A DNA stretch of 64,000 bases from an uncultured Bacteroidales bacterium (GTDB taxonomy: Bacteria; Bacteroidota; Bacteroidia; Bacteroidales; UBA932), in NCBI GenBank assembly GCA_900317845.1, contig ONII01000001.1, forward strand, positions 104,802 through 168,801, given 5' to 3'. The notes under the pieces were generated by a model that worked only from the letters and a program-made list of their open reading frames with translations, was not told the DNA's origin and did no database searches. The position numbers and the translations under genes were made by a program. Shown here piece by piece: positions 1 to 64,000 of this stretch. How positions within the stretch are numbered: the first letter of the stretch is position 1; the number at the start of each line of letters is the position of its first letter.

Positions 1-1
1 T

Positions 2-766
2 CTTGTACTGGCCGACAACCTGGAGTTTCGCCTCCTGGAAAAGGACGGCACCCTTTTCAGCGGCCGTACGCTGGTAAACTATACCCTGTCGGACCTGCCG
101 TTTACAGACCTGGCCGGGCCCATCGAACTGGTGGCGCCAACGGGCGGCCGTAATTATCTGCATTTCGCCTATTATAACGGCCCTACGGAATATGTTGAGG
201 CCTTGTATCTCCCCGAGAAAGATATCCTGTATCAGGCCCTTTTCTACGGAAAGGTGCTCCCGGACGGGCGGCTGGAAGGCCAGAGCCCGGAGGCTATGGA
301 AGGGCTCACCCTCACGCCGGAAGTGGCCTGGTTGGTGAATAAGCTCAAGACCAACCCCTCCCTGGTGCAACTGACCCGGGCCGATTCCCTCACGGACGCC
401 TCCCTGCAATGGTGGCAGGAACGCAATCCCAAGGCCCTCACGGCCCAGCAGGTCAAGCTGGCCTTTGGCAAGTTGGACAAAGACGCTTCGCTGGTAGAGG
501 CTTTCCAGGCCGCCAGGAAGGAAAAAGGGAAAAGTTACACCGTAGCCAAAGTGCTGCTGCGGGACCATCTGGCCGTGGTTGCCAAGTCCAAAGCCTCCGG
601 CGAATGCCTGCTTGTTTGGGCCGAACCCATCGTCAAAGGCAAGGAACTGCGCACATTTTATTTTGAAAACGACGGCACCACCCTGGACCTTGTCTTCTAC
701 CAGGGAAAAACCATGTTTAAACTGAAACTGTCGCTGGCCAGTCAAACCCTGTATCGGCTAAAATAG
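2..766 (+). CDS. Hypothetical protein, C-terminal part (runs off left edge)
   Basis: The reading frame is open from base 2 to the stop at 764-766 (254 residues visible). A GTG at 131 could be read as a start, but the frame continues upstream in good codon usage, so the gene very likely begins outside the window. The product has no membrane segment and no motif I recognise. It alternates short hydrophobic strands with charged turns, contains a helical lysine-rich middle part (roughly residues 130-175), and ends in beta-like segments. tRNA-Leu follows on the same strand. No function is proposed. Confidence 0.75.
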   Translation, partial: LVLADNLEFRLLEKDGTLFSGRTLVNYTLSDLPFTDLAGPIELVAPTGGRNYLHFAYYNGPTEYVEALYLPEKDILYQALFYGKVLPDGRLEGQSPEAMEGLTLTPEVAWLVNKLKTNPSLVQLTRADSLTDASLQWWQERNPKALTAQQVKLAFGKLDKDASLVEAFQAARKEKGKSYTVAKVLLRDHLAVVAKSKASGECLLVWAEPIVKGKELRTFYFENDGTTLDLVFYQGKTMFKLKLSLASQTLYRLK

Positions 767-856
767 CCTTGCCCGCTTGCAGCCCTGCCAGCAACAATAT
801 AAGTATCCGCTTAATGGTGCAAAGCCGGGGATTCTGTCCCGCACTTCCAATTGTTT

Positions 857-887
857 TTTGCGGAATCAAAACAAATCCTTACCTTTG
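857..887 (+). promoter_or_regulatory. Promoter of tRNA-Leu
   Basis: TTTG at 857-860 and TACCTTTG at 880-887 are separated by 19 bp, matching the Bacteroidota consensus. The mature tRNA begins 10 bp after the -7 box. Confidence 0.75.
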
Positions 888-896
888 CATTCCCAT

Positions 897-978
897 GCGG
901 GTGTGTTGGAATTGGTAGACAACCCAGACTTAGGATCTGGTGCAGCAATGCGTATGGGTTCGAGTCCCTTCACCCGCA
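897..978 (+). tRNA. tRNA-Leu (anticodon UAG)
   Basis: The acceptor stem GCGGGTG (897-903) pairs with CACCCGC (971-977), followed by discriminator A978. The anticodon stem CCAGA/TCTGG encloses a loop with TAG, which reads CUN leucine codons. There is a long variable arm, as expected for a class II tRNA, and a TTCGAGT T-loop. The T-stem has one apparent mismatch. CCA is not encoded. Confidence 0.93.
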
Positions 979-980
979 CG

Positions 981-1008
981 AAACTCCCTCTAACGGGGAG
1001 TTTTTTTG
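981..1008 (+). terminator. Terminator after tRNA-Leu
   Basis: Stem AAACTCCC (981-988) pairs with GGGAGTTT (996-1003), followed by a T-run. It directly follows the tRNA. Confidence 0.85.
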
Positions 1009-1028
1009 TGCCTTTTTTGTATATTTGC

Positions 1029-1340
1029 ATGGATATGTCAAAGAAAGAATGCATACAGGGCTTTTCGGACTACATCTTCTGGGATGTGGACCGGTCTTCT
1101 ATTGATCCGGTTGCCAATGCTCCATACATTGTCCAAAGAGTATTGGAATACGGCCAATATGAGGACTGGAAGCACCTGCTGGCCTATTATGGCCTGGATA
1201 GTATTGTCGATACTGTCAAGCAATTGAGAACGCTTGACGCGAAAGCTCTTTCTTTTATCAGCACCATTTCCAGAACCCCCATTGAACAGTTCCGATGCTA
1301 CAATACCAGACAATCTATCCCGCAACACTCCAACTTCTGA
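1029..1340 (+). CDS. Small partner protein of AbiEii-type toxin (DUF6922-like), putative antitoxin
   Basis: This 103-residue protein (101 from the second ATG at 1035) resembles the short proteins found directly before AbiEii-type nucleotidyltransferases in Bacteroidota. It starts with a segment FSDYIFWDVD, continues with a helical YIVQRVLEYGQYEDW region, and ends in a segment recalling KALSF and FRCY motifs. The C-terminus ends with PQHSNF. The next gene starts inside it, with a 46-base overlap in another frame, so the two are probably translationally coupled. A -7 box TATATTTG lies at 1020-1027, unusually close to the first ATG; transcription would start near the second ATG, so 1035 may be the real start. 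It lacks a typical AbiEi winged-helix length, so the antitoxin role is inferred from position. Confidence 0.6.
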   Translation: MDMSKKECIQGFSDYIFWDVDRSSIDPVANAPYIVQRVLEYGQYEDWKHLLAYYGLDSIVDTVKQLRTLDAKALSFISTISRTPIEQFRCYNTRQSIPQHSNF

Positions 1341-1903
1341 AAGACCTGCAGACTTTGGACTTACTGAAAGAGTGTCGTCTGGTTGGCGGCACTGCTTTGG
1401 CTCTGCAACTGGGGCATCGCAGATCGGTGGATCTTGATTTATTTGGAACAGTTCCTGAGACTCCGGATGAACTTCAGGATTGTTTGCGTGAGAATCATCA
1501 GGTAACCGTTGTCAAGGAGTCCAAGAACATCCATATTTATTTGATTGACGGCGTTAAAGTTGATATCGTCAATTACAAATATGACTGGATCGATACTCCT
1601 GTAGAAGAAGACGGCATTCGACTTGCCGGGGTAAAAGACATTGCGGCAATGAAAGTTGCAGCCATCATCGGCCGCGGAACAAAGAAGGATTTCATCGACC
1701 TGTATTTCCTTCTGAAACAATATTCTCTGAAAGAGATCCTGAATCTCTACCTCCAAAAGTATCCTGATGGCTCACTGTTCATTGCCATGAAGAGTTTATC
1801 TTACTTTGAGGATGCTGAGGCCGATCCCATGCCCGTTATGTTTGAAGAACTTAGCTGGCCGGATGTCAAAGCATTGATTGGAGAGGCGATATCAACCATA
1901 TGA
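1295..1903 (+). CDS. AbiEii/AbiGii-type nucleotidyltransferase toxin
   Basis: The 202-residue protein has the AbiEii nucleotidyltransferase signature. GGTALALQLGHR (about residues 30-41) is followed by a DLD metal-binding pair near 46-48. A further acidic strand KVDIVNY lies near residue 88, and the helical KDIAAMKVAAIIGRGTKKDF segment with the conserved lysines and aspartate follows. Enzymes of this family modify RNA (tRNA 3' ends in characterised relatives) and act as type IV toxins or phage-abortive-infection effectors. The start at 1295 lies inside the upstream small gene, as is usual for such pairs. Repeat copy 1 lies 10 bases after its stop. Confidence 0.85.
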   Translation: MLQYQTIYPATLQLLKDLQTLDLLKECRLVGGTALALQLGHRRSVDLDLFGTVPETPDELQDCLRENHQVTVVKESKNIHIYLIDGVKVDIVNYKYDWIDTPVEEDGIRLAGVKDIAAMKVAAIIGRGTKKDFIDLYFLLKQYSLKEILNLYLQKYPDGSLFIAMKSLSYFEDAEADPMPVMFEELSWPDVKALIGEAISTI

Positions 1904-1913
1904 AATCCAAGCA

Positions 1914-1969
1914 GATACACAGCCATTAAGTCCTCATAATTGGTTCGATAGTTGTCCCATTGCCCGCAC
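1914..1969 (+). repeat. Dispersed repeat, copy 1 (short form)
   Basis: About 56 bp, ending in the core TTGTCCCATTGCCCGCAC. It is about 88% identical to copy 3 over this length. It shares the upstream TACACAGCCAT block with copy 3 but lacks the hairpin and the GACGGAAATTTTGC tail present in copies 2 and 3. It lies just after the AbiEii stop and joins directly to a fragment of a Fic gene. Confidence 0.85.
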
Positions 1970-2319
1970 ACTCCCGCTTTTTCAGGGACGCCCTTGTGAG
2001 AGCCAACTACGCAAATATCAGAAAAGGCATATACGAAGACAGGGACCCGCTGGATGCCTTCTTCTCTGACCTTATGCTTGGAACCAGACACGATTTCCAT
2101 AGCCGAAATCTGCATATATATGCCGACAACGCGAAACTCGAGACCAAAAACATTGACACCAGTATTATGGAGATGATGAAAAAGAATCGGCATATAACCC
2201 GACAGGAAATTGCCGCCACCCTGGGCGTCAGCGTCAAAACGGTTGAACGACACCTTAAGAATCTGCCGATTCATTTCTCCGGCCCGGCAAAGACCGGAGA
2301 GTGGGTGGTTGAACAGTAG
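1960..2319 (+). pseudogene. C-terminal fragment of a Fic-family protein with HTH
   Basis: The homologous part starts at about 1972, with residues FFRDALVRANYANI followed by an FFSDLMLGTRHDF segment. This is the region that follows the catalytic core in one type of Bacteroidota Fic protein. It then has a helix-turn-helix of the type ITRQEIAATLGVSVKTVERHL. The catalytic HPFx(D/E)GNGR motif and all of the N-terminal half are missing. The only available start is TTG at 1960, inside repeat copy 1, so I consider the gene broken. The truncation point coincides with the end of the repeat. Confidence 0.75.
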
Positions 2320-2357
2320 CGTTTTTGTTAAGTAGTTAATATTCAGCATGTTATGCT

Positions 2358-2389
2358 TTTTACTCCCAGCAAAACCTCCGGGAGTAAAA
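2358..2389. terminator. Hairpin, possible terminator
   Basis: The 10-bp arms TTTTACTCCC (2358-2367) and GGGAGTAAAA (2380-2389) pair perfectly around a 12-base loop. It lies between the Fic fragment and the GH5 gene. It has no strong T-run on the plus strand, so it may be a weak or bidirectional terminator, or a structural element. Confidence 0.5.
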
Positions 2390-2459
2390 TGCGCAAGTGA
2401 TTTATTATCAGGGATTACGATTTACGGGGCCACTTGAGGGGAATTCAAACTTTTATTTG

Positions 2460-2467
2460 TAGATTTG
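2460..2467 (+). promoter_or_regulatory. -7 box of the GH5 gene
   Basis: TAGATTTG matches TAnnTTTG and lies 23 bases before the ATG. A GGAAGG ribosome binding site follows at about 2481. No clear -33 TTTG was found at the normal spacing. Confidence 0.5.
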
Positions 2468-2490
2468 CACTATCCTTCACGGAAGGGGTG

Positions 2491-3768
2491 ATGAAAAAAG
2501 CCATCATACTGTGCATTTTTGCCGCGCTTGCATTCGGGTGCAGGCCGATGGATGCCCCCGCCCCGCCGCAGGAGAAGCCACAGGAGAAGCCACAGGACAA
2601 ACAGGACGAGTCCGGTAGGCCCGATGAACCAGACAAGCCTGACACACCGGACGCCACGGACCCCTTTGAAAGCGCCGCGGAAGCAGTCCTCAACATGGGC
2701 GCCGGCTGGAATCTTGGCAATACCCTTGACACAAACAGCGGAGACACCAACAATATGTGGATAGAGGCCTGGACCTCCCGCACACCAAAGGATTACGAAA
2801 CCTCCTGGGGGCAGCCGGAAACCACCCGTGAACTCATCCATATGTTCAAGGAAGCCGGTTTTGGGGTAATCCGCGTGCCCGTAACCTGGTACCCCCATAT
2901 GGGCACGATCACGCTCCACGACCAGAACAAATGGAATCCAGCCACGTGGACGGGTACAACTGTGGACCCCGTGTGGATGGCCCGCGTGAAGGAAGTTGTG
3001 GACTATGTGATAGACGAAGGGATGTACTGCATCCTCAACGTCCACCACGACACAGGATCCGCTTCCACGGCGTGGCTGAGGGCCTCAGAAGCAGGTTTCA
3101 ACGCCGCACAGGACCGCTACGAGGTCCTGTGGCAGCAGATTGCCATCACATTCAAGGACTATGGGGAGAAACTCCTCTTTGAGTCCTACAACGAAATGCT
3201 GGACCAGTACGACTCCTGGTGTTTTGCCTCATTCGCGGCCCCCGGAAACTATGACGCCGCCGTGGCCCAGGGTGCCTACAAGGCCATATACAACTACGCA
3301 GCACTGTTCACACAGACAGTGCGTGCAACCGGCGGCAACAACCTCTACAGGAACCTTGTGGTGAACACTTACGGCGCCTGCAGCGGCGACGGCACCTGGA
3401 ACTCCCACCTCAAGGACCCCATATCCAGCATCCAGATTCCGGAAGAACCCGGCCACATAGCCATAGAGGTGCACAGTTACTGGGATGCCGGGAAATTTGC
3501 GGCGCAGAAGGCCGATATCGACCGCCTGTTCACAAACCTTGACACATATATTGTAAAACGTCTTGGGGTACCCGTAATCATTGGCGAATGGGGCGGCGGA
3601 ACCAATGACGACAATGACGCCAACGTCACCTTTGCCGGATATTTCTCCGGAAAAGCCAGGGAGGCCGGAATTGCCGCCTGCTGGTGGATGGGCCTTTCCG
3701 ACGGAAGTGACCGCATCGTCCCCGCCTGGACAATGCCAAGGACCAAGGACGCCATCCTTCAAAAATAA
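2491..3768 (+). CDS. GH5-family cellulase/endoglucanase-like lipoprotein
   Basis: A 425-residue secreted glycoside hydrolase. The lipoprotein signal MKKAIILCIFAALAFGC ends in a lipobox Cys17. A proline/charged linker with short repeats (PQEKPQEKPQDK and DEPDKPDTPD types, about residues 24-52) would hold the enzyme away from the membrane. The catalytic domain starts with NMGAGWNLGNTLD, followed by FKEAGFGVIRVPVTW and NVHHD. The acid/base glutamate is E235 (SYNEM) and the nucleophile is E366 (IIGEWG), both as expected for clan A GH5. Family members cut beta-1,4-glucans or related beta-glycans; the exact substrate cannot be read here. The ATG at 2491 is preferred over a TTG at 2434 because it gives a clean signal peptide. 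It stands between two repeat copies. Confidence 0.88.
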   Translation: MKKAIILCIFAALAFGCRPMDAPAPPQEKPQEKPQDKQDESGRPDEPDKPDTPDATDPFESAAEAVLNMGAGWNLGNTLDTNSGDTNNMWIEAWTSRTPKDYETSWGQPETTRELIHMFKEAGFGVIRVPVTWYPHMGTITLHDQNKWNPATWTGTTVDPVWMARVKEVVDYVIDEGMYCILNVHHDTGSASTAWLRASEAGFNAAQDRYEVLWQQIAITFKDYGEKLLFESYNEMLDQYDSWCFASFAAPGNYDAAVAQGAYKAIYNYAALFTQTVRATGGNNLYRNLVVNTYGACSGDGTWNSHLKDPISSIQIPEEPGHIAIEVHSYWDAGKFAAQKADIDRLFTNLDTYIVKRLGVPVIIGEWGGGTNDDNDANVTFAGYFSGKAREAGIAACWWMGLSDGSDRIVPAWTMPRTKDAILQK

Positions 3769-3774
3769 GGTTAC

Positions 3775-3861
3775 CAAGTCCTCAAAATTGGTTCGATAGT
3801 TGTCCCATTGCCCGCACAAGCCGGCCTTCTACGAGGGCCGGTTTTTTGACGGAAATTTTGC
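3775..3861 (+). repeat. Dispersed repeat, copy 2 (long form)
   Basis: About 87 bp, starting 7 bases after the GH5 stop. It contains the core with TTGTCCCATTGCCCGCAC, then a GC-rich hairpin with T-run, then GACGGAAATTTTGC. Copy 3 is nearly identical over the same length. It supplies the -33 box of the downstream fic gene. Confidence 0.9.
3820..3847 (+). terminator. Terminator inside repeat copy 2
   Basis: CCGGCC (3821-3826) pairs with GGCCGG (3836-3841), followed by TTTTTT. It would end transcription of the GH5 gene. Confidence 0.75.
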
Positions 3862-3887
3862 AATCTGTCAAAATTTTACTATTTTTG
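3857..3887 (+). promoter_or_regulatory. fic promoter
   Basis: TTTG (3857-3860) and TATTTTTG (3880-3887) are spaced by 19 bp. The -33 element is the last part of repeat copy 2. The -7 box overlaps an inverted repeat. Confidence 0.7.
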
Positions 3888-3912
3888 ACAGCTGAAAAGA
3901 ACACTGTCAAAA
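3865..3912 (+). promoter_or_regulatory. Operator-like inverted repeat plus third half-site at fic start
   Basis: CTGTCAAAA (3865-3873) and TTTTTGACAG (3882-3891) form an inverted repeat around the -7 box. A third identical half-site CTGTCAAAA (3904-3912) runs into the A of the start codon. The layout suggests autorepression, possibly by the Fic protein's own C-terminal DNA-binding domain. Confidence 0.6.
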
Positions 3913-5021
3913 TGGAGGCATACGATAGACATACTCCCTACAACCAACTTCCGCCCCTTCCTCCTGACCAGGCGCTGTACATGGATGCGGAAGTAGGAGC
4001 CAAACTGGTGCTGGCAAGCAGGCGTCTGGCCGAATTGAAAGGCCTGGCGGCCACACTCCCCAACCAAACCATCTTCGTCAATACCATTGCCCTGCGGGAA
4101 GCGAAGGCCAGTAGCGCCATTGAAAATATATTTACCACGGACGATGAACTCTATCGTAGCCTATCCTACCAGGAAGATGACTACTTGGATGGACCGGCCA
4201 AAGAGATTCTGCATTACAGGGAAGCACTCTGGAAAGGTTTTCAGGACATAACCAAAGAGAAAAACCTCAGTATTGAAACAGTGGTGGACGTCTTTCGTCA
4301 AGTAAAAAAGACGCACGAGGGGATTCGTCCCTACCAGGCAGAAATTGTAATCAAAAAGAGAGGCTGGGGGTCTTTGGTTGCGGAAACCATCTATACTCCC
4401 CCCAGAGGGAAAGGAGTAGTAGAAAAAAAGATGGCCGACTGGATTGACTTTCTGAACGACGATTCCGCCTACCCCGTTGATCCGCTCCTTAAAATGGCAA
4501 TGGCTCACTATCAGTTTGAAGCCATTCATCCATTCCGGGACGGCAACGGCAGGACCGGACGAATCCTATGCATTATCTATTTGATCCAAAAGGGGCTTCT
4601 GGACCTGCCCATCCTATACCTGAGCGCCTATATCCTCCAGAACAAAGATGCATACTACTACGCCCTCAACAGCGTAACGGGACTCAGGGACTGGAAGGCG
4701 TGGATTCTTTACATGCTCGAAGCCGTTTCACAAACATCGGAATATACTATTGATAAGATAAACCGTATCCGTTCCTTGATGGAAAAGACGGAAAGGATCA
4801 TCTTGGAGAACAAACTCTCCCTGGCCAGACTCAACCTTTCCAAGCTGTTCGAACAGCCCTATATCCGTCCCAAGAATCTGCTCTCGAATACAATTAAGAG
4901 CGTAAATACAGCCAAGAAGTACCTTAGTCAGTTAGAAGGCCTCGGTCTTCTCACAAAAGAGCGAATCGGCAAGGAGTATATCTGGTTCAACACCGAACTG
5001 ATGGCTATCTTGTCAGATTAA
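3912..5021 (+). CDS. Fic-family protein (adenylyltransferase-type) with C-terminal winged helix
   Basis: The 369-residue protein has an N-terminal Fic_N-type region with LPPLPP near the start and an ALREAKASSAIENI segment. That segment resembles the (S/T)xxxE(G/N) inhibitory helix. The full catalytic motif HPFRDGNGRTGR begins at H206. A C-terminal domain (about 300-369) looks like a winged helix (TAKKYLSQLEGLGLLTKERIG). Fic enzymes transfer AMP or other nucleotide moieties to hydroxyl side chains of proteins, and stand-alone versions are often toxins or regulators. An upstream TTG at 3846 lies inside the repeat, so the ATG at 3912 is chosen. Long copies of the same repeat lie directly before and after the gene. 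Confidence 0.85.
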   Translation: MEAYDRHTPYNQLPPLPPDQALYMDAEVGAKLVLASRRLAELKGLAATLPNQTIFVNTIALREAKASSAIENIFTTDDELYRSLSYQEDDYLDGPAKEILHYREALWKGFQDITKEKNLSIETVVDVFRQVKKTHEGIRPYQAEIVIKKRGWGSLVAETIYTPPRGKGVVEKKMADWIDFLNDDSAYPVDPLLKMAMAHYQFEAIHPFRDGNGRTGRILCIIYLIQKGLLDLPILYLSAYILQNKDAYYYALNSVTGLRDWKAWILYMLEAVSQTSEYTIDKINRIRSLMEKTERIILENKLSLARLNLSKLFEQPYIRPKNLLSNTIKSVNTAKKYLSQLEGLGLLTKERIGKEYIWFNTELMAILSD

Positions 5022-5045
5022 TGATTAACCTGTAATCCCAACAAA

Positions 5046-5141
5046 TACACAGCCATCAAATCATCAAAATTGGTTAGATAATTGTCCCATTGCCCGCACG
5101 AGCCGGCCTCTCGAGGGCCGGTTTTTTGACGGAAATTTTGC
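5046..5141 (+). repeat. Dispersed repeat, copy 3 (long form)
   Basis: About 96 bp after the fic stop, with the TACACAGCCAT block (as copy 1), the core, the hairpin and the GACGGAAATTTTGC tail (as copy 2). Together with copy 2 it brackets fic in direct orientation. Confidence 0.9.
5101..5127 (+). terminator. Terminator inside repeat copy 3
   Basis: CCGGCC (5103-5108) pairs with GGCCGG (5116-5121), followed by TTTTTT. It would end fic transcription and lies 47 bases from the convergent GH2 stop. Confidence 0.75.
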
Positions 5142-5173
5142 CACTCATCGTGCTTACCCTCCCCCGGGTGCTG

Positions 5174-7564
5174 TTATGGGTCCAGCGAAGCGGGCCGAAG
5201 CCCCGCACCGGAGACGGTGAGGGTACCGGAGTGGCCCCATAGCAGCACCTGGGCCAGGCCGTTGAAGGAAGAAACCGCAAAGGAGCGGGCCTCAGGGTCT
5301 GCGGGGCGCTCGGGGGCATGCCAGGCGGAGTCGCCGTTGCCTACGCCCAGGATGCGCACCGCACCGGAAACCTCCAGCGAAAGCGGGAGGCAGGCATCGG
5401 GGACCCATCGACCCTTGGCATCCAGAAGACGCACCGTGCAAACCGTGAGCCCATCCTGCGCAAAAGCCTGCACCACCTCCACCTGCGAGGCCGGGAGCGT
5501 GGTTTCCACCACTTCCGTGCGCACATTGCGGCCGTTCTTATAGCCCACGGCCTTCACCGAGCCCGGCTTATACACCGCATCCCAACTCAGATACCCGCCA
5601 TAGGGCATCTTCTTCCTGCCCAGCGACTTGCCGTTCACCGTAAGCGACACTTCGTCGCAATTGCTGTATACCCAAATACTTACAGGCTCACCTTCGTGGC
5701 CGGACAGGTTCCAGTGCGGGAAAATGTGCAGCACCGGCTCCTCTGTCCACCAGGCGCGAAGGTACCAGGCCTCGTCCTTGGGAAAACCGCAGTAGTCCAG
5801 GATGCCAAAACTGGAACCCGTAGCCGGGAACACCAGCGGATTGGATTCACCCCTGTAGTCAAAGCCGGTCCAGTAAAAAAGACCCGCCAGCCAGGGACGC
5901 TCCGCATAGTAGGTCCACCCACGGCCGATGACATGGTACAGGCTGTCGCGGGTGTCGGAGCGGCGATTCAGCGCCTGCATGCGCCCGGGTTCGTCAAAGT
6001 ATACCCCGCGCGTCCCGCAGCCGCTGGTTTCTTCCGTTCCCAGGGCCCGGCGCAAAGGATAGAGGGCATGCAAGTCGTCTATCCTATTCTGAATGAGGTA
6101 GTTATACCCCGCTACATCTACGCTCTCCACTATATTGGGACCGCCGCTGGTGGCTACCGTAACCGGACGCGAAGGGTCCAGCAAATGGCAATAGGCCTGC
6201 ATGGATGCCGCCACCCGCCGGCCTTTTTCCGTCCACTCAATTCCCCACTCCTCGTTGCCCACGCTCCACAGGATAATGCTGGGATGGTTGCGGTCCCGCT
6301 CCACCATACGCCTGAGCAGCCGCCGATGTTCTGTATTGATCCCCGTGAGGCGGTTTTCCTCCAGCACAAGGATGCCCAGGCTGTCGCAGGCATCCAGCAG
6401 TTCCGGCGTAGCCGGATTGTGGCTGGTGCGGACGGCATTTACGCCCAGTTTCTTAAGCTCTTTGAGCCGATACACCTGCAGTGCGTCCGGAATGGCGCTG
6501 CCCACCCCGGGATGGTCCTGGTGCTGGTTTACGCCCCTGATTTCCACGCGCTTGCCATTGAGGAAAAACCCTTCATCGGCCGTAAAACAGATGTCCCTGA
6601 AACCCGTGCGTGTGCAGTAGCTGTCCACCACGGCGCCGCCCTGCAGCACCTCTGTGCGAACCGTATACAGATACGGGTCCTCCAGGCTCCAGCGGTGCAC
6701 CGAGGAGAGCATAAGTTGGGCCGACAAAGCCGCCTCCCCCTTCCCGCTCAGCTTCGTTTCCGGGGTGGATACCGCCGCCACGCAGCGGCCGTCGGCCTCC
6801 AGAAGGCTGTGTCGAAGGGCAAAGGAGGCCTCTGCAAGGCCGTCGTTTTTCACGCGCGCCTCCACGGTCACCGCCGCCCCATCATCGGCAAACGTGCTGT
6901 GCACAAACGTGCCGAAAGGCGCCACATGCAAGGGCGCCGTCTTTTCCAGCCAGACGTGCCGGTAAATGCCTGCGCCCTCGTAGAACCAGCCTTCCTCCAA
7001 GGAGGCGTCCACCCGGACAGCCACCACGTTTTCCGCGCCGTAATTGAGGTACTCGGAGAGGTCGTACACCTGCGCGGCGTACCCGCTGGGCTCGGTGCCC
7101 AGCCAGAAACCGTTTACCCAGATGTTGGCACTGCGGAAAATCCCGTCAAAACGGATGGCGATGTGCCGGCCATCGTCCGTGGAAGGCAGCGTAAATACCT
7201 TCCTGTACCAGCCCACGCTGGTCTCCGGGTACTTCCAGCCCACGGTTTTGTAGCCATGGCTGTGGCTGGCCTCTCTAGCAAACGGCAGGTCCACCACCCA
7301 GTCGTGCGGGAGGTCTACCGGCTTCCACGCTACGCCCCAGCGGGCTTTGTCAAAGGTGAGACTATAGGGGCCGTCGTTGTGAATGGAGGCTGCCTTGGTG
7401 AGGTAATTGAAGTACTCCGTACCGCAGCCAAAGTCCTGCGCCGGGTCTGCCGCGTGTCCGTAGGCAAACTCCCAGTCCCGGTCAAAGTTCTCACAAACAC
7501 GGGGCTGAGCCGCAAGCGCCCAGTGCAGCGTGCAGCCCAGTAAAAAAACAAACAAGCGTTTCAT
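5174..7564 (-). CDS. GH2-family glycoside hydrolase (beta-galactosidase-like)
   Basis: The 796-residue protein has a cleavable signal peptide (cut near LAAQP). Domains in order are: a GH2 sugar-binding jelly roll (about 25-195, with DLPHDW and SVGWYRK); an immunoglobulin-like GH2 domain; the TIM barrel (about 295-600) with the acid/base motif SVGNEEW (E438) and the nucleophile region GTEETSG (E511 or E512); a DUF4982-type domain (about 610-690); and a GH2 C-terminal domain with GVGNGDSAW. This architecture is common in Bacteroidota exo-acting beta-galactosidases and related enzymes. The linkage is not readable. It is the last gene of an apparent four-gene operon, 26 bases after the lipoprotein gene. 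Confidence 0.88.
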   Translation of the reverse strand: MKRLFVFLLGCTLHWALAAQPRVCENFDRDWEFAYGHAADPAQDFGCGTEYFNYLTKAASIHNDGPYSLTFDKARWGVAWKPVDLPHDWVVDLPFAREASHSHGYKTVGWKYPETSVGWYRKVFTLPSTDDGRHIAIRFDGIFRSANIWVNGFWLGTEPSGYAAQVYDLSEYLNYGAENVVAVRVDASLEEGWFYEGAGIYRHVWLEKTAPLHVAPFGTFVHSTFADDGAAVTVEARVKNDGLAEASFALRHSLLEADGRCVAAVSTPETKLSGKGEAALSAQLMLSSVHRWSLEDPYLYTVRTEVLQGGAVVDSYCTRTGFRDICFTADEGFFLNGKRVEIRGVNQHQDHPGVGSAIPDALQVYRLKELKKLGVNAVRTSHNPATPELLDACDSLGILVLEENRLTGINTEHRRLLRRMVERDRNHPSIILWSVGNEEWGIEWTEKGRRVAASMQAYCHLLDPSRPVTVATSGGPNIVESVDVAGYNYLIQNRIDDLHALYPLRRALGTEETSGCGTRGVYFDEPGRMQALNRRSDTRDSLYHVIGRGWTYYAERPWLAGLFYWTGFDYRGESNPLVFPATGSSFGILDYCGFPKDEAWYLRAWWTEEPVLHIFPHWNLSGHEGEPVSIWVYSNCDEVSLTVNGKSLGRKKMPYGGYLSWDAVYKPGSVKAVGYKNGRNVRTEVVETTLPASQVEVVQAFAQDGLTVCTVRLLDAKGRWVPDACLPLSLEVSGAVRILGVGNGDSAWHAPERPADPEARSFAVSSFNGLAQVLLWGHSGTLTVSGAGLRPASLDP

Positions 7565-7590
7565 GCCGTTCCGTTAAAGGTTCTCGTAGG

Positions 7591-8421
7591 TTATATATTG
7601 TTGTCGTTGTCAATAAGTGTGTACTCGATGGGTTTGTCCTTATGATAAACGAACGAATAGGCGTTCTGTGCCGTATTGATCTCCCCGTCGGCATAACCGG
7701 CCACCACCAGCATGCACTCCTCCCCCTCTTCTATGTGCCGGTCATTGGCCGAGAAGACGTATGCTTCCGTTCCCCTGGATATCATGCTGGACATGAAGTC
7801 GTAGTCCTCGTACAAGTCTATGATGGAATAGAAGAAAACGCCGGGGGCCATGAACTTTTCCTCTATGCGAGAACGGCTGTCGTAGTCCCAGTAGTATGTT
7901 GCGTCCGGGTCGGAGGGCGTGATGGTCACTTTGTCGGCACCAAACTGGACGTCGAACGTAAGGTCCGTCATTTCCACCACCTTGGTGGCAAAGCCCACAT
8001 CCTGCGGCGTTCCGATGATGGTGCGCGTTTCCGGGTTGACTTGCATGATGACAATCCGGTGCCTGAGGCCGGACACCAAGCCTTTCAACTTGATTTCGCG
8101 CGTGCCCTGATAGCAGAAGACATCGGCATAACTGCTCATGTTTTCCTGGTGATTTTCCCATGCCCCGTACCGGTCTTTGTCCCAGCCCAGCTGCATCTCG
8201 GCCAATTCCATGGCCGGCTTGTCAAAGACGTCGGAGTATTCGTTGAACAGCGCAATCGAATAATAAGCCCCCGAGTTGGAGGGCGCAATGTTCAACCACG
8301 CCTTGGTGCCGGCCACCTTGGTGACTTTCAGGTCAAACGTGCAAGGTTCCGTAAACGGCCGGTCCTTGGTGCAGCCCAGCACGGCCAGCACTGACACTGC
8401 AATGATGCTCCATTTTTTCAT
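7591..8421 (-). CDS. Lipoprotein of unknown function
   Basis: The 276-residue protein starts MKKWSIIAVSVLAVLGC, with lipobox Cys17, so it is exported and lipid-anchored. I chose the ATG at 8421 over a TTG at 8433 because it begins the signal peptide. The mature part is predicted mostly beta, perhaps two fibronectin-like or carbohydrate-binding-like repeats (around 20-125 and 130-270). Aromatic, acidic motifs such as YYWDYDSRSR are present. No named family is recognised. It lies between the hydrolase and GH2 genes, so a role in the same surface process is inferred only from the operon. Confidence 0.7.
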   Translation of the reverse strand: MKKWSIIAVSVLAVLGCTKDRPFTEPCTFDLKVTKVAGTKAWLNIAPSNSGAYYSIALFNEYSDVFDKPAMELAEMQLGWDKDRYGAWENHQENMSSYADVFCYQGTREIKLKGLVSGLRHRIVIMQVNPETRTIIGTPQDVGFATKVVEMTDLTFDVQFGADKVTITPSDPDATYYWDYDSRSRIEEKFMAPGVFFYSIIDLYEDYDFMSSMISRGTEAYVFSANDRHIEEGEECMLVVAGYADGEINTAQNAYSFVYHKDKPIEYTLIDNDNNI

Positions 8422-8433
8422 ACGCTTTGACAA

Positions 8434-9645
8434 TTATAACTCCGAGGCCACATGCATGATAAAACGGACGGCTCCCATGGCGTGAACGCCGTAATCGCCA
8501 AAATCGAAGTCGATGTTAAAACCCTTGAAGAAGGTTTCCGCCCGCTGGGCATTCACGAAGGGCACGGTCTGGTCCTGCCTGCTGTGAAACATGTAAATGG
8601 GTGACCGGGGCATGAAGTCCAGTACGGAGTTGTTCATGAGCGCCCGGTAAAAAAGGGCGGTGTTCATGTTGTGTTTGTCACGGCCTGCGTCCGTCATGAG
8701 CTCATGGAGCGACTTGGCGCCCATCAGGCGGTTCATCTGGTTCACGGTATAGCGCTTGGAATTGACCCACTCATCGAAATGCTCCAGCAGGCGGGGCTGG
8801 AAGAAATCGGCATAGTCCAAGCCCAGATCTTCTCCCTCGTTCACGCCCTGCAGAATCATGGGGATGGCGCAGGGGATGCCCGTAACATCGTCCGCCATGG
8901 CTTTGTCGAAGGTGGCGGCAAGGTCGTACGGACCGCCGCCGCAATAGACCTTCTGGATGGGAAGGACGTCGCTGTACTCTTTCTGGATCATGCGCATGAC
9001 GCCCAGCGTGGTGGAACCGCCCTGGGAATAGCCCATCAGGATGACCTTGTCGCTCTCCGGCTTGCGGCCAATTTTTTCCAGGTACGGCTTCACGGCCAGA
9101 GCCATATCCACTACGGAACGTGCCGTGCTCTCCACATGCATGTACGGATGGATGCGGTTAGCGGTAATGCCAAAGCCGATATAGTCCGCCACCACCACGG
9201 CATAGCCTTTGGCGGCCACCAGTCCTTCCATGGGGAAGCATTCCGAGGGGCATTCATAGTTGGCGCCGATGGTATAGTGGCTCACAATCACCATATTTTT
9301 GATTTTTCCGTCCCGCGGGATGAGCAGTTTGCCGGAAAGGGTGATAGGGCTGCCGTCTATGTCGTGGCCGGTATAGGTGCCGCTCACGTGGACGACGTTG
9401 TTGCTGTTGATGGTTCCCAGCAGGTCCGACGCCAGGCGCGCCACGCTGGTGACAGCCACCTTGGTTTCCGGGTCCTCCCCTTCCATGAACTGCACTTCCG
9501 GATTGACGGAACCGTCCTCCAGGGCCACCTCCGTAGATTTGACGGAGCTAACCTTAAAGGTTTCAAAATCTACAAATTCCACCTTGGGCTTGACGCAAGC
9601 GGCACACAGGAGGGCCGCCGCAAGGAGTATATAGCGCTTTTTCAT
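8434..9645 (-). CDS. Secreted alpha/beta hydrolase lipoprotein (lipase/esterase-like)
   Basis: 403 residues with lipoprotein signal MKKRYILLAAALLCAAC (Cys17). The hydrolase fold is shown by MVIVSHYTIGANYECPSE, a strand AVVVADYIGFG, the nucleophile elbow GYSQGG with S207, an acid region near MFHSRQDQTVPF and a late histidine (GVHAMG). It resembles secretory-lipase or prolyl-oligopeptidase-like esterases. The start at 9645 is only 4 bases after the stop of the upstream gene; a further ATG at 9660 overlaps that gene and would spoil the signal peptide. It is the second gene of the operon 10297 to 5174. Confidence 0.82.
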   Translation of the reverse strand: MKKRYILLAAALLCAACVKPKVEFVDFETFKVSSVKSTEVALEDGSVNPEVQFMEGEDPETKVAVTSVARLASDLLGTINSNNVVHVSGTYTGHDIDGSPITLSGKLLIPRDGKIKNMVIVSHYTIGANYECPSECFPMEGLVAAKGYAVVVADYIGFGITANRIHPYMHVESTARSVVDMALAVKPYLEKIGRKPESDKVILMGYSQGGSTTLGVMRMIQKEYSDVLPIQKVYCGGGPYDLAATFDKAMADDVTGIPCAIPMILQGVNEGEDLGLDYADFFQPRLLEHFDEWVNSKRYTVNQMNRLMGAKSLHELMTDAGRDKHNMNTALFYRALMNNSVLDFMPRSPIYMFHSRQDQTVPFVNAQRAETFFKGFNIDFDFGDYGVHAMGAVRFIMHVASEL

Positions 9646-9649
9646 AGGC

Positions 9650-10297
9650 TTACCATGCATAATTGAGACTAACGGACAGCAGGCGGGAGCCCAGCATGTA
9701 TATCTTGTTGCCGCCGCTCAGGCCCAGCATGGCCCCCAGCTCCACGCCGCCGGACCAGTGGCCCCAGCCCAGCTGGACGCCCACAAAATTGAGGTTGAGG
9801 GCGGGAGAAAACTCGCAGCCGCCCAGATTGTCAAAGGCAACGAGCATGCCGGCGCCGGCACCGGAGTACAGGGTGACTATTCCCGTATGCAGGTACTCCA
9901 GGCGCACGGTGGGCATGACCACAATGTTGTGGTTGCGCACCTTTGTTGCCGTGCCGATGAGTTTATGGTTACGGTCAAAATTCCCTTCCTCCCAGAAGAT
10001 GCCTTCTATATCCAGCTGGCCGCCCAGCCGTACCAGTTTATTGAGACGGTATCCGTAGTCCACAAAGAAATGGCCCGTGCAGCCGCTGTTAAACTGCTCC
10101 CGGATGGAGAAATTCTCCGGCAGGGCCTGGGGGTTGGGATAGATATGCGGTTTGGTGTTGGCAAAGGTGAGGGTTTCGAACAGGGCGTCTCCCCAGCCGA
10201 TCCGCACTTGATGGCGCATGCTGAAATCACTTGCGGGCTGGGCGTAGGAGACAAATGCCGCAGCCAAAAGACACACTACTAACAGTATACGTTTCAT
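9650..10297 (-). CDS. Outer-membrane beta-barrel-like protein
   Basis: The 215-residue protein has a typical signal peptide (MKRILLVVCLLAAAFVSYAQ). It then has alternating aromatic/glycine strands, such as GHFFVDYGYRLNKLVRLGGQLDIEG and VTLYSGAGAGMLVAF, and ends in a final strand SVSLNYAW with a terminal aromatic residue. These are features of small outer-membrane barrels. It is first in the operon with the lipoprotein hydrolase, the unknown lipoprotein and GH2. The specific role is unknown. Confidence 0.75.
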   Translation of the reverse strand: MKRILLVVCLLAAAFVSYAQPASDFSMRHQVRIGWGDALFETLTFANTKPHIYPNPQALPENFSIREQFNSGCTGHFFVDYGYRLNKLVRLGGQLDIEGIFWEEGNFDRNHKLIGTATKVRNHNIVVMPTVRLEYLHTGIVTLYSGAGAGMLVAFDNLGGCEFSPALNLNFVGVQLGWGHWSGGVELGAMLGLSGGNKIYMLGSRLLSVSLNYAW

Positions 10298-10316
10298 CCT
10301 TCTTGCATTTACTCTA

Positions 10317-10348
10317 CAAAAATAGTGGTTCCGGACGATTTTATCAAA
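10317..10348 (-). promoter_or_regulatory. Promoter of the barrel/hydrolase/GH2 operon
   Basis: On the minus strand, TTTG (10348-10345) and TATTTTTG (10324-10317) are spaced by 20 bp, matching the Bacteroidota consensus. It lies 19 bases upstream of the first start codon. Confidence 0.7.
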
Positions 10349-10356
10349 AGAATTTG

Positions 10357-10364
10357 TACCTTTG
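10357..10364 (+). promoter_or_regulatory. -7 box of divergent barrel gene
   Basis: TACCTTTG lies 8 bases before the ATG at 10373. The opposite promoter's -33 box is 9 bases away, so the two promoters are interleaved. Confidence 0.55.
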
Positions 10365-10372
10365 TGACTGTT

Positions 10373-10891
10373 ATGAGATACAAATGGTTCATTGTTGCAG
10401 TTTTACTGCTCCTGGCCATCCCGGCCCAGGCCCAGTGGTTCATTGGCGGCAGAGTTAGCGTCAACGCCAATTTCAAGGAAAAATCCGGCGGGGTTGTCCT
10501 GCGCCCGGATGTAGGTTATACCTTCAAAAATGACATCGCCGTAGGTGTCAATGGTATTTTCGAATATTACGGTTTCACCCCGCAGCCGGGAGAAAACCGC
10601 AATTCCAACATCAGCTATGGCCTGGCACCGTATATCCAGTATTATTTTGTCCGCATCGGAAAGGTCTCATTCTATCTGGACGGCGGCGTGGAAATCACCC
10701 GGCAAACCTATCCGGACGACGCCTACTGGCGTTTTACTCCCTATCTGAGCCCGGGCATGGAGATTGTGCTCACGGACCACTGGTCTTTCCTGGGCACCCT
10801 GGGACGCCTGGATTACGACTCTTTCACCAAGTCCTTCGGGTTCTCTGTTGACGGTTCGGCGTTTTCGGCCGGTCTGTACTATAATTTCTAA
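10373..10891 (+). CDS. Small outer-membrane beta-barrel protein
   Basis: The 172-residue protein starts with a signal peptide MRYKWFIVAVLLLLAIPAQAQ. The mature part has repeated amphipathic strands: WFIGGRVSVNANF, VVLRPDVGYTF, SYGLAPYIQYYFV, VSFYLDGGVEIT and a final FSAGLYYNF. It looks like an eight-stranded barrel of the OmpW/OmpA-barrel size. The ATG at 10373 is chosen over one at 10325 because it starts the signal peptide. It is divergent from another barrel gene. Its function is unknown. Confidence 0.75.
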   Translation: MRYKWFIVAVLLLLAIPAQAQWFIGGRVSVNANFKEKSGGVVLRPDVGYTFKNDIAVGVNGIFEYYGFTPQPGENRNSNISYGLAPYIQYYFVRIGKVSFYLDGGVEITRQTYPDDAYWRFTPYLSPGMEIVLTDHWSFLGTLGRLDYDSFTKSFGFSVDGSAFSAGLYYNF

Positions 10892-10904
10892 GCCCGAAGC
10901 GGGC

Positions 10905-12680
10905 TCAAATCAGCACAATCAGGTTGTTGGTACTCATGGAGTTGTCGTAACGCATGAGTGCGCATCCGCTCATCACCATGCGCACGCCCAGCGTGGTTTC
11001 CGGGTGCTCGGGATCCTCTTTCCAGTGGGAGGCGCGTTCCGTGATGTCAAAGCGGCGGCAATCGTCCCGGAAACGGAGAATGGCCTGGTCCATGAATAGG
11101 GACAGGCGGATTTCCAGATGATGGGGCTTGCCGTCATTGAAGCCGTAAATAGTGATGATGTTGCCCATCTCCTCGATGTACATGCTCACCAAGTAGGCTT
11201 TATCGGCTGCCAGCCCACGCTCCAGGCAAAACTCCTGGGCTTGCTCTGCCAGGGACCATACGTCCTCCTGCCGCTCCAGGGTGCGCACCAGGCGGTTCTC
11301 CGGCGGAACGCCAAAGCCCTCGGGTACGTCCAGATAGGCTTCCATCCCCTTGTAGCGCTTGTCCCGATGGAGGTAGAAATACAGGTTCACGCTCAGGATA
11401 ACCACCATCTGGCTCACGGCAAAGGAGGCGAAAACGCCTTCTATGCCCCAGATCCATCCCATGACAAACGCACAGAGGACCAGCGACAGGAGTTCCTCTC
11501 CCAGGAAAATCCAGACGGCGGTCCGGTTGTGTCCCACCCCCTGCTCATAGCAGCCCAGACAGCGGGACCAGGCCATCAGGGGCATGGCCACGGCCAGCCA
11601 GCGGACAGCATGGACCGCCAGCGGATAGGCCTCGTCCAGCGGACTCAGGTACAAGGACACCAGCGGCTTTGCCAGCGAGAACACCACTACGCCCAAAAGC
11701 CCCATGATAAGGATACAGGAATAGGCGCTCATGCGCACCAGGTCCATGAGGCCGCGACGGTCCTGCTCCCCATAGCTGATGCCGCTCAGCAGGAGCGTCG
11801 CCCCGGATATGCCGATAGCCACCGACAGCAGCAGCGTGGACAGGTTGTGCTGCACGGAAAATGCAGCCATGGCCGTGGCGCCGGCCGTTCCCATAACCAG
11901 GGTATTGAGGCTGATGATGGCCACGGAACGGGCCGCCACCCGTGCACCGGCCGGAAGTCCCATCCGGAAGATTTGCCCCGGACGGCTGCCGGCTATATCG
12001 CGCGGGCGCAGGTGGAACAGGCGGTACTTCTTGAGGAAATAGGTGAGCAGCACCATCATGCCCAGGAAATAGCTGATGGTGGTGGCCATGCCAATGCCCC
12101 ACATGCCGCCGTGGAACACCTTGACATTCAGAATGTCGATAATGATGTCCGACCCACCCATGACTACGCTGCCGGCATGCACCAGTTTGCGTTCCCCGTC
12201 AATCTGGAGCACGGGAATGAGCGAAAGGAAGATCAGAAGGAACGGAGTTCCCATGAACACGGCTTTCAGGTAATCCGTAGACATGTCTGCAATGACGCCC
12301 GTCGACGGCGCTCCCATCATATGGGCGAAAGAACGCGGGAAAAGCAGTCCCGTAACGGAAAAAAGAACCGCCACAACCAGGGTATAGAACATGGTGGCGG
12401 AGAACAGTCCGTTGGCTTTTTGGGGTTCTCCCCTGCCGATATAAACCGTGCAGGGCTGCTGGAAGCCCACGGTAATCATGTACGAGAAGATGGAAAGCAG
12501 CACGAAGATGGGCGTTGCAAGACCATGGGCAGCCATGGCGTCTTCCCCCAGGTAATGCCCCACGATAATACCGTCGATAACGCCGCAAACGGCATCGGCC
12601 AGTTCTGCATTGATCAGAACCAGCATGGTCTCCAGGAATTGCTTCCGGCTAAGGGCGGGAATGTTGCTTAGCTTTTCCAT
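10905..12680 (-). CDS. MATE-family transporter fused to a GHKL (anti-sigma kinase-like) domain
   Basis: 591 residues. Residues about 10-450 form a 12-helix MATE antiporter with typical segments (LADAVCGVIDGIIVGHYLG near the N-terminus). MATE proteins export drugs or metabolites with Na+ or H+. Residues about 463-591 are soluble and resemble the RsbW/SpoIIAB HATPase fold. There is an N-box-like helix VSMYIEEMGNIITIYGF, a G1-like LRFRDDCRRFDI, a G2-like TLGVRMVMSG and a final strand NNLIVLI. The ATG at 12680 is chosen; the codon before it is TTG. A -7-like box TACCTTTA lies at 12695-12688. Its short 3' gap to the convergent barrel gene holds a small hairpin. Confidence 0.85.
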   Translation of the reverse strand: MEKLSNIPALSRKQFLETMLVLINAELADAVCGVIDGIIVGHYLGEDAMAAHGLATPIFVLLSIFSYMITVGFQQPCTVYIGRGEPQKANGLFSATMFYTLVVAVLFSVTGLLFPRSFAHMMGAPSTGVIADMSTDYLKAVFMGTPFLLIFLSLIPVLQIDGERKLVHAGSVVMGGSDIIIDILNVKVFHGGMWGIGMATTISYFLGMMVLLTYFLKKYRLFHLRPRDIAGSRPGQIFRMGLPAGARVAARSVAIISLNTLVMGTAGATAMAAFSVQHNLSTLLLSVAIGISGATLLLSGISYGEQDRRGLMDLVRMSAYSCILIMGLLGVVVFSLAKPLVSLYLSPLDEAYPLAVHAVRWLAVAMPLMAWSRCLGCYEQGVGHNRTAVWIFLGEELLSLVLCAFVMGWIWGIEGVFASFAVSQMVVILSVNLYFYLHRDKRYKGMEAYLDVPEGFGVPPENRLVRTLERQEDVWSLAEQAQEFCLERGLAADKAYLVSMYIEEMGNIITIYGFNDGKPHHLEIRLSLFMDQAILRFRDDCRRFDITERASHWKEDPEHPETTLGVRMVMSGCALMRYDNSMSTNNLIVLI

Positions 12681-12748
12681 CAACTTGTAAAGGTACGAAT
12701 TATTTTTTTAAACCCGTGAATTTGTCTATATTTACAACATAAAAACGC

Positions 12749-12779
12749 TTGCTCGGCTAGTTTTATTTGCTTATCTTTG
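12749..12779 (+). promoter_or_regulatory. aspA promoter
   Basis: TTG (12749-12751) and TATCTTTG (12772-12779) are spaced by 20 bp, ending 20 bases before the ATG. Confidence 0.65.
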
Positions 12780-12799
12780 CGCTATTATCACTACAAACT

Positions 12800-14212
12800 A
12801 TGTCAGAAACCAAATTCCGGGTCGAGAGCGACCTTATCGGCGAACTTCAAGTTCCCATCGACGCTTATTACGGCGTGCAAACCCAACGGGCTCTTAACAA
12901 CTATAAAATTTCCAACACGCGGATGTGCGACTATCCGGAGTACATCATTGCCATGGCCTATGTGAAAATGGCCGCGGCGGCCGCCAACGCGGAACTGGGC
13001 GTGCTGGACCCCAAAATTGCCGATGCCATTGTGGCGGCCTGCAAGGAAATTGTGGCCGGTAAACTGTGGGACCAGTTCCCGGTAGATATGATGCAGGGCG
13101 GCGCCGGCACCTCGGTGAACATGAACGCCAACGAGGTCATCGCCAACCGCGCCCTGGAACTCATGGGGCACAAGAAGGGCGAGTACCAGTTCTGCTCCCC
13201 CAACGACCATGTGAACTGCGCCCAAAGTACCAACGACGCCTATCCGTCGGCCTTCCGTTACACTTTTGTGCGCATGAACAAGCACGTGGAGGAAGCACTC
13301 CGGCAGCTGATTGCCGCCTTCCGCGCCAAGGGTGAAGAGTTCAAAGACATCATCAAGATGGGCCGTACCCAGCTGCAGGATGCCGTTCCCATGACCTCCG
13401 GCCAGGAATTCAACGCCTTTGCCAACAACCTGGAGGAGGAACTGGCCAACCTGGAGCGCAATGCGGTGCTCCTCAAAGAGATTAACATGGGCGGTACGGC
13501 TATCGGCACCGGCCTTAACGCCGTTCCCGGCTTTGCAGAGCTGTGCACCAAGAAGATGAGCGAGTTCACCGGAGACAGCTTCGAAAAGGCCCCGGACCTG
13601 GTAGAGGCCACGCCGGATACCGGCGCATACGTAAGCTATTCCGCCGCCCTCAAGCGCCTGGCTGTCAAGCTCTCCAAAACCTGTAACGACCTCCGCCTCA
13701 TGGCTTCCGGTCCCCGCTGCGGCCTGCACGAGATTAACCTCCCGGCCATGGCGCCCGGCTCCTCCATCATGCCCGGCAAGGTGAACCCCGTGATTCCGGA
13801 AGTAACCAACCAGGTGTGTTTCAAGGTGATTGGCAACGACACCGCCGTGTGCTTTGCCGCAGAGGCCGGCCAGCTGCAGCTCAACGTGATGGAGCCCGTG
13901 ATTGTAGAGTGCATCCTGGAAAGCCAGACCTGGCTCATCAATGTAATGAACACCCTCCGCACCCTCTGCGTAGAAGGCATCACCGTCAATGCAGAGCACT
14001 GCCAGAAGATGGTCAAGAACTCCATTGGCATTGTCACCGCCCTGAATCCGTACATTGGCTACAAAGCCTCCACCAAGGTTGCCAAAGAAGCCCTGGAGAC
14101 CGGCCGTAGCGTGTATGACCTGGTGCTGGAAAAAGGCCTCATGACGCGCGAGAAGCTGGACGAGGCCCTGGATCCCAAGGCCATGACCGCCTCCCACGAC
14201 TTTTTGAAATAA
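12800..14212 (+). CDS. aspA: Aspartate ammonia-lyase
   Basis: The 470-residue cytoplasmic enzyme splits L-aspartate into fumarate and ammonia. It shows the lyase superfamily blocks: MMQGGAGTSVNMNANEV, STNDAYPSA, MGRTQLQDAVPMTSGQEF and the signature GSSIMPGKVN from residue 320 on the flexible active-site loop. The combination LQDAVPMT and the length favour aspartase over class II fumarase, whose block is normally KTHLQDATPLT-like. The fumarate formed can enter the class I fumarase and fumarate-reducing routes; fumarase lies nearby on the other strand. It is transcribed alone, from its own promoter, to a hairpin terminator. Confidence 0.92.
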   Translation: MSETKFRVESDLIGELQVPIDAYYGVQTQRALNNYKISNTRMCDYPEYIIAMAYVKMAAAAANAELGVLDPKIADAIVAACKEIVAGKLWDQFPVDMMQGGAGTSVNMNANEVIANRALELMGHKKGEYQFCSPNDHVNCAQSTNDAYPSAFRYTFVRMNKHVEEALRQLIAAFRAKGEEFKDIIKMGRTQLQDAVPMTSGQEFNAFANNLEEELANLERNAVLLKEINMGGTAIGTGLNAVPGFAELCTKKMSEFTGDSFEKAPDLVEATPDTGAYVSYSAALKRLAVKLSKTCNDLRLMASGPRCGLHEINLPAMAPGSSIMPGKVNPVIPEVTNQVCFKVIGNDTAVCFAAEAGQLQLNVMEPVIVECILESQTWLINVMNTLRTLCVEGITVNAEHCQKMVKNSIGIVTALNPYIGYKASTKVAKEALETGRSVYDLVLEKGLMTREKLDEALDPKAMTASHDFLK

Positions 14213-14252
14213 GCCGCTGATCGGTAAGCTGCTGAGTATCAGCTAAATCCTG

Positions 14253-14285
14253 AAAATCCTCGTTCAATTTTTGTACGAGGATTTT
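14253..14285. terminator. Bidirectional hairpin terminator after aspA
   Basis: AAAATCCTCGT (14253-14263) pairs with ACGAGGATTTT (14275-14285). A very similar hairpin recurs at 19000-19032 and a related one at 16372-16404. It lies between convergent genes. Confidence 0.85.
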
Positions 14286-14320
14286 GCGTAACTAATTCAC
14301 TTACACCTATTTACCGGCCA

Positions 14321-15346
14321 CTAAACGAAGACGTGGCCTGCGGAGGCGGCGCCGGCCAGCAGCATCACCAGCAGTACAATGACGATGATGAGCCAAAGGA
14401 CGAAGATGACCAGGCCCGGTTTCCAACTGGGAGATTTGAAGCCGAAGATGAGCTGAATACCGCCGTACAGGATACCGACGAAGGGCAGGATGACGGCCAG
14501 GGCCAGCAGGGCTACCACCCAGTCGGTGGCCAGCATGTCCATCAGGAACGGGGCATGCTCGTTGACCTCTTCCATGAAGCGGGCGTACGGAATGCCGAAC
14601 CAATCGACACCCTTGAGGCTGAACACCGAAAGGGAGGCCAGGCCCGAGGTTCCCGTGATGAGCAGGACAAAGCCGATAACGATGAGGAAGATGCGACCCA
14701 CCTGCTTGAAGAAACTGGAGCGGGTCACTTCGCGGGCGGTGTTACCCATCTCATGGATGCCGGCTTGCACGTTCCGGCGGATTTCATCGGCCGTTCCGCG
14801 GTCGCCTTTCATGGCCCAGCGGTCCTGCGCGGTGCGGGCGGCGGGCATCGACACCCAAAGCACGGCATACACTACCGGGATGCTCAGGCTCCATGTTCCC
14901 GTATATTTTCCACTGAAGAAGGTGAGCAGGGTGAGGACGACAAAGGCCATGCGCAGCCATGCGACATCGATATTGAGGTACGTGGCCAGGCCGCTGCAGA
15001 CACCTCCCAAGCGTTTGTTTTCATCGTCCCGGAAGAGTTTTTTCCGTCCTTTCCCGCTCTCGGGGGCGGCCTGCTCCGTCGGGTCGTCGGCCTCGATGCG
15101 TTCCGGTCGGCCTATAATGTCAATCACGGCCTGCACATGGTCGATGGTGCCAACGCCATGATTGCCGCATTTGTCCAGCAGAAGCTCCGCTACCCGCTCT
15201 TCGATCCCTTCCATGATTTCCTTGCCGCCTTCCTGCGAAAGGTAGTGGGCTTCCAACTCATCGATATAGCGTTTCAAGGCTTCCGAGGCATCCCGTTCCA
15301 ATACGAACGCGTATCCGCCTACACTGATTTGTTCGGTTTCCTTCAT
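14321..15346 (-). CDS. PspC-domain membrane protein
   Basis: 341 residues. An N-terminal cytosolic region (about 1-95) contains EQISVGGYAFVLERDA and a predicted helical bundle. A PspC domain follows (about 100-170; KLFRDDENKRLGGVCSGLATYLNID then membrane helices). After a loop, three or more further membrane helices lie near 215, 285 and 315. PspC proteins sense or respond to envelope stress. The N-terminal 95 residues match the start of the other PspC protein in this operon. It is the last of three genes (PspC - PadR - PspC). Confidence 0.82.
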   Translation of the reverse strand: MKETEQISVGGYAFVLERDASEALKRYIDELEAHYLSQEGGKEIMEGIEERVAELLLDKCGNHGVGTIDHVQAVIDIIGRPERIEADDPTEQAAPESGKGRKKLFRDDENKRLGGVCSGLATYLNIDVAWLRMAFVVLTLLTFFSGKYTGTWSLSIPVVYAVLWVSMPAARTAQDRWAMKGDRGTADEIRRNVQAGIHEMGNTAREVTRSSFFKQVGRIFLIVIGFVLLITGTSGLASLSVFSLKGVDWFGIPYARFMEEVNEHAPFLMDMLATDWVVALLALAVILPFVGILYGGIQLIFGFKSPSWKPGLVIFVLWLIIVIVLLVMLLAGAASAGHVFV

Positions 15347-15350
15347 GACT

Positions 15351-15680
15351 TTATTTCTTTAGCGTGTCGATACTTTGGACCATTTCCTGCCAGGCGGCAT
15401 CCATCTCGGCGAGCTGGGCGCGCCCTTTATCGGTAATGACATAATACTTGCGGGGCGGCCCCTGAGGGGACTCTTCCCAGCGGTAAGAGAGCAGGCCCTG
15501 ATTCTTTTGCCGAATCAGGAGCGGATAAAGGGTCCCTTCCACCACGAGCATGTTCGCGGCTTTGAGTTCATCCAGGATGTTGGAGGCATAGGCCTCTTTG
15601 CGGCTCAGAATACAGAGGATACAGTATTCCAGCACGCCCTTTCGCATCTGGGAACGTACATTGTCACCGGTGTTTTCCAT
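15351..15680 (-). CDS. PadR-family transcriptional regulator
   Basis: The 109-residue protein is almost only the PadR winged helix: RKGVLEYCILCILSRKEAYASNIL, then EGTLYPLLIRQKNQGLLSYRW, and the wing SPQGPPRKYYVITDKGRAQL. A short C-terminal helix would serve for dimerisation. PadR proteins are mostly repressors released by stress ligands. Gaps of 3 and 4 bases to the two PspC genes show one operon. Autoregulation of the envelope-stress operon is likely but not visible as a clear operator. Confidence 0.9.
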   Translation of the reverse strand: MENTGDNVRSQMRKGVLEYCILCILSRKEAYASNILDELKAANMLVVEGTLYPLLIRQKNQGLLSYRWEESPQGPPRKYYVITDKGRAQLAEMDAAWQEMVQSIDTLKK

Positions 15681-15683
15681 AAC

Positions 15684-16247
15684 TTACTTTTTATACGAGG
15701 TGAAACGGGACATATTTTCGGCCGTAGCAGGCATGCCACGCATTTCGCACTTTTTGGCGGGAGTATCGGCCATCGGCACGGCAATCCATAAGATGAGGTA
15801 AATCCAGAAGCCGGCGCTACCGAAGACAAGCGCCACCAGCATGAGGACGCGAATAAGGGTAACATCGGCATCCAGATAGTAGGACAGGCCGCTGCAAATG
15901 CCGGCCAGCTTCTTATCGTCCGGGTCGCGGTACAGTTTTCTGGCCGATGGCCTTTCGGGCGTTGTTCCGGTGGAAGCGCCGCTTTCGGCCGTTCCGTCCG
16001 GCATACCCAGGGTCGATGCCACTTGCTCTACCATGGGCAAGGTCACTACCCTACCGCTGTCGCCGATTTCTTTGTAGAAGAGCTCTGCGATGCGCCCTTC
16101 TATCTCGTCCATCACCTCGGCCTTCTGGCTCTCCGAAACGGTGAGCCGGGCCCGGAAATGCTCCAAATAACCGCTGAGGCGGTTGTAAGCATCATCGTCA
16201 AGGGTGAAATTGCGCCCTCCTAAAGAAACATTGGTAACCTTTTTCAT
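15684..16247 (-). CDS. PspC-domain membrane protein, short form
   Basis: 187 residues. The N-terminal region begins MKKVTNVSLGGRNFTLDDDAYNRL, and the helical bundle runs to about residue 75. A linker rich in Ser/Thr/Gly is followed by the PspC domain (KLYRDPDDKKLAGICSGLSYYLDAD, then two membrane helices). It is first in the operon with padR and the long PspC gene. The two PspC proteins share layout but differ in the extra membrane helices of the long form. Confidence 0.85.
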   Translation of the reverse strand: MKKVTNVSLGGRNFTLDDDAYNRLSGYLEHFRARLTVSESQKAEVMDEIEGRIAELFYKEIGDSGRVVTLPMVEQVASTLGMPDGTAESGASTGTTPERPSARKLYRDPDDKKLAGICSGLSYYLDADVTLIRVLMLVALVFGSAGFWIYLILWIAVPMADTPAKKCEMRGMPATAENMSRFTSYKK

Positions 16248-16268
16248 TTCGCAAAATATTTTTCAATG

Positions 16269-16276
16269 CAAAGATA
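16269..16276 (-). promoter_or_regulatory. -7 box of the PspC/PadR operon
   Basis: TATCTTTG on the minus strand lies 21 bases upstream of the ATG at 16247. A TTG lies about 21 bp further upstream. Confidence 0.6.
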
Positions 16277-16371
16277 TTAATTTTTATTGGTACTTTGCAA
16301 TACATAGTAGTAGAATTTTCAAAATATTTTTGCGAGTGGCCACCAACTCACTGATACAGAGCATATTACGC

Positions 16372-16404
16372 AAAACCCTCGGCTCTTTTTGCGCCGAGGA
16401 TTTT
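16372..16404. terminator. Hairpin terminator after rubredoxin
   Basis: CCTCGGC pairs with GCCGAGG, extended by A/T pairs with one mismatch, and the loop contains CTTTTTG. It belongs to the same family as the hairpins at 14253 and 19000. Confidence 0.75.
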
Positions 16405-16446
16405 ACACAAAGTGTTGATTGTCAATTACTTATCGACCAGTCGCGA

Positions 16447-16605
16447 TTATTCTGCCGGGGAAAAATCGTCCTTCCCTACCCCGCAAACCGGGCAAACCCA
16501 GTCGGCCGGGATGTCAGCGAAAGCGGTTCCAGGGGCGATGCCACCGTCCGGGTCGCCCACAGCGGGATCATAGATGTACCCGCAAATGTCGCATACGTAT
16601 TTCAT
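16447..16605 (-). CDS. Rubredoxin
   Basis: A 52-residue protein starting [13 protein letters not shown]. The four cysteines are C5, C8, C38 and C41, in two CxxC(G) knuckles (YVCDICGY and [10 protein letters not shown]), which bind one iron. [12 protein letters not shown] and IPADW are the usual rubredoxin connecting segments. It is a small cytoplasmic electron carrier, often for oxygen or peroxide detoxification in anaerobes. It lies 29 bases after the class I fumarase gene on the same strand and probably shares its transcript. A hairpin follows. Confidence 0.95.
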
Positions 16606-16634
16606 ATCCTTGTTATTGTGTTAAGTGGTTTCTA

Positions 16635-18263
16635 TTACAGGCCGATACTCTTGAAGAAATCGTTGCCTTTGTCGTCCACCAGGATGAAGGCCGGGAAGTC
16701 TTCTACGGTGATTTTCCAGATGGCCTCCATGCCCAGCTCCGGGTACTCCACGCACTCGATGCTGCGGATGCTGCTCTGGGAAAGCACGGCCGCCACGCCG
16801 CCGATGGTGCCCAGGTAGAAGCCGCCATGCTTCTGGCAGGCGTCCGTGACCACCTTGGAGCGGTTGCCCTTGGCGATCATCACCAGCGAAGCGCCATGGT
16901 CCTGGAATTCGTCCACGTACGGGTCCATGCGGTTGGCCGTGGTGGGGCCCATGGAGCCGCAAGGGTAGCCTGCGGGCGTTTTGGCCGGGCCGGCGTACAG
17001 GATGGGATGGTCCTTGAAGTACTGCGGCATCCCTTCACCGGCATCCAGGCGGGCCTTGAGCTTGGCGTGGGCAATGTCGCGGGCCACAATGATGGTGCCC
17101 TTCAGGTTCACGCGGGTGCCTACGGCGTATTTGGTCAGTTCCGCCCGTACGGCGTCAATGCCTTTGTCCAGGTCGATTTCAATGCCCTTGGGGCCTTCAC
17201 CGGGCCTGCGGAACTCCTCCGGAATGAGCTCCGAGGGGTTGCTGTCCATCTTCTCGATCCAGACGCCGTCCGCATTGATCTTGGACTTGATGTTGCGGTC
17301 TGCGCTGCAGCTCACGCCCATGCCGATGGGGCAGCTGGCACCGTGGCGGGGCAGACGCACCACGCGGATGTCGTGGGCCAGGTACTTGCCGCCGAACTGG
17401 GCGCCCAGGCCAATCTTCTGTGCCTCCTTCAGGAGTTTTTCTTCAAGGTCGATGTCACGGAAGGCGCGGCCGGTCTCGTCGCCGGTGGTGGGCAGGGCAT
17501 CGTAGAACTTGATGCTCGCAAGCTTAACGGTGAGAAGGTTTTTCTCGGCCGATGTGCCGCCAATCACAAAGGCAATGTGGTAAGGCGGGCAAGCCGCCGT
17601 GCCCAGCGAGCGCATTTTCTCCACCAGGAAGGGGATGAGGGTGCCTTCGTTCTGGATGGTGGCCTTGGTCATGGGGTAGAAGTACGTCTTGTTGGCGCTG
17701 CCGCCGCCCTTGGCGACCATCACAAAGCGGTATTCTGCGCCGCGGGTGGCCTCAATGTCAATCTGAGCGGGCAGGTTGCACTTGGTATTTACCTCGTTGT
17801 ACATGTCCAGCGGGGCGTTTTGGCTGTAACGGAGATTCTCCTGGGTGTAGGTTTCATAGACCCCTAAGCTCAGGGCTTCCTCGTCCTCAAAGTCCGTCCA
17901 GACCTGCTGGCCTTTTTCCCCGTGGATGATGGCGGTGCCGGTGTCCTGGCAGAACGGGAGCACGCCCTTGACGGCCGTCTCTGCGTTGCGCAGGAACTGT
18001 AGGGCTACGTATTTGTCGTTGTCCGATGCCTCCGGGTCCTTGAGGATGGCGGCCACCTGCTCGTTGTGCGCGCGGCGCAGCATGAACTGGCAGTCATGGA
18101 ACGACTGCCGGGCCACCAGCGTAAGGGCCTCCGGCGATACCTCCAGAATGGTTTTGTCTCCGAACGTAGTGGTTTTTACCAGCTTTTCCGACCCGGGAAT
18201 CTTGTAATACTCCGTGGAGTCCGGTCCCAGCTGGAACATGGGTGCATATTTGAAGCTTGCCAT
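16635..18263 (-). CDS. Class I fumarate hydratase (iron-sulfur)
   Basis: The 542-residue single-chain enzyme interconverts fumarate and malate with an oxygen-sensitive 4Fe-4S cluster. The N-terminal alpha-type part has [16 protein letters not shown] and the SCPIGMG cysteine region, as in the FumA/FumB fold. The C-terminal beta-type part has [25 protein letters not shown]-tartrate dehydratase is a relative but is normally split in two subunits. The full fusion and the neighbouring aspartase support fumarase. The neighbour rubredoxin may serve redox protection or repair (inference). Confidence 0.92.
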
Positions 18264-18283
18264 AAGTACAATAGTTTAACTCA

Positions 18284-18291
18284 CAAATATA
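18284..18291 (-). promoter_or_regulatory. -7 box of fumarase-rubredoxin
   Basis: TATATTTG on the minus strand, 20 bases before the start codon. A divergent, weaker box TATCTTCG (18305-18312) serves the plus-strand gene. Confidence 0.6.
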
Positions 18292-18328
18292 CACAAAAAA
18301 TTGCTATCTTCGCACAAACTATCGACCT

Positions 18329-18961
18329 ATGGCTATCAAGATTAACCTCCAGGAAACGGAGACGGAGCTTTTCTGCAGCTCCAAGTGGTGGGGAGACCCT
18401 GACCTTCCTGCCGATATGGAATACCCCACCGTCCAGGTGACGGAGGACGGGGAAACCTTCGACTACCCCCTCACCTTCGTGTGTCAGATCGACTGCGAAG
18501 ATATTGCCCCGCTGGACCCGGAAGGCAAACTGCCGCACCAGGGGATGTTATACGTTTTTGCCGCCATCGACGAGTACCTGGACTACGATGCCCCCTACCA
18601 CAACGGCCTGGGCGAATGGGCCCGCAAAATGGTGGTGGTCAAGTACACCAAAGCCATCAACATGGAAACCTTCCGCAGCGCCATCCTGGTGGACGACGAG
18701 GACCAGCCCCTCACCCAGCAGCCCCTCAAAATGACCTTCGAGGCTTGTGAGGAACAGGCCGATTGCACCAAGCTCCTGGGCGTTCCCTTCTTCGAGGAAG
18801 TGGGCCGGGAGATGGAAGGCTGCATCAATTTCCTGCAAATAGACTCCGACACCGCCGGCCTCCGCTTCTACGACGGCGGCATGCTCAACCTCCTGTACAA
18901 GCCCACAGACTTGGCCGCCGGCAAGTGGAAGCTGGTACACGCTTACATGACATCCTGCTAG
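18329..18961 (+). CDS. DUF1963 (YwqG-like) protein
   Basis: The 210-residue cytoplasmic protein matches DUF1963. It has SKWWGDPDLPADMEYP at the N-terminus, a core PLTFVCQIDCEDIAPLDPEGKLPHQGMLYVFA and a C-terminal block INFLQIDSDTAGLRFYDGGMLNLLY. Members of this family have no agreed function. The gene is single, divergent from fumarase, and ends at a strong hairpin. Confidence 0.8.
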   Translation: MAIKINLQETETELFCSSKWWGDPDLPADMEYPTVQVTEDGETFDYPLTFVCQIDCEDIAPLDPEGKLPHQGMLYVFAAIDEYLDYDAPYHNGLGEWARKMVVVKYTKAINMETFRSAILVDDEDQPLTQQPLKMTFEACEEQADCTKLLGVPFFEEVGREMEGCINFLQIDSDTAGLRFYDGGMLNLLYKPTDLAAGKWKLVHAYMTSC

Positions 18962-18999
18962 CGTGACACTTAACCTGTTGACCATCAACATTTTCCAGT

Positions 19000-19032
19000 A
19001 TAATCCTCGTTCGATTTTTGAACGAGGATTAT
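19000..19032. terminator. Hairpin terminator
   Basis: ATAATCCTCGTTC (19000-19012) pairs perfectly with GAACGAGGATTAT (19020-19032) around a loop GATTTTT. The remaining bases up to the porin promoter (19033-19200) show no gene. Confidence 0.85.
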
Positions 19033-19206
19033 CATGTAACGCACTCTGTATCAGGGAGTTGACGGTCACGCGCCAGGTGTCATCCTAGCGGACTTTGCCT
19101 CACCAGGTGCGGTCATGGGTCCAGAAAGTGGGACGATGACAGCACCCGGGAAGCAGGAATGGGAAGAAAGGTGGGGGCGGAGGTGGAGGGTATGGCAAAT
19201 TATTTG

Positions 19207-19214
19207 TATATTTG
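19207..19214 (+). promoter_or_regulatory. -7 box of the porin operon
   Basis: TATATTTG, 6 bases before the ATG at 19221. This is unusually close, as also at 1020 and 10357. Confidence 0.55.
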
Positions 19215-19220
19215 CAGGAT

Positions 19221-21989
19221 ATGGCGAAACTGTGGACAGACATCCTGCTCCCGCTGGCAGTGGCCGGAGGGGTGGCAGCGCAGACGCTGGGCGTGGAAAT
19301 GAACCGCGCCAGGGTGCTGCATGCCTGGTTCCCGGACGCCAAGCGGGACACCGTGCAAGTGGACTCTCTCCACCGCCCCCTGGACAGCCTGGTAAAAGTC
19401 CTGCAGAAGGACAGTACGCAGCGTCCTTCCCTGGATAGCCTGTCCCCAAGGGACCCCCTGGATAGCCTGGCCAGAGCCGCCATGGAGCAGATGCAGAAAG
19501 ACAGCATCCGCGCCCGGCGGGACAGCCTCACGGAGGAAGAAGACCTCTTTGGCGCAGAGGACAATGTCCCCACGGTCTATGCCCGGGACACCATGAAGGT
19601 GCCGGACAGCCTCAAACTCACGGACCCCTTCCTGTACCAGTGGTACGTAGCCACCAAGGACAGCTACACCCACAAACTGGTGATAGACTCCCTGAAAGCG
19701 GAAGGCGACACCCTCATCTGGCCCCGCGTAGACTCCCTCTTTGTGGCCGATTCCACCCTCCAGGCCCAGATTGCCTGGGAAAAGAAGTGGGCGAGCATGA
19801 GCAAAGCGGAGCGCAAGCGCTGGATTTACGAACACGTGCAACTCCCCGTCATCCTGCACAAACAGGACAGCATCCTCAAGCGGAAAGACAGCCTCAAGCG
19901 CATCAAGGACAGCATTATCCAGAACACCCCGCGTATCCTGGAAACGCCCTTCCTGCCGGACAGCCTGCTGTACAAGCGCCTCACTACCTGGAAGCACAAC
20001 CGCCTGTTCAACAGCATGGAAATGGTAAAATGGGACACCACCGCCAACTACCATTTCTACGACTATCCCTTCATGCGGGAAGACGCCGGCGCCACCTGGC
20101 TGGGCATGCCGGGCAGTGCAGTCCAGCAGTACAACTACTTCCGCCGGGACCAGGAGCAAAGCGCCAGCTTCTACAAGGCCCAGGAAAGCTGGACCTATAA
20201 TGCAGAAAACTTCACGTTCTTCAATACCAAAACCCCGTACACAGAGCTGGAATACTCCGGCAACCTGTTCAACAGCAGCAGTTTAAGCGCCGACAACTTC
20301 CGCGTTTTCACCACGCAGAACATCCTTCCCTCGCTTAACATCGCCCTGGAAATGAAACGCTACGGCGGCGCCGGTACCCTCAAGAACGAAAAGACGGACA
20401 ACCGCACCTACTTTGTGAGCGGCAACTACCTGGGCAAGCGCTACATGGCCCATGCCGGCTTCATTTACAACAAGATTTCCCGGCAGGAAAGCGGCGGTAT
20501 GGTGGACAACCTGTGGATCCGGGACACCACGGTGGACGTTCGCGAAATCAACGTAAACCTGGCTGCCGCCTCCAACAGCTATCGGAAGATGACCGTTTTT
20601 GCAGACCAGACCTTCCGCATTCCCTTCACCTTCATCGAGAAACTCAAGCACCGCGGAGACACCACCTGGCACCCTTCGGACACCCTGGACCGGGACGCCA
20701 CCACGGCCTTCGTGGGCACGGCAACGGAGTTCACTACCTACAGTAAAAAGTACGTGGACAATAATTCCGACGAACTGGCCACCTTCTACAACGAGGTTTT
20801 CAACATCAACCCGGCCAAGAGTGCGGATTCCCTTCGCAACATGCGCCTGGACAACCGCGTGTTCATCCGCCTGCAACCCTGGAAGGACAACGCCATCGTC
20901 TCAAAAATTGAAGGCGGTATTGGCGACCGTTTCCAAACCTTCTACCTGCAGGATCCGGACGAAGTCCTGTACAAGCCTTCCAGCCACAAGTGGAACAGCG
21001 TGTATGCCTATGCCGGGGTGGAAGGCAGCTTTAAGCGCTACCTCAAATGGGACGCTACCGGCATGTATACCTTTGCCGGAAAAGAGGTAAACGACTTCTC
21101 TATCAATGCCAACGCAACGCTCAACTTCTTCCCCTTCCGCCGGCATCCGGACAACCCTATCAGCCTCAAGGCCCATTTTGAGACCAAGCTCAAGACGCCG
21201 GACTTTTACCAGCAGCATTTCTATTCCAACCACTTCCGCTGGGAGAACGACTTCTCCAAATTATCGACCACAAAAGTGCATGCCACGCTGGACATCCCCC
21301 GCTGGCAGCTGAAAGCGGAGGTAGGCTATGCCCTTCTGGCCAACCAGGTGTATTACGACACCCTGGGCGTTGTGCGGCAGCATGGTACGGCGGAGAGCGT
21401 GTTCACCGTCGGGCTCACCAAAAACTTCGCCTTCGGGCCGGTGCATCTGGACAACACCGCCCTGGTGCAGTTGTCGTCCAACCAGAATGTACTGCCCCTC
21501 CCTACCCTGGCCCTGAACCTGCGCTGGTACCTGCAGTTCAATATTATCGACCCCAAAGTACTGCAACTGCAGCTGGGCCTCAACGCCCGCTACACCACCT
21601 ATTGGTACGCGCCGTCCTACAACCCGGTCACGGGCACCTTCACCACGCAAAACAAGGAGCGCTACGGCAACTGCCCGGTGTTTGACGTGTTCATCAACGC
21701 CCAGTGGAAGAAGTGCTGCATCTTTGTCAAGCTGGAGAACGCCGGCAACGGCTGGCCCATGCAGCGCAAGGACTACTTCACCGCACATCATTATATCCAG
21801 ACTTCCCGCGCCATCAAGATTGGCGTATCGTGGCCGTTCTACCCGCGTCTGGGAAAACTGCGCACGCTCAGTTCGCGTGCCAGCGGCGGCGGCATGGGCG
21901 GCGGAAAAGGCGGGAACAGCAGCAGCGGCGGACTCGGTGGCGGCCTGGGCGGCGGGCTCTCCAGCGGGCTTAAAAGTATGACCCGATGA
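19221..21989 (+). CDS. Large putative porin (Porin_10-like outer-membrane barrel)
   Basis: 922 residues with an N-terminal hydrophobic signal (LLPLAVAGGVAAQ). Residues about 35-260 are rich in Asp-Ser-Leu repeats (DSLHRPLDSL, DSLSPRDPLDSL, RKDSLKRIKDS), probably periplasmic. From about 270 on there are long series of amphipathic beta-strands, as in Bacteroidota Porin_10 proteins; substrates are unknown. The C-terminal 35 residues are glycine/serine-rich (GGGMGGGKGG, GGLGGGLGGG), which is unusual for a barrel normally ending in an aromatic residue. The ATG at 19221 is preferred over TTG at 19212. The next gene overlaps its stop by 4 bases. Confidence 0.8.
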   Translation: MAKLWTDILLPLAVAGGVAAQTLGVEMNRARVLHAWFPDAKRDTVQVDSLHRPLDSLVKVLQKDSTQRPSLDSLSPRDPLDSLARAAMEQMQKDSIRARRDSLTEEEDLFGAEDNVPTVYARDTMKVPDSLKLTDPFLYQWYVATKDSYTHKLVIDSLKAEGDTLIWPRVDSLFVADSTLQAQIAWEKKWASMSKAERKRWIYEHVQLPVILHKQDSILKRKDSLKRIKDSIIQNTPRILETPFLPDSLLYKRLTTWKHNRLFNSMEMVKWDTTANYHFYDYPFMREDAGATWLGMPGSAVQQYNYFRRDQEQSASFYKAQESWTYNAENFTFFNTKTPYTELEYSGNLFNSSSLSADNFRVFTTQNILPSLNIALEMKRYGGAGTLKNEKTDNRTYFVSGNYLGKRYMAHAGFIYNKISRQESGGMVDNLWIRDTTVDVREINVNLAAASNSYRKMTVFADQTFRIPFTFIEKLKHRGDTTWHPSDTLDRDATTAFVGTATEFTTYSKKYVDNNSDELATFYNEVFNINPAKSADSLRNMRLDNRVFIRLQPWKDNAIVSKIEGGIGDRFQTFYLQDPDEVLYKPSSHKWNSVYAYAGVEGSFKRYLKWDATGMYTFAGKEVNDFSINANATLNFFPFRRHPDNPISLKAHFETKLKTPDFYQQHFYSNHFRWENDFSKLSTTKVHATLDIPRWQLKAEVGYALLANQVYYDTLGVVRQHGTAESVFTVGLTKNFAFGPVHLDNTALVQLSSNQNVLPLPTLALNLRWYLQFNIIDPKVLQLQLGLNARYTTYWYAPSYNPVTGTFTTQNKERYGNCPVFDVFINAQWKKCCIFVKLENAGNGWPMQRKDYFTAHHYIQTSRAIKIGVSWPFYPRLGKLRTLSSRASGGGMGGGKGGNSSSGGLGGGLGGGLSSGLKSMTR

Positions 21990-22606
21990 AAAAAGCCGGT
22001 AAATACGCCCTTGCCGCAGGGCTACTGGTCGCCTTTTTCCTGATTCCCTACGAGGTGCACAAACACAGTTCCCCGGGAAAAAGTTTCGCCACGGTCCAGG
22101 ACCTCCCCGCTCCCCTGAGCCCCTACGATTCCCTCATTCGCATGTATGCCGACAGTATAGGCTGGGACTGGCGCCTGGTGGCCGCTGTCATCCGGCAGGA
22201 GTCGCATTTCAACAGCCACGTGGTTTCCCCCGGCGGCGCCGTGGGCCTGATGCAGATTCAATCGGGGAAATACAGCCAGCAAACGCTGCTGGACCCGGAG
22301 CAGAACATCCGGATTGGCACGCGTTACCTTCGTAAACTGGAACAGATGTACTCCGCCGCCAGCGCCCTGGATACGCTCAAATTCACCCTGACAGCATATA
22401 ATCTGGGCGACGGGAAGTTGCGCCAGCTAAAGGCCGATGCCGCCGCCCGCGGCCGGGACGCCGACCAGTGGGACCAGGTGCTCCCGCTCCGGCACAAGAG
22501 CCGGCACTATGTAAACAGCATTTTGCGGCAATTCGAGCACTACCTGGCTACGCAGCCTTCTGCTGCGCGTCTTCGTGCGCTTTCCGATACAATTCCCACG
22601 AATTAA
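21986..22606 (+). CDS. Lytic transglycosylase (SLT domain)
   Basis: 206 residues with an N-terminal membrane anchor or signal (about 8-24). The SLT fold starts with SIGWDWRLVAAVIRQES, where the glutamate in RQES is the catalytic acid. It continues with SPGGAVGLMQI, NIRIGTRYLRKLEQMY and TAYNLGDGKL, then HYVNSIL near the end. It cleaves peptidoglycan between MurNAc and GlcNAc. ATGA overlap with the porin gene indicates translational coupling. It could open the wall locally for the porin or act in remodelling (inference). Its last 59 bases overlap the convergent transporter gene. Confidence 0.9.
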   Translation: MKKAGKYALAAGLLVAFFLIPYEVHKHSSPGKSFATVQDLPAPLSPYDSLIRMYADSIGWDWRLVAAVIRQESHFNSHVVSPGGAVGLMQIQSGKYSQQTLLDPEQNIRIGTRYLRKLEQMYSAASALDTLKFTLTAYNLGDGKLRQLKADAAARGRDADQWDQVLPLRHKSRHYVNSILRQFEHYLATQPSAARLRALSDTIPTN

Positions 22607-23513
22607 AGAGGTTCTGCCAGATGGCATAGAGCCCGCCCGCAACGGAAGTGACGGGCGTTAAATAATTGTATCCCAGCCAAATAAGGAAGCCGGTATTCTT
22701 CTGCCCCAGCGCCTGCCCGGCCGTAAGGCTCTCCACTTTGGTGCGTCCCATCCATCGTCCGGTAAAAAACTGCACAAAGCAGCAGAGCACAGACACAAGG
22801 ACGATTCCCGCTACTGCCCACACCCCCAGGCTGCTCAGCAGGAGCGCCCGCGTAGAAAGGACCATGGCCAGCGTGAGGCCGATGCCCCAGACATAGAAAG
22901 AGTTGGAAGCCCAGCGCATCAGGCGCCGCTGCAGGCCATGGGTGGTGTAGCGCACCAGCCAGGCCAGCAGGCCGGGCAGAATGAGCACCGGGAATACCTT
23001 GAGGGCGATATGCCCCACATAGGCCCAGAAGCCCAGGGTAGAGGATGGATTCACCAGCGGAATAATGAGCGGAATGAGGAAGGTGCCCACCCCATTGATG
23101 AGGACCAGATAGGTCACGGTGCCGGCAAGGTCTCCGCCCAGGCGATCCGTAATCACACCCGCTGCCGATGCCGTAGGGCAAATCATGCACAGCATGGCGC
23201 ATTCCAGGAGCATCCGCAGCTCCCCCCGGGTCAATGCCACCAGCCCCGCGAGCGCCAGGAAACTGAGCACCTGAACGGCCAGCGCCCCCAGATGCCATCG
23301 GCTCAGCTTAAGGTCATGGGGCGATATTTTCACAAACTGGAAAAACAGCAGCACGGCAATCACCAGCCGCTGTCCCTCCGACGCCGCAACATGCAGCACC
23401 GGCCCCCAGGGATGGAGTACCGGCACAAAATGGTACACCAGATAAAGGCCGATGCCCAGCACAATGGCGCAGGGCAGCATCCATTCTTTTAAAAAGCCGA
23501 TGAGCTTTTTCAT
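22548..23513 (-). CDS. BASS-family (bile acid:Na+ symporter-like) transporter
   Basis: The 321-residue inner-membrane protein has nine to ten hydrophobic segments. Segments such as MLLECAMLCMICPTASAAGVITDRLGG and TAGQALGQKNTGFLIWLGYNYL resemble the crossed broken-helix motifs of the BASS superfamily. Substrates could be bile acids, pantoate or other organic anions; the sequence does not decide. It follows the YitT/YczE-like gene on the same strand, with a 43-base gap filled by a dispersed repeat that abuts its ATG. Its 3' end overlaps the lytic transglycosylase gene tail-to-tail. Confidence 0.78.
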   Translation of the reverse strand: MKKLIGFLKEWMLPCAIVLGIGLYLVYHFVPVLHPWGPVLHVAASEGQRLVIAVLLFFQFVKISPHDLKLSRWHLGALAVQVLSFLALAGLVALTRGELRMLLECAMLCMICPTASAAGVITDRLGGDLAGTVTYLVLINGVGTFLIPLIIPLVNPSSTLGFWAYVGHIALKVFPVLILPGLLAWLVRYTTHGLQRRLMRWASNSFYVWGIGLTLAMVLSTRALLLSSLGVWAVAGIVLVSVLCCFVQFFTGRWMGRTKVESLTAGQALGQKNTGFLIWLGYNYLTPVTSVAGGLYAIWQNLFNSWELYRKAHEDAQQKAA

Positions 23514-23550
23514 GAGATTTCCCGACTCGCTTTGCTCGCTCGAAATGACA
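23514..23550 (-). repeat. REP-like repeat copy A, abutting a start codon
   Basis: On the minus strand it reads TTGTCATTTCGA, then a short inverted repeat (CGAGC...AAGCGAG), ending in GAAATCTC immediately before the ATG. The same element is found at 28600-28636 before another gene. Confidence 0.8.
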
Positions 23551-23556
23551 AGCTCC

Positions 23557-24243
23557 TTACGGATGAATGTACTTGTTCACGAGCGGGGCAAAGAGCCGGT
23601 CCATGAGCGGGTCTGTGAAACGCATGCAGATACCGGTGAGGAAGGCCAACAGGAGCGTTCCCTCCCGGATGACCACCGTGAAACCGTTACCGGTGAGCAG
23701 GCCAAAGGTGAACCAGGCAAACGCAGCCGTAAGAGCCACCAACGCAATGTCGAACACCACCTTCACGGTGCTGAAGGGCGCCTTGGTGACGCGGCTGAGC
23801 ACGGCGGTGGTCATGTCACCGGCCAGAATCCAGCCCTCTCCCAGCACCTCCAGTTTAATGCCGATGGCCGTGAGGGGGATGGAGACAATGCACAGCAGCA
23901 TTTGCAGCCAGTACTCCGTTGCCGGAGAGGCAATGGCGTCGAACAGCCAGATGGAGGCGTCGCATAGGTAGCCGAACACAAAAGCGGCGGGAATCTGCAT
24001 GAGGTAGCTGAGTTTGAAGTCTTTCCGTAACAGGGCCCACTGCAGAAGGATAAACACCAGGTGCATGATCCAGGTGAACGTTCCCACGGACAAGGCCGGC
24101 CAGGCCAAGTTAAAAATAGTGGGCGGGCAGGATGGCGGCGCAATGCCCAGGTTGGACTTGATGGATATACCCACCCCCAGCGCCACAATGATGAGCCCCA
24201 GGGTGGAAATGCCGTACCTTACCAGGATATTCTGTACTTTCAT
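23557..24243 (-). CDS. YitT/YczE-family membrane protein
   Basis: 228 residues with five hydrophobic helices. The N-terminus VRYGISTLGLIIVALGVGISIKSNLG and the block GEGWILAGDMTTAVLSRVTK agree with the YczE/YyaS/YitT family. The function of this family is unclear; a transport role has been proposed. It is the first gene of a two-gene unit with the BASS-type transporter. Confidence 0.8.
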   Translation of the reverse strand: MKVQNILVRYGISTLGLIIVALGVGISIKSNLGIAPPSCPPTIFNLAWPALSVGTFTWIMHLVFILLQWALLRKDFKLSYLMQIPAAFVFGYLCDASIWLFDAIASPATEYWLQMLLCIVSIPLTAIGIKLEVLGEGWILAGDMTTAVLSRVTKAPFSTVKVVFDIALVALTAAFAWFTFGLLTGNGFTVVIREGTLLLAFLTGICMRFTDPLMDRLFAPLVNKYIHP

Positions 24244-24281
24244 AAAATCAGATTAAGTATGCAAATATCCGCATAATTGTG

Positions 24282-24289
24282 TAATTTTG
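24282..24289 (+). promoter_or_regulatory. -7 box of pepO
   Basis: TAATTTTG, 29 bases before the ATG at 24319. No clear -33 element was found. Confidence 0.5.
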
Positions 24290-24318
24290 CAAACTGTGAA
24301 CTTATAATGTAACACTAT

Positions 24319-26328
24319 ATGAAAAAAGGAATTATTCTTATGATGTCAATGCTTGCCTTTGCGGCTTGTGCGCCCAAAAGCGGCGCTCCCGCATTGGATT
24401 TGACCGACCTGGACACCACCGCCAGCCCCAAGGTGGACTTTTACCAGTACGCCACCGGCGGCTGGCAGCAGAAAAACCCGCTCCGTCCGGAGTTCTCCCG
24501 CTACGGCAGCTTCGACGCCATCCGTGAGCGCACCCAGGAAAACCTCAACGCCCTCTTCGAGAGCATGACCACCCTGGAAGCCAAACCCGGCACCATAGAC
24601 CAGAAAATCTCCGACCTGTACAAAATGGCCCTGGACTCCACCACCCGCAACCAGCTGGGCGCCCGGCCCATCCAGCCGTACATCGCCCAAATCAGGGACG
24701 TGAAAACCAAAGAGGAACTCTCTACCCTGCTGGGCCAGATGAACCTGTACGGAGAAGGGGGCCTGATGGGCTTTGGCGCAGAGGCAGACCTTGCCAACAG
24801 CGACATGCAGGTGCTGTACCTTGGCCAGGGCGGCCTGGGCATGGGCGACCGCGACTATTACCTCAAGGCGGAGAACAAAGAACTGTATGAAGGCTACAAG
24901 GCCTATCTGGTGAAGGTGATGGAACTCGCCGGCTTGGAAGACGCCCGCGCCATTGCCGAAAAAGACCTGCTGGTAGAAAACGAAATGGCCTCCATCTTCT
25001 GGAGCCGTGAGCAAAACCGCGACATGCAGGCCATCTACAACCCCATGTCCACGGAAGAGATGATAGCCCGCTGGCCCAACCTCAACCTGGGCCTCATGTT
25101 TGAAGCCGCCGGCATTCCCGCACAGGAGAAAGTGATTGTCCAGCAGCCCAGCTACTTTGACGGCCTCAACAACCTGTACAAGAACCTGCCCCTGGAATAC
25201 TTCAAGTCCTATTTCCTGGCCCAGTTCGTAAGCGGCCAGGCCGGTTCCCTGAGCGACGACTTCTACACCGCCCAGTGGGAGTTCTTCTCCCACCAGATGG
25301 CCGGTGCCAAGGAGCAGCAGCCCCGCTGGAAGCGCGCCATGAGCGTTCCCAACGGCATTCTGGGAGAGGCCGTGGGAGAAATGTACGTAAACCGCTACTT
25401 CCCGGAAAGCTCCAAACAAAAGATGGTGACCCTGGTAGAGAACCTGCGCACCGCCCTGGGCGAGCACATCGACGCCCTGGAATGGATGAGCGACACCACC
25501 AAGGCCCGCGCCCGCGAAAAACTGGCCGCCTTTACCGTAAAGATTGGCTACCCGGACAAGTGGAAAGACTACAGCAGCCTGGAAATTAATCCGGCCAACA
25601 CCTACTATGAGAACCTCCGTAACGCCAGCGCCTGGTATGTAAAGGACAACCTGGACAAACTGGGCAAGCCCACGGACAAGACCGAATGGGGCATGACCCC
25701 GCAGACGGTGAACGCCTACTACAACCCCACCACCAACGAGATTTGCTTCCCGGCGGCCATCCTCCAGAAGCCCTTCTTTGACCCGGACGCCGACGACCCG
25801 GTAAACTACGGCGGCATTGGCGTGGTGATTGGCCACGAGATGTCCCACGGCTTTGACGACCAAGGCTCCATGTTCGACGCCAACGGCAACATGGTGAACT
25901 GGTGGACGGCCGAGGACAAAGCCAAGTTCGACGCCCTGGGCGACAAACTGGTGGCCCAGTTCGACGAGGTGGAAGTCCTTCCCGGCGTAAAGGCCAACGG
26001 CCGCTACACCCTGGGAGAGAACATTGGCGACCACGGCGGCCTGTCCATCGCCTTCACCGCCATGGAGAACGCCACCGCCGGCAAGAAAGACCCGATGATC
26101 GACGGCTTCAACCGTGCCCAGCGCTTCTACCTGAGCTACGGCGCCATCTGGGCCCAGAACATCACGGACCAGGAGAAGGCTCGCCTCACCAACCTGGACC
26201 CGCACTCGCTGGCCGTGAACCGCGTGAACGTGAGCGTGCGTAACTTCCAGACCTTCTTTGACGCCTGGGACATCCACGAGGGAGACCCGATGTTCCGTCC
26301 GGAGGAAGAACGCGTACACATTTGGTAG
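24319..26328 (+). CDS. pepO: M13-family metallopeptidase, lipoprotein (PepO-like)
   Basis: A 669-residue zinc endopeptidase. The signal MKKGIILMMSMLAFAAC gives a lipid anchor at Cys17, so it works in the periplasm or on the outer membrane. M13 features in order are: DFYQYATGGWQQKNPL near the N-terminus; a long helical domain; VNAYYNPTTNEICFPA; the zinc site HEMSH (H506, E507, H510); and the third ligand region ENIGD (E567, with D571). M13 enzymes cut oligopeptides. The following permease gene starts 7 bases before its stop. Confidence 0.93.
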   Translation: MKKGIILMMSMLAFAACAPKSGAPALDLTDLDTTASPKVDFYQYATGGWQQKNPLRPEFSRYGSFDAIRERTQENLNALFESMTTLEAKPGTIDQKISDLYKMALDSTTRNQLGARPIQPYIAQIRDVKTKEELSTLLGQMNLYGEGGLMGFGAEADLANSDMQVLYLGQGGLGMGDRDYYLKAENKELYEGYKAYLVKVMELAGLEDARAIAEKDLLVENEMASIFWSREQNRDMQAIYNPMSTEEMIARWPNLNLGLMFEAAGIPAQEKVIVQQPSYFDGLNNLYKNLPLEYFKSYFLAQFVSGQAGSLSDDFYTAQWEFFSHQMAGAKEQQPRWKRAMSVPNGILGEAVGEMYVNRYFPESSKQKMVTLVENLRTALGEHIDALEWMSDTTKARAREKLAAFTVKIGYPDKWKDYSSLEINPANTYYENLRNASAWYVKDNLDKLGKPTDKTEWGMTPQTVNAYYNPTTNEICFPAAILQKPFFDPDADDPVNYGGIGVVIGHEMSHGFDDQGSMFDANGNMVNWWTAEDKAKFDALGDKLVAQFDEVEVLPGVKANGRYTLGENIGDHGGLSIAFTAMENATAGKKDPMIDGFNRAQRFYLSYGAIWAQNITDQEKARLTNLDPHSLAVNRVNVSVRNFQTFFDAWDIHEGDPMFRPEEERVHIW

Positions 26329-27500
26329 CGGAGCGGTTCATATCGCGAAAACTTACTTTTCAAGGAAACGTGGCGGCGATAGCTATCGCCGTCAGTTTCT
26401 TTGTTATTATTGTAGCGGTAGCCGTGACCTCCGGCTTCCGCAGTGCCATCCGGGAGGGGGTGGGCCAGCTTACCGGCGAGATTCGCATTGCGCCACGTTC
26501 CGGCAGGCAGGAAAGCGTGCCCATGCCGCGCCGGCTCCCCTCCGAGGATGCTCTCCTGGCCCTGCCCGGGGTTCAGGGGCTGGAGCCCGCCGTAGTGAGA
26601 GCCGGCATTGTCAAGCAGGGTGAGACCGTGCACGGGGTGCTGGTGAAAGGGATGCCCGATCAGGTCGGGCATGATGGAGATCAGGTCGGGCATGACGGAT
26701 TGCCGGTATCCATCCCCCGGCGGCTGAGTGAGATTACCGGGCTGGGCGTGGGCGATGCCCTCACCATCTATTTTATCGGCGAAAAGGTGCGGGTGAGAAA
26801 ATTCACCATCGGCACTGTGCATCAGGACCTCCTGGAGCTGGACGACAACCTGCTGGTCTATGCCCGCCTGGAGGACCTGCAACGCCTGAACGGCTGGGAG
26901 GCCGACCAAGTTTCCTGCCTGGACGTACGCGTGGCAGCGGACCTGCCGCGGGAACAGGTGGAACGGCTGGCGCTGGGGATGAGTACCCTCCTTTTGGACA
27001 GCGGCCACCCGGAAGAGGAAGACCTGCTGGTGACTACGGCATCGGCCAGTTATCCGCAGGTGTTTGACTGGCTCACCCTGCTGGACTTTAACGTGGTCAT
27101 CATCCTCGTCCTGATGACCCTGGTGGCCGGGTTCAACATGGTGAGCGGCCTCCTGGTGATGCTGCTGCGGAACATCGGCACCATCGGCACGCTCAAAACC
27201 CTGGGCATGGACAATGGCGCCACCAGCCGCCTGTTTGTTACCATCGGCGCCAAAGCGGTGCTCAAAGGCATGCTCGTGGGCAATGCGCTGGCGCTGCTGT
27301 TTTGCTGGATCCAGGGCACGTGGCACCTGATTCCGTTGGATCCGGCCAACTATTTTGTCTCCTGGGTGCCGGTGCACGTGAATGTGCTCTGGATTCTGGG
27401 GGCCGATGCCGCAGCGTTCCTGGGCATCCTGGCCTTGCTGTGGCTCCCTTCGCGCGTGATTGCGCGTGTGGACCCGGCCGCCACCGTGAAGGCGGACTAG
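26322..27500 (+). CDS. FtsX/LolC-like ABC transporter permease
   Basis: 392 residues. An N-terminal ERFISRKL segment and membrane helix (about 16-38) are followed by a periplasmic MacB-PCD-like domain. Three helices near 250, 300 and 345 form the FtsX domain (MLLRNIGTIGTLKTLGM). The family includes LolC/E lipoprotein-releasing permeases. No ATPase gene is adjacent. The start is TTG at 26322; it overlaps the pepO stop and is needed to include the conserved N-terminus. Residues 111-124 are a tandem DQVGHDG duplication encoded by a palindromic repeat, probably inserted. Confidence 0.82.
   Translation: MVAERFISRKLTFQGNVAAIAIAVSFFVIIVAVAVTSGFRSAIREGVGQLTGEIRIAPRSGRQESVPMPRRLPSEDALLALPGVQGLEPAVVRAGIVKQGETVHGVLVKGMPDQVGHDGDQVGHDGLPVSIPRRLSEITGLGVGDALTIYFIGEKVRVRKFTIGTVHQDLLELDDNLLVYARLEDLQRLNGWEADQVSCLDVRVAADLPREQVERLALGMSTLLLDSGHPEEEDLLVTTASASYPQVFDWLTLLDFNVVIILVLMTLVAGFNMVSGLLVMLLRNIGTIGTLKTLGMDNGATSRLFVTIGAKAVLKGMLVGNALALLFCWIQGTWHLIPLDPANYFVSWVPVHVNVLWILGADAAAFLGILALLWLPSRVIARVDPAATVKAD
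26652..26699 (+). repeat. Intragenic palindromic repeat with 21-bp tandem duplication
   Basis: ATGCCCGA (26652-26659) and TCGGGCAT (26665-26672) form a hairpin. The segment 26658-26678 is repeated at 26679-26699 with one mismatch. The total length keeps the permease frame. It belongs to the same family as 32063 and 33408. Confidence 0.8.
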
Positions 27501-28108
27501 ATGCGGGCCTCGCGGAACACTTCCACTATAGAAGGATAGGTATTTTTGAGAAAAGGCGGGAGCGAGCTTTTGGCCACCCACGCCGCTTTGGTGATGTCCT
27601 CCTCCCGCTGGGGGGTAAGGTTGGTGGGGTCTGTGTAGAGCATGTCGTACCACCAGGTGTGCTTGAGGTGCCACAGCCCCTGCCGGAAGTACACATGGTC
27701 CGTGATGCAAATGAGGCGGCGCAACTCCAACTGATCCACGCCGGTTTCCTCCTGGACCTCCCGCATGGCACAAATCTCAATGTCCTCTCCGGGCTCCTGA
27801 TGGCCCTTGGGAAGGTCCCAAAGCCCGTTTCTGGAGATAAGGAGATAGTCTCCGCGGCGGTTACTCACCAGCCCGCCGGCCGCATTCACTTCCTTGAATT
27901 CCGTGCAGATGCGCCGGTAGGTGTTCTCGATATTGTCCGTGGGGATATAGATGCGGGACAGGGTGTCCTGGACCTCGAACATGCGCACCAGGGCGTGGAT
28001 GTTGAGTTTTTCCCCGACGTGGAATTCTACGGAGTTAGGATCCGCCAGGGCTTCCTCGTCCGGCGAACATATGATGATGCAACGTTTCTCGAAGTAGATT
28101 TTGTGCAT
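27497..28108 (-). CDS. Nudix hydrolase
   Basis: 203 residues. The Nudix box is complete: GHQEPGEDIEICAMREVQEETGV pattern (given in parts, GHQEPGED then REVQEETG), about residues 110-132. The N-terminal 90 residues form a separate domain seen in Bacteroidota relatives. Nudix enzymes hydrolyse nucleoside diphosphates linked to another group; the substrate is unknown. The ATG at 28108 is chosen over a TTG-type start at 28132 lying within the promoter. It is convergent with the permease gene (4-base overlap). Confidence 0.88.
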   Translation of the reverse strand: MHKIYFEKRCIIICSPDEEALADPNSVEFHVGEKLNIHALVRMFEVQDTLSRIYIPTDNIENTYRRICTEFKEVNAAGGLVSNRRGDYLLISRNGLWDLPKGHQEPGEDIEICAMREVQEETGVDQLELRRLICITDHVYFRQGLWHLKHTWWYDMLYTDPTNLTPQREEDITKAAWVAKSSLPPFLKNTYPSIVEVFREARI

Positions 28109-28117
28109 GGTTTTTAC

Positions 28118-28125
28118 TATCTTTG
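28118..28125 (+). promoter_or_regulatory. -7 box of the SRPBCC gene
   Basis: TATCTTTG, 21 bases before the ATG at 28147. It lies inside the 5' region of the divergent Nudix gene. Confidence 0.6.
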
Positions 28126-28131
28126 CAAGCA

Positions 28132-28139
28132 CAAATATA
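28132..28139 (-). promoter_or_regulatory. -7 box of the Nudix gene
   Basis: TATATTTG on the minus strand, 23 bases upstream of the ATG at 28108. It is 6 bp from the opposite -7 box and oriented so that both transcripts cross. Confidence 0.6.
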
Positions 28140-28146
28140 CGAACTT

Positions 28147-28593
28147 ATGACTGAAATCGAAAGCAAACACGGCACGGTTTCGCGCCAACCATATGAGATG
28201 TACATGTCTTTTGTGGACCTGCAGAACTTCCAGCGCATGCTGCCGGAAGACAAACGGGACATGATTACGGCCGATTATGACACCCTCACCGCTACGGTGC
28301 AGGGGTTCCATATTGGCGTAAAGGTGCATCAGCGCGTGCCGTATTCCCGCATCGAGCTGGTAGATTTTGACGCGCCCTTCGCCTTTCACATTGTCCTGCA
28401 CTTTGAACCTGCCCAGGAGGACCCGTACAAGACGGACTTCTGGATTAACGTGGCAGCAGACCTGAACCTGATGATGAAGATGATGCTTTCCGGCAAGATC
28501 AAAGAAGCGCTGGACAAGGTGGTGGACGGCCTGGTAGATGCCTCCAACGGCAAAATGCCGGAGGGCTTCGACCCGGCCAAGTGGGCCAAATAG
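28147..28593 (+). CDS. SRPBCC/START-like fold protein
   Basis: The 148-residue soluble protein resembles small Bacteroidota proteins with the helix-grip fold. It has a helix FVDLQNFQRMLPEDKRDMI after the first strand, central strands (TLTATVQGFHIGVKVHQRVPY) and a long C-terminal helix (LSGKIKEALDKVVDGLVDA). Such proteins bind hydrophobic ligands, but no ligand is known here. The ATG at 28147 is chosen because an upstream candidate at 28123 lies within the promoter. Confidence 0.7.
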   Translation: MTEIESKHGTVSRQPYEMYMSFVDLQNFQRMLPEDKRDMITADYDTLTATVQGFHIGVKVHQRVPYSRIELVDFDAPFAFHIVLHFEPAQEDPYKTDFWINVAADLNLMMKMMLSGKIKEALDKVVDGLVDASNGKMPEGFDPAKWAK

Positions 28594-28599
28594 CCGCTG

Positions 28600-28636
28600 T
28601 CATTTCGACCGAGCGAAGCGAGTGGAGAAATCTCCT
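28600..28636 (+). repeat. REP-like repeat copy B, just before a start codon
   Basis: TGTCATTTCGACCGAGCG is followed by the inverted half AAGCGAGTGG and AGAAATCTCC, ending about 4 bases before the ATG at 28640. It is the same element and orientation relative to its gene as at 23514-23550. Confidence 0.8.
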
Positions 28637-28639
28637 TAT

Positions 28640-29776
28640 ATGACGCAATTCACCGCCCTCCTGGAAGAGTCGGTGGGCGCAGAGCGGGCCGCCACGGTGC
28701 TTGAGGCACTGCAGGCGGCGCCTTCCGTATCTGTCCGCCTGAATCCGGAGAAACTCCGCACCTGCCCGTTCCCGGATGCCACGCCCGTAGCCTGGAGCCC
28801 GCATGGGTTCCTCCTCAAGGAGCGGCCGGTGTTCACGCTGGACCCGCTGTTTCACGCCGGGGCGTATTATGTGCAGGACACATCGGCCATGTTCGTGGGC
28901 CATGTGTTCCGGGCGCTTCCGCTGCAGGAAGGCGCTACGGTGCTGGACCTTTGCGCAGCGCCCGGCGGCAAAACCACGGACCTTGCAGCCTCCCTCCGGG
29001 AGCGCCTGGGGGACCGCTTTACGCTCCTGTCCAACGAAGTGATGCGCGCCCGCTACGGCGTGCTCCGGAGCAACGTGGAAACCTGGGGAGACCTCCGTGT
29101 GGGAACGGTTTCGCGGGACCCGTCGGCCTTTGGAAATACACCCCTTTTCGATGTTATCGTGGCCGATGTCCCCTGCTCCGGCGAGGGTATGTTCCGAAAG
29201 GACGCGCAGGCCGTAGCGGAATGGTCGCCCCAGACGGTGGAATTCTGCGCCGCCCGTTCCCGCCGCATCCTGCGGGACATCTGGCCCACCCTCAAGGAAG
29301 GCGGCTACCTTATCTACTCCACCTGCACCTTCAACCACCTGGAAAACGACGACACCGTAGCCTGGGCGGCGGAAGAACTGGGGGCCGATATCGTCCCCAT
29401 CCTGGCCGATGCCTCCCCCGCCATCCCCACGCGCTGCGGCTATGCCCTCCTGCCGGGCCTGGTTCCCGGCGAGGGACAATATGCCGCCGTCCTTCGCAAG
29501 CACGGAGAAGCAGAACCTGTGCGCTCCGCAGACCCCTTTGTGCTATTCCGGGCAGAGCGCCCTTCCCCGCCGGAAGCGCTCCCCACCTGGGACGTAGACC
29601 GCAGGACGGCCTTACAGTATTTGCACGGAGACGCCCTGGCGCTGCCCGCCCAGGCGCCTGTAGGCCCGCTTACCATCTGTTATCAGGGCCTGCCGCTGGG
29701 ACCTGCCAAAAATCTGGGGAAACGGTGTAACAACCTGTATCCCAAAGCCAAACGAATTAGAATGGACATCCGATGA
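28640..29776 (+). CDS. RsmF-like rRNA (cytosine-C5) methyltransferase
   Basis: 378 residues. The SAM-binding motif is LDLCAAPGGKTTDLAASL (about residues 99-116). Motif IV DVPCSGEGMFRKD and motif VI STCTFNHLEND carry the two catalytic cysteines of NOL1/NOP2/Sun enzymes. The C-terminal region (about 290-378) with PLGPAKNLGKRCNNLYP corresponds to the RNA-binding extension found in RsmF-type enzymes. It methylates 16S rRNA in relatives. It overlaps the TPR gene by ATGA. Confidence 0.9.
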   Translation: MTQFTALLEESVGAERAATVLEALQAAPSVSVRLNPEKLRTCPFPDATPVAWSPHGFLLKERPVFTLDPLFHAGAYYVQDTSAMFVGHVFRALPLQEGATVLDLCAAPGGKTTDLAASLRERLGDRFTLLSNEVMRARYGVLRSNVETWGDLRVGTVSRDPSAFGNTPLFDVIVADVPCSGEGMFRKDAQAVAEWSPQTVEFCAARSRRILRDIWPTLKEGGYLIYSTCTFNHLENDDTVAWAAEELGADIVPILADASPAIPTRCGYALLPGLVPGEGQYAAVLRKHGEAEPVRSADPFVLFRAERPSPPEALPTWDVDRRTALQYLHGDALALPAQAPVGPLTICYQGLPLGPAKNLGKRCNNLYPKAKRIRMDIR

Positions 29777-30699
29777 AAAACCGCATTCTCCTCCTTCTGC
29801 TGGGCCTGGTGTGCCTGGCCCCGCTATATGCGCAGGAATCCAAGGACGATTACCTCCGCCGCTACAGCAACCTGGTAGACCGTGTAGGGCCGGACGGCCT
29901 GGGCGTAGAAACCCTCCTCAGCAAATGGGAAGCCGCCTATCCGGAGGACCCCAACCATATGATTGCCCGCTTTGCCTTTTGCTTCAACCGCTGCCAGCAC
30001 ACCCGCCTGGTTCCCATGGACCGGGACCGCTACCTGGGCAACGCACCGCTCCTTCCCATGACGGATTCTACCGGCAAAAAGGTGAACTATTTTGAGGTGG
30101 TAGACTATGACGAAGCCCTCTTCGCAGAGGCCCTTTCGGCTATCGGCAAAGCCATTGCCACCGCCCAGAACCACCTGGACTGGCAGATGATTAAGGTGAA
30201 CGCCCTCCTGGCCTATGAGAAAGAGAGCCCGGAGATGGCCCTGCAGGAGCTCAAGACCCTGGTGACCTTCCACTACACCCGCAAGCCGGACTGGGTGCAC
30301 GACCAGCTGGGCAGCGTGACCGGCGAACAGTTCGAGGCCTTTATGCAGGACTACTGCGCCGCCCTGTTCCGGATAAACTCCCCTGCCTCGCAGGAGGCGT
30401 TCAAGGCCCTGTCGGAGCACCTGCTCACCTACAGCAAGGACAACCCCCTGTTCCTGGATAACCTGGGCTCCTACTATTTGGTGAAAAAGGACTACAAGAA
30501 GGCCCGTAAGTACTACGACCAGGTGCTCAAGAAGCACCCCGCCGACATGACCGCCCTCAAGAACTGCCTGCTGATGTGCCGCACCACCAAAGACGTAAAA
30601 GCGGAAAAGAAGTACCTGGCCCTGATGGCCGCCCATGGGGAAACGGAGACCGACCGCGCCGGTGCCCAGGCCCGCCTGGATGCCTATAACAGGAAATGA
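29773..30699 (+). CDS. TPR-containing exported protein
   Basis: 308 residues with a signal peptide MKNRILLLLLGLVCLAPLYAQ. The mature protein is fully helical. Two canonical TPR repeats are recognisable near the C-terminus (NPLFLDNLGSYYLVKKDYKKARKYYDQVLKKHP). The N-terminal half contains degenerate repeats and a loop region (APLLPMTDSTGKKVNYFEVVDYDE). It probably holds protein partners in the periplasm; no specific partner is evident. It is translationally coupled to the rRNA methyltransferase gene. Confidence 0.75.
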   Translation: MKNRILLLLLGLVCLAPLYAQESKDDYLRRYSNLVDRVGPDGLGVETLLSKWEAAYPEDPNHMIARFAFCFNRCQHTRLVPMDRDRYLGNAPLLPMTDSTGKKVNYFEVVDYDEALFAEALSAIGKAIATAQNHLDWQMIKVNALLAYEKESPEMALQELKTLVTFHYTRKPDWVHDQLGSVTGEQFEAFMQDYCAALFRINSPASQEAFKALSEHLLTYSKDNPLFLDNLGSYYLVKKDYKKARKYYDQVLKKHPADMTALKNCLLMCRTTKDVKAEKKYLALMAAHGETETDRAGAQARLDAYNRK

Positions 30700-30754
30700 T
30701 GAAACTTTTTTTCCAAATCATCCGTATTATAAAAGTATCGAAAAAACGGAGCAA

Positions 30755-31804
30755 ATGAAACTTTCACAATTCAACTTCGATCTTCCCCAGGATCGGATTG
30801 CCCAGAACCCTCCCCGTTGGCGGGACGAAGCCCGTCTGATGGTTCTCCACAAAAATACCGGCGAAATTGAGCACCGGCTCTTCAAGGATATTATCGACTA
30901 TTTTGGCAAAGGGGATGTCTTTGTCCTCAACGACACCAAAGTCTTCCCCGCGCGCCTGTACGGTAAAAAGGAAAAGACCGGGGCCGATATTATGGTGCTC
31001 CTCCTCCGCGAGCTCAACCGTGAGCAGCGCCTGTGGGATGTGATTGTGGATCCCGCCAGAAAAATCCGTATCGGCAACAAGCTGTACTTCGGCGAGGACG
31101 AATCCATGGTGGCGGAGGTGATTGACAACACCACGTCCCGCGGCCGCACCCTGCGTTTCCTCTTCGACGGTCCGTACGAGGACTTCAAGGAGGCCCTGTT
31201 TGCCCTGGGTGAGCCTTATGTGCCGGAATGGGTGAAAGAAAAGACCACTCCGGAGGATGCGGAGAATTACCAGACCATCTTTGCCAGGCACGAGGGTGCC
31301 GTGAGCGCTCCCGCCGCCGGCCTGCACTTTAGCCGCGAGCTCTTTAACCGCATGATTCTCAAGGATATTGAGAAGGCTTTCATTACCGTACACATGGGTA
31401 TCGGCCATTTCCGCAGCGTAGATGTGGAAGACCTCTCCAAGCACCGCATGGACTCCGAGCGCCTCATCATCCCGGAAGAGGCCGCCGCGGTTATCAACAA
31501 GGCCAAGCGCTCCGGCAAAAAGGTTTGCGCCATTGGTGCCACCGTCATGCGCGGACTGGAAACCTACGTAACCACCACGCATGAGGTAAACGCTTTCGAC
31601 GGCTGGACCAACAAGTTCATCTTTCCCCCGTACGACTACTCCGTGCCGGATGCCATCGTCTCCAACTTCCACCTGCCGCAGAGCACCATGCTCATGAGCG
31701 TGGCAGCCTTCGGCGGATACAAGCCGGTAATGGCCGCGTACGAGGAAGCACTCAAGGAAGGCTACAAGTTCGGCCCCTACGGAGACGCCCTTTTAATTGT
31801 GTAA
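30755..31804 (+). CDS. queA: tRNA preQ1(34) S-adenosylmethionine ribosyltransferase-isomerase
   Basis: The 349-residue protein matches QueA. It has MKLSQFNFDLPQDRIAQNP at the start, VLNDTKVFPARL, AAGLHF and a C-terminal block including FGGYK and YGDALLI. It transfers and isomerises the ribosyl part of SAM to preQ1 in tRNA to form epoxyqueuosine, a step in queuosine synthesis. The ATG at 30755 is chosen; upstream in-frame starts lie inside the TPR gene and lack homology. It stands alone, before a strong terminator. Confidence 0.95.
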   Translation: MKLSQFNFDLPQDRIAQNPPRWRDEARLMVLHKNTGEIEHRLFKDIIDYFGKGDVFVLNDTKVFPARLYGKKEKTGADIMVLLLRELNREQRLWDVIVDPARKIRIGNKLYFGEDESMVAEVIDNTTSRGRTLRFLFDGPYEDFKEALFALGEPYVPEWVKEKTTPEDAENYQTIFARHEGAVSAPAAGLHFSRELFNRMILKDIEKAFITVHMGIGHFRSVDVEDLSKHRMDSERLIIPEEAAAVINKAKRSGKKVCAIGATVMRGLETYVTTTHEVNAFDGWTNKFIFPPYDYSVPDAIVSNFHLPQSTMLMSVAAFGGYKPVMAAYEEALKEGYKFGPYGDALLIV

Positions 31805-31844
31805 TTTTTTTACCGAATCGGTAGAAACAGCAGAAAAAACATGT

Positions 31845-31880
31845 GAAACAACGCAATCTTTCAACCGATTGCGTTGTTTC
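31845..31880 (+). terminator. Terminator after queA
   Basis: A perfect 14-bp stem GAAACAACGCAATC/GATTGCGTTGTTTC with an 8-base loop is followed by TCGTTTTT. Confidence 0.9.
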
Positions 31881-31906
31881 TCGTTTTTATGCATTACTTT
31901 CGCCGC

Positions 31907-33100
31907 ATGATGGAATTTGATGAACAAGTGGCGCTGTGTGCGCTGAACAAGATTTTCGGGTACCATCCCAGGCTGGCGATGGCCCTTATGGAGGAGGCGG
32001 GAAGCGCGGCGGCGCTTTTCGATGGGAAATGGAAGGCCCCCGGTCAAGCGGGGGGTGACGGCATGCCCGACCGGGCATCCCATCCGGAACTGCTTGCCCA
32101 GCTGGTTCCCTCCATGCTGGAGTGGGCGCAGGGAGAACTCTCCCGCATCCGCGAACAGGGATTCCGCTTTCTGGGGTACACAGACCCCGACTACCCCGCC
32201 CCGCTGCGGGAGATTCCGGACCCGCCGCTGGGTCTTTATCTGAACGGGAGCACCCCTCCGACGCAGATTTTCGACCTGCACCCAATGGTGGGCGTAGTGG
32301 GCACGCGCGACCTCAGCCCCTACGGACGCGCCTGGTGCCGGAAACTGGTGGAAGGGCTGGCGCGGGCCAGGGTGCAGCCGTGCATTGTGAGCGGCATGGC
32401 GCTGGGGGCCGATGGCATCGCCCACCAGACAGCCCTGGATTGCGGTCTCACCACCATTGGCGTGCTGCCCACGGGTATCGACAAAATGTATCCCTGGCAG
32501 CACGAGCGCCTGGCCATGCAAATGGTGGGGGCGCCGGGATGCGGCCTGGTGACGGATTACCCCACCGGAACGGCGCCGGTGGCCCTGAACTTCCTGCGCC
32601 GTAACCGGATTATCGCCGCCCTCACACGCGCCGTAATAGTGGTGGAATCCAAGACCAAGGGTGGGTCACTGATGACGGCACGCTATGCGGTGGAGTATGG
32701 GCGCGACGTGTATGCCCTTCCCGGACGGGCCGATGACCTTCGCAGCGCCGGTTGCAACTCGCTCATCCACGAGAATATGGCGGAGATTATCACCACACCG
32801 GAGGACCTGGTGGCTCGGCTGGGGCTGGGGGCATCGACCCGCGGAGCCGGTGGCTCCTGGGCGTCCGGAAGCGGGGCCTCCCTCCGAAGCAGCTTGATTC
32901 GCAAGTACGGGGAATTGTCGGCCCAGGTAAGGATAGGAGAAGCCGTGAAGGACAACCTGGGCATTACCGTGGAGGCCCTGTCGGCCCTTCTTATCCTACC
33001 CTATCAGGAAGTCCTCACCGCCGTTACGGTCATGGAGGCCGACGGCATCCTTACCACCGACCTCCTGGGCCGCTGCTCCCTCACGCCCAACTACAGTTGA
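31907..33100 (+). CDS. dprA: DNA-processing protein DprA
   Basis: 397 residues. The Rossmann-like DNA-binding domain has VGVVGTRDLSPYGR, IVSGMALGADGIAH, GIDKMYPWQH, FLRRNRIIAALTRAVIVVE and GSLMTARYA, followed by VYALPG. The C-terminal winged helix (about 335-397) has TVEALSALLILPYQEVLTAVTVMEADG. DprA loads RecA on incoming single-stranded DNA during transformation. Two adjacent ATGs (31907, 31910) could start it. A palindromic, probably inserted, segment encodes residues about 44-57 of the N-terminal SAM-like region. A -7-like TACTTTCG lies at 31895-31902. Confidence 0.93.
   Translation: MMEFDEQVALCALNKIFGYHPRLAMALMEEAGSAAALFDGKWKAPGQAGGDGMPDRASHPELLAQLVPSMLEWAQGELSRIREQGFRFLGYTDPDYPAPLREIPDPPLGLYLNGSTPPTQIFDLHPMVGVVGTRDLSPYGRAWCRKLVEGLARARVQPCIVSGMALGADGIAHQTALDCGLTTIGVLPTGIDKMYPWQHERLAMQMVGAPGCGLVTDYPTGTAPVALNFLRRNRIIAALTRAVIVVESKTKGGSLMTARYAVEYGRDVYALPGRADDLRSAGCNSLIHENMAEIITTPEDLVARLGLGASTRGAGGSWASGSGASLRSSLIRKYGELSAQVRIGEAVKDNLGITVEALSALLILPYQEVLTAVTVMEADGILTTDLLGRCSLTPNYS
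32037..32078 (+). repeat. Intragenic palindromic repeats in dprA
   Basis: Two hairpins in tandem: CCCCC (32037-32041) with GGGGG (about 32051-32055), and ATGCCC (32063-32068) with GGGCAT (32073-32078). They are joined by TGACGG, the same joint sequence as in the permease repeat. Frame is preserved. Confidence 0.7.
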
Positions 33101-33135
33101 TAGCATTACCGCTTACCATTTTGAATAAAAATAAC

Positions 33136-33143
33136 TAACTTTG
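33136..33143 (+). promoter_or_regulatory. -7 box of tatD
   Basis: TAACTTTG, 5 bases before the ATG at 33149. No -33 element was found at standard spacing. Confidence 0.5.
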
Positions 33144-33148
33144 CATCC

Positions 33149-33943
33149 ATGCTTGTAGACACCCACACCCATTTTTACGACGAATGGCTGCTTCCGGATG
33201 CGGAGGCGGCCATTCAGCGTGCTCTGGATGCCGGTGTGGGCAAAATGATCCAGGCCGATGTAGATTCGCTGGAGCGTCCCCGGATGTGGGAAATAGGCCT
33301 CAGGCATCCCGGAGTGCTATTCCAGATGCTGGGCCTGTATCCCGGGTCTGTGACGGCGGATAACTGGAAGGAAGAACTGGATGCGGTGTACCGCATAGCA
33401 GCAGGAGATGCCCGGTCGGTGCCGGGCATGACAGACTTTATCGCCATCGGAGAAATCGGCCTTGACTACCACGAGGGGAAGGAGTTTGCCCGGGAACAAA
33501 AGGAGGTACTGCGGCTGCAGTTTGAGCTGGCGGCCAAACTCAATTTACCGGTAAACATCCACCTCAGGGATGCCTGGGAGGACTTTTTTTCCGTGCTGGA
33601 AGACTGCCGCCACCTGCACTTGAGGGGCAACCTGCACTGCTTTTCCGGTAGCTTCGAGGTGTATGAGCGGGCCAACCGGAGCGGAGACTTCGCCGTGGGG
33701 ATTGGCGGGGTACTCACCTTCAAGAACGCATCGCTCCCCGCTGTTGTGGCCCGTATCCCCGCAGAGCACCTCCTTCTGGAAACGGACGCCCCCTACCTGG
33801 CCCCCGTTCCCTACCGCGGAAAACGCAACGAGAGCGCTTACCTTCCGCTTATCGCCGCCCGTCTGGCAGAAGTTAAAGGACTGAGCCTAAAGGAAATAGA
33901 AACTATCACAACGGATAACGCCATACGACTGTTTAACCTATGA
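33149..33943 (+). CDS. TatD-family metal-dependent hydrolase/DNase
   Basis: The 264-residue enzyme has the TatD metal sites: DTHTHFYDE at the N-terminus, AIGEIGLDYH with the metal glutamate, NIHLRDA, NLHCFSGS and LLETDAPYL. TatD enzymes act as Mg2+-dependent 3'-5' exonucleases and are linked to DNA repair and apoptosis-like DNA degradation. Just before AIGEIGLD the protein has an extra GDARSVPGMTD segment encoded by a palindromic repeat. The asparaginase gene starts at its stop codon (ATGA). Confidence 0.9.
   Translation: MLVDTHTHFYDEWLLPDAEAAIQRALDAGVGKMIQADVDSLERPRMWEIGLRHPGVLFQMLGLYPGSVTADNWKEELDAVYRIAAGDARSVPGMTDFIAIGEIGLDYHEGKEFAREQKEVLRLQFELAAKLNLPVNIHLRDAWEDFFSVLEDCRHLHLRGNLHCFSGSFEVYERANRSGDFAVGIGGVLTFKNASLPAVVARIPAEHLLLETDAPYLAPVPYRGKRNESAYLPLIAARLAEVKGLSLKEIETITTDNAIRLFNL
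33408..33429 (+). repeat. Intragenic palindromic repeat in tatD
   Basis: ATGCCCGG (33408-33415) and CCGGGCAT (33422-33429) form an 8-bp stem with loop TCGGTG, followed by GACAGA. It is the same family as 26652 and 32063, and keeps the frame. Confidence 0.75.
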
Positions 33944-34971
33944 AATCGTCCATACTCATCATTTACACCGGGGGCACCATCGGCATGAAGGAAGACCCGC
34001 AGGACGGTACCCTGAAGCCCTTCGACTTTAACCAGATCAAGGACGAAGTGCCGGAACTGAACAAGTTCGACGTCCGGATCGACTCGTACACCTTTGACCC
34101 GCTCATCGACTCCTCCGACATGGAGCCTTCCATCTGGGTGCAACTGGCGCAGCTCATTGCCGAGCGCTACGAGGACTACGACGGCTTTGTCATCCTGCAC
34201 GGCACGGACACCATGGCCTACAGCGCATCGGCCCTGAGCTTTATGCTGGAAGGGCTCACCAAACCGGTGGTCTTTACCGGGAGCCAGCTGCCCATCGGCG
34301 TACCCCGCACGGACGGGAAGGAGAACCTGATATCGGCCGTGGAAATTGCCGCCGCGAAGGACCATGAAGGGCACGCACGGGTGCCGGAGGTCTGTATTTA
34401 CTTCGATTCCAAACTGCTGCGGGGCAACCGCTCCACCAAATACAGCGCAGAGGCTTTCAACGCCTTCGCCTCCCCCAACTGCCCGACGCTGGCAGAGGCC
34501 GGCATCAACATCCGCTACAACACGGACCTCATCCGCAAACCTGTATATTGGGATGCCCTGCTGCGGGTCCAGACCCAACTGGATACACGTGTGGCTATTC
34601 TTAAGGTGCACCCGGGCATGACCCCGCAGGTGATGCGCGCCGTGGTGGCAGACCCGCTCACCCGCGCCTGCATCATCGAAACCTATGGCTCAGGAAACGC
34701 CCTGTCCAAGCCCTGGTTCCTGGATTTGCTGAAAGAGGCCGCCGACGCTGGGAAAATCCTGCTGAATGTGACGCAGTGCAAAGCGGGCACCGTGAACATG
34801 GACCTGTACGCTACCGGAGCCTCCCTCAAGCATGTAGGCGTCCTTTCCGGGGCCGATATTACCACGGAAGCAGCCCTTGGGAAACTGTTTTCCCTCATGG
34901 GACGAAGTGAAAACAATAAGTGGGTGAAAACCATGCTGGAAAAGGACCTTTGTGGCGAAATAAGCAAATAA
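33940..34971 (+). CDS. ansA: Type I L-asparaginase
   Basis: 343 residues. The first catalytic threonine lies in IIYTGGTIGM; the second set is GFVILHGTDTMAYSASALSF. VVFTGSQLPIGVPRTDGKENL and the C-terminal region GVLSGADITTEAALGKL are typical. No signal peptide is present, so it is cytoplasmic, as type I enzymes are. It hydrolyses asparagine to aspartate and ammonia. The aspartate could feed the AspA-fumarase route encoded in this window. It overlaps tatD by 4 bases. Confidence 0.92.
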   Translation: MKSSILIIYTGGTIGMKEDPQDGTLKPFDFNQIKDEVPELNKFDVRIDSYTFDPLIDSSDMEPSIWVQLAQLIAERYEDYDGFVILHGTDTMAYSASALSFMLEGLTKPVVFTGSQLPIGVPRTDGKENLISAVEIAAAKDHEGHARVPEVCIYFDSKLLRGNRSTKYSAEAFNAFASPNCPTLAEAGINIRYNTDLIRKPVYWDALLRVQTQLDTRVAILKVHPGMTPQVMRAVVADPLTRACIIETYGSGNALSKPWFLDLLKEAADAGKILLNVTQCKAGTVNMDLYATGASLKHVGVLSGADITTEAALGKLFSLMGRSENNKWVKTMLEKDLCGEISK

Positions 34972-35071
34972 ACTTTGGCCGTTTGGAAAATAATGACTAA
35001 ATTGCACGACCAAATGAGACTATTAATTCATTAACTAATTCAACTTAATAACTAACAACACAAAAACGATT

Positions 35072-35863
35072 ATGAAAAAGTTTTTCATGTTTTTGGCAGT
35101 CGCCGGTCTTATGACCTTCACTGCAAACATCGCTTCCGCTCAGGAGGAGGCTGCCGCCCCCGCCGCTGCTCAGCAGGTAGAAGAAGCTGAAGAGGTTGTG
35201 GACCTGTTCGCCGGTTCCGGTGAGGAAGTTCCCCTCCACCAGGCTCTGAAAACCAAGTTCATCGAAGGTGGTGCAGGCTTCATGTCCCTGATCATCATCT
35301 GCCTTATCCTTGGTATGGCTATCGCCATTGAGCGCATCCTGTATCTGGCCTTCTCCAAGACCAACACCACCAAGCTCCTTGAGGCTGTGGAAGCTGCTCT
35401 TGAGAAAGGCGGTATCGAAGAAGCCAAGAAAGTATGCCGTGAAACCCGCGGTCCTGTGGCCAGCATCTTCTATCAGGGCCTGCTCCGCGCAGACCAGGGC
35501 GTAGATGTCGTGGAAAAGACCATCGTTTCCTATGGCGGTGTTCAGATGAGCCTCATGGAGAACGGCCTCAGCTGGCTGGCTCTGTTCATCGGTATCGCTC
35601 CGTCCCTGGGATTCCTTGGTACCGTTATCGGTATGATCCAGGCCTTCGACGCCATCCAGGCAGCCGGTGATATCTCCCCGAACGTTGTTGCCGGCGGTAT
35701 GAAGGTGGCCCTCATTACCACTGTGGGCGGTCTTATCGTTGCTATGATCCTCCAGATCTTCTACAACTACATCATTGCCAAGATTGACGCGCTGTCCATC
35801 GACATGGAAGACTCCTCCATCCGCTTCGTGGACGCCATGGTTAAATACAACAAGAAGAAATAA
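35072..35863 (+). CDS. exbB: ExbB/MotA/TolQ-family proton channel
   Basis: 263 residues with an N-terminal signal-like helix (MKKFFMFLAVAGLMTFT) and an Ala/Glu-rich region (24-50). Three membrane helices follow: GFMSLIIICLILGMAIAIERILYLAF, then SWLALFIGIAPSLGFLGTVIGMIQAFD and MKVALITTVGGLIVAMILQIF. The extra N-terminal segment is common in Bacteroidota ExbB. It forms the proton channel that energises TonB. It starts a four-gene operon that powers SusC-type transporters such as the one at 41141. 34972-35071 upstream is AT-rich and probably holds the promoter. Confidence 0.92.
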   Translation: MKKFFMFLAVAGLMTFTANIASAQEEAAAPAAAQQVEEAEEVVDLFAGSGEEVPLHQALKTKFIEGGAGFMSLIIICLILGMAIAIERILYLAFSKTNTTKLLEAVEAALEKGGIEEAKKVCRETRGPVASIFYQGLLRADQGVDVVEKTIVSYGGVQMSLMENGLSWLALFIGIAPSLGFLGTVIGMIQAFDAIQAAGDISPNVVAGGMKVALITTVGGLIVAMILQIFYNYIIAKIDALSIDMEDSSIRFVDAMVKYNKKK

Positions 35864-35887
35864 GTAACCCCTTAAATTCCAATTACA

Positions 35888-36334
35888 ATGGAAAACCAGA
35901 AATACGCTAAAATTTTCAAGATCGTCCTCTGGGTCCTCATGGGCCTGAGCGTCTGCGTGCTGGTCTGGGGTTTCTTAACGGGATTCGAGGCCAATGACGG
36001 TGCCGCAACGAATGTGCTCCTTGGCTGGGCATATACCGTTCTGGGTATCGCTCTCGCAGCCGTGATCTGCGTGGGTATTTACATCCGCGCCATCACCGAC
36101 CCTAAGAGTCTCGTTAAACTCGGTATCTATGTGCTCGGTGCAGCTGTGCTGGCCGGCCTGGTGTATCTGATTTCCCCGGGCAACCCGGCAGTCGGATTCT
36201 CCGGTCCCGTTCCTCCCACTGCCAATGAGCTCAAGATGACCGACACCATCCTCAACCTCGCTTACATCGTAGGTGGCTGCGCCATCCTCTCGATTATCGC
36301 AGGTGAAGTCATTATGGCCATCCGCAAAAAATAA
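35888..36334 (+). CDS. Four-helix membrane protein of the ExbB/ExbD operon
   Basis: 148 residues with four membrane helices at about 10-30, 42-64, 76-97 and 121-142. A conserved proline-rich loop (PGNPAVGFSGPVPPTANELKMTDT) lies before the last helix. I do not assign a named family. Its fixed place between ExbB and two ExbD genes suggests a structural part of, or accessory to, this energising complex. Confidence 0.75.
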   Translation: MENQKYAKIFKIVLWVLMGLSVCVLVWGFLTGFEANDGAATNVLLGWAYTVLGIALAAVICVGIYIRAITDPKSLVKLGIYVLGAAVLAGLVYLISPGNPAVGFSGPVPPTANELKMTDTILNLAYIVGGCAILSIIAGEVIMAIRKK

Positions 36335-36342
36335 GAGAAACC

Positions 36343-36909
36343 ATGGCAAGAAGAAAAATCGGAACAATCGGATCCACGGCTGACATTGCATTCCTGCTGC
36401 TGTGCTACTTCCTCATGACAACCACCATGGGGGACCAGTCAGGTCTGCAGCGCCGCCTTCCGCCCATCCCGGACGACAAACAAGCCCAGGACCAGAAGGT
36501 GAACCGCCGTAACATCATCATCGTCAGAATCAACTCTGCCGATAAGTTGTTTGCCGGTAGCGAGCCCATGGATATCTTATACTTGAAAGACAAAATCAAA
36601 GAGTTCCTCACCAACCCCACCAACGACCCCAACCTCCCGGAAAAAGAGGCCAAGGAAATTGAGGGCAAAACCTACATGGTCTCCAAGGGTGTTATCTCCC
36701 TGCAGAACGACCGTGGTACCAGTTATCAGGCATACCTCCAGGTACAGAATGAGCTGGTTAAGGCCGTGAACGAGCTCCGCGACGACTTCTCCAGAGCCAA
36801 CTTCGGCAAAAAGTTCTCCAAACTCACCGAAGCAGAGCAGGACATTGTTAAGAAGGCTGTGCCTCAGAACATCTCCGAGGCAGAACCTAAGGATACCGGT
36901 AAAAAATAA
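36343..36909 (+). CDS. exbD: ExbD-like biopolymer transport protein
   Basis: 188 residues. The single membrane helix near the N-terminus is STADIAFLLLCYFLMTTTMGDQ; the aspartate in TADIAF is the conserved proton-accepting residue. The periplasmic part is longer than usual and contains charged helices. It is one of two tandem ExbD genes, as usual for Bacteroidota. Confidence 0.9.
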   Translation: MARRKIGTIGSTADIAFLLLCYFLMTTTMGDQSGLQRRLPPIPDDKQAQDQKVNRRNIIIVRINSADKLFAGSEPMDILYLKDKIKEFLTNPTNDPNLPEKEAKEIEGKTYMVSKGVISLQNDRGTSYQAYLQVQNELVKAVNELRDDFSRANFGKKFSKLTEAEQDIVKKAVPQNISEAEPKDTGKK

Positions 36910-36923
36910 TAGGAGGTAAAAGT

Positions 36924-37397
36924 ATGTCAAAATTTGGAAGTTCCAGCAACAAAAAGGAAGTCCCGGAGGCATCATCGAACTCCCTGTCCGATATCGTGTT
37001 CATGCTCCTGTTCTTCTTCATGGTAACCACGCAAATGCGTGAAACGGAGCAGAAGGTAAAGGTAACTGTACCCGTTGCTTCCGAGGTTGCCAAACTGGAG
37101 AGAAAAGACCTGAGCGCCAATATCCTCATCGGTTCCCCCACCCTGCAGTATCAGGCCATGTACGGTACCGATGCCCGTATCCAGCTCAACGACTCTTTCA
37201 AGACAGTTGCAGATATCCGCGACTTTATCGCCGCAGAGCGTGACGCCATGTCCGAGGCCGAACGGTCCCTGATGACCGTGAACCTCAAAGTGGACCAGGA
37301 CGTCCGCATGGGTATCGTCTCCGATGTAAAACAGGAGCTGCGTCGCTGCTCCGCCCTTAAGATCATGTACTCCGCCCGCAAACCGGCGAAAGACTAA
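36924..37397 (+). CDS. exbD: Second ExbD-like biopolymer transport protein
   Basis: 157 residues with helix SNSLSDIVFMLLFFFMVTTQM, containing the conserved Asp in SDIVF, then a periplasmic domain. A strong AGGAGG-like ribosome site precedes it (about 36910). It likely pairs with the other ExbD in a heteromeric ring with ExbB. It is the last gene of the operon before a terminator. Confidence 0.9.
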   Translation: MSKFGSSSNKKEVPEASSNSLSDIVFMLLFFFMVTTQMRETEQKVKVTVPVASEVAKLERKDLSANILIGSPTLQYQAMYGTDARIQLNDSFKTVADIRDFIAAERDAMSEAERSLMTVNLKVDQDVRMGIVSDVKQELRRCSALKIMYSARKPAKD

Positions 37398-37428
37398 GGG
37401 ACTTACATCGTCGTAAAGTATTTTCATT

Positions 37429-37456
37429 AAAAGCAGCTCTTCGGGGCTGCTTTTTT
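37429..37456 (+). terminator. Terminator after exbD
   Basis: AAAAGCAGC (37429-37437) pairs with GCTGCTTTT (37446-37454), then T-run. Confidence 0.9.
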
Positions 37457-37505
37457 GTGTCCCGTTTGGCTACTTTAGCGCCCCAATTTTTAACGCTAAA
37501 GTATC

Positions 37506-38027
37506 ATGGAAAACAATCAGAAAATGGGACGCAGCACCCGCAGAAAGCTGCAAAGCGTATTCATGCATCATGAGCTGGTTACCCTGGCCGTTTTTGCCAA
37601 TCAATGGATGGAAGCGGAGGAAATGCACTACACCGATGCGTATCGACGCGAAAGATGCATGGAAGTACTCCAAAAGTTTCTGGGAAGCAAGGCAGGTCCG
37701 GGACTGCTTCAGGAAAAGATGGAACATCACATGCACGGCATTCTCTCCCGGCTGCGGGAGGACTTTCCCACCCTCTCCTGGAAATCCATCCTGGTATTCT
37801 CTTATTCCGCTGCAGGTTTCACCAATGATTTTATCGCCAGGCTGCTGAACCTGCGCTGTCCGGCAGATGCCAGCCGCCTCAAAACCCGCCTGAGAGACCG
37901 CATCCAAGAATCTGACTCCCCTTATAAAAAAGAATACCTGGCACTCCTGCCCCGTAAGGGTTGCCGAGTGGGAGAAGAATTGCAATACCTGCAAGATCGG
38001 AGGTATCGGCAATTATGGAAACTGTGA
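37506..38027 (+). CDS. Hypothetical protein with degenerate HTH-like region
   Basis: 173 residues, soluble and helical. The C-terminal half has SWKSILVFSYSAAGFTNDFIARLLNL followed by SRLKTRLRDRIQ. This recalls the degenerate LuxR-like helix-turn-helix found at the end of some Bacteroidota helical proteins. No enzymatic motif was found. It stands alone between the ExbD terminator and lacI, and is convergent with lacI (4-base gap). A DNA-binding role is possible but uncertain. Confidence 0.65.
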   Translation: MENNQKMGRSTRRKLQSVFMHHELVTLAVFANQWMEAEEMHYTDAYRRERCMEVLQKFLGSKAGPGLLQEKMEHHMHGILSRLREDFPTLSWKSILVFSYSAAGFTNDFIARLLNLRCPADASRLKTRLRDRIQESDSPYKKEYLALLPRKGCRVGEELQYLQDRRYRQLWKL

Positions 38028-38031
38028 AAAA

Positions 38032-39042
38032 CTAACAGCTGTCCCGTACCACAAGGGTAGGTGGAATCAGTAACTGGCGGGGAGCCGGCTCCGGAAGAGA
38101 CCGCCTGCGGGCATCCATAATGGCAAAAAGGGTTTCCACCGCCTGACTGCCCGCCTCCCGCAAAGGCTGCTCCACGCGGGTAACAGCCGGATCCAGGAAA
38201 TCCAGGAACCCGTTATTATCGAAAGAAATGACGCCCACATCCCGGAGGGGTCGCAACTGAAGCTGGCGCAAAGCCTGGATGGTTCCCAGAAGGATGGTGG
38301 AGCTGAATGCAAAGATGGCATCGTAGGGGGGCTGAGAGGCGCTAAAAGCCTTCTGAGTCTCCCTGAAGCCATTATCCACCGAGAAAGCGTCCCCCACCAC
38401 GCTGCCGCTGGCGCCGGCCTTTTCCACGGCCGACAAAAAACCACGCGCGCGCTCCTGATTAGGCATGGAGGCCGGCACGCCCTGAATAGCGAGGATACGC
38501 CGGTAGCCTTTTTGCAGCAGATACTCCGTAGCCATGTAAGCTCCGGCGTAGTTGTCCGTGCACACATAGGAGAGTTTTGTCTCCCGGAAATAACGGTCCA
38601 GCAGCACCAAGGGAATCTTTCGGCCGATTTCCTCATGCAGGGCCGGAGAAGAAGATACCGGGATGCAGATGATGCCATCGACACTGCGACTCTGGAACAT
38701 GCGCAACGCTTCCCTCTCCTCCTGCTCGGACTCACCGGAGTCGGCCAGCAGCGTATGGTATCCGCGCGCGCCAAGCACTTCTATGACGATGGCAGACAAG
38801 GTTGCAAAGAATGGGTTCTCGATGCCCGGAACCAGCAGGCCGATGGTCTGGGATTTTTGGGTACGGAGCGACTGCGCCACCAGGTTGGGCCGATAGTTAC
38901 AGCGGTCGGCCTCCTGTGTAATGCGGTCGATGGCGGCCTGGCTGATGCGGTACTTCTGTGCCTTTCCGGAGAGCACACGGGAAACCGTGGTAGCAGAATA
39001 CCCGGTTTTCTCCGAAATGGTGAATATATTGTTCTTCTCCAT
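38032..39042 (-). CDS. LacI-family transcriptional regulator of the ribose-type operon
   Basis: 336 residues. The N-terminal HTH has FTISEKTGYSATTVSRVLSG and the hinge helix RPNLVAQSLRTQKSQTIG. The periplasmic-binding-like effector domain has IGLLVPGIENPFFATL, VDGIICIPV, IPLVLLDRY and VGVISFDN. It is divergent from the ribokinase operon, with a palindromic operator between them, so it very likely represses that operon until a ribose-derived ligand binds. Bacteroides thetaiotaomicron rus loci are not described with a LacI regulator to my knowledge. Its own -7 box is TATATTTG at 39063-39056. Confidence 0.9.
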   Translation of the reverse strand: MEKNNIFTISEKTGYSATTVSRVLSGKAQKYRISQAAIDRITQEADRCNYRPNLVAQSLRTQKSQTIGLLVPGIENPFFATLSAIVIEVLGARGYHTLLADSGESEQEEREALRMFQSRSVDGIICIPVSSSPALHEEIGRKIPLVLLDRYFRETKLSYVCTDNYAGAYMATEYLLQKGYRRILAIQGVPASMPNQERARGFLSAVEKAGASGSVVGDAFSVDNGFRETQKAFSASQPPYDAIFAFSSTILLGTIQALRQLQLRPLRDVGVISFDNNGFLDFLDPAVTRVEQPLREAGSQAVETLFAIMDARRRSLPEPAPRQLLIPPTLVVRDSC

Positions 39043-39055
39043 AAAAAATCTGGCA

Positions 39056-39063
39056 CAAATATA
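39056..39063 (-). promoter_or_regulatory. -7 box of lacI-type gene
   Basis: TATATTTG on the minus strand, 13 bases upstream of the ATG at 39042. Confidence 0.55.
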
Positions 39064-39115
39064 GAGAATTGTTCAATTTATTTCAAATAAAAGTCGAATA
39101 TTCAAATTTTTTTTC

Positions 39116-39123
39116 TAACTTTG
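39116..39123 (+). promoter_or_regulatory. -7 box of the ribokinase operon
   Basis: TAACTTTG. The start codon is 64 bases downstream, leaving room for an operator in the 5' leader. Confidence 0.6.
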
Positions 39124-39135
39124 CTCCTAGGAATA

Positions 39136-39151
39136 GCGCAATCGTTTGCGC
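39136..39151 (+). promoter_or_regulatory. LacI-family operator
   Basis: GCGCAATCGTTTGCGC is a palindrome in 14 of 16 positions with a central CG, the hallmark of LacI/PurR-type operators. It begins 12 bp after the -7 box, at about +5, so bound repressor would block initiation or early elongation. Confidence 0.75.
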
Positions 39152-39187
39152 AAACCATTCAAAACCGCTATTAATAACACTTGGCCT

Positions 39188-40093
39188 ATGAATAACAAGC
39201 GAATTCTGGTCATTGGCAGCAGTAACACGGATATGACTGCCAAAACACAGGAACTTCCCCGCCCGGGAGAAACCGTTTTGGGCGGCGTCTTCACCATGGG
39301 AGCCGGCGGCAAGGGTGCCAACCAGGCCGTGGCGGCACAACGTCTGGGCGGCAATGTCCAGTTTATCTGCAAAGTGGGACAGGACATGTTCGGAGACAAC
39401 GCCATCGAGCATTATAAAAAGGAAGGGCTCGACACCAGCGGCATCCTCCGCTCCCTCCTCCCCTCCGGCGTAGCGCTTATCTATGTAGACAGCCACGCCG
39501 AGAACTGTATCGTGGTAGCCTCCGGCGCCAATGGGGACTTTACGGAGGCCGATATCGAAGCTTCCAAGCAGGCTATCCTCAATTGCGATATTCTCCTGCT
39601 TCAGCTGGAAAGCCCCATCCCTACCGTCCTCAAGGCCGCCAAGATGGCCCACGAAGCCGGCGCCACCGTGGTGCTGAATCCGGCACCCGCCTGCGCGCTT
39701 CCGGAAGAGATCTTCCGCTATATCGACCTCTTTATTCCCAACGAGACCGAGCTGTCCACCTTCAGCGGGCTTCCCGTAACCGATAAGGAAACGGCCGAAG
39801 TTGCCGCCAAAGCCATGCAGCAGAAAGGCGTGGGCAAACTCATCGTCACCATGGGCAGCAAGGGCGCGCTCATCTGCGACGGCGGCCCTGCCACTTTCGT
39901 TCCCGCCCACAAGGTGAAGGCCGTGGACACCACCGCTGCCGGAGACACTTTCTGCGGCGCCCTGTGCGTAGCTGTCAGCGAAGGCACGAGCCTTAAGGAA
40001 GCCGTCGAGTTCGCCTGTGCGGCATCGGCCCTCACCGTCCAGAAGATGGGCGCACAGAATTCCATCCCGTTCAGAAAAGATATTAATATTTAA
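39188..40093 (+). CDS. rbsK: Ribokinase
   Basis: A 301-residue PfkB-family sugar kinase. MGAGGKGANQAVAAQRLGG (substrate site) and the C-terminal signature DTTAAGDTFCGAL with the catalytic aspartate are present. VLVIGSSNTDM and the general length fit ribokinase, which makes ribose 5-phosphate. The ATG at 39188 is used; an upstream frame extension covers the operator. It is the first gene of a nine-gene operon, which points to ribose as the final product of the outer enzymes. Confidence 0.9.
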   Translation: MNNKRILVIGSSNTDMTAKTQELPRPGETVLGGVFTMGAGGKGANQAVAAQRLGGNVQFICKVGQDMFGDNAIEHYKKEGLDTSGILRSLLPSGVALIYVDSHAENCIVVASGANGDFTEADIEASKQAILNCDILLLQLESPIPTVLKAAKMAHEAGATVVLNPAPACALPEEIFRYIDLFIPNETELSTFSGLPVTDKETAEVAAKAMQQKGVGKLIVTMGSKGALICDGGPATFVPAHKVKAVDTTAAGDTFCGALCVAVSEGTSLKEAVEFACAASALTVQKMGAQNSIPFRKDINI

Positions 40094-40104
40094 AGGATAA
40101 GACT

Positions 40105-41118
40105 ATGTTCATTGTAGGAAGTTACACTCTGGCAGTTGTATTCTGCTTCGTTACCATGCTTTGTTGGGGCTCCTGGGGCAACACCCAGAAACTGGCCGCC
40201 AAAAGTTGGCGTTATGAACTCTTCTACTGGGATTACGTCATCGGCATGGTGCTCTTCTCTCTCCTGCTGGCCTTTACCGCCGGCAGCATCGGCACTGAAG
40301 GACGTCCTTTCCTGCAGGATATCGCCCAGGCCGACTGGGCCAGCATCGGCTGGGTCCTGCTGGGCGCTGTCGTCTTCAACGTATCCAACATCCTGTTAAG
40401 CGCTTCTACTTCTATCGCGGGCCTGGCCGTGGCCTTCCCGCTGGGCGTAGGTATCGCGCTGGTAATGGGTGTGTTGAACAACCTGCTCCTGCATCCCGTA
40501 GAGGGACAGAATACCAAGCTGCTCTGGCTGGGCGTAGCGCTGGTGGTGGCGGCCGTCATCTGCAACGGCGTAGCCTCCGGCAAAGTGTCCAACGAGCAGC
40601 GTGACCCCAAGCAGAACCGCAAGGGTATCATCCTGGCCGTTCTCGCCGGTCTTATCATGTCCTTCTTCAGCGCTCTGGTATATAATGGTGTGGACCTCGC
40701 CGACTTCCGCCACCCGGCCGCCGGCAAGCTCACTCCCTACACCGCCATGGTCATTTTCGCCCTGGGCGTGTTCCTGAGCAACTTCATCGTGAACACCATC
40801 GTGATGAAGAAACCCTTCGTGGGAGAGCCTGTCACTTACAAGCAGTACTTCGCCGGCAACTTCAAAACCCATCTGGTGGGTATGCTGGGCGGTGCCATCT
40901 GGGCACTGGGTACTTCCCTCAACTACATCAGCGCCGGTGAGGCCGGTGCCGCCGTCTCCTACGCCCTGGGTCAGGGCGCTCCCATGATCGCCGCCATCTG
41001 GGGCGTGTTCATCTGGAAGGAATTCAAAGGCGCTCCCAAGCAGGTGTACGGCCTGCTGGCCCTCATGTTCGGCCTGTTCATCGCCGGTCTGGGCTGCGTA
41101 GTGATCGCCGGCATGTAA
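40105..41118 (+). CDS. GRP-type sugar permease (putative ribose transporter)
   Basis: 337 residues with ten membrane helices. The N-terminus MFIVGSYTLAVVFCFVTMLCWGSWGN and the segment SISAGEAGAAVSYALGQGAPMIAAIWGVFIWKEFKG (cited in part: GAAVSYALGQGAPMIAAIWG) fit the glucose/ribose-porter family of the drug/metabolite superfamily. Its place after ribokinase is like rusT in B. thetaiotaomicron ribose loci. It would bring ribose from the periplasm into the cytoplasm. Confidence 0.82.
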   Translation: MFIVGSYTLAVVFCFVTMLCWGSWGNTQKLAAKSWRYELFYWDYVIGMVLFSLLLAFTAGSIGTEGRPFLQDIAQADWASIGWVLLGAVVFNVSNILLSASTSIAGLAVAFPLGVGIALVMGVLNNLLLHPVEGQNTKLLWLGVALVVAAVICNGVASGKVSNEQRDPKQNRKGIILAVLAGLIMSFFSALVYNGVDLADFRHPAAGKLTPYTAMVIFALGVFLSNFIVNTIVMKKPFVGEPVTYKQYFAGNFKTHLVGMLGGAIWALGTSLNYISAGEAGAAVSYALGQGAPMIAAIWGVFIWKEFKGAPKQVYGLLALMFGLFIAGLGCVVIAGM

Positions 41119-41140
41119 TATAATTTAAGGTAAGCGCGCT

Positions 41141-44047
41141 ATGAATGCTTTGAAAAGATTTACGCTGGTTGCTGCACTCCTCCTGATAGGGTTGGGCGCC
41201 AATGCACAAAACAAAACAATATCCGGAACAGTTCGGGATGACCGGTCAGAACCGCTTCCCGGTGCCACATTGGTTGTAGCTGGAAGCAATGCCTACGCCA
41301 TTACAGATTCTAACGGCAAGTTCTCCCTCAGTGCCTCTCAAGGCCAGGAGATCACCGTCTCCTATTTAGGATTTGACGATTATGTCTTTACCGTTACAGG
41401 CACGTCCCAATACAACATTAACATGCGCCCGTCAGAGGCCACCATGCTCAATGAGTCTGTCGCCATCGGTTACGGCACAACTACCAAAAAGGAAGTGACC
41501 GGTTCGGTGACCAGCCTCCGCAGCGAAGATTTCGACAGGGGCGCTTATAACAGCCCCGCTGGCATGCTGCAGGGAAAAGTAGCCGGTCTGCAAATCACGA
41601 ATCCCAATGGCGGTGATCCCAACGGATCCTTCGAGATACTGCTCCGCGGTACCAACACATTGAGCGCCGGTCAGGGACCGCTGATTATCATCGACGGTGT
41701 AGTGGATGCCGACTTAAGCACCATCAACTTCCAGGAAGTGGAAACCATCGACGTGCTCAAGGATGGTTCCGCAGCTGCTATTTATGGTACTCGCGGCACC
41801 AATGGTGTGATTATCATCACCACCAAAAGGGCCCAATCCGGCCGCACCAGTGTGGAATATGACGGACAAGTATCTGTCCAGACGGTCCTGTCACGGGCCA
41901 AACCCATGAATGCCAAACAGTTCAGAGAAGCCGTAACGGCCTATGTCAATGGGGGTGAAGCGTATCTTTACGGCGGCGAGACAGACTGGTTCGAACAAAT
42001 CACCCGCACGCCCATCAGCCACAAGCACAGTCTGGCCATCTCCGGAGGATCGGAAAAGTTCAGTCACCGTACTGTCTTGAACATAGAACAAAACCAGGGT
42101 ATCTTGAAGAAAAACGATGTCAGCAAGTATCTCGTCAAAACGAATATCCACCAGGAAGCCCTGGAAGGCTGGCTCGTATTTGACTACAACCTGAGCTATA
42201 CCAAGCGTAAATATAACGGAACCCGCTCCGGTATCTTCCGTCAGGCTTTCTTCCATAATCCCACCGAATACGTCTACGATCCAAGCGATACGGAGAATGG
42301 CGGATACTTTACGGTAACGGCCATGGACTACTACAATCCAGTAGCGATGCTCAACGAGCGGAATGGAGAAACGGACGTCGACGTGATTGGAGCCAACGGA
42401 CGCGCTACCCTGAACATCAAACCCGTCAAGGGTCTCAAGTGGGACAATTTCATAAGCTATGGAATTACCCGGCGCGAAAGCCGTGATTATAAGACCCGGT
42501 ATTACCCGGGCGAAACTGGAATGATGGGGTCGGCCGAAATTGAGAATTCGATATCTACCGATCTCCAGTATGAGACAACGCTCAATTATAACAATAGTTT
42601 TGGCAATCACAACCTCCAGGCCATTTTGGGTTACACCTATCAGACGCGTGGCTACCGGGGTTCCTACATGTACAACTATAGTTATGACACAGACTTCTTC
42701 GGGACAGATAATATCGGTTCCGGCTACGCGTTGCAGGACGGAATGGCACAGATGAGTTCATCCCGTTCTTCCAGCAAATACGTCGCTTTCTTTGGTCGTG
42801 TAATGTATAATTATGCCGACAAATATCTGGCCTCTGTTTCTTTGAGAAGGGACGGATCTTCGCGATTCGGCGCCCAAAACAAATGGGGTTGGTTCCCGGC
42901 CGTGAGCCTGGGTTGGCGCATTACGCAGGAAAACTTCATGAAAGAGGTTACATGGCTGAACGAACTGAAGCTCCGTGCAGGTTACGGTGTCACCGGCAAC
43001 CAGGACTTCGATAACTACCGTTCCCTTTTCCTGATGTCCACCAATGGACACTATTACTCCAACGGCAGGTGGTACAACACCTACGTTCCGGCCAGCAATG
43101 CCAACCCGAACCTGGGATGGGAAAAGAAGTCAGAATTCAATGTGGGCGTGGACATCAGCGTCCTCGATGGCCGTTTAGGCGGAACCATCGACTATTATTA
43201 CCGCCTTACGACTGATCTGCTCTACGACTATGCGGTTCCTGTTCCTCCCTATGACTATAAGTCCTTCTTTACCAATGTAGGCTCTATCAGTAACAGCGGT
43301 ATCGAAGTTACCATCAACGCCATCCCGGTGAAAACCAGGAACTGGGAGTGGAACACCACATTCATTTTCTCCCGTAACTCCAATAAGCTCATCAAATTCA
43401 CCAACGAAGAGTTTCAGGGACAGGAATACAGAATTGGCTGGGTAAACACTCCGCTGGGTGTTTACAGCCAGCGTCTGATGGAAGGCGAGAGCCTGGGCAG
43501 TTTCTACGGTCCTATATATCAGGGCGTGGATGAAAAGACCGGCAATGCCATCGTTTCCACTGACGATGAAAACGAATGGGTGCGGCTGGGCAGTGCCTAT
43601 CCGGATTTCAGCCTCGGATGGAGCAACAGCCTGCGCTGGGGCAACCTGAGCTTAAGTGCTACGTTCCGGGCCTCCATCGGCGGAAAGGTGCTCAACCAGA
43701 TGCGTGGTGTTTATGAGAACATTACCAACATGGGTCTGCAAAACATTCAGGAATCCTGGCTGTATGACCAAAGTTATACCGGTGGCGTTGTGTATTCTTC
43801 CAAATATCTGGAAGATGCCACCTATTTGAAACTGGATAACATCTCCCTCACCTACAACATCCCTCTCAATACCAACTTCATCAAGGGACTCCGCGTATAT
43901 GCCACGGCACAGAACGTCTTTATTCTTACCGGATACACGGGTGTCGACCCTGAAGTTTCCCTGACCGGCCTGGCTCCCGGCATCGCTCCGCTAAGCTATT
44001 ACCCTCGTACCCGTACCTTCACCCTGGGAGCCTCGATAACCTTCTAA
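41141..44047 (+). CDS. SusC-like TonB-dependent outer-membrane transporter
   Basis: 968 residues. After the signal peptide (cut after ANA), a carboxypeptidase-like domain (ISGTVRDDRSEPLPGATLVVAGSN) and a plug with LQGKVAGLQITN, LIIIDGVVD and DVLKDGSAAAIYGTRGTNGVIIITT are followed by the 22-strand barrel, ending TFTLGASITF. It is paired with the SusD gene 12 bases downstream. The pair would import the oligomer or nucleoside-type ligand across the outer membrane using ExbB/D energy. Upstream there is no extra FecR/sigma pair; control appears to rest with the LacI regulator. Confidence 0.95.
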   Translation: MNALKRFTLVAALLLIGLGANAQNKTISGTVRDDRSEPLPGATLVVAGSNAYAITDSNGKFSLSASQGQEITVSYLGFDDYVFTVTGTSQYNINMRPSEATMLNESVAIGYGTTTKKEVTGSVTSLRSEDFDRGAYNSPAGMLQGKVAGLQITNPNGGDPNGSFEILLRGTNTLSAGQGPLIIIDGVVDADLSTINFQEVETIDVLKDGSAAAIYGTRGTNGVIIITTKRAQSGRTSVEYDGQVSVQTVLSRAKPMNAKQFREAVTAYVNGGEAYLYGGETDWFEQITRTPISHKHSLAISGGSEKFSHRTVLNIEQNQGILKKNDVSKYLVKTNIHQEALEGWLVFDYNLSYTKRKYNGTRSGIFRQAFFHNPTEYVYDPSDTENGGYFTVTAMDYYNPVAMLNERNGETDVDVIGANGRATLNIKPVKGLKWDNFISYGITRRESRDYKTRYYPGETGMMGSAEIENSISTDLQYETTLNYNNSFGNHNLQAILGYTYQTRGYRGSYMYNYSYDTDFFGTDNIGSGYALQDGMAQMSSSRSSSKYVAFFGRVMYNYADKYLASVSLRRDGSSRFGAQNKWGWFPAVSLGWRITQENFMKEVTWLNELKLRAGYGVTGNQDFDNYRSLFLMSTNGHYYSNGRWYNTYVPASNANPNLGWEKKSEFNVGVDISVLDGRLGGTIDYYYRLTTDLLYDYAVPVPPYDYKSFFTNVGSISNSGIEVTINAIPVKTRNWEWNTTFIFSRNSNKLIKFTNEEFQGQEYRIGWVNTPLGVYSQRLMEGESLGSFYGPIYQGVDEKTGNAIVSTDDENEWVRLGSAYPDFSLGWSNSLRWGNLSLSATFRASIGGKVLNQMRGVYENITNMGLQNIQESWLYDQSYTGGVVYSSKYLEDATYLKLDNISLTYNIPLNTNFIKGLRVYATAQNVFILTGYTGVDPEVSLTGLAPGIAPLSYYPRTRTFTLGASITF

Positions 44048-44059
44048 AATGTGACCGCC

Positions 44060-45640
44060 ATGAAAAAGTATATCTATATGCTTGGAATTGCAGCCTGCAT
44101 GTCGGCAGCCTGCACCAACCTGGACGAGACCATCTATTCCCAGTTACCCAAGGAGGAGTTTTTCAAGTCCGAAGCCCAACTGACCACTTACAGCGCACGT
44201 CCTTACACCTTGCTGCAAAACTGGGGAACGGAACAGAGCATGTGGACGCTCATCATGCAGTTGAGCAATGAGGTAGCCGTCCCTAAATCCTACAATGGCA
44301 GCTGGTCAGAACCCCGCTACCGGGAGATTCAGACCCACAAGATGCAAACCAACAACAAGCTCATCCGCACCGCCTGGGAGTTCTGCTTTAATGTAATCGC
44401 CGGATGTAACGACGTTATATATGAGGTGGAAAAATCTGGCGAAATGAATGCTGCCAAAGAAAAGATTGTGGCCGAAATGAAGGTCCTTCGCGCCTATTGC
44501 TACTTGCTGGCCATGGACTGCTGGGGAAATATCCCTTATTCTGTGGACAAGAAGCAGGAAGGCTATCCGGATGTCAAGGGCCGGGATTTCTTCTTTGACT
44601 TTATCGAGAAAGAAATCAAAGATAATATGGGCAAGTTGGATGCCGCTCCCAGCGCAAGCAATTATGGTCGGCTTACCCAGGATGCCGCACACTTCCTGCT
44701 TGCGAAGCTGTACCTGAACGCCAAGGTTTGGGTCGGGAAAGAAATGTGGGCCGAAGCTGCCGCCCAATGCAAAGCCATCATGGACGCAGGTCACTTCCAG
44801 CTCACCAAAACTTACAAAGAGAATTTCGAAGTACACAATGAGAATTCTACCGAAGCCATTTTTGCCATCCCCTATAGCACCGGCATAACGACATCGGACC
44901 GCAACGCCTTCTATCCCTTCTGTCTTACCCTTAACGCCGACTGTGAGAAAATCTGGAACGTCAGCGGTACTTGGAACGGAGCCTTTATCGGCCAACCTGA
45001 CTTCATGGCCACTTACGATGCTGCCGATACCCGGAAAAAAGACTCATGGCTTTATGGTCAGGTTTACGATTTGAACGGAAACAAGTGGCGTATCTCTATC
45101 GGCGTGAACAAGAAAGGAGAGCCTGTTTACAGGGACTATATTCTGGAAGACATCAATATCGATCCCTCCAAATTCTCCTATGGTCTGTCCCGTACCGACG
45201 GTGCCCGCATCATCAAGTGGACTTATCAGAACGACGGTAGCCTCACCAGTTATCAGGTGAGCATGGAAAACGATTTTATCCTTTTCCGTTATGCCGATGT
45301 TGTCCTCATGTACGTAGAAGCTTTGGTGCGCCAAGGTCTGATAGGAACGGCCGCAGGCGTCCAGGAGTTCAAGGACATCCGCACACGTGCAGGTCTGTCT
45401 CCGATAACGGCAGCCAACCTTACCCTGGATAATCTCTTGATTGAACGTCAACATGAGCTGTGCATGGAAGGCTGGAGCCGTCAGGACCTGATCCGCTTCG
45501 GCAAATACTTGGACGCCTGGTGGTGCAAGGAAGCCGGTCCCGAAAGAGAGCTTCTGCTTCCCATCCCCGAAGAAATGAGAGGCGCCAATCCCAAACTTCA
45601 ACAGAATCCCGGTTATTCTAGCGCATCAGACGTACAATGA
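44060..45640 (+). CDS. SusD-like surface ligand-binding lipoprotein
   Basis: 526 residues. The signal MKKYIYMLGIAACMSAAC ends at lipobox Cys18; the ATG at 44060 is used rather than GTG at 44051. TPR-like helices follow (KMQTNNKLIRTAWEF, KMKVLRAYCYLL-type). The C-terminal block has FRYADVVLMYVEAL, LLIERQHELCMEGW and QDLIRFGKYL, as in RagB/SusD proteins. It captures substrate and forms a lid over SusC. The following gene starts at its stop (4-base overlap). Confidence 0.95.
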   Translation: MKKYIYMLGIAACMSAACTNLDETIYSQLPKEEFFKSEAQLTTYSARPYTLLQNWGTEQSMWTLIMQLSNEVAVPKSYNGSWSEPRYREIQTHKMQTNNKLIRTAWEFCFNVIAGCNDVIYEVEKSGEMNAAKEKIVAEMKVLRAYCYLLAMDCWGNIPYSVDKKQEGYPDVKGRDFFFDFIEKEIKDNMGKLDAAPSASNYGRLTQDAAHFLLAKLYLNAKVWVGKEMWAEAAAQCKAIMDAGHFQLTKTYKENFEVHNENSTEAIFAIPYSTGITTSDRNAFYPFCLTLNADCEKIWNVSGTWNGAFIGQPDFMATYDAADTRKKDSWLYGQVYDLNGNKWRISIGVNKKGEPVYRDYILEDINIDPSKFSYGLSRTDGARIIKWTYQNDGSLTSYQVSMENDFILFRYADVVLMYVEALVRQGLIGTAAGVQEFKDIRTRAGLSPITAANLTLDNLLIERQHELCMEGWSRQDLIRFGKYLDAWWCKEAGPERELLLPIPEEMRGANPKLQQNPGYSSASDVQ

Positions 45641-47403
45641 AAAAGTATCTTTTCATAACCCTTTTTCTCCTGCTGCTGGCCTCCTGCGCCCAAAAGCCGC
45701 TGGAGATTACCCGCACGCAGCTCAAGGACAAGATTGCCGGCGCCTGGCTGGGCCAGATGGTAGGTAATATCTATGGACTTGAATACGAGAACAAGTTTGT
45801 CGATGAACCCGGCGAAGGTCCCTTCGTCTTCAACAAGGCCATGACCAAGATGGCCGCCGTGGACGGTGCTTTCTCCGACGATGACACCGATGTGGAATAC
45901 CTCTATCTTCTGATGATGGAGAAGTATGGCATCGACATCACTTACCAGCAGGTGAAGGAAGGCTGGATGTACCATATCCGTGACCGGGTATGGCTGGCCA
46001 ACCGCGCCGCCCTGGGCCTGATGCACTATGGTTTCACGCCGCCTTACACCGGCAAGAAGGAATACAACCCGCACTGGTTCCAGATCGACCCCCAGCTCAT
46101 CAACGAGATTTGGGCCTACACGGCTCCCGGCATGCCCAAGTATGCTGCCGCCATCTCCGACTGGGCTGCCCGCATCACCTCCGACGACTGGGCTGTCTCC
46201 CCTACCGTGGTATATGGCGCCATGTACTCCGAGGCCTTCTTCGAGAGCGACATTCCCACACTCATCCGCCACGCCAAGGAATATCTCCCCCAGGGAGACC
46301 GTTTCCGCCATATCATCGACGAATGCCTGGACCTGTGGCAGAAGAACCCCGACGACTGGAAGGCTTCCCGTAAGGTGATTGCCGATGAGCTCTATGTAAA
46401 CGAGCCCGACATCACCAAGAGCATCTGGAATGCCGACCTCAACGGCGCGATGGGGATCCTATCCCTGCTGTACGGCGACGGAGACATTGAAAAGACCCTC
46501 CTCATTGGCTGCGCCATGGGCTTCGACTGCGACAACCAGACCGCCACGATGTGCGGCCTCCTGGGCGTCATCAACGGCGTAGGCGGCGTTCCGCTGGACC
46601 GCGCCATGCCTTTCGAGCACTGGACCAAGCCCTTCAACGACCGCTACATCAACGTGACGCGTTTCGATATGCCCGACGCCTCCATCGAAGATATCATCGA
46701 GCGTACCGTAGTGCTGGCCGAAAAGATTATCCTGGCCCGTGGCGGTTCCGTCCGGGAAGAGAACGGCGAAAAGATCTATACCATCAATCCCAAGGCCACC
46801 TTCAAACCGGCCCAGGAACCCGCCGCCACCTTCACCCTGCCGGAAAAGCACGGGCGCAACCTGGCCCGCGAAGCCAATGAAATCCTGGCCCTCACCCGGG
46901 AGACCGACCGTGCCACCCTGGATTCCTGCTGGCTCACCATTCCGGTTTCCTATCGTGCCTATACCGTCGATGTCATCAACGACGGTGTCGTAGGCGGCCC
47001 CGGAGCAGCCTTCTATTCCCTGGGCAGCAAGTCCAACGCGCCCAAGCAGGACTACTTCGGCTATCGCTGGGACAAGCCCGTCACTACCGATATGGTATCG
47101 TTCCACTATGGACCGCTGGAGGAATTCGGCGGCTGGTACAGCAACCTCCACGTGGAATATCTGGACGAAAACGGTAAATGGCAGCCCGTGCAGGACGCCA
47201 CCGTTACCCCGGCTTGGCCGTATTGCGACGAAGTCTTCTTCCAGCCGCACAACGGCGAATTCATCTTCACCTTCCCTAAGGTGACGACAACGGCCATCCG
47301 CGTCATCGGCGACGATGCCGTGCTCATCCACTGGAACAAGTACACCAAGAACGTATCGGCCTTCATCTCTATTACTGAACTGGAAGTTTATGAAGCGCAA
47401 TAG
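45637..47403 (+). CDS. ADP-ribosylglycohydrolase-family lipoprotein 1
   Basis: 588 residues with lipoprotein signal MKKYLFITLFLLLLASC (Cys17). The ARH helical fold is shown by KDKIAGAWLGQMVG, the first metal motif SDDDTDVEYL (D81-D85) and the second FDCDNQTATMCGLLG (D297, D299, T302). These are the acidic clusters that bind two Mg2+ ions in ARH enzymes. From about 400 to 588 there is an extra beta-rich, discoidin-like domain (SFHYGPLEEFGGWY, VRVIGDD-type strand). Family members remove ADP-ribose or act on related ribosides; in rus loci a homologue is termed rusGH. It is the first of three tandem ARH genes and the least like the other two. Confidence 0.85.
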   Translation: MKKYLFITLFLLLLASCAQKPLEITRTQLKDKIAGAWLGQMVGNIYGLEYENKFVDEPGEGPFVFNKAMTKMAAVDGAFSDDDTDVEYLYLLMMEKYGIDITYQQVKEGWMYHIRDRVWLANRAALGLMHYGFTPPYTGKKEYNPHWFQIDPQLINEIWAYTAPGMPKYAAAISDWAARITSDDWAVSPTVVYGAMYSEAFFESDIPTLIRHAKEYLPQGDRFRHIIDECLDLWQKNPDDWKASRKVIADELYVNEPDITKSIWNADLNGAMGILSLLYGDGDIEKTLLIGCAMGFDCDNQTATMCGLLGVINGVGGVPLDRAMPFEHWTKPFNDRYINVTRFDMPDASIEDIIERTVVLAEKIILARGGSVREENGEKIYTINPKATFKPAQEPAATFTLPEKHGRNLAREANEILALTRETDRATLDSCWLTIPVSYRAYTVDVINDGVVGGPGAAFYSLGSKSNAPKQDYFGYRWDKPVTTDMVSFHYGPLEEFGGWYSNLHVEYLDENGKWQPVQDATVTPAWPYCDEVFFQPHNGEFIFTFPKVTTTAIRVIGDDAVLIHWNKYTKNVSAFISITELEVYEAQ

Positions 47404-48997
47404 CTTTTGCATACTGCTGGTGGCGCTGCTCACAGCCTGCGCCGCTCCCAAGGCACCGGAGTCGGTGACCCTGTCCAAGGATGCCCTTATGGACAAGATT
47501 ATGGGCGGCTGGGCTGGTCAGACCATCGGCGTGGTGTATGGCGCCCCCACGGAATTCAAGTTCTGCGGCACCATCATCCCCGAAGAGATTCCCATCGGCT
47601 GGGGAGAAGGCTATGTGAAGCACTGGTGGGACCGCAAACCCGGCCTGTTTGACGACGTTTACAACGACCTCACCTTTGCCGAAGCCTTCGAACAGCTGGG
47701 GTTGGACGCCACGGCCGAGCAACTGGCCCTGCGTTTTGCCTACGCACCTTACCACCTGGCCCACGCCAATCAGGCAGGCCGGTACAATGTGCGCCAGGGC
47801 ATCATGCCGCCCGCATCCGGTAACTGGATCAACAACCCGCACGCCGATGACCTGGACTTCCAGATCGAGGCCGATTTCGTGGGTCTGATGACCCCCGGTA
47901 TGGTACCGGAAGCCCTGGATATCGCCTCCCGCGTAGGTCATATCATGAACAGCGGAGACGGTTTCTACGGCGGTGCCTTCGTGGCCGGCCTGTACAGTGC
48001 CGCCTTCGTGGAGAATGACCCCGTCCGCATCGTGGACATGGCCCTGGAGGCCATTCCGCAGGAGAGCACCTTCTGGCAGTGCCTCAACGACGTACGCGTA
48101 TGGCACAAGCAATATCCTGACTGGAAAGACTGCTGGTTCCAGGTGCTCAAGAAATGGGGCCTGGACACCGGCTGCCCCAAGGGCGTAAGCCTGAGCTTTG
48201 ACATCGACGCAAAACTGAACAGCGCCTATGTGGCGATGGGCCTGCTTTACGGCGGCGGTGACTTTGGCAAATCCCTGGAAATCTCCACCCGTTGCGGACA
48301 GGATTCCGACTGCAATCCGGCCACCGTGGGTGGCGTGCTGGGCGTAGTGCTGGGTCTGGAGAACATGCCGGCCTTCTGGAAAGACCCGGTGATGGAAATC
48401 TGGAACCTGGATTTCGAAGGCACCGACGTGTCCCTGGCCAAGGGTAGCCAATACTCCTTCAACCACGCGCTCCAGCTCATTGCCAAGAATGGCGGAAACG
48501 TCACCGAAGACAGCGTCACCATTCCCGTGAGCCGGCCTGAAGTGCTTCCTCTGGAACGGAACTTCGTGGACACCTATCCCCTGATGCGGGACCAGAAGGA
48601 CCACTGGATGTCCGACGTCTATGAGTTTGACTTCTCCGGTAACGGCTTTGTCATCTGGGGCAATCTGGTGTGCCTGCGGGGCATTACGGCCGATTACGCC
48701 GCGCGTGTATCCAAGAAGCACGTGGGCAGCGAAGTCTTCGCCCTGGCCGAAGAGAATGACCCGTATGTGGCCGAAATCGAGGTGTGGATTGACGGAGAAC
48801 TGGACCAGGTTTCCCTCCTGCCCATGAAAGGCACCTCCCGCAAACTGGAACCCGCCTGGAAATACCAGATGCAGGAAGGCCGTCACCACGTGAAGATGGT
48901 ATGGCGCAATCCCCTGCCGGACACTTACTTGCTGCGTATCAACGCCATCCAGTACTATAGCCATAAACAGAATACGGACACTTATTACCATAATTAG
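47390..48997 (+). CDS. ADP-ribosylglycohydrolase-family lipoprotein 2
   Basis: 535 residues. Lipoprotein signal MKRNSFCILLVALLTAC. The ARH start MDKIMGGWAGQTIGVVYGAPTEF is followed by the first acidic motif FDDVYNDLTF (D88, D89, D93), differing from the usual SDDDT type. The second motif is GQDSDCNPATVGGVLG (D305, D307, N309). A C-terminal beta-sandwich (about 390-535) ends in YYSHKQNTDTYYHN. The ATG at 47390 overlaps the upstream gene by 14 bases; the next gene starts on the base after its stop. It is closely related to ARH 3. Confidence 0.85.
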   Translation: MKRNSFCILLVALLTACAAPKAPESVTLSKDALMDKIMGGWAGQTIGVVYGAPTEFKFCGTIIPEEIPIGWGEGYVKHWWDRKPGLFDDVYNDLTFAEAFEQLGLDATAEQLALRFAYAPYHLAHANQAGRYNVRQGIMPPASGNWINNPHADDLDFQIEADFVGLMTPGMVPEALDIASRVGHIMNSGDGFYGGAFVAGLYSAAFVENDPVRIVDMALEAIPQESTFWQCLNDVRVWHKQYPDWKDCWFQVLKKWGLDTGCPKGVSLSFDIDAKLNSAYVAMGLLYGGGDFGKSLEISTRCGQDSDCNPATVGGVLGVVLGLENMPAFWKDPVMEIWNLDFEGTDVSLAKGSQYSFNHALQLIAKNGGNVTEDSVTIPVSRPEVLPLERNFVDTYPLMRDQKDHWMSDVYEFDFSGNGFVIWGNLVCLRGITADYAARVSKKHVGSEVFALAEENDPYVAEIEVWIDGELDQVSLLPMKGTSRKLEPAWKYQMQEGRHHVKMVWRNPLPDTYLLRINAIQYYSHKQNTDTYYHN

Positions 48998-50497
48998 ATG
49001 AAGAAACTGCTTATACCGCTTGCGATGCTGCTGGTCGCCTGTTCCCAGGCGCCCAAGGTTCCCTATGGGGAAACTGTGCGGATGGACCAGGCTACCCTGA
49101 TGGACAAGATCCGGGGCGGCTGGTACGGCCAGACCATCGGCTGCACTTACGGCGGTCCCACGGAGTTCAAGTACAAGGGCGGGCTCATCATGGATGAGAT
49201 TCCCATCCCCTGGTACGACGACTACATCTATGACACCTACATCGAGGATCCCGGCCTGTACGACGATGTCTATATGGACCTCACCTTCCTGGAGACAATG
49301 CTCAAAGAGGGTCTGGACGCGCCTATCGACGCTTATGCCAACGCTTTTGCCTATGCCGACTACAAGCTTTGGCACGCCAACCAGGCCGCCCGGTACAACA
49401 TTCTGAACGGCCGCGGCGCTCCGGAAAGCGGACATTGGAAATATAATCCCCATGCCGATGACATCGACTTCCAAATCGAGGCCGACTTCATCGGTATGCT
49501 CTATCCCGGACAGGTAAACAAGGCCAGCGTACTGAGTGACCGCATCGGCCACATCATGAACTATGGCGACGGCTGGTACGGAGGCGTCTATATCGGCGCC
49601 ATGTACTGCCTGGCCTATGTGTGCCAGGACATCCCGACCATCGTCACCGAAGCTTTGAAGACCATTCCGGAGGGCACCAAGTTCCATAGCACCATTGCCG
49701 ATGTCATCAAATACTGGAAGCAGTATCCCGATGATTGGAAGCAGTGCTGGTTCGAGGTGACCAACCGCCACGCCAACGACGTAGGCTGCCCGGAAGGCGT
49801 CTGGAACGGCTTCAACATCGACGCCACCATCAACAGCGCCTTCGTGGTCATCGGCCTGCTATATGGCGAAGGAGATTTCTATAAAACGATGGACATTTCC
49901 ACCCGCTGCGGCAATGACTCCGACTGTAACCCGGCATCGGCCGCCGGCATCCTGGGTGTGATGTACGGCTACAGCGCCATCCCCGAAGAATGGAAGAAGG
50001 GTGCCGAGCGCATCAAGGACATCCCCTTCCCTTACACGTCCCTTTCCCTGGAACAAGTTTGCAAGGCCAATTACGATTTGTTAATTTCTTGCAACGAAAG
50101 CAGTGAAAACTGCATCTTATTTACTGTAGAGACGCCTGAGACCGTCCGCTATGAACAATGCTTCGAAGGCATCAAACCTGTAGAAAAACGTGTCCTCAAA
50201 AAGGCATTCACCACCTCGGTGGACCTTCCTTTCCAGGGTAACGGCATTGTAGTGGAAGGAAGCGTCCGCAAAACTGGCCACGCCGATGACAGCTATGTAG
50301 CAGATGTCACGGCCCTCCTGGACGGAGAAGAGATTGAACACTTTACTATGCCGATTGATTATATCAAGCGGAAGTATGAGATCTTTAGCACCTACTGCTT
50401 TGGCAGTGGGCAGCATGTGCTTACCCTCCGCCTGAACAATCCTCACCCAGATTATGAACTGTATGCCTCAGAAATGGTTGTGTATGATTCAGAGTAA
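48998..50497 (+). CDS. ADP-ribosylglycohydrolase-family lipoprotein 3
   Basis: 499 residues, lipoprotein signal MKKLLIPLAMLLVAC. Motifs LYDDVYMDLTF (D89, D90, D94) and GNDSDCNPASAAGILG (D307, D309, N311) match ARH 2. HADDIDFQIEADFIGM and HIMNYGDGWYGG are also shared with it, so the two arose by duplication. The C-terminal part (about 360-499) is a beta-sandwich. It begins directly after the stop of ARH 2. The three lipoproteins probably process different ribosides or the same compound stepwise in the periplasm or at the surface (inference). Confidence 0.85.
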   Translation: MKKLLIPLAMLLVACSQAPKVPYGETVRMDQATLMDKIRGGWYGQTIGCTYGGPTEFKYKGGLIMDEIPIPWYDDYIYDTYIEDPGLYDDVYMDLTFLETMLKEGLDAPIDAYANAFAYADYKLWHANQAARYNILNGRGAPESGHWKYNPHADDIDFQIEADFIGMLYPGQVNKASVLSDRIGHIMNYGDGWYGGVYIGAMYCLAYVCQDIPTIVTEALKTIPEGTKFHSTIADVIKYWKQYPDDWKQCWFEVTNRHANDVGCPEGVWNGFNIDATINSAFVVIGLLYGEGDFYKTMDISTRCGNDSDCNPASAAGILGVMYGYSAIPEEWKKGAERIKDIPFPYTSLSLEQVCKANYDLLISCNESSENCILFTVETPETVRYEQCFEGIKPVEKRVLKKAFTTSVDLPFQGNGIVVEGSVRKTGHADDSYVADVTALLDGEEIEHFTMPIDYIKRKYEIFSTYCFGSGQHVLTLRLNNPHPDYELYASEMVVYDSE

Positions 50498-52043
50498 TTT
50501 CATTAGCTTGATTTGCATCTTTGCTACGCTGTTTTCTTCCAGCGGTTGCACCAGTGCAAAGGAGAATGCTACCGATAAAAAACCGTCTCAAGAAACGGAA
50601 GTCCCCGAAGAGGAGCAAAAACCCGGGGATAATACGCCTAGTGATCCCCAGCCGGAAGTACATGAGCTGTATCTTCGGGATCTGGTGCTTGAGAGTACAA
50701 TACTGGATATGGACATCCGCTATTCCGTCCTGCTCCCGCGTGATTATTACGAAAAAACCGATCAGCGTTACGCCGTAGTCTATATGCTGCATGGCTATGG
50801 AGACAACCAGAACTCCTGGAACGGAGAGTGGCTTCACGCCCGGGAACGTATTACTGATTTGGAGGATGCCGGCTTGGAAAAGATGATCTATGTCTATCCC
50901 ATGGGGTTCCAGAGTTATTACGTAAATCGCTATGACGGGTCCTTCAACTACATGGACATGTTTGTCCAGGAGTTTGTTCCCCTTATCGACTCCAGTTTCC
51001 GAACCATTGCGGACAAGCAGCATCGCTCCATAACCGGTTACTCCATGGGTGGATTCGGCGCTTATGTCCTGGCAGCCAAACACCCGGAAGTATTCATGTG
51101 CAGCGCTCCCCTTTCCATGTCGTTCCGCACGGACAAGCAGTATATGACGGAATCGGCCAGCGGATGGAATAGCCAATGGGGCACTAACTTCGGCGGAAAA
51201 GGAGAGAAAGGAGAAGGCCGGCTCACAGATTACTACAAGGCGCATTGTCCTTATTATGTATTTAATGACGAGAACCGTCAGACGTTGGAAAGCGTGAAAT
51301 GGTATTTCACCTGTGGAGACGACGAAGAGCAGCTTCTCATCGCCAACGATTCACTGCATGTGATCCTGCGAGACCGCAATTTTGCTCATGAGTTCCGCGT
51401 AGACAATGGCGCCCACACTTCCACTTACTGGACCAACGCCCTAAATGAAGTCCTCAGCTGGTTCTCCTTCTATATGAGCGGCGGTGAAAAGTGGCCCGGA
51501 CGCAATATAAAAGAACCCCATGTCCCGGAAATCAGCTTCGATGCAAACGGGGCTTACAAGTCTGCAAGCTTTAACAATAACGGCACATTGGTCCTTGTCG
51601 CGTTCCATCAGATGGATCGCTCCGACCAAGTGCTGGCCGAGTTAAGCCGGGTTTCAGGTAATTACGCTCTCCTGCCCTGCGACCTGGATGTGAGAAGCCT
51701 GTCCGAGTGGAAGGAATACTGGTCTTCCCAATATGAATGCGCCAAAACGCATATTGTTGCCCTTGGAGGCGCCGGAGCTGCTGCTATGGGCCTGCAGGAT
51801 CAGGTGAAACAGATTGTTTTCTACGATGCCGCCCTTGGCGAGGATGTTTCCCCTGTCAAGTCTTGCAAATATATCATCCTCAACACCGATACCGGTGTCA
51901 ACTACCGTGATATGGGAGCATTATACACCGCTTGCAAGCGTAGTGACTGCTCCTTTGAATACCGGGTGGCAAAGGGTACGGATGACCCCTTCAAAGATAT
52001 GCTCCGAATTATTGAAACATATAAATCTTTATTTAACTTTTAA
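50484..52043 (+). CDS. Esterase lipoprotein (esterase D/feruloyl esterase-like) with degenerate second half
   Basis: 519 residues starting MIQSNFISLICIFATLFSSSGC, with Cys22 as the lipid anchor; the ATG at 50484 overlaps the ARH 3 stop by 14 bases. A charged linker (23-58) precedes the PF00756-type hydrolase: YAVVYMLHGYGDNQNSW, the nucleophile elbow GYSMGGFGAY (S187), FTCGDDE with the acid, and DNGAHTSTYW with the histidine. Residues about 345-519 look like a second, partial hydrolase-like fold with GGAGAAAMGL in place of the nucleophile elbow. It could remove acyl groups from ribosides before the ARH enzymes act (inference). Confidence 0.82.
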   Translation: MIQSNFISLICIFATLFSSSGCTSAKENATDKKPSQETEVPEEEQKPGDNTPSDPQPEVHELYLRDLVLESTILDMDIRYSVLLPRDYYEKTDQRYAVVYMLHGYGDNQNSWNGEWLHARERITDLEDAGLEKMIYVYPMGFQSYYVNRYDGSFNYMDMFVQEFVPLIDSSFRTIADKQHRSITGYSMGGFGAYVLAAKHPEVFMCSAPLSMSFRTDKQYMTESASGWNSQWGTNFGGKGEKGEGRLTDYYKAHCPYYVFNDENRQTLESVKWYFTCGDDEEQLLIANDSLHVILRDRNFAHEFRVDNGAHTSTYWTNALNEVLSWFSFYMSGGEKWPGRNIKEPHVPEISFDANGAYKSASFNNNGTLVLVAFHQMDRSDQVLAELSRVSGNYALLPCDLDVRSLSEWKEYWSSQYECAKTHIVALGGAGAAAMGLQDQVKQIVFYDAALGEDVSPVKSCKYIILNTDTGVNYRDMGALYTACKRSDCSFEYRVAKGTDDPFKDMLRIIETYKSLFNF

Positions 52044-52065
52044 CCAATGTTTAACTTTTAACCAA
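52032..52065 (+). repeat. 16-bp tandem repeat between esterase and lipoprotein genes
   Basis: TTTAACTTTTAACCAA occurs at 52032-52047 (over the esterase stop) and again at 52050-52065. A recent slippage duplication is likely. Confidence 0.75.
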
Positions 52066-52074
52066 ATTAGTGTT

Positions 52075-52971
52075 ATGAAAAAAGTATTTGCTTTTCTCTT
52101 GGCGATGCTCGTAGTGATGAGTTTCGTCGGTTGTAAAAAGACGGAACCTTCCGTAAAGCCTCAGGACAAAGAACAAGAAGGCGAAAAAGAAGGTGAAAAA
52201 GAAGGTGAGAAAGAAGGTGAAGGTGAAGGTGAAACCGTAGAGTATGAGACTGTGGAAGTGGTGATGAAGACCGCTTACATTGAAGCTATCTGCGACTGGC
52301 CTGAGGAAAATGACTGGAAGGCCACCAGAATCGGTGAAACCCGTTGGGATCTCAACTACGATGAGTTTGGTAATATGGTGAGCGCCATCGTGAAGGATGA
52401 TCCGGAAAAGAGTTACCTCTTCGAATACGATGAAGATTTCACCGAGTGTGAAATCACCACACAAGCCGATCCTGAGATTGTCATTTACGATCTTGAACTC
52501 AACGAAGACGGTCTCTGCACCAAGTTCACTAACAACACCAAAGATCCCGCCGAGGTTTGGACTTACACTTATGATGCCGACGGCTTCCAGCTTTCCGCAT
52601 CTAAGGGTGGCGAAGTCAAAACCGAATACAAGATCAACAACAAGAATATCTTCACCTGGAGTCGTGACGGAAGTCGTCTCAAAGAGCACAAGTATAATGA
52701 CAAAGCCAACGTGGCCGACATTCATACCTCCTATTCTGAGGATGCTGGTCTGAGCCGCTTCCTCTATGAAACCGGTCTGTTCGGCCGTAGCTCCGCCAAT
52801 GTCTGCACCGAGGCTAAGTGGCAGGACCGTGATTCCAAGGCCACTTATGAATATGAGTTCGATGAGGCCACCGGTGGCATTACCAAGGAAATCAAGTATT
52901 ACGCCGGAGATTACGACTTCGACGTCTGCTTCGCAGTTGCCAAGAAGTCCATCAAGAGAGTGAAGGAGTAG
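52075..52971 (+). CDS. Acidic lipoprotein with YD/DUF4595-like repeats
   Basis: 298 residues. Signal MKKVFAFLLAMLVVMSFVGC with Cys20. It is followed by a low-complexity run of EGEK repeats (about 35-53) coded by 12-bp tandem units at 52177-52233. The mature domain has repeating strand pairs such as WDLNYDEFGNMVSAIV, WTYTYDADGFQLSA and YEYEFDEATGGITKE, like YD-type or DUF4595 lipoproteins. Its function is unknown. A 31-base gap to the esterase gene suggests it is the last gene of the ribokinase operon. Confidence 0.75.
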   Translation: MKKVFAFLLAMLVVMSFVGCKKTEPSVKPQDKEQEGEKEGEKEGEKEGEGEGETVEYETVEVVMKTAYIEAICDWPEENDWKATRIGETRWDLNYDEFGNMVSAIVKDDPEKSYLFEYDEDFTECEITTQADPEIVIYDLELNEDGLCTKFTNNTKDPAEVWTYTYDADGFQLSASKGGEVKTEYKINNKNIFTWSRDGSRLKEHKYNDKANVADIHTSYSEDAGLSRFLYETGLFGRSSANVCTEAKWQDRDSKATYEYEFDEATGGITKEIKYYAGDYDFDVCFAVAKKSIKRVKE

Positions 52972-52991
52972 TCTTCATTCCCCTAATCTTC

Positions 52992-53021
52992 AAACGGCCG
53001 GTGATGTACCGGCCGTTTTTG
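52992..53021 (+). terminator. Terminator of the ribokinase operon
   Basis: AAACGGCCGGT (52992-53002) pairs with ACCGGCCGTTT (53008-53018), followed by T-run. Confidence 0.92.
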
Positions 53022-53034
53022 TTAGCTATGCGTG

Positions 53035-53066
53035 TTTGCTGTTTTGGCGAAGAAATGCTATATTTG
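53035..53066 (+). promoter_or_regulatory. asnS promoter
   Basis: TTTG (53035-53038) and TATATTTG (53059-53066) are spaced by 20 bp, 21 bases before the ATG. Confidence 0.75.
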
Positions 53067-53087
53067 CATAATTGTAGCTGAAATTCT

Positions 53088-54491
53088 ATGGAAACACTTA
53101 AAAGGACCAAAATCAAGGCTCTGCTCGCCTCGGAGCCGGGCCGGGAAGTACTGGCAAAAGGCTGGGTACGTACCAAGCGAGGCAACAAACAAGTGAAATT
53201 CATCGCCCTGAACGACGGGTCCACTATCAATAATATCCAAATTGTCGCCAATACGGAGCTCTTCTCGGAAGAGCTCCTTAAACGCGTCACTACAGGCGCC
53301 TCCCTGGCCGTCAAGGGCCAGCTGGTAGCTTCCATGGGCAGCGGCCAGGCCGTAGAAATCCAGGCCACGGAAATCGAGGTCCTGGGAGACTGCGACCCCA
53401 TGCGCTTCCCGCTCCAAAAGAAGGACACCACCCTGGAGTACCTCCGGAGCGTGGCACACATGCGCCTCAGAACCAACACCTTCGGTGCGGTTCTGCGCAT
53501 CCGCAACGCCATGGCCTTCGCCATCCACAAGTTCTTCAACGAGAAGGGCTTTGTGTATCTGCACACCCCGCTCATCACGGAATCCGATGCAGAGGGAGCA
53601 GGAGACATGTTCCAGGTAACCACCCTGGACCTGAAGAACATCCCGCTGGACAAAAAGGGCAATGTGGACTTCTCCAAAGACTTCTTCGGCAAAAAGACCT
53701 CCCTCACCGTTTCCGGCCAGCTGGAAGGTGAGCTGGGCGCCACGGCCGTAGGAGAAATCTACACCTTCGGGCCCACCTTCCGCGCAGAGAATTCCAACAC
53801 CCCGCGCCACCTGGCGGAGTTCTGGATGATTGAGCCGGAAATGGCCTTCTACGACATCAACGACAACATGGCCCTGGCAGAGGAATTCGTGAAGTACCTG
53901 GTGCAGTACGCCCTGGACAACTGCATGGACGACCTCCAGTTCCTCAACGACAAATACGACGACGGTCTCATCGAGCGCATGCGCAGCGTCCTGGGCATCG
54001 CCTTCCAGAAGGTTACCTATACGGAAGCCGTGGATATTCTGGAAAAAGCCGTTGCCGATGGTGTCAAGTTCGAGTACCCGGTGCACTGGGGAACGGATTT
54101 CCAGAGCGAACACGAACGCTATCTGGTAGAAAAACACTTCCAGAAACCCGTCATCCTCATCGACTTCCCCAAGGACATCAAGGCCTTCTACATGAAGCAG
54201 AACGAGGACGGCCGCACCGTTCGCGGCATGGATGTGCTCTTCCCCAAGATTGGCGAAATCATTGGCGGCAGCGAGCGTGAGGCCTCCCTGGAAAAGCTGG
54301 AACAGCGTATCGATGAACTGGGCATGTCCCGCAAAAATCTGGAATGGTATATTGACACCCGCCGGTACGGAAGCGTGCCGCACAGCGGCTTCGGCCTGGG
54401 CTTCGAGCGCCTGCTGCTCTTTGTCACCGGCATGGCCAACATCCGCGACGTCATCCCGTTCCCCCGCACTCCCAAAAACGCAGAATTTTAA
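53088..54491 (+). CDS. asnS: Asparaginyl-tRNA synthetase
   Basis: 467 residues. The OB-fold anticodon-binding domain (about 15-110; [21 protein letters not shown]) is followed by the class II core: motif 2 region [26 protein letters not shown], and motif 3 [27 protein letters not shown]. The SQLEGEL-type and AENSNTxRH residues distinguish it from AspRS. It charges tRNA-Asn. Twelve bases after its stop begins udk, so both may share a transcript. Confidence 0.95.
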
Positions 54492-54502
54492 CCCAAGATA
54501 CT

Positions 54503-55135
54503 ATGCTTGTAATCGGTATTGCCGGAGGTTCCGGATCCGGAAAAACAACGGTTGTCAAAACCATCGTCAACCAGCTGCAGGGCCGCGTAGTGGTCATCCC
54601 CCAGGATTCCTACTACAAAGACTCCAGCCATGTGCCCGTGGAAGAGCGGAAGAACATCAACTTCGACCACCCGGACGCTATTGATTGGAAGCTCATGTGC
54701 CAGCAAATCCGTGAACTCAAGGGCGGGAAAACCATTGAGCAGCCCATCTACTCGTATCTTACCTGCTCCCGCTCCGCCACGGAAACCATTACGGTAGAAC
54801 CGGCCGATGTCATCATCGTGGAAGGCATCCTCATCTTTACCTGCAAGGAACTGCGGGACCAGATGAACATCAAGATCTTTGTGGACGCAGACGATGACGA
54901 CCGCCTCATGCGCATCATCGTCCGGGATATTGCAGAGCGTGGCCGCACCATTGAAACAGCCATCGAGCACTACTGCGACACCGTCAAGCCCATGCACCTG
55001 CAGTTCATTGAACCGTCCAAGCGCTACGCGGACATCATTGTTCCGCAGGGCGGGCACAACAAAGTGGCCATTGACATTCTCACCACCACGGTGGAAAAGG
55101 CGCTGCAACAGAAAAAGACCAAACGCCGCAAATGA
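54503..55135 (+). CDS. udk: Uridine kinase
   Basis: The 210-residue protein has the P-loop GIAGGSGSGKTT (residues about 5-16), IPQDSYYKD, NFDHPDAIDW, VIIVEGILIF and RDIAERGRT, as in uridine/cytidine kinases. It phosphorylates uridine or cytidine for pyrimidine salvage. It may also use uridine released by nucleoside scavenging through the ribose locus upstream (inference). It overlaps the next gene by 4 bases. Confidence 0.95.
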   Translation: MLVIGIAGGSGSGKTTVVKTIVNQLQGRVVVIPQDSYYKDSSHVPVEERKNINFDHPDAIDWKLMCQQIRELKGGKTIEQPIYSYLTCSRSATETITVEPADVIIVEGILIFTCKELRDQMNIKIFVDADDDDRLMRIIVRDIAERGRTIETAIEHYCDTVKPMHLQFIEPSKRYADIIVPQGGHNKVAIDILTTTVEKALQQKKTKRRK

Positions 55136-55851
55136 GATTGACTCCGGACCGCAAAGCAGGACTATATATCACCGTGAGCGTTCATCTCGCGGTGATTATC
55201 GTTTTGCTGGCGGTGCGGATTGGCTATGAAGTGCAGCGGGAAAACAGCTTTGTGCTGGACTTCACGCAGCAGGAGGAACTGGAGCGGCAGCAGGAGCAGG
55301 CGCACCTGCATGAGATAGCAGAGCAGGATTTGGAGCACATGCTGGAGGTTGCCAGAGCTATGCAAAATACCCAGATGCGGAACGTAGCCGTGGACCGCAG
55401 CACGCTCAAGGACGACAAAGGCATTGACGCAGACCAGCTGTACCGGGAAGCCGAACGCCTGGCGCAGGAACTGCGGGACGGGCAGAACAGGCAGGAGGAA
55501 GACCCTGAAGCTTTTGCCTCCTCGCAGCCCAGTCCCGTCAAAGAAGACAAACAGGAGCCGCACGCATATAGCGGCCCATCGGTGCTTTCCTGGAGCCTGG
55601 ACGGGCGAAAGGCCTCGCACCTCCCCATTCCGGCCTATCGCTGCTACGGCGCCGGAGAAGTAACGGTGATTATCACCGTAAACAACCAGGGCACCGTGGT
55701 AAACGCCAAGGTGGACGACAAACTTTCTGCCGCAGACAACTGCCTGCGTACGTTTGCCACCCGCGCCGCCCGGCTGTCCAAATTTTCGGCCTCCCCTACT
55801 GCCCCCGCACGGCAGATGGGAACCATTACTTACGCTTTTATTGCGCAATAG
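55132..55851 (+). CDS. TonB-like energy transducer protein
   Basis: 239 residues. A single N-terminal membrane helix (ITVSVHLAVIIVLLAVRI) is followed by a long coiled-coil, glutamine/glutamate-rich stretch (about 45-105, QQEELERQQEQAHLHEIAEQ). A Pro/Glu region follows, then a C-terminal TonB-like domain (about 160-239; IPAYRCYGAGEVTVIITVNNQGTVVNAKV). It would link inner-membrane ExbB/D to outer-membrane receptors or act as a related TolA-like protein. The coiled coil in the periplasmic spacer is closer to TolA than to Pro-rich TonB. Confidence 0.75.
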   Translation: MRLTPDRKAGLYITVSVHLAVIIVLLAVRIGYEVQRENSFVLDFTQQEELERQQEQAHLHEIAEQDLEHMLEVARAMQNTQMRNVAVDRSTLKDDKGIDADQLYREAERLAQELRDGQNRQEEDPEAFASSQPSPVKEDKQEPHAYSGPSVLSWSLDGRKASHLPIPAYRCYGAGEVTVIITVNNQGTVVNAKVDDKLSAADNCLRTFATRAARLSKFSASPTAPARQMGTITYAFIAQ

Positions 55852-55854
55852 AGT

Positions 55855-57666
55855 ATGAAAGAAAACGACGCCGTTCTGGGTCCTGAAAAAATGCAGGACA
55901 TGCTCGGGCTCAAGGGAGCCTTTGGCAAGATGGTCTCCAAGCTCCTGATCAAAGCATTGGAGATAGACAAGGTGAACAAGGTCCGCCCCAAGTATGCCGG
56001 AGAAAACGCCCCGGATTTTGCCCGTGACATTATCAAGGAGGTAGGAGCCCGCTATGAGGTTCCCCAGGAACAGCTGGCCCACCTTCCCGCAGAGGGCGCC
56101 TTCATCACGGTGTCCAACCATCCCATCGGCAGCGTGGACGGCCTTATCCTGTGCGACATGGTGGGGCATCGCCGTCCGGACTACAAACTCATGACCACCT
56201 ACCTGCTGTCGCTCATTCCGGAACTCAAGGACAGTTTCCTGCCTGTGGACAATCTCTCCGGGAATCTGGTCGCCCAAAACGTGGACAGCATGCGTGCCGC
56301 CCGGGAATTTCTGCAAAACGGCGGCGGAATGGGCTTCTTCCCCGCCGGTGAGGTATCTACTTACCAGAAAGGAGAACATCGCACCGCTATAGGGGAAAAG
56401 CCTGTCATTGAGGACATTCCATGGTCCCACACCATCGCCAAACTCATCAAACGGTCCGGGGTACCGGTGATTCCCATTTACTTCGATGCCGCCAACTCGG
56501 ACCTCTTCCACACGCTGGGCAAGATTCACCCGCGCCTGCGCACCATCCGCCTGGTGCACGAGCTTTTCAACAAGCGGGGCGCCCTGGTAAAGGTGCGGAT
56601 TGGCCAACCCATCCAGCCATCCGAATACGCCGACATGGACCCGCACACACTGTCCACCTATCTGCGCAACCGCACCTACGCACTGGAAGCGCAGTGCCAG
56701 CAGGAGCCTGTGGCAGAAACACAAACCCATCTGCAAGCGCTGGCCGCCCCGGTAGATCCCGCACTGGTACGGGAAGAGATGGAACGCCTCACCAACCGTG
56801 TGGTCTTTACCTCCGGCGACTACCGCTGCTACCTGGTTCCCTCTGCGGAAATTCCCAATACCATGAAGGAACTCTCGCGTCTGAGGGAAATGGTGTTCCG
56901 CGCCGTAGGCGAGGGCACCGGGCTGCCGCAGGACACCGACCAATACGATACTTACTACAGACAGCTCATCCTCTGGAGTATTTCCAACCAGGAGATTGCC
57001 GGCGCCTACCGCATTGGCGTGGGCAGTGAGCTCATGGCCCGGCCGGAAGGAGCCCGCAGCTTTTACTCGGACTCCCTGTTCCACTTCCAGGACGGCCTCA
57101 CGCCCTATCTGCCCAAGGCTATGGAACTGGGCCGAACCATTATCCTCCCCCAGTATCAGCGGGATGTGACCACCCTCAAGCTCCTGATGTCCGGCATCCT
57201 TACCTCCATCGGGCGCATTCCCGGCATGGAATACACCCTGGGCCCCGCCAGTATCAGCAACAGCATCCCCTACTTCTACAAGAGCCTTATTGTGCACTTT
57301 ATGCTCAAGAACTGCTCTGCACCGGATGCCGCCTCCATGGTAAAACCCGGCCATCCCTTCCAGCCGGATTTCTTCCGCGTAAATCCGGACAGCCTGCTGG
57401 TCAATTGCCACAGCCTGGACGACCTGGACCGTCTTATCCTGGCGCTGAGCGACGGACAGTACCGCCTGCCGGTTCTCCTTCGCAAGTATGTCTCCTTTGG
57501 GGCACGGGTGGTAGGGTTCAATGTGGACCCGGACTTCTCCGACTCCCTGGATGCCTTCGTGCTGCAATGGGTTCACGACATGCCGGAGAACTCCTTCCGC
57601 TCCATGGGTAAAATGCTCACTCCGGAAGAGCTGGACGAGGTTCGAGTCCGCACCCAAAGAGTGTAA
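55855..57666 (+). CDS. Bifunctional acyltransferase, OlsF/GlsF-like (ornithine or glycine lipid synthesis)
   Basis: 603 residues with two enzymes in one chain. Residues about 70-280 are a PlsC-type O-acyltransferase: NHPIGSVDG (H89, D95), FFPAGEVS and GVPVIPIYF. Residues about 300-600 are a GNAT-type N-acyltransferase of the OlsB/GlsB ('hemolysin-like') type, with FRAVGEG, YYRQLILW and ELGRTIILPQYQRD. In relatives the C-terminal half acylates the amino group of ornithine or glycine with a hydroxy acyl chain, and the N-terminal half adds the second acyl chain. B. thetaiotaomicron uses separate GlsB and GlsA; fused forms are known elsewhere. The head-group amino acid cannot be told from sequence. 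Confidence 0.82.
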   Translation: MKENDAVLGPEKMQDMLGLKGAFGKMVSKLLIKALEIDKVNKVRPKYAGENAPDFARDIIKEVGARYEVPQEQLAHLPAEGAFITVSNHPIGSVDGLILCDMVGHRRPDYKLMTTYLLSLIPELKDSFLPVDNLSGNLVAQNVDSMRAAREFLQNGGGMGFFPAGEVSTYQKGEHRTAIGEKPVIEDIPWSHTIAKLIKRSGVPVIPIYFDAANSDLFHTLGKIHPRLRTIRLVHELFNKRGALVKVRIGQPIQPSEYADMDPHTLSTYLRNRTYALEAQCQQEPVAETQTHLQALAAPVDPALVREEMERLTNRVVFTSGDYRCYLVPSAEIPNTMKELSRLREMVFRAVGEGTGLPQDTDQYDTYYRQLILWSISNQEIAGAYRIGVGSELMARPEGARSFYSDSLFHFQDGLTPYLPKAMELGRTIILPQYQRDVTTLKLLMSGILTSIGRIPGMEYTLGPASISNSIPYFYKSLIVHFMLKNCSAPDAASMVKPGHPFQPDFFRVNPDSLLVNCHSLDDLDRLILALSDGQYRLPVLLRKYVSFGARVVGFNVDPDFSDSLDAFVLQWVHDMPENSFRSMGKMLTPEELDEVRVRTQRV

Positions 57667-57722
57667 GTATGCCCCTTCTTCTCGCCATGGGCCTGAACTA
57701 TCGTTTCTAACTCACTATCAAT

Positions 57723-58658
57723 ATGGTATATACGAATCTTACAGACCTGATTGGCCATACGCCTCTCCTCAAACTGCATGCAGTGGAAGGACAAAAGGCC
57801 GATATCCTTGTAAAATTGGAATCCTTTAATCCCGGCGGCAGCGTGAAAGACCGCGTGGCCCTGTCCATGATTGCGGATGCAGAGGAAAAAGGCCTCCTGG
57901 CCCCCGGCGCCACCCTCATCGAGCCCACCAGCGGCAACACCGGCGTGGGCCTGGCCTGGGTGGGCATTGCCAAGGGGTATAAAGTGATTCTCACCATGCC
58001 GGAGACCATGAGCCAGGAGCGTCGCAATCTGCTACGGGCCTATGGCGCGGAGCTGGTGCTCACCCCCGGCGCAGAAGGCATGAAAGGCGCCATTGAGAAG
58101 GCGCAGGCCCTGCGGGACAGCATCCCCGGCTCCCTCATCCTGGGCCAGTTCGACAACCCCGCCAACCCCGCCGCGCACGAGCGCACCACCGGTGAGGAAA
58201 TCTGGGCCGATACCGAAGGCAAGCTGGACGTACTGGTAGCCGGCGTTGGCACCGGAGGCACCCTCAGCGGCACCGGCAAGGCCCTGAAGAAGCATCGGGC
58301 CGATATCCAGGTGGTAGCGGTGGAACCGGCCACATCGGCCGTCTTGTCCACCGGCATGGCCGGCAAGCACAAAATCCAGGGCATCGGCGCAGGTTTTGTC
58401 CCCAAGACCTATAACAGCAGCGTGGTGGACCGGATTCTACCCATTGCCGATGACACCGCCATTGCCGCCGCCCGTATGCTGGCCCAAAATGAAGGCCTCC
58501 TGGTGGGCATTTCTTCCGGCGCCGCCTATGCAGGAGCACTGGCCCTGGCCCGTGAGGATGCCTATGCAGGAAAAACCATCGTAGCCGTACTTCCGGATAC
58601 TGGAGAGCGCTACCTGTCCACCGTCCTGTTTGACTACCAGAACTATCCCCTCCAGTAA
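57723..58658 (+). CDS. cysK: Cysteine synthase (O-acetylserine sulfhydrylase)
   Basis: 311 residues, PLP-dependent. The lysine is K42 in NPGGSVKDR; PTSGNTGVGLAWVG and GVGTGGTLSGTG are the substrate and phosphate loops; the C-terminal GISSGAA is also present. It makes cysteine from O-acetylserine and sulfide. The next gene encodes the enzyme producing O-acetylserine, and their stop and start overlap by one base. Confidence 0.95.
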   Translation: MVYTNLTDLIGHTPLLKLHAVEGQKADILVKLESFNPGGSVKDRVALSMIADAEEKGLLAPGATLIEPTSGNTGVGLAWVGIAKGYKVILTMPETMSQERRNLLRAYGAELVLTPGAEGMKGAIEKAQALRDSIPGSLILGQFDNPANPAAHERTTGEEIWADTEGKLDVLVAGVGTGGTLSGTGKALKKHRADIQVVAVEPATSAVLSTGMAGKHKIQGIGAGFVPKTYNSSVVDRILPIADDTAIAAARMLAQNEGLLVGISSGAAYAGALALAREDAYAGKTIVAVLPDTGERYLSTVLFDYQNYPLQ

Positions 58659-59389
58659 TGAATTCCATCAAAGAGACCAACGAGCGGCTCCGCTTCCTGA
58701 TGGACAACATCAAGGACGTGGTGTTTCCCCAGTACAGCGCCGTGCACACGGAGTATGCCCTGCGTGTAGTGCGGGATGTAGTGAGCGCGCTTACTTCGCC
58801 GGAAATTGCGGCCCAATTCGTAGAGGGCCTTCCTGCCGTTAAGGAACTGGTAGAGAGCGATGTAGCGGCTATTGCCAAAAACGACCCTGCAGCGTCGGAC
58901 CAGCGGGAGATTGTGTTCTGCTATCCGGCCGTTACGGCCATGGTGCACTATCGGTCCGCTCACCTGCTGTACCGGCTGGGCGTGCCGCTCATTCCGCGCA
59001 TGATAACGGAGCTGGCGCACTCGCAAACGGGGATAGACATTCATCCGGCCGCCCAGATTGGCTCCGGGCTCTCCATTGACCACGGCACCGGCATTGTCAT
59101 TGGCTCCACTTCAGTAATCGGAAATAACTGTGCGCTGTATCAGGGCGTTACGCTGGGCGCCAAGAATTTCGTGTACGACGAATGCGGCCTTCCGCGCGAC
59201 ATTCCCCGCCACCCGCATCTGGAAGACGATGTCACCGTGTACTCCAACGCCACCATCCTGGGCAATATCACCATCGGGAAAGGCTCTGTGATTGGGGGTA
59301 ACGTGTGGCTCACCCACGGCGTACCGCCCCACTCCCGCATCCTGCAAGGGAGTGCGGTGGAGTCCTTTACCGACGGTGCGGGGATTTAA
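58658..59389 (+). CDS. Serine O-acetyltransferase
   Basis: 243 residues. The N-terminal helical part (about 1-130) is followed by the left-handed beta-helix: IDIHPAAQIGSGLSIDHGTGIVIG, QGVTLGAKN, GNITIGKGSVIGGNVWLTHGVPP. The family includes CysE and EpsC; the long N-terminal region fits the EpsC-like type. It transfers acetyl from acetyl-CoA to serine. It overlaps cysK by one base and ends with a 4-base overlap to the convergent GNAT gene. Confidence 0.92.
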   Translation: MNSIKETNERLRFLMDNIKDVVFPQYSAVHTEYALRVVRDVVSALTSPEIAAQFVEGLPAVKELVESDVAAIAKNDPAASDQREIVFCYPAVTAMVHYRSAHLLYRLGVPLIPRMITELAHSQTGIDIHPAAQIGSGLSIDHGTGIVIGSTSVIGNNCALYQGVTLGAKNFVYDECGLPRDIPRHPHLEDDVTVYSNATILGNITIGKGSVIGGNVWLTHGVPPHSRILQGSAVESFTDGAGI

Positions 59390-59871
59390 GCGATCATTTT
59401 CTGATAGGCCAGGCGTGGGTCCCCGGAGGAGAGATAGATGATGCCGCAGTACGAGAATCCGTGTTTGAGGAGGTTGTGCTGCATAATATGGTTGTCCTTG
59501 TGGGTGTCCACCCGGATGTTGCCGTCATGGGCGAAGGCAAAGTCCATAATGGTAGTGAAGACCCCATGCACGTCCGGGAGGCTGGCAATCCGGTGAATGA
59601 CGTGATACGGCCGCTCATCGTCCAGCCATGCGCCCCCGTAAATGGCGCCGTAGGTGGGTTCCGGCGAGGGCATGAAGGTGAAGTAGCCCACCAGCCGGTG
59701 GCCCTCCTCCAACACATAGCCTTGCTGCAGGTGAATATCGTCCCGAATGACCTCCGCCGACGGATAGCCGTTCACCCACTGGTGCAGGTTGCCGGAAGCG
59801 CGCATAATGCCCTTGGCCGCCTCCAGAACGGTCATAATGGCCGAGAGATCGGCCGATATGGCAGCGCGCAC
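59386..59871 (-). CDS. GNAT-family N-acetyltransferase
   Basis: 161 residues with the GNAT fold: an N-terminal segment VRAAISADLSAIMTVLEAAK, a central strand RLVGYFTFMPSPEPTY, and the C-terminal part IRVDTHKDNHIMQHNLLKHGFSYCGIIYL, where the last strands are typical. There is no ATG; the only reasonable start is GTG at 59871, 23 bases after the phosphorylase gene stop. A stop codon limits any extension to nine further residues. It is probably the last gene of the GH5-GH94 operon. The substrate is unknown. Confidence 0.8.
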   Translation of the reverse strand: MRAAISADLSAIMTVLEAAKGIMRASGNLHQWVNGYPSAEVIRDDIHLQQGYVLEEGHRLVGYFTFMPSPEPTYGAIYGGAWLDDERPYHVIHRIASLPDVHGVFTTIMDFAFAHDGNIRVDTHKDNHIMQHNLLKHGFSYCGIIYLSSGDPRLAYQKMIA

Positions 59872-59894
59872 AGTTATAGTCGGGAGTGTTTAAC

Positions 59895-62273
59895 TTACAG
59901 ATTGATTTCCAGCTCCTGTTTTCCGGGTTTGTACGGGATGAAGACCTTGCCGCCTTTCCCTGTCTGGTGGATGACAAGATGGTAGTCGGCGTCGCGGAAG
60001 CGGCGATGGATCCGGTAGGTACCCATGGGGATGCACGGCTCCACAAGCAAACCGTCGAACTGCGGCTTAATACCCAGCAGGGCCTCGCTTACGGCCTTCC
60101 AGGTCCAGGCGGCCGTACCGGTGAGCCAGCTGTTCTTTCCCTCGCCGGGCTTAAAGGCATCTTTTCCGGCCACCATCTGGCAGAACACATACGGTTCCAC
60201 TTTCCGGAGGGCCTGATCCTTTGTAAAAGCGGGCGTAATCTTCTGATAATGCCGCCAGGCATCCTCGGCCCGGCCGGCCATGGCCTCGCCGATAATCACC
60301 CAGGGATTGTTGTGGCAGAAGATACCGGCATTCTCTTTATAACCTTCCGGATAGGAACTGATTTCGCCGTAGTCAATATAGTACTTGGTGTAGGCCGGGT
60401 TGTTCAGGACCAGGCCGTACTCGCATTCCAGATACTTCTTTGCGGAGTCCAGCGCCTTGTCGCAGAGGCCTTCCTCCGCGCCGATGCGGGCCATGGTGCA
60501 CCAGCCCTGGCTCTCGATAAAAATCTTTCCCTCTTCGCATTCGCGGGAGCCAATCTTGTTGCCGAAATAATCGTAGGCACGCAGGAACCATTCTCCGTCC
60601 CAGCCGTCCTTTTTCACGGCCGCTTCCATATCGGCCACAGCCGCCTTTACGGGGGCGGCGTCGCTATCCCCTATCCGCTCCAGGAGCTGGGCAAAATCCC
60701 GGCCCTCGGCCACAAACAGGCCGGCGATCATCAGGGATTCGGCCTTGGAGCCTTCCGACTTGTTCTCGGTGGTCTGGAAGGAGTCGTCGGGGTTGTCTGA
60801 GAAACAGTTGAGATTTAGGCAGTCGTTCCAGTCGGCCCGGCCAATGAGCGGCAGTCCGTGCGGTCCCAGGTTGTCCGTCACATGCTTGAAGCTGATTTTC
60901 AGGTGCTCCAGCAGCGAAACCTCCGAACCGGGCTGGTTGTCAAAGGGGACGGGCTCCTTCAGGATGCCGAAATCGCCGGTTTCCCGGATATAGGCCACGG
61001 TGCCGAAGATGAGCCACAGCGGGTCGTCGTTGAAACCGCCGCCGATGTCGTTGTTGCCGCGCTTGGTAAGGGGCTGGTACTGATGGTAACAACCGCCGTC
61101 CGGGAACTGGGTAGAAGCAATGTCGATGATACGCTGGCGCGCCCGTTCCGGAATCATATGCACGATACCGGTAAGGTCCTGGTTGGAATCCCGGAAGCCC
61201 ATACCCCGGCCGATGCCGCTCTCGAAGTAGCTGGCGCTCCGGCTGAAGAAGAAGGTAATCATGCACTGATACTGGTTCCAGATATTCACCGTTCGGTCCA
61301 GTTCCGGCACCTCGGATTCTACGCCGAAGCGGTCCAGAAGGTCGTCCCAGAAGGCCCGAAGCTGCGCGAAGGCCGCATCCACCTGCGCCCCGGTCGCGAA
61401 TGCGTCCATCATTTCCAGCGCCTTTGCTTTGTTGATGACAGCGGGGGCGACGAACTTCTGGTCTGAGGGATTCTCCACATAGCCCAGCACAAAAATGAGC
61501 TCTTCTTCCTGCCCCGGCTCCAGGACCAGGTCCAGGCGGTGCGAGGCAATGGGACTCCAGCCGTGGGCCACGGAATTGCCCGAGGTTCCGGCAAGGACCT
61601 GCTGCGGCGCCTCAAAGCCATTGTACATGCCGATGAATGTCTCCCGGTCTGTGTCGAAGCCGTCGAAGGGACGGTTTACGCCAAAGAAGGCATAATGGTT
61701 CCGGCGTTCCCGGTATTCGGTCTTGTGATACAGCACGTTCCCTTCCACCTCTACCTCTCCGGTAGAAAGGTTGCGCTGGAAGTTTTCCATATCGGTAGAG
61801 GCGTTCCAAAGGCACCACTCGGCAAAAGAGTATAATTGGATACGCTTGGGGGCGGTGCCCGTGTTAGAGAGCCGCACCCGGTGCACCTCGCAGGGGTGGC
61901 CAAGGGGCACGAAGAAAAGGACATCGGCCTTCAGGCCATCCTTTACGCCCGTAATCCGGGTATATCCCATGCCGTGACGACACTCGTAGCTGTCCAGCGG
62001 TGTTTTACAGGGCTTCCAGCCGGGATTCCACACCGTATTACCGTCCTTGATATAATAGTAGCGGCCGCCATCGTCCATGGGGACGCCGTTGTAGCGGTAA
62101 CGCAGGATGCGGCGGAACTTGGCATCCTTGTAGAAACAATAGCCGCCCGCCGTATTGGAAATGAGGGAGAAGAAATCTTCCGTCCCCATATAGTTGATCC
62201 AGGGCCAGGGGGTATCCGGCCGGGTAATCACGTATTCACGCGATGCGTCGTCAAAATGACCAAAGGTATCCAT
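59895..62273 (-). CDS. GH94-family phosphorylase (cellobiose/cellodextrin phosphorylase-like)
   Basis: 792 residues, no signal peptide, so cytoplasmic. An N-terminal beta-sandwich with [18 protein letters not shown] and an (alpha/alpha)6 barrel with [24 protein letters not shown]-type RADWNDCLN (general acid D484) and [20 protein letters not shown] are typical of GH94 cellobiose phosphorylases. It cleaves cellobiose or similar beta-glucosides with phosphate to glucose 1-phosphate and a sugar. It follows the GH5 gene, whose product would generate its substrate outside the cell. The ATG at 62273 is chosen over TTG at 62279. Confidence 0.9.
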
Positions 62274-62282
62274 AATCAAGCG

Positions 62283-63305
62283 TTATTTTTCAGTTTGGGA
62301 GGCCTTCTGCTGCAAGTAGGCCTTGAAGAAGCGGCCCTGGGTGCTCAGGGTAAAATTCCAGTCCGTGATGAGCGTGGGAGCCCAGTGGGGGTCGAAGCAC
62401 CATACCGTAAAGGAAATACCCTTCTGTTCCAGATACCGGGTGATGTGCTCCCCATAGACATCCGTCGATATCACGGGAATGTGCGCACCGGGCTCGTCTT
62501 CCAGGCAGAATCCGATTTCCGTGCAAATCACCGGGTACGTATCAGCCACATAGCCAAAATCCGCTTCCCATTGCTCTTCCCAGGGCTCCGGGCGTTTCAT
62601 CGGATAGGGATGGCACACGTAGCCGATATTCTCGCGCCGCACCGGCTCAGCCGCTACCGGAGTCAGGTCATAGGCCCAGTTGAATCCGGCGCACAGGCAA
62701 ACCGCACGGGGGTTATAGGTGCGCACGGTATCGATGATTTGCTCCTGCAGTTCCCGCCATTCGGTCCAGGTGCAATCTCCTACTTCGGGGGCCGTTACCG
62801 TGGGCTCGTTGAAAAGTTCGTACAGGGCCACGGCAGGCTCGTCTTTATAGCGACGGGCCACCGTACGCCAGAACTTGAAAGTCTCCGCCTTGGTGGTATT
62901 GTACATGGGCGAGGTATAGAGTTCGTCCTTCAGGTTGCCAATAGAATGCCAGTCCATGATAACGTACATGCCATGCTGTTTGGCCCAGGCGATGCCCTGG
63001 TCCATGGCGGCAAAGGTTTCCTCCCAGCCCATGGCGTTCAGGTTGGCCGGATGAACGGCGAAACGCACCACGTTGGCGCCCCAGGCGGCGGCTTCTGCAA
63101 AGTAGCGTTCGTTCCACTGGCCGTCACGGACCAGCTTTACCGGGTCCGAGAAACAAAGCCCGCGGAAAACCAGTTCGTTCCCGTCCGGGCCAATGAACTT
63201 GTTCCCCTTCACGGTAACCCAGCCGCTGCCGGAAGAAGAACAGGAGGCCACAAGCAGGAGGGCGAGCACAGCCGCTGCAAAAGTGGAAAGGGCATTCTTA
63301 AGCAT
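62283..63305 (-). CDS. GH5-family endo-glucanase-like lipoprotein
   Basis: 340 residues with lipoprotein signal (LALLLVASC, Cys22). The GH5 barrel has FRGLCFSDPVKLVRDGQW, ANVVRFAVHPANLN, VIMDWHSIGN, acid/base E167 in ELFNEP and nucleophile E263 in ICTEIGF, and a final WCFDPHW. It probably hydrolyses beta-1,4-glucan at the surface. It is the first gene of an operon with the GH94 phosphorylase and a GNAT. It differs clearly from the other GH5 protein at 2491. Confidence 0.88.
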   Translation of the reverse strand: MLKNALSTFAAAVLALLLVASCSSSGSGWVTVKGNKFIGPDGNELVFRGLCFSDPVKLVRDGQWNERYFAEAAAWGANVVRFAVHPANLNAMGWEETFAAMDQGIAWAKQHGMYVIMDWHSIGNLKDELYTSPMYNTTKAETFKFWRTVARRYKDEPAVALYELFNEPTVTAPEVGDCTWTEWRELQEQIIDTVRTYNPRAVCLCAGFNWAYDLTPVAAEPVRRENIGYVCHPYPMKRPEPWEEQWEADFGYVADTYPVICTEIGFCLEDEPGAHIPVISTDVYGEHITRYLEQKGISFTVWCFDPHWAPTLITDWNFTLSTQGRFFKAYLQQKASQTEK

Positions 63306-63333
63306 AGTGATTAACCAGGGTTAAATGTTTTTA

Positions 63334-63341
63334 CAAATATA
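63334..63341 (-). promoter_or_regulatory. -7 box of the GH5-GH94 operon
   Basis: TATATTTG on the minus strand, 28 bases upstream of the ATG at 63305. Confidence 0.6.
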
Positions 63342-63415
63342 CAACATTTCTTTGAATGCACCGCCAGGGGATTGGGCCAATCACTAACAAGTTATGTATC
63401 AGCCACTTCCTAATA

Positions 63416-63442
63416 CAAAAAAAGGTGCGGGATTACCGCACC
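63416..63442 (-). terminator. Terminator at the end of the TA fragment
   Basis: On the minus strand GGTGCGG and CCGCACC pair around the vapC stop, followed by TTTTTTT. Confidence 0.75.
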
Positions 63443-63717
63443 ACCCAATTCTCAAGTTGAATGCCTTCAATGTTTTGGAAATGACGGGTGTTTTCCGTAA
63501 CCATCGTAAATCCGCCTTGAACGGCCGTCGATCCTATTAAAAGGTCAAAATCCTCAACCATAGTACCGGCTTTTCTCAAGCGGGCTTTCTCTTTGGCGAA
63601 AAGAGGGATGGCATCCTTGATGGGTACAACCCTTATTCGGGACAGAAAACGGTCTACGAGTGCCTTATTATTCTCTGGATGGTCACTGAACTCGGCGCCA
63701 TAAAGAAGTTCCGCATA
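63433..63717 (-). pseudogene. VapC-type PIN-domain toxin, N-terminally truncated
   Basis: Directly after the antitoxin stop the minus strand encodes YAELLYGAEFSD, FLSRIRVVPIKDA, EDFDLLIGSTAV, MVTENTRHFQNI and GIQLENWVVR. These are the central and C-terminal blocks of VapC-type PIN ribonucleases. The first about 45-50 residues, with the catalytic LLDTN aspartate, are missing, and no start codon is in place. I judge it a remnant after a deletion at the antitoxin-toxin junction. Confidence 0.75.
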
Positions 63718-63987
63718 CTATTCCGAGAAAGCGCTCACAAGTTCTGCATCCTCCCTTTCCGTACGGCTGGCATAGATATCCTTTACCATTTCATCGGCTG
63801 AACGGCTGTCTTCCCACTTGCCACTGACGGAAGCGAGGAAAAGGGCATCACGTTCTTTCTCGGACACCTCATCGTCGGTGCTGCTGTTGAGCAGCATCTT
63901 GATGTACCTGGACAGTGATTCCAGCATCGGTACCGGCATGGTACTGATGTCTTTGGAAATCACATTTCTTAACTCTAATGCACTCAT
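63718..63987 (-). CDS. Putative antitoxin of a VapBC-like pair
   Basis: 89 residues: MSALELRNVISKDISTM, then a helical part with a TDDEVSEKERDALF segment, and a C-terminal DEMVKDIYASRTERED with trailing AELVSAFSE. The last part resembles the toxin-wrapping tail of Bacteroidota antitoxins paired with PIN toxins. Its stop codon adjoins the truncated vapC. The end after SRTERED may be altered by the deletion that removed the toxin's N-terminus. The gene starts 13 bases before the window edge. Confidence 0.65.
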   Translation of the reverse strand: MSALELRNVISKDISTMPVPMLESLSRYIKMLLNSSTDDEVSEKERDALFLASVSGKWEDSRSADEMVKDIYASRTEREDAELVSAFSE

Positions 63988-64000
63988 ACTTCTTCGTTTT

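Follow-up and report, generated by a model that had tools for sequence, protein, structure and literature searches.

A rus-type locus with three divergent ADP-ribosylglycohydrolase-like lipoproteins in an uncultured Bacteroidales bacterium: a candidate system for an ester-decorated riboside

We analysed a stretch of 64,000 nucleotides (the window) from an uncultured, gut-type Bacteroidales bacterium, in which a LacI-family regulator diverges from an operon encoding a ribokinase, a permease, a SusC/SusD pair, three ADP-ribosylglycohydrolase-type lipoproteins (ARH1, ARH2 and ARH3), an esterase and an acidic lipoprotein. This gene set is no chance arrangement, since it recurs across many genomes. 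On balance we favour reading it as a rus-type, PUL-like locus in which the ARHs would be extracytoplasmic ribofuranosidases acting on a non-nucleoside, ester-decorated riboside.

Gene content and layout

Profile searches found ten genes, from the divergent lacI to the acidic lipoprotein, at the places and in the families given by an earlier note made on the letters of this DNA (Table 1). The tight spacing that it described (0-31 bases or overlaps) was measured as -14 to +31 bases, the successive gaps from rbsK to the last lipoprotein being 11, 22, 12, -4, -14, 0, -14 and 31 bases, and the terminator that it called strong stood up to folding, with -31.4 kcal/mol for the 96-nt stretch against a shuffle mean of -21.8 (z = -3.33; 0 of 200 shuffles equal).

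Table 1. Features of the locus, in positions of the window
Feature	Position	Strand	Evidence
LacI-family regulator, divergent	38032-39042	-	PF13377 84.3 bits; PF00356 26.7 bits (cut-off 27)
Promoter-like box TAACTTTG	39116-39123	+	fits TAnnTTTG
LacI operator candidate AGCGCAATCGTTTGCGCA	39135-39152	.	between promoter-like box and rbsK
rbsK, ribokinase, likely ATG start	39188-40093	+	TIGR02152 364.6 bits (cut-off 299.65); PfkB 243.1 bits
Inner-membrane permease, ureide-permease/GRP/DMT group, candidate for ribose	40105-41118	+	PF07168 82.7 bits
SusC-type TonB-dependent transporter	41141-44047	+	TIGR04056 724 bits (cut-off 368.25)
SusD-type lipoprotein	44060-45640	+	PF07980 90.2 bits
ARH1, ADP-ribosylglycohydrolase-fold lipoprotein, CBM32-like domain C-terminal	45637-47403	+	PF03747 99.5 bits (cut-off 26.2)
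ARH2, ADP-ribosylglycohydrolase-type lipoprotein	47390-48997	+	PF03747 120.5 bits (cut-off 26.2); own tree clade
ARH3, ADP-ribosylglycohydrolase-fold lipoprotein, C-terminal beta-sandwich (CBM36-like, weak)	48998-50497	+	PF03747 132.9 bits (cut-off 26.2)
Feruloyl-esterase-like PF00756 lipoprotein, GYSMG serine motif	50484-52043	+	PF00756 81.2 bits
Acidic DUF4595-like lipoprotein, last in set	52075-52971	+	PF15283 30.0 bits, below cut-off 34.2
Intrinsic terminator, 12-pair hairpin and T run	52992-53021 (hairpin 52992-53018)	+	folding against shuffles

The permease also scores above the cut-offs of PF06800 (31.4 bits, cut-off 26.3) and PF07857. The solved chain nearest to the esterase is the ferulic acid esterase 7xrt (124.2 bits), and the DUF4595-like family, likewise under its cut-off, is found at the equivalent place in locus L210. 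The SusD gene has an ATG start at 44060; the listed open reading frame has a GTG at 44051.

Ribokinase, permease and the case for ribose

The rus-like ribose reading proposed in the earlier note is supported, since the kinase scores above the ribokinase threshold and permease loci carry ribokinase and ARH genes; the linkage of the three in other families, and the nucleoside hydrolases of sister loci described below, point the same way. Apart from a second ribokinase model, which it also passes, the kinase falls far short of the cut-offs for the remaining PfkB models shown; the genome has three more PfkB genes, all distant from rbsK. Among 139 distinct permease loci, a count that includes loci cut by contig ends and excludes permeases of 300 aa or less (hence L236 is uncounted beside L210), RbsK is present in 109 and any ARH in 60. 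In another family an ARH stands near RbsK and/or the permease in 15 of the 20 loci fetched.

A kinase of shifted specificity could instead serve a pentofuranose other than ribose, such as a derivative of arabinofuranose or apiofuranose. An ARH2-like gene does occur next to GH127 and GH43 genes in a different PUL (L053), the nearest relatives of the esterase are feruloyl esterases, and the permease has its best Pfam match in the ureide family. We nevertheless consider this very unlikely, given the ribokinase scores and the presence of the kinase-permease pair also in nucleoside-hydrolase loci, where ribose would be the sugar set free.

The nucleoside hydrolase as a variable module

As components of a rus-type locus we looked for a D-ribose equivalog ribokinase, a DMT/GRP-type inner-membrane permease within the operon, a SusC/SusD pair, a nucleoside hydrolase and a RusR-type regulator. 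The first is present by TIGR02152, the second by family profiles and the third by TIGR04056 and PF07980. In place of a RusR-type regulator the locus has a LacI, and PF01156 has no match in the operon, as had been remarked before, nor in the whole assembly (97.75% complete). Close relatives (L034-L037, L086) do have nucleoside hydrolase genes adjoining the operon, and in other families such genes stand beside RbsK, ARH and permease. Since only 38 of the 139 permease loci carry one, we treated the nucleoside hydrolase as a variable module, and the locus is therefore called rus-type, not rus. A supposed regulator of ~350 aa turned out to be read from the antisense strand of the nucleoside hydrolase gene, and later reference sets do not include it.

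These neighbouring genes, together with the nucleoside hydrolase that the accessible text of PMC10434189 places in the rus locus of B. thetaiotaomicron, would fit a scavenging of nucleosides or RNA fragments as in that species, with the ARHs replacing the hydrolase. Such a substitution has in our view a very low probability. Many loci (e.g. L065, L250, L251) have an ARH and a nucleoside hydrolase as neighbours, and therefore the ARH would not simply be a substitute. Moreover, the SusC of loci with a nucleoside hydrolase only appears to be of a different type: its identity to that of the window is 23-31% (13 loci), against 48-87% in triple-ARH loci (29 loci), and the values of up to 65-67% in some loci scored as non-triple arise at least partly since those loci are cut.

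Three old ARH paralogues

The ARH gene had been described as tripled. Identity among ARH1, ARH2 and ARH3 of the window is 25-42%, while the closest relatives (e.g. L035, L036, L079) have orthologues of 82-92% identity, with lower values of 57-78% for some genes of the set in G083, G118 and L087. In the tree the three fall into separate clades of 29, 28 and 33 rows (SH-aLRT 97, 100 and 100) drawn largely from the same genomes; the 159 ARH rows had been reduced to 125 by dropping those outside 400-720 aa (including four fused frames) or identical beyond residue 60. Because orthologues are far closer than paralogues and the clades are separate, a recent tripling of one gene is ruled out, and the three are old, divergent paralogues that travel together in the family of the window and in seven others.

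All three proteins exceed the curated cut-off of PF03747. The AlphaFold2 model of ARH1 (pLDDT 79.9, pTM 0.78) matched ARH3-type structures and CBM32-type domains in Foldseek, and that of the window's ARH3 (pLDDT 84.3, pTM 0.84) matched ARH3 structures with TMt up to 0.75, its C-terminal CBM match being weak (best E 8.4e-4, TMt 0.47). By these models ARH1 and ARH3 look to have the ARH fold, with C-terminal domains resembling carbohydrate-binding modules, weakly so in ARH3. Searched against solved structures, the ARH1 and ARH2 sequences of the window and the ARH1 profile gave no match, and the ARH2/3 profile gave one only at E 4.7e-5. Several distant loci have an ARH1 without a lipobox, so that the lipoprotein trait is inconstant.

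The metal-site Asp pairs and the ARH-fold cores are kept. In the ARH2/3 type the pairs D89/D90 and D307/D309 are invariant (17 rows) and align, the first motif weakly, with the metal-site Asp of MJ1187-/DraG-type proteins; in ARH1, D81-D83, D297 and D299 are invariant (12 rows). A motif expression found both motifs in 121 of the 125 rows, and the remaining four keep both pairs by eye. Besides these paired metal-binding Asp, known PF03747 enzymes have Thr ligands of two Mg ions, which are replaced here: the Thr76 position is Tyr or Phe in ARH2/3, and the Thr317 position is Cys there (Ser in three rows) and Asn in ARH1. According to the accessible text of PMC8141533, Asp77 and Asp314 of human ARH3 touch the 2'' and 3'' OH of the ribose, and the enzyme cleaves serine-linked and poly(ADP-ribose).

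With the fold and Asp pairs of such an enzyme, and with the reaction from which PF03747 takes its name, the ARHs could strip ADP-ribose from proteins, poly(ADP-ribose) or NAD, leaving other enzymes to recover the ribose. We regard this as unlikely. NAD and ADP-ribose are not favoured because the core genes lack the enzymes needed to turn ADP-ribose into free ribose, with no Nudix enzyme, phosphatase, nucleotidase or nucleoside hydrolase among them, the last being without a match in the genome as well. Furthermore, the C-terminal ARH domains look carbohydrate-binding, and the esterase and the citrate-type transporter (see below) would have no obvious role.

Recurrence and the link to citrate-type transporters

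Triple-ARH loci were found in the family of the window and in seven further families of its order; genomes that bear the names Alistipes and Paludibacter also have them. All nine such loci fetched from other families have the order RbsK-SusC-SusD-ARH1-ARH2-ARH3-Est-Est-permease, followed by a lipoprotein-like gene and then an anion transporter, and all nine have a divergent ~510-aa protein. The esterase, earlier taken as added, thus belongs to the triple-ARH locus elsewhere too and is not an addition by this organism. These 9/9 loci all contain a citrate/dicarboxylate transporter, from one or the other of two families, against 0/107 non-triple permease loci; citrate lyase then follows in one of the nine and in one named locus.

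The ARH trio in one fixed locus with a citrate/dicarboxylate transporter, as seen in other families, is new here, and a search of mostly open-access papers gave no recognisable account of a triple-ARH locus. The association hints at a nutrient in which ribose is combined with an acid. Across the wider family, the acyl group set free probably is an acid of the citrate type and is taken up as well, since the transporters and citrate lyase are linked in the loci of other families; no compound joining ribose to a citrate-type ester could be named from the literature search. Neither the window nor the seven relatives in its family with downstream DNA available (L034-L040) show the transporter link, and the sole DASS gene elsewhere in the window's genome is just 28% identical to the linked ones, which weakens the case for citrate here. 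The boldest form of the proposal, to which we assign a modest chance, is that ARHs of this type are secreted ribofuranosidases, not ADP-ribosyl hydrolases, and that the trio dismantles an undescribed natural riboside esterified with a citrate-type acid: the esterase(s) would free the acid, the DASS/CitMHS transporter and citrate lyase would use it, and ARH1-3 would free the ribose.

Regulation

The promoter-like box TAACTTTG matches TAnnTTTG, which we take to be the Bacteroidota -7 box. Downstream of it, the site AGCGCAATCGTTTGCGCA agrees at 17/18 positions with the consensus TGCGCAAWCGWTTGCGCA (0/200 shuffles), built from palindromes in four of 28 lacI/rbsK intergenic rows, the window not being among those four. 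A site of at least 15/18 occurs in 20 of the 28 rows, a count that is partly circular because the consensus comes from four of them. Of these rows, L132 and L196 are duplicates, and L082 and L083 are nearly identical. This conserved operator-like site is a candidate LacI operator. The closest NCBIfam models to LacI, all below cut-off, are led by RbsR-type and fructose-responsive ones. LacI would repress the operon from this site until ribose or a derivative binds it.

Proposed mechanism and significance

In the riboside reading that we favour, SusC and SusD would capture and import a non-nucleoside ribose compound. In the periplasm the esterase would strip its acyl group, and ARH1-3, with differing specificities, would act as Mg-dependent ribofuranosidases, probably on alpha linkages, to free ribose. 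The permease would then carry the ribose over the inner membrane and the ribokinase convert it to ribose-5-phosphate.

A loose rus-like call is hereby replaced by a recurring locus type that is defined by its RbsK, permease, SusC/D, ARH1-ARH2-ARH3, esterase and lipoprotein. Should the ARHs prove to be ribofuranosidases, a large family annotated for protein de-ADP-ribosylation gains a nutritional branch, and a ribose-containing, probably acylated nutrient awaits identification in anaerobic habitats; the citrate-transporter link offers a concrete handle for finding it.

Comparison with known systems

The rus (ribose-utilisation) PUL of Bacteroides thetaiotaomicron reportedly comprises BT2803-2809 and RusR (Glowacki et al. 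2020). The rus paper is cited in the accessible parts of PMC8503645 and PMC11697453. As described in the excerpted text of PMC12596196 and PMC10434189, the B. thetaiotaomicron system has a ribokinase, SusC, SusD, a dedicated regulator and an inner-membrane DMT-type permease, putatively the transporter of ribose; compared by these descriptions only, the window shares all of them. It differs in having LacI, one ribokinase, three ARHs, an esterase and a DUF4595-like lipoprotein, in a genome without a nucleoside hydrolase match, whereas the protein between SusD and the nucleoside hydrolase in B. thetaiotaomicron is, in the same excerpt of PMC10434189, annotated DUF4969, not ARH. Among the best 80 named loci listed, none is titled with the genus Bacteroides, and a related family (60 of 118 genomes searched, 20 places fetched) gave RbsK-ARH-nucleoside hydrolase-permease loci and no two-kinase order.

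With the PF03747 superfamily (ARH1, ARH3, DraG) the ARHs of the window share family score, fold and paired metal-site Asp. Unlike its known members, which serve in the control of protein ADP-ribosylation, they are set in a sugar locus, are predicted to be secreted and carry C-terminal CBM-like domains, and in the ARH2/3 type both Thr metal ligands are replaced.

The compact single-ARH ribose loci of relatives (L041-L046, L065, L250) have the same kinase, permease and ARH families. They hold one ARH and no esterase where the window has three and an esterase, a divergent ~510-aa protein takes the place of LacI in all except L044, which has LacI, and L065 and L250, unlike the window, possess a nucleoside hydrolase and lack SusC/SusD.

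Organization and putative control of the operon

Every gene listed in the earlier note was confirmed at its position and with its family: a divergent lacI, followed by genes for the ribokinase RbsK, a GRP/DMT-type permease, SusC, SusD, three ADP-ribosylglycohydrolase-family paralogues (ARH1, ARH2 and ARH3), an esterase and a lipoprotein. The nine operon genes are spaced by 11, 22, 12, -4, -14, 0, -14 and 31 bases, and the proposed terminator was also recovered, as a 12-pair hairpin and a T run at the end of the unit. As read from translations, an ExbB/ExbD-like gene set lies upstream (window 35072-38027), and asparaginyl-tRNA synthetase-, uridine kinase- and TonB-like genes lie downstream (53088-57666).

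Between lacI and rbsK, an 18-base operator candidate directly follows a -7-like box, which is the placement expected for repression. The consensus TGCGCAAWCGWTTGCGCA, partly built from four of the 28 lacI/rbsK intergenic rows scored (two of which are one locus), was matched at 15 or more of 18 positions in 20 of them, and each of these sites was unequalled by 200 dinucleotide shuffles. In the eight rows without a site LacI is 40-46% identical to that of the window, while seven rows have one despite comparable identity (39-47%). We infer that LacI represses the operon through the operator candidate.

Coordinates of candidate regulatory elements and of divergent proteins
Feature	Position	Location
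TAACTTTG box, -7-like	window 39116-39123	lacI-rbsK intergenic region
18-base site AGCGCAATCGTTTGCGCA, operator candidate	window 39135-39152	lacI-rbsK intergenic region
~510-aa protein, divergent from operon	L041:8344-9900; L065:9259-10794; L236:3401-4948	

Distribution of the locus

A search with ARH2 matched 26 of the 149 genomes of the window's family, the window genome included. The ARH trio occurs with SusC, SusD, esterase, lipoprotein and permease in genomes G051, G113, G091, G124, G015, G118 and G083; the first four have a nucleoside hydrolase gene directly upstream of lacI or rbsK (identified by Pfam in G051 and by BLAST in the others), and in G015 the permease adjoins a phenylalanyl-tRNA synthetase, with no adjacent rbsK. 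Other members of the family have an ARH without the permease. ARH1 and ARH2 form a single fused frame in G118. At L039:5575-9096 (-), L106, L117 and L118 the two make up one reading frame of ~1173-1193 aa, as would suit enzymes that share a substrate. A compact SusC-SusD-RbsK-ARH-permease unit is found with a divergent ~510-aa protein at six loci (L041-L043, L045, L046, L076) and with LacI at L044.

Scanning named genomes with the permease alignment gave at least 80 loci, and among the matches listed many are Bacteroidales from rumen, omasum or abomasum, and the titles include Alistipes, Cryptobacteroides and Paludibacter. Pooling L034-L053, L064-L157, L196-L244 and the window, with identical permeases merged, gave 139 permease loci, of which 109 have RbsK, 60 any ARH, 38 a nucleoside hydrolase and 32 the trio (window included); these counts are lower bounds for presence, loci cut by contig ends being kept in (L210, for example, was scored without the RbsK that lies on its upstream piece, L236).

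The permease search matched 52 of 393 genomes of the order, and the trio was present in nine of the 40 places examined among 71, in seven families (f78 and f186 twice each, f126, f131, f119, f144 and f93). All nine, upstream DNA included, have the divergent ~510-aa protein and the order RbsK-SusC-SusD-ARH1-ARH2-ARH3-esterase-esterase-permease, followed by a lipoprotein-like gene, which is DUF4595-like in L210 (the only one of the nine scanned), and by an anion transporter. Seven transporters are L210-like (PF00939, DASS) and two L221-like (PF03600, CitMHS); CitMHS is also present in L156, from a named Bacteroidales genome, and citrate lyase genes (CitE-type and CitF) lie downstream in L156 and L214. 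At E <= 1e-30 such a transporter was found in 10 of the 32 triple loci and in none of the 107 non-triple permease loci (Fisher p = 1.2e-7, uncorrected for shared ancestry), and a looser search gave remote DASS matches in two non-triple loci, L105 and L109 (24 and 30% identity). Nine of the ten linked loci group as a single clade in every part of the ARH tree; two transporter families in one position argue for function over mere inheritance. Many of the 22 triple loci without the transporter end before that position, and none was found in the downstream DNA examined of the window and L034-L040, or in the 20 loci examined of family f3.

In f3 (60 of 118 genomes in the search) the commonest order is the divergent ~510-aa protein, then RbsK-ARH-nucleoside hydrolase-permease; an ARH lies near RbsK and/or the permease in 15 of the 20 loci and is absent there in the other five. 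Permease and ribokinase thus look like a core, to which modules are added: SusC/SusD, a nucleoside hydrolase, one ARH alone, or the three ARHs plus esterase. In another family of the class (L067, L068, L069) RbsK and permease are followed by a short ARH1-like gene (~450 aa), which adjoins a ~500-aa relative of the divergent protein. At L200:2959-14031 a single run comprises five nucleoside-hydrolase-like genes together with one ARH, a ribokinase and a permease.

The ARH enzymes

In a tree of 125 ARH rows (quick method) the paralogues form separate clades drawn from largely the same genomes: ARH1 (29 rows, SH-aLRT 97), ARH2 (28 rows, 100) and ARH3 (33 rows, 100), the last including one gene, L052, whose locus has no other ARHs. 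Among the window paralogues, identity is 25-27% between ARH1 and the other two and 42% between ARH2 and ARH3. Catalytic domains of AlphaFold2 models resemble ARH-type structures (TMt up to 0.73 for ARH1 and 0.76 for ARH3); outside that domain the ARH1 model is similar to CBM32 and the ARH3 model weakly similar to CBM36. When solved structures were searched by sequence, ARH1 alone, ARH2 alone and an ARH1 profile matched nothing, and an ARH2/3 profile retrieved four weak chains. In the alignment of that profile, D89/D90 (weakly, 9 bits) and D307/D309 coincide with the Asp pairs of MJ1187/DraG-type proteins, Tyr/Phe replaces the Thr before the first pair, and Cys or Ser comes after the second. 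The equivalent Asp residues of human ARH3 bind a pair of Mg ions, and two of these residues contact the hydroxyls of the terminal ribose (PMC8141533). On this comparison the ribose-reading half of the ARH2/3 site seems to be kept.

The leaders of the three window ARHs are all lipoprotein-like, with no acidic run behind the Cys. Leaders of this kind are expected to direct proteins to the periplasmic side, which suggests that location for the window ARHs; in distant loci ARH1 is frequently without a lipobox. An ARH2-like gene also occurs in a different PUL beside GH127, GH43 and esterase-like genes (L053:10419-16479), so the ARHs may serve arabinofuranose-type substrates too.

Proposed mechanism

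The assembly containing the window (2.41 Mb, 97.75% complete) has PF03747 matches only in the operon's three genes and no match to the nucleoside hydrolase family PF01156. It holds five PNP_UDP_1 matches (one partial), four PfkB matches, of which only the operon copy is close to ribokinase, and one DASS transporter elsewhere, 28% identical to those linked to triple loci. The downstream route requires free ribose as input. An ADP-ribose route would need enzymes missing from the core, and the genome search for nucleoside hydrolases gave no match. On the simplest reading, ribofuranosyl bonds would be cleaved directly by the ARHs, and the esterase would strip acyl groups. SusC/SusD would be dedicated to the substrate of the trio, an assignment drawn from identity to the window SusC (duplicate loci retained), which is 48-87% in 29 triple loci and 23-31% in 13 nucleoside-hydrolase-only loci; for the 16 loci that hold one or two ARHs the median is 44% (23-65%), and the 12 loci scored with neither, some cut, span 22-67%.

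Relation to known rus loci

The ribose-utilisation (rus) PUL of Bacteroides thetaiotaomicron is described as BT2803-2809, in which RusT is the putative transporter for ribose (PMC12596196), and its genes as encoding ribokinase, TonB receptor, SusD, DUF4969 protein, nucleoside hydrolase and DMT permease (PMC10434189). The divergent ~510-aa family, with TPR at most among its Pfam matches, may be a candidate for a regulator of the RusR type. As rus loci were reportedly already said in the founding paper to have diversified across Bacteroidetes, we file the window operon as a variant of this known kind of locus.
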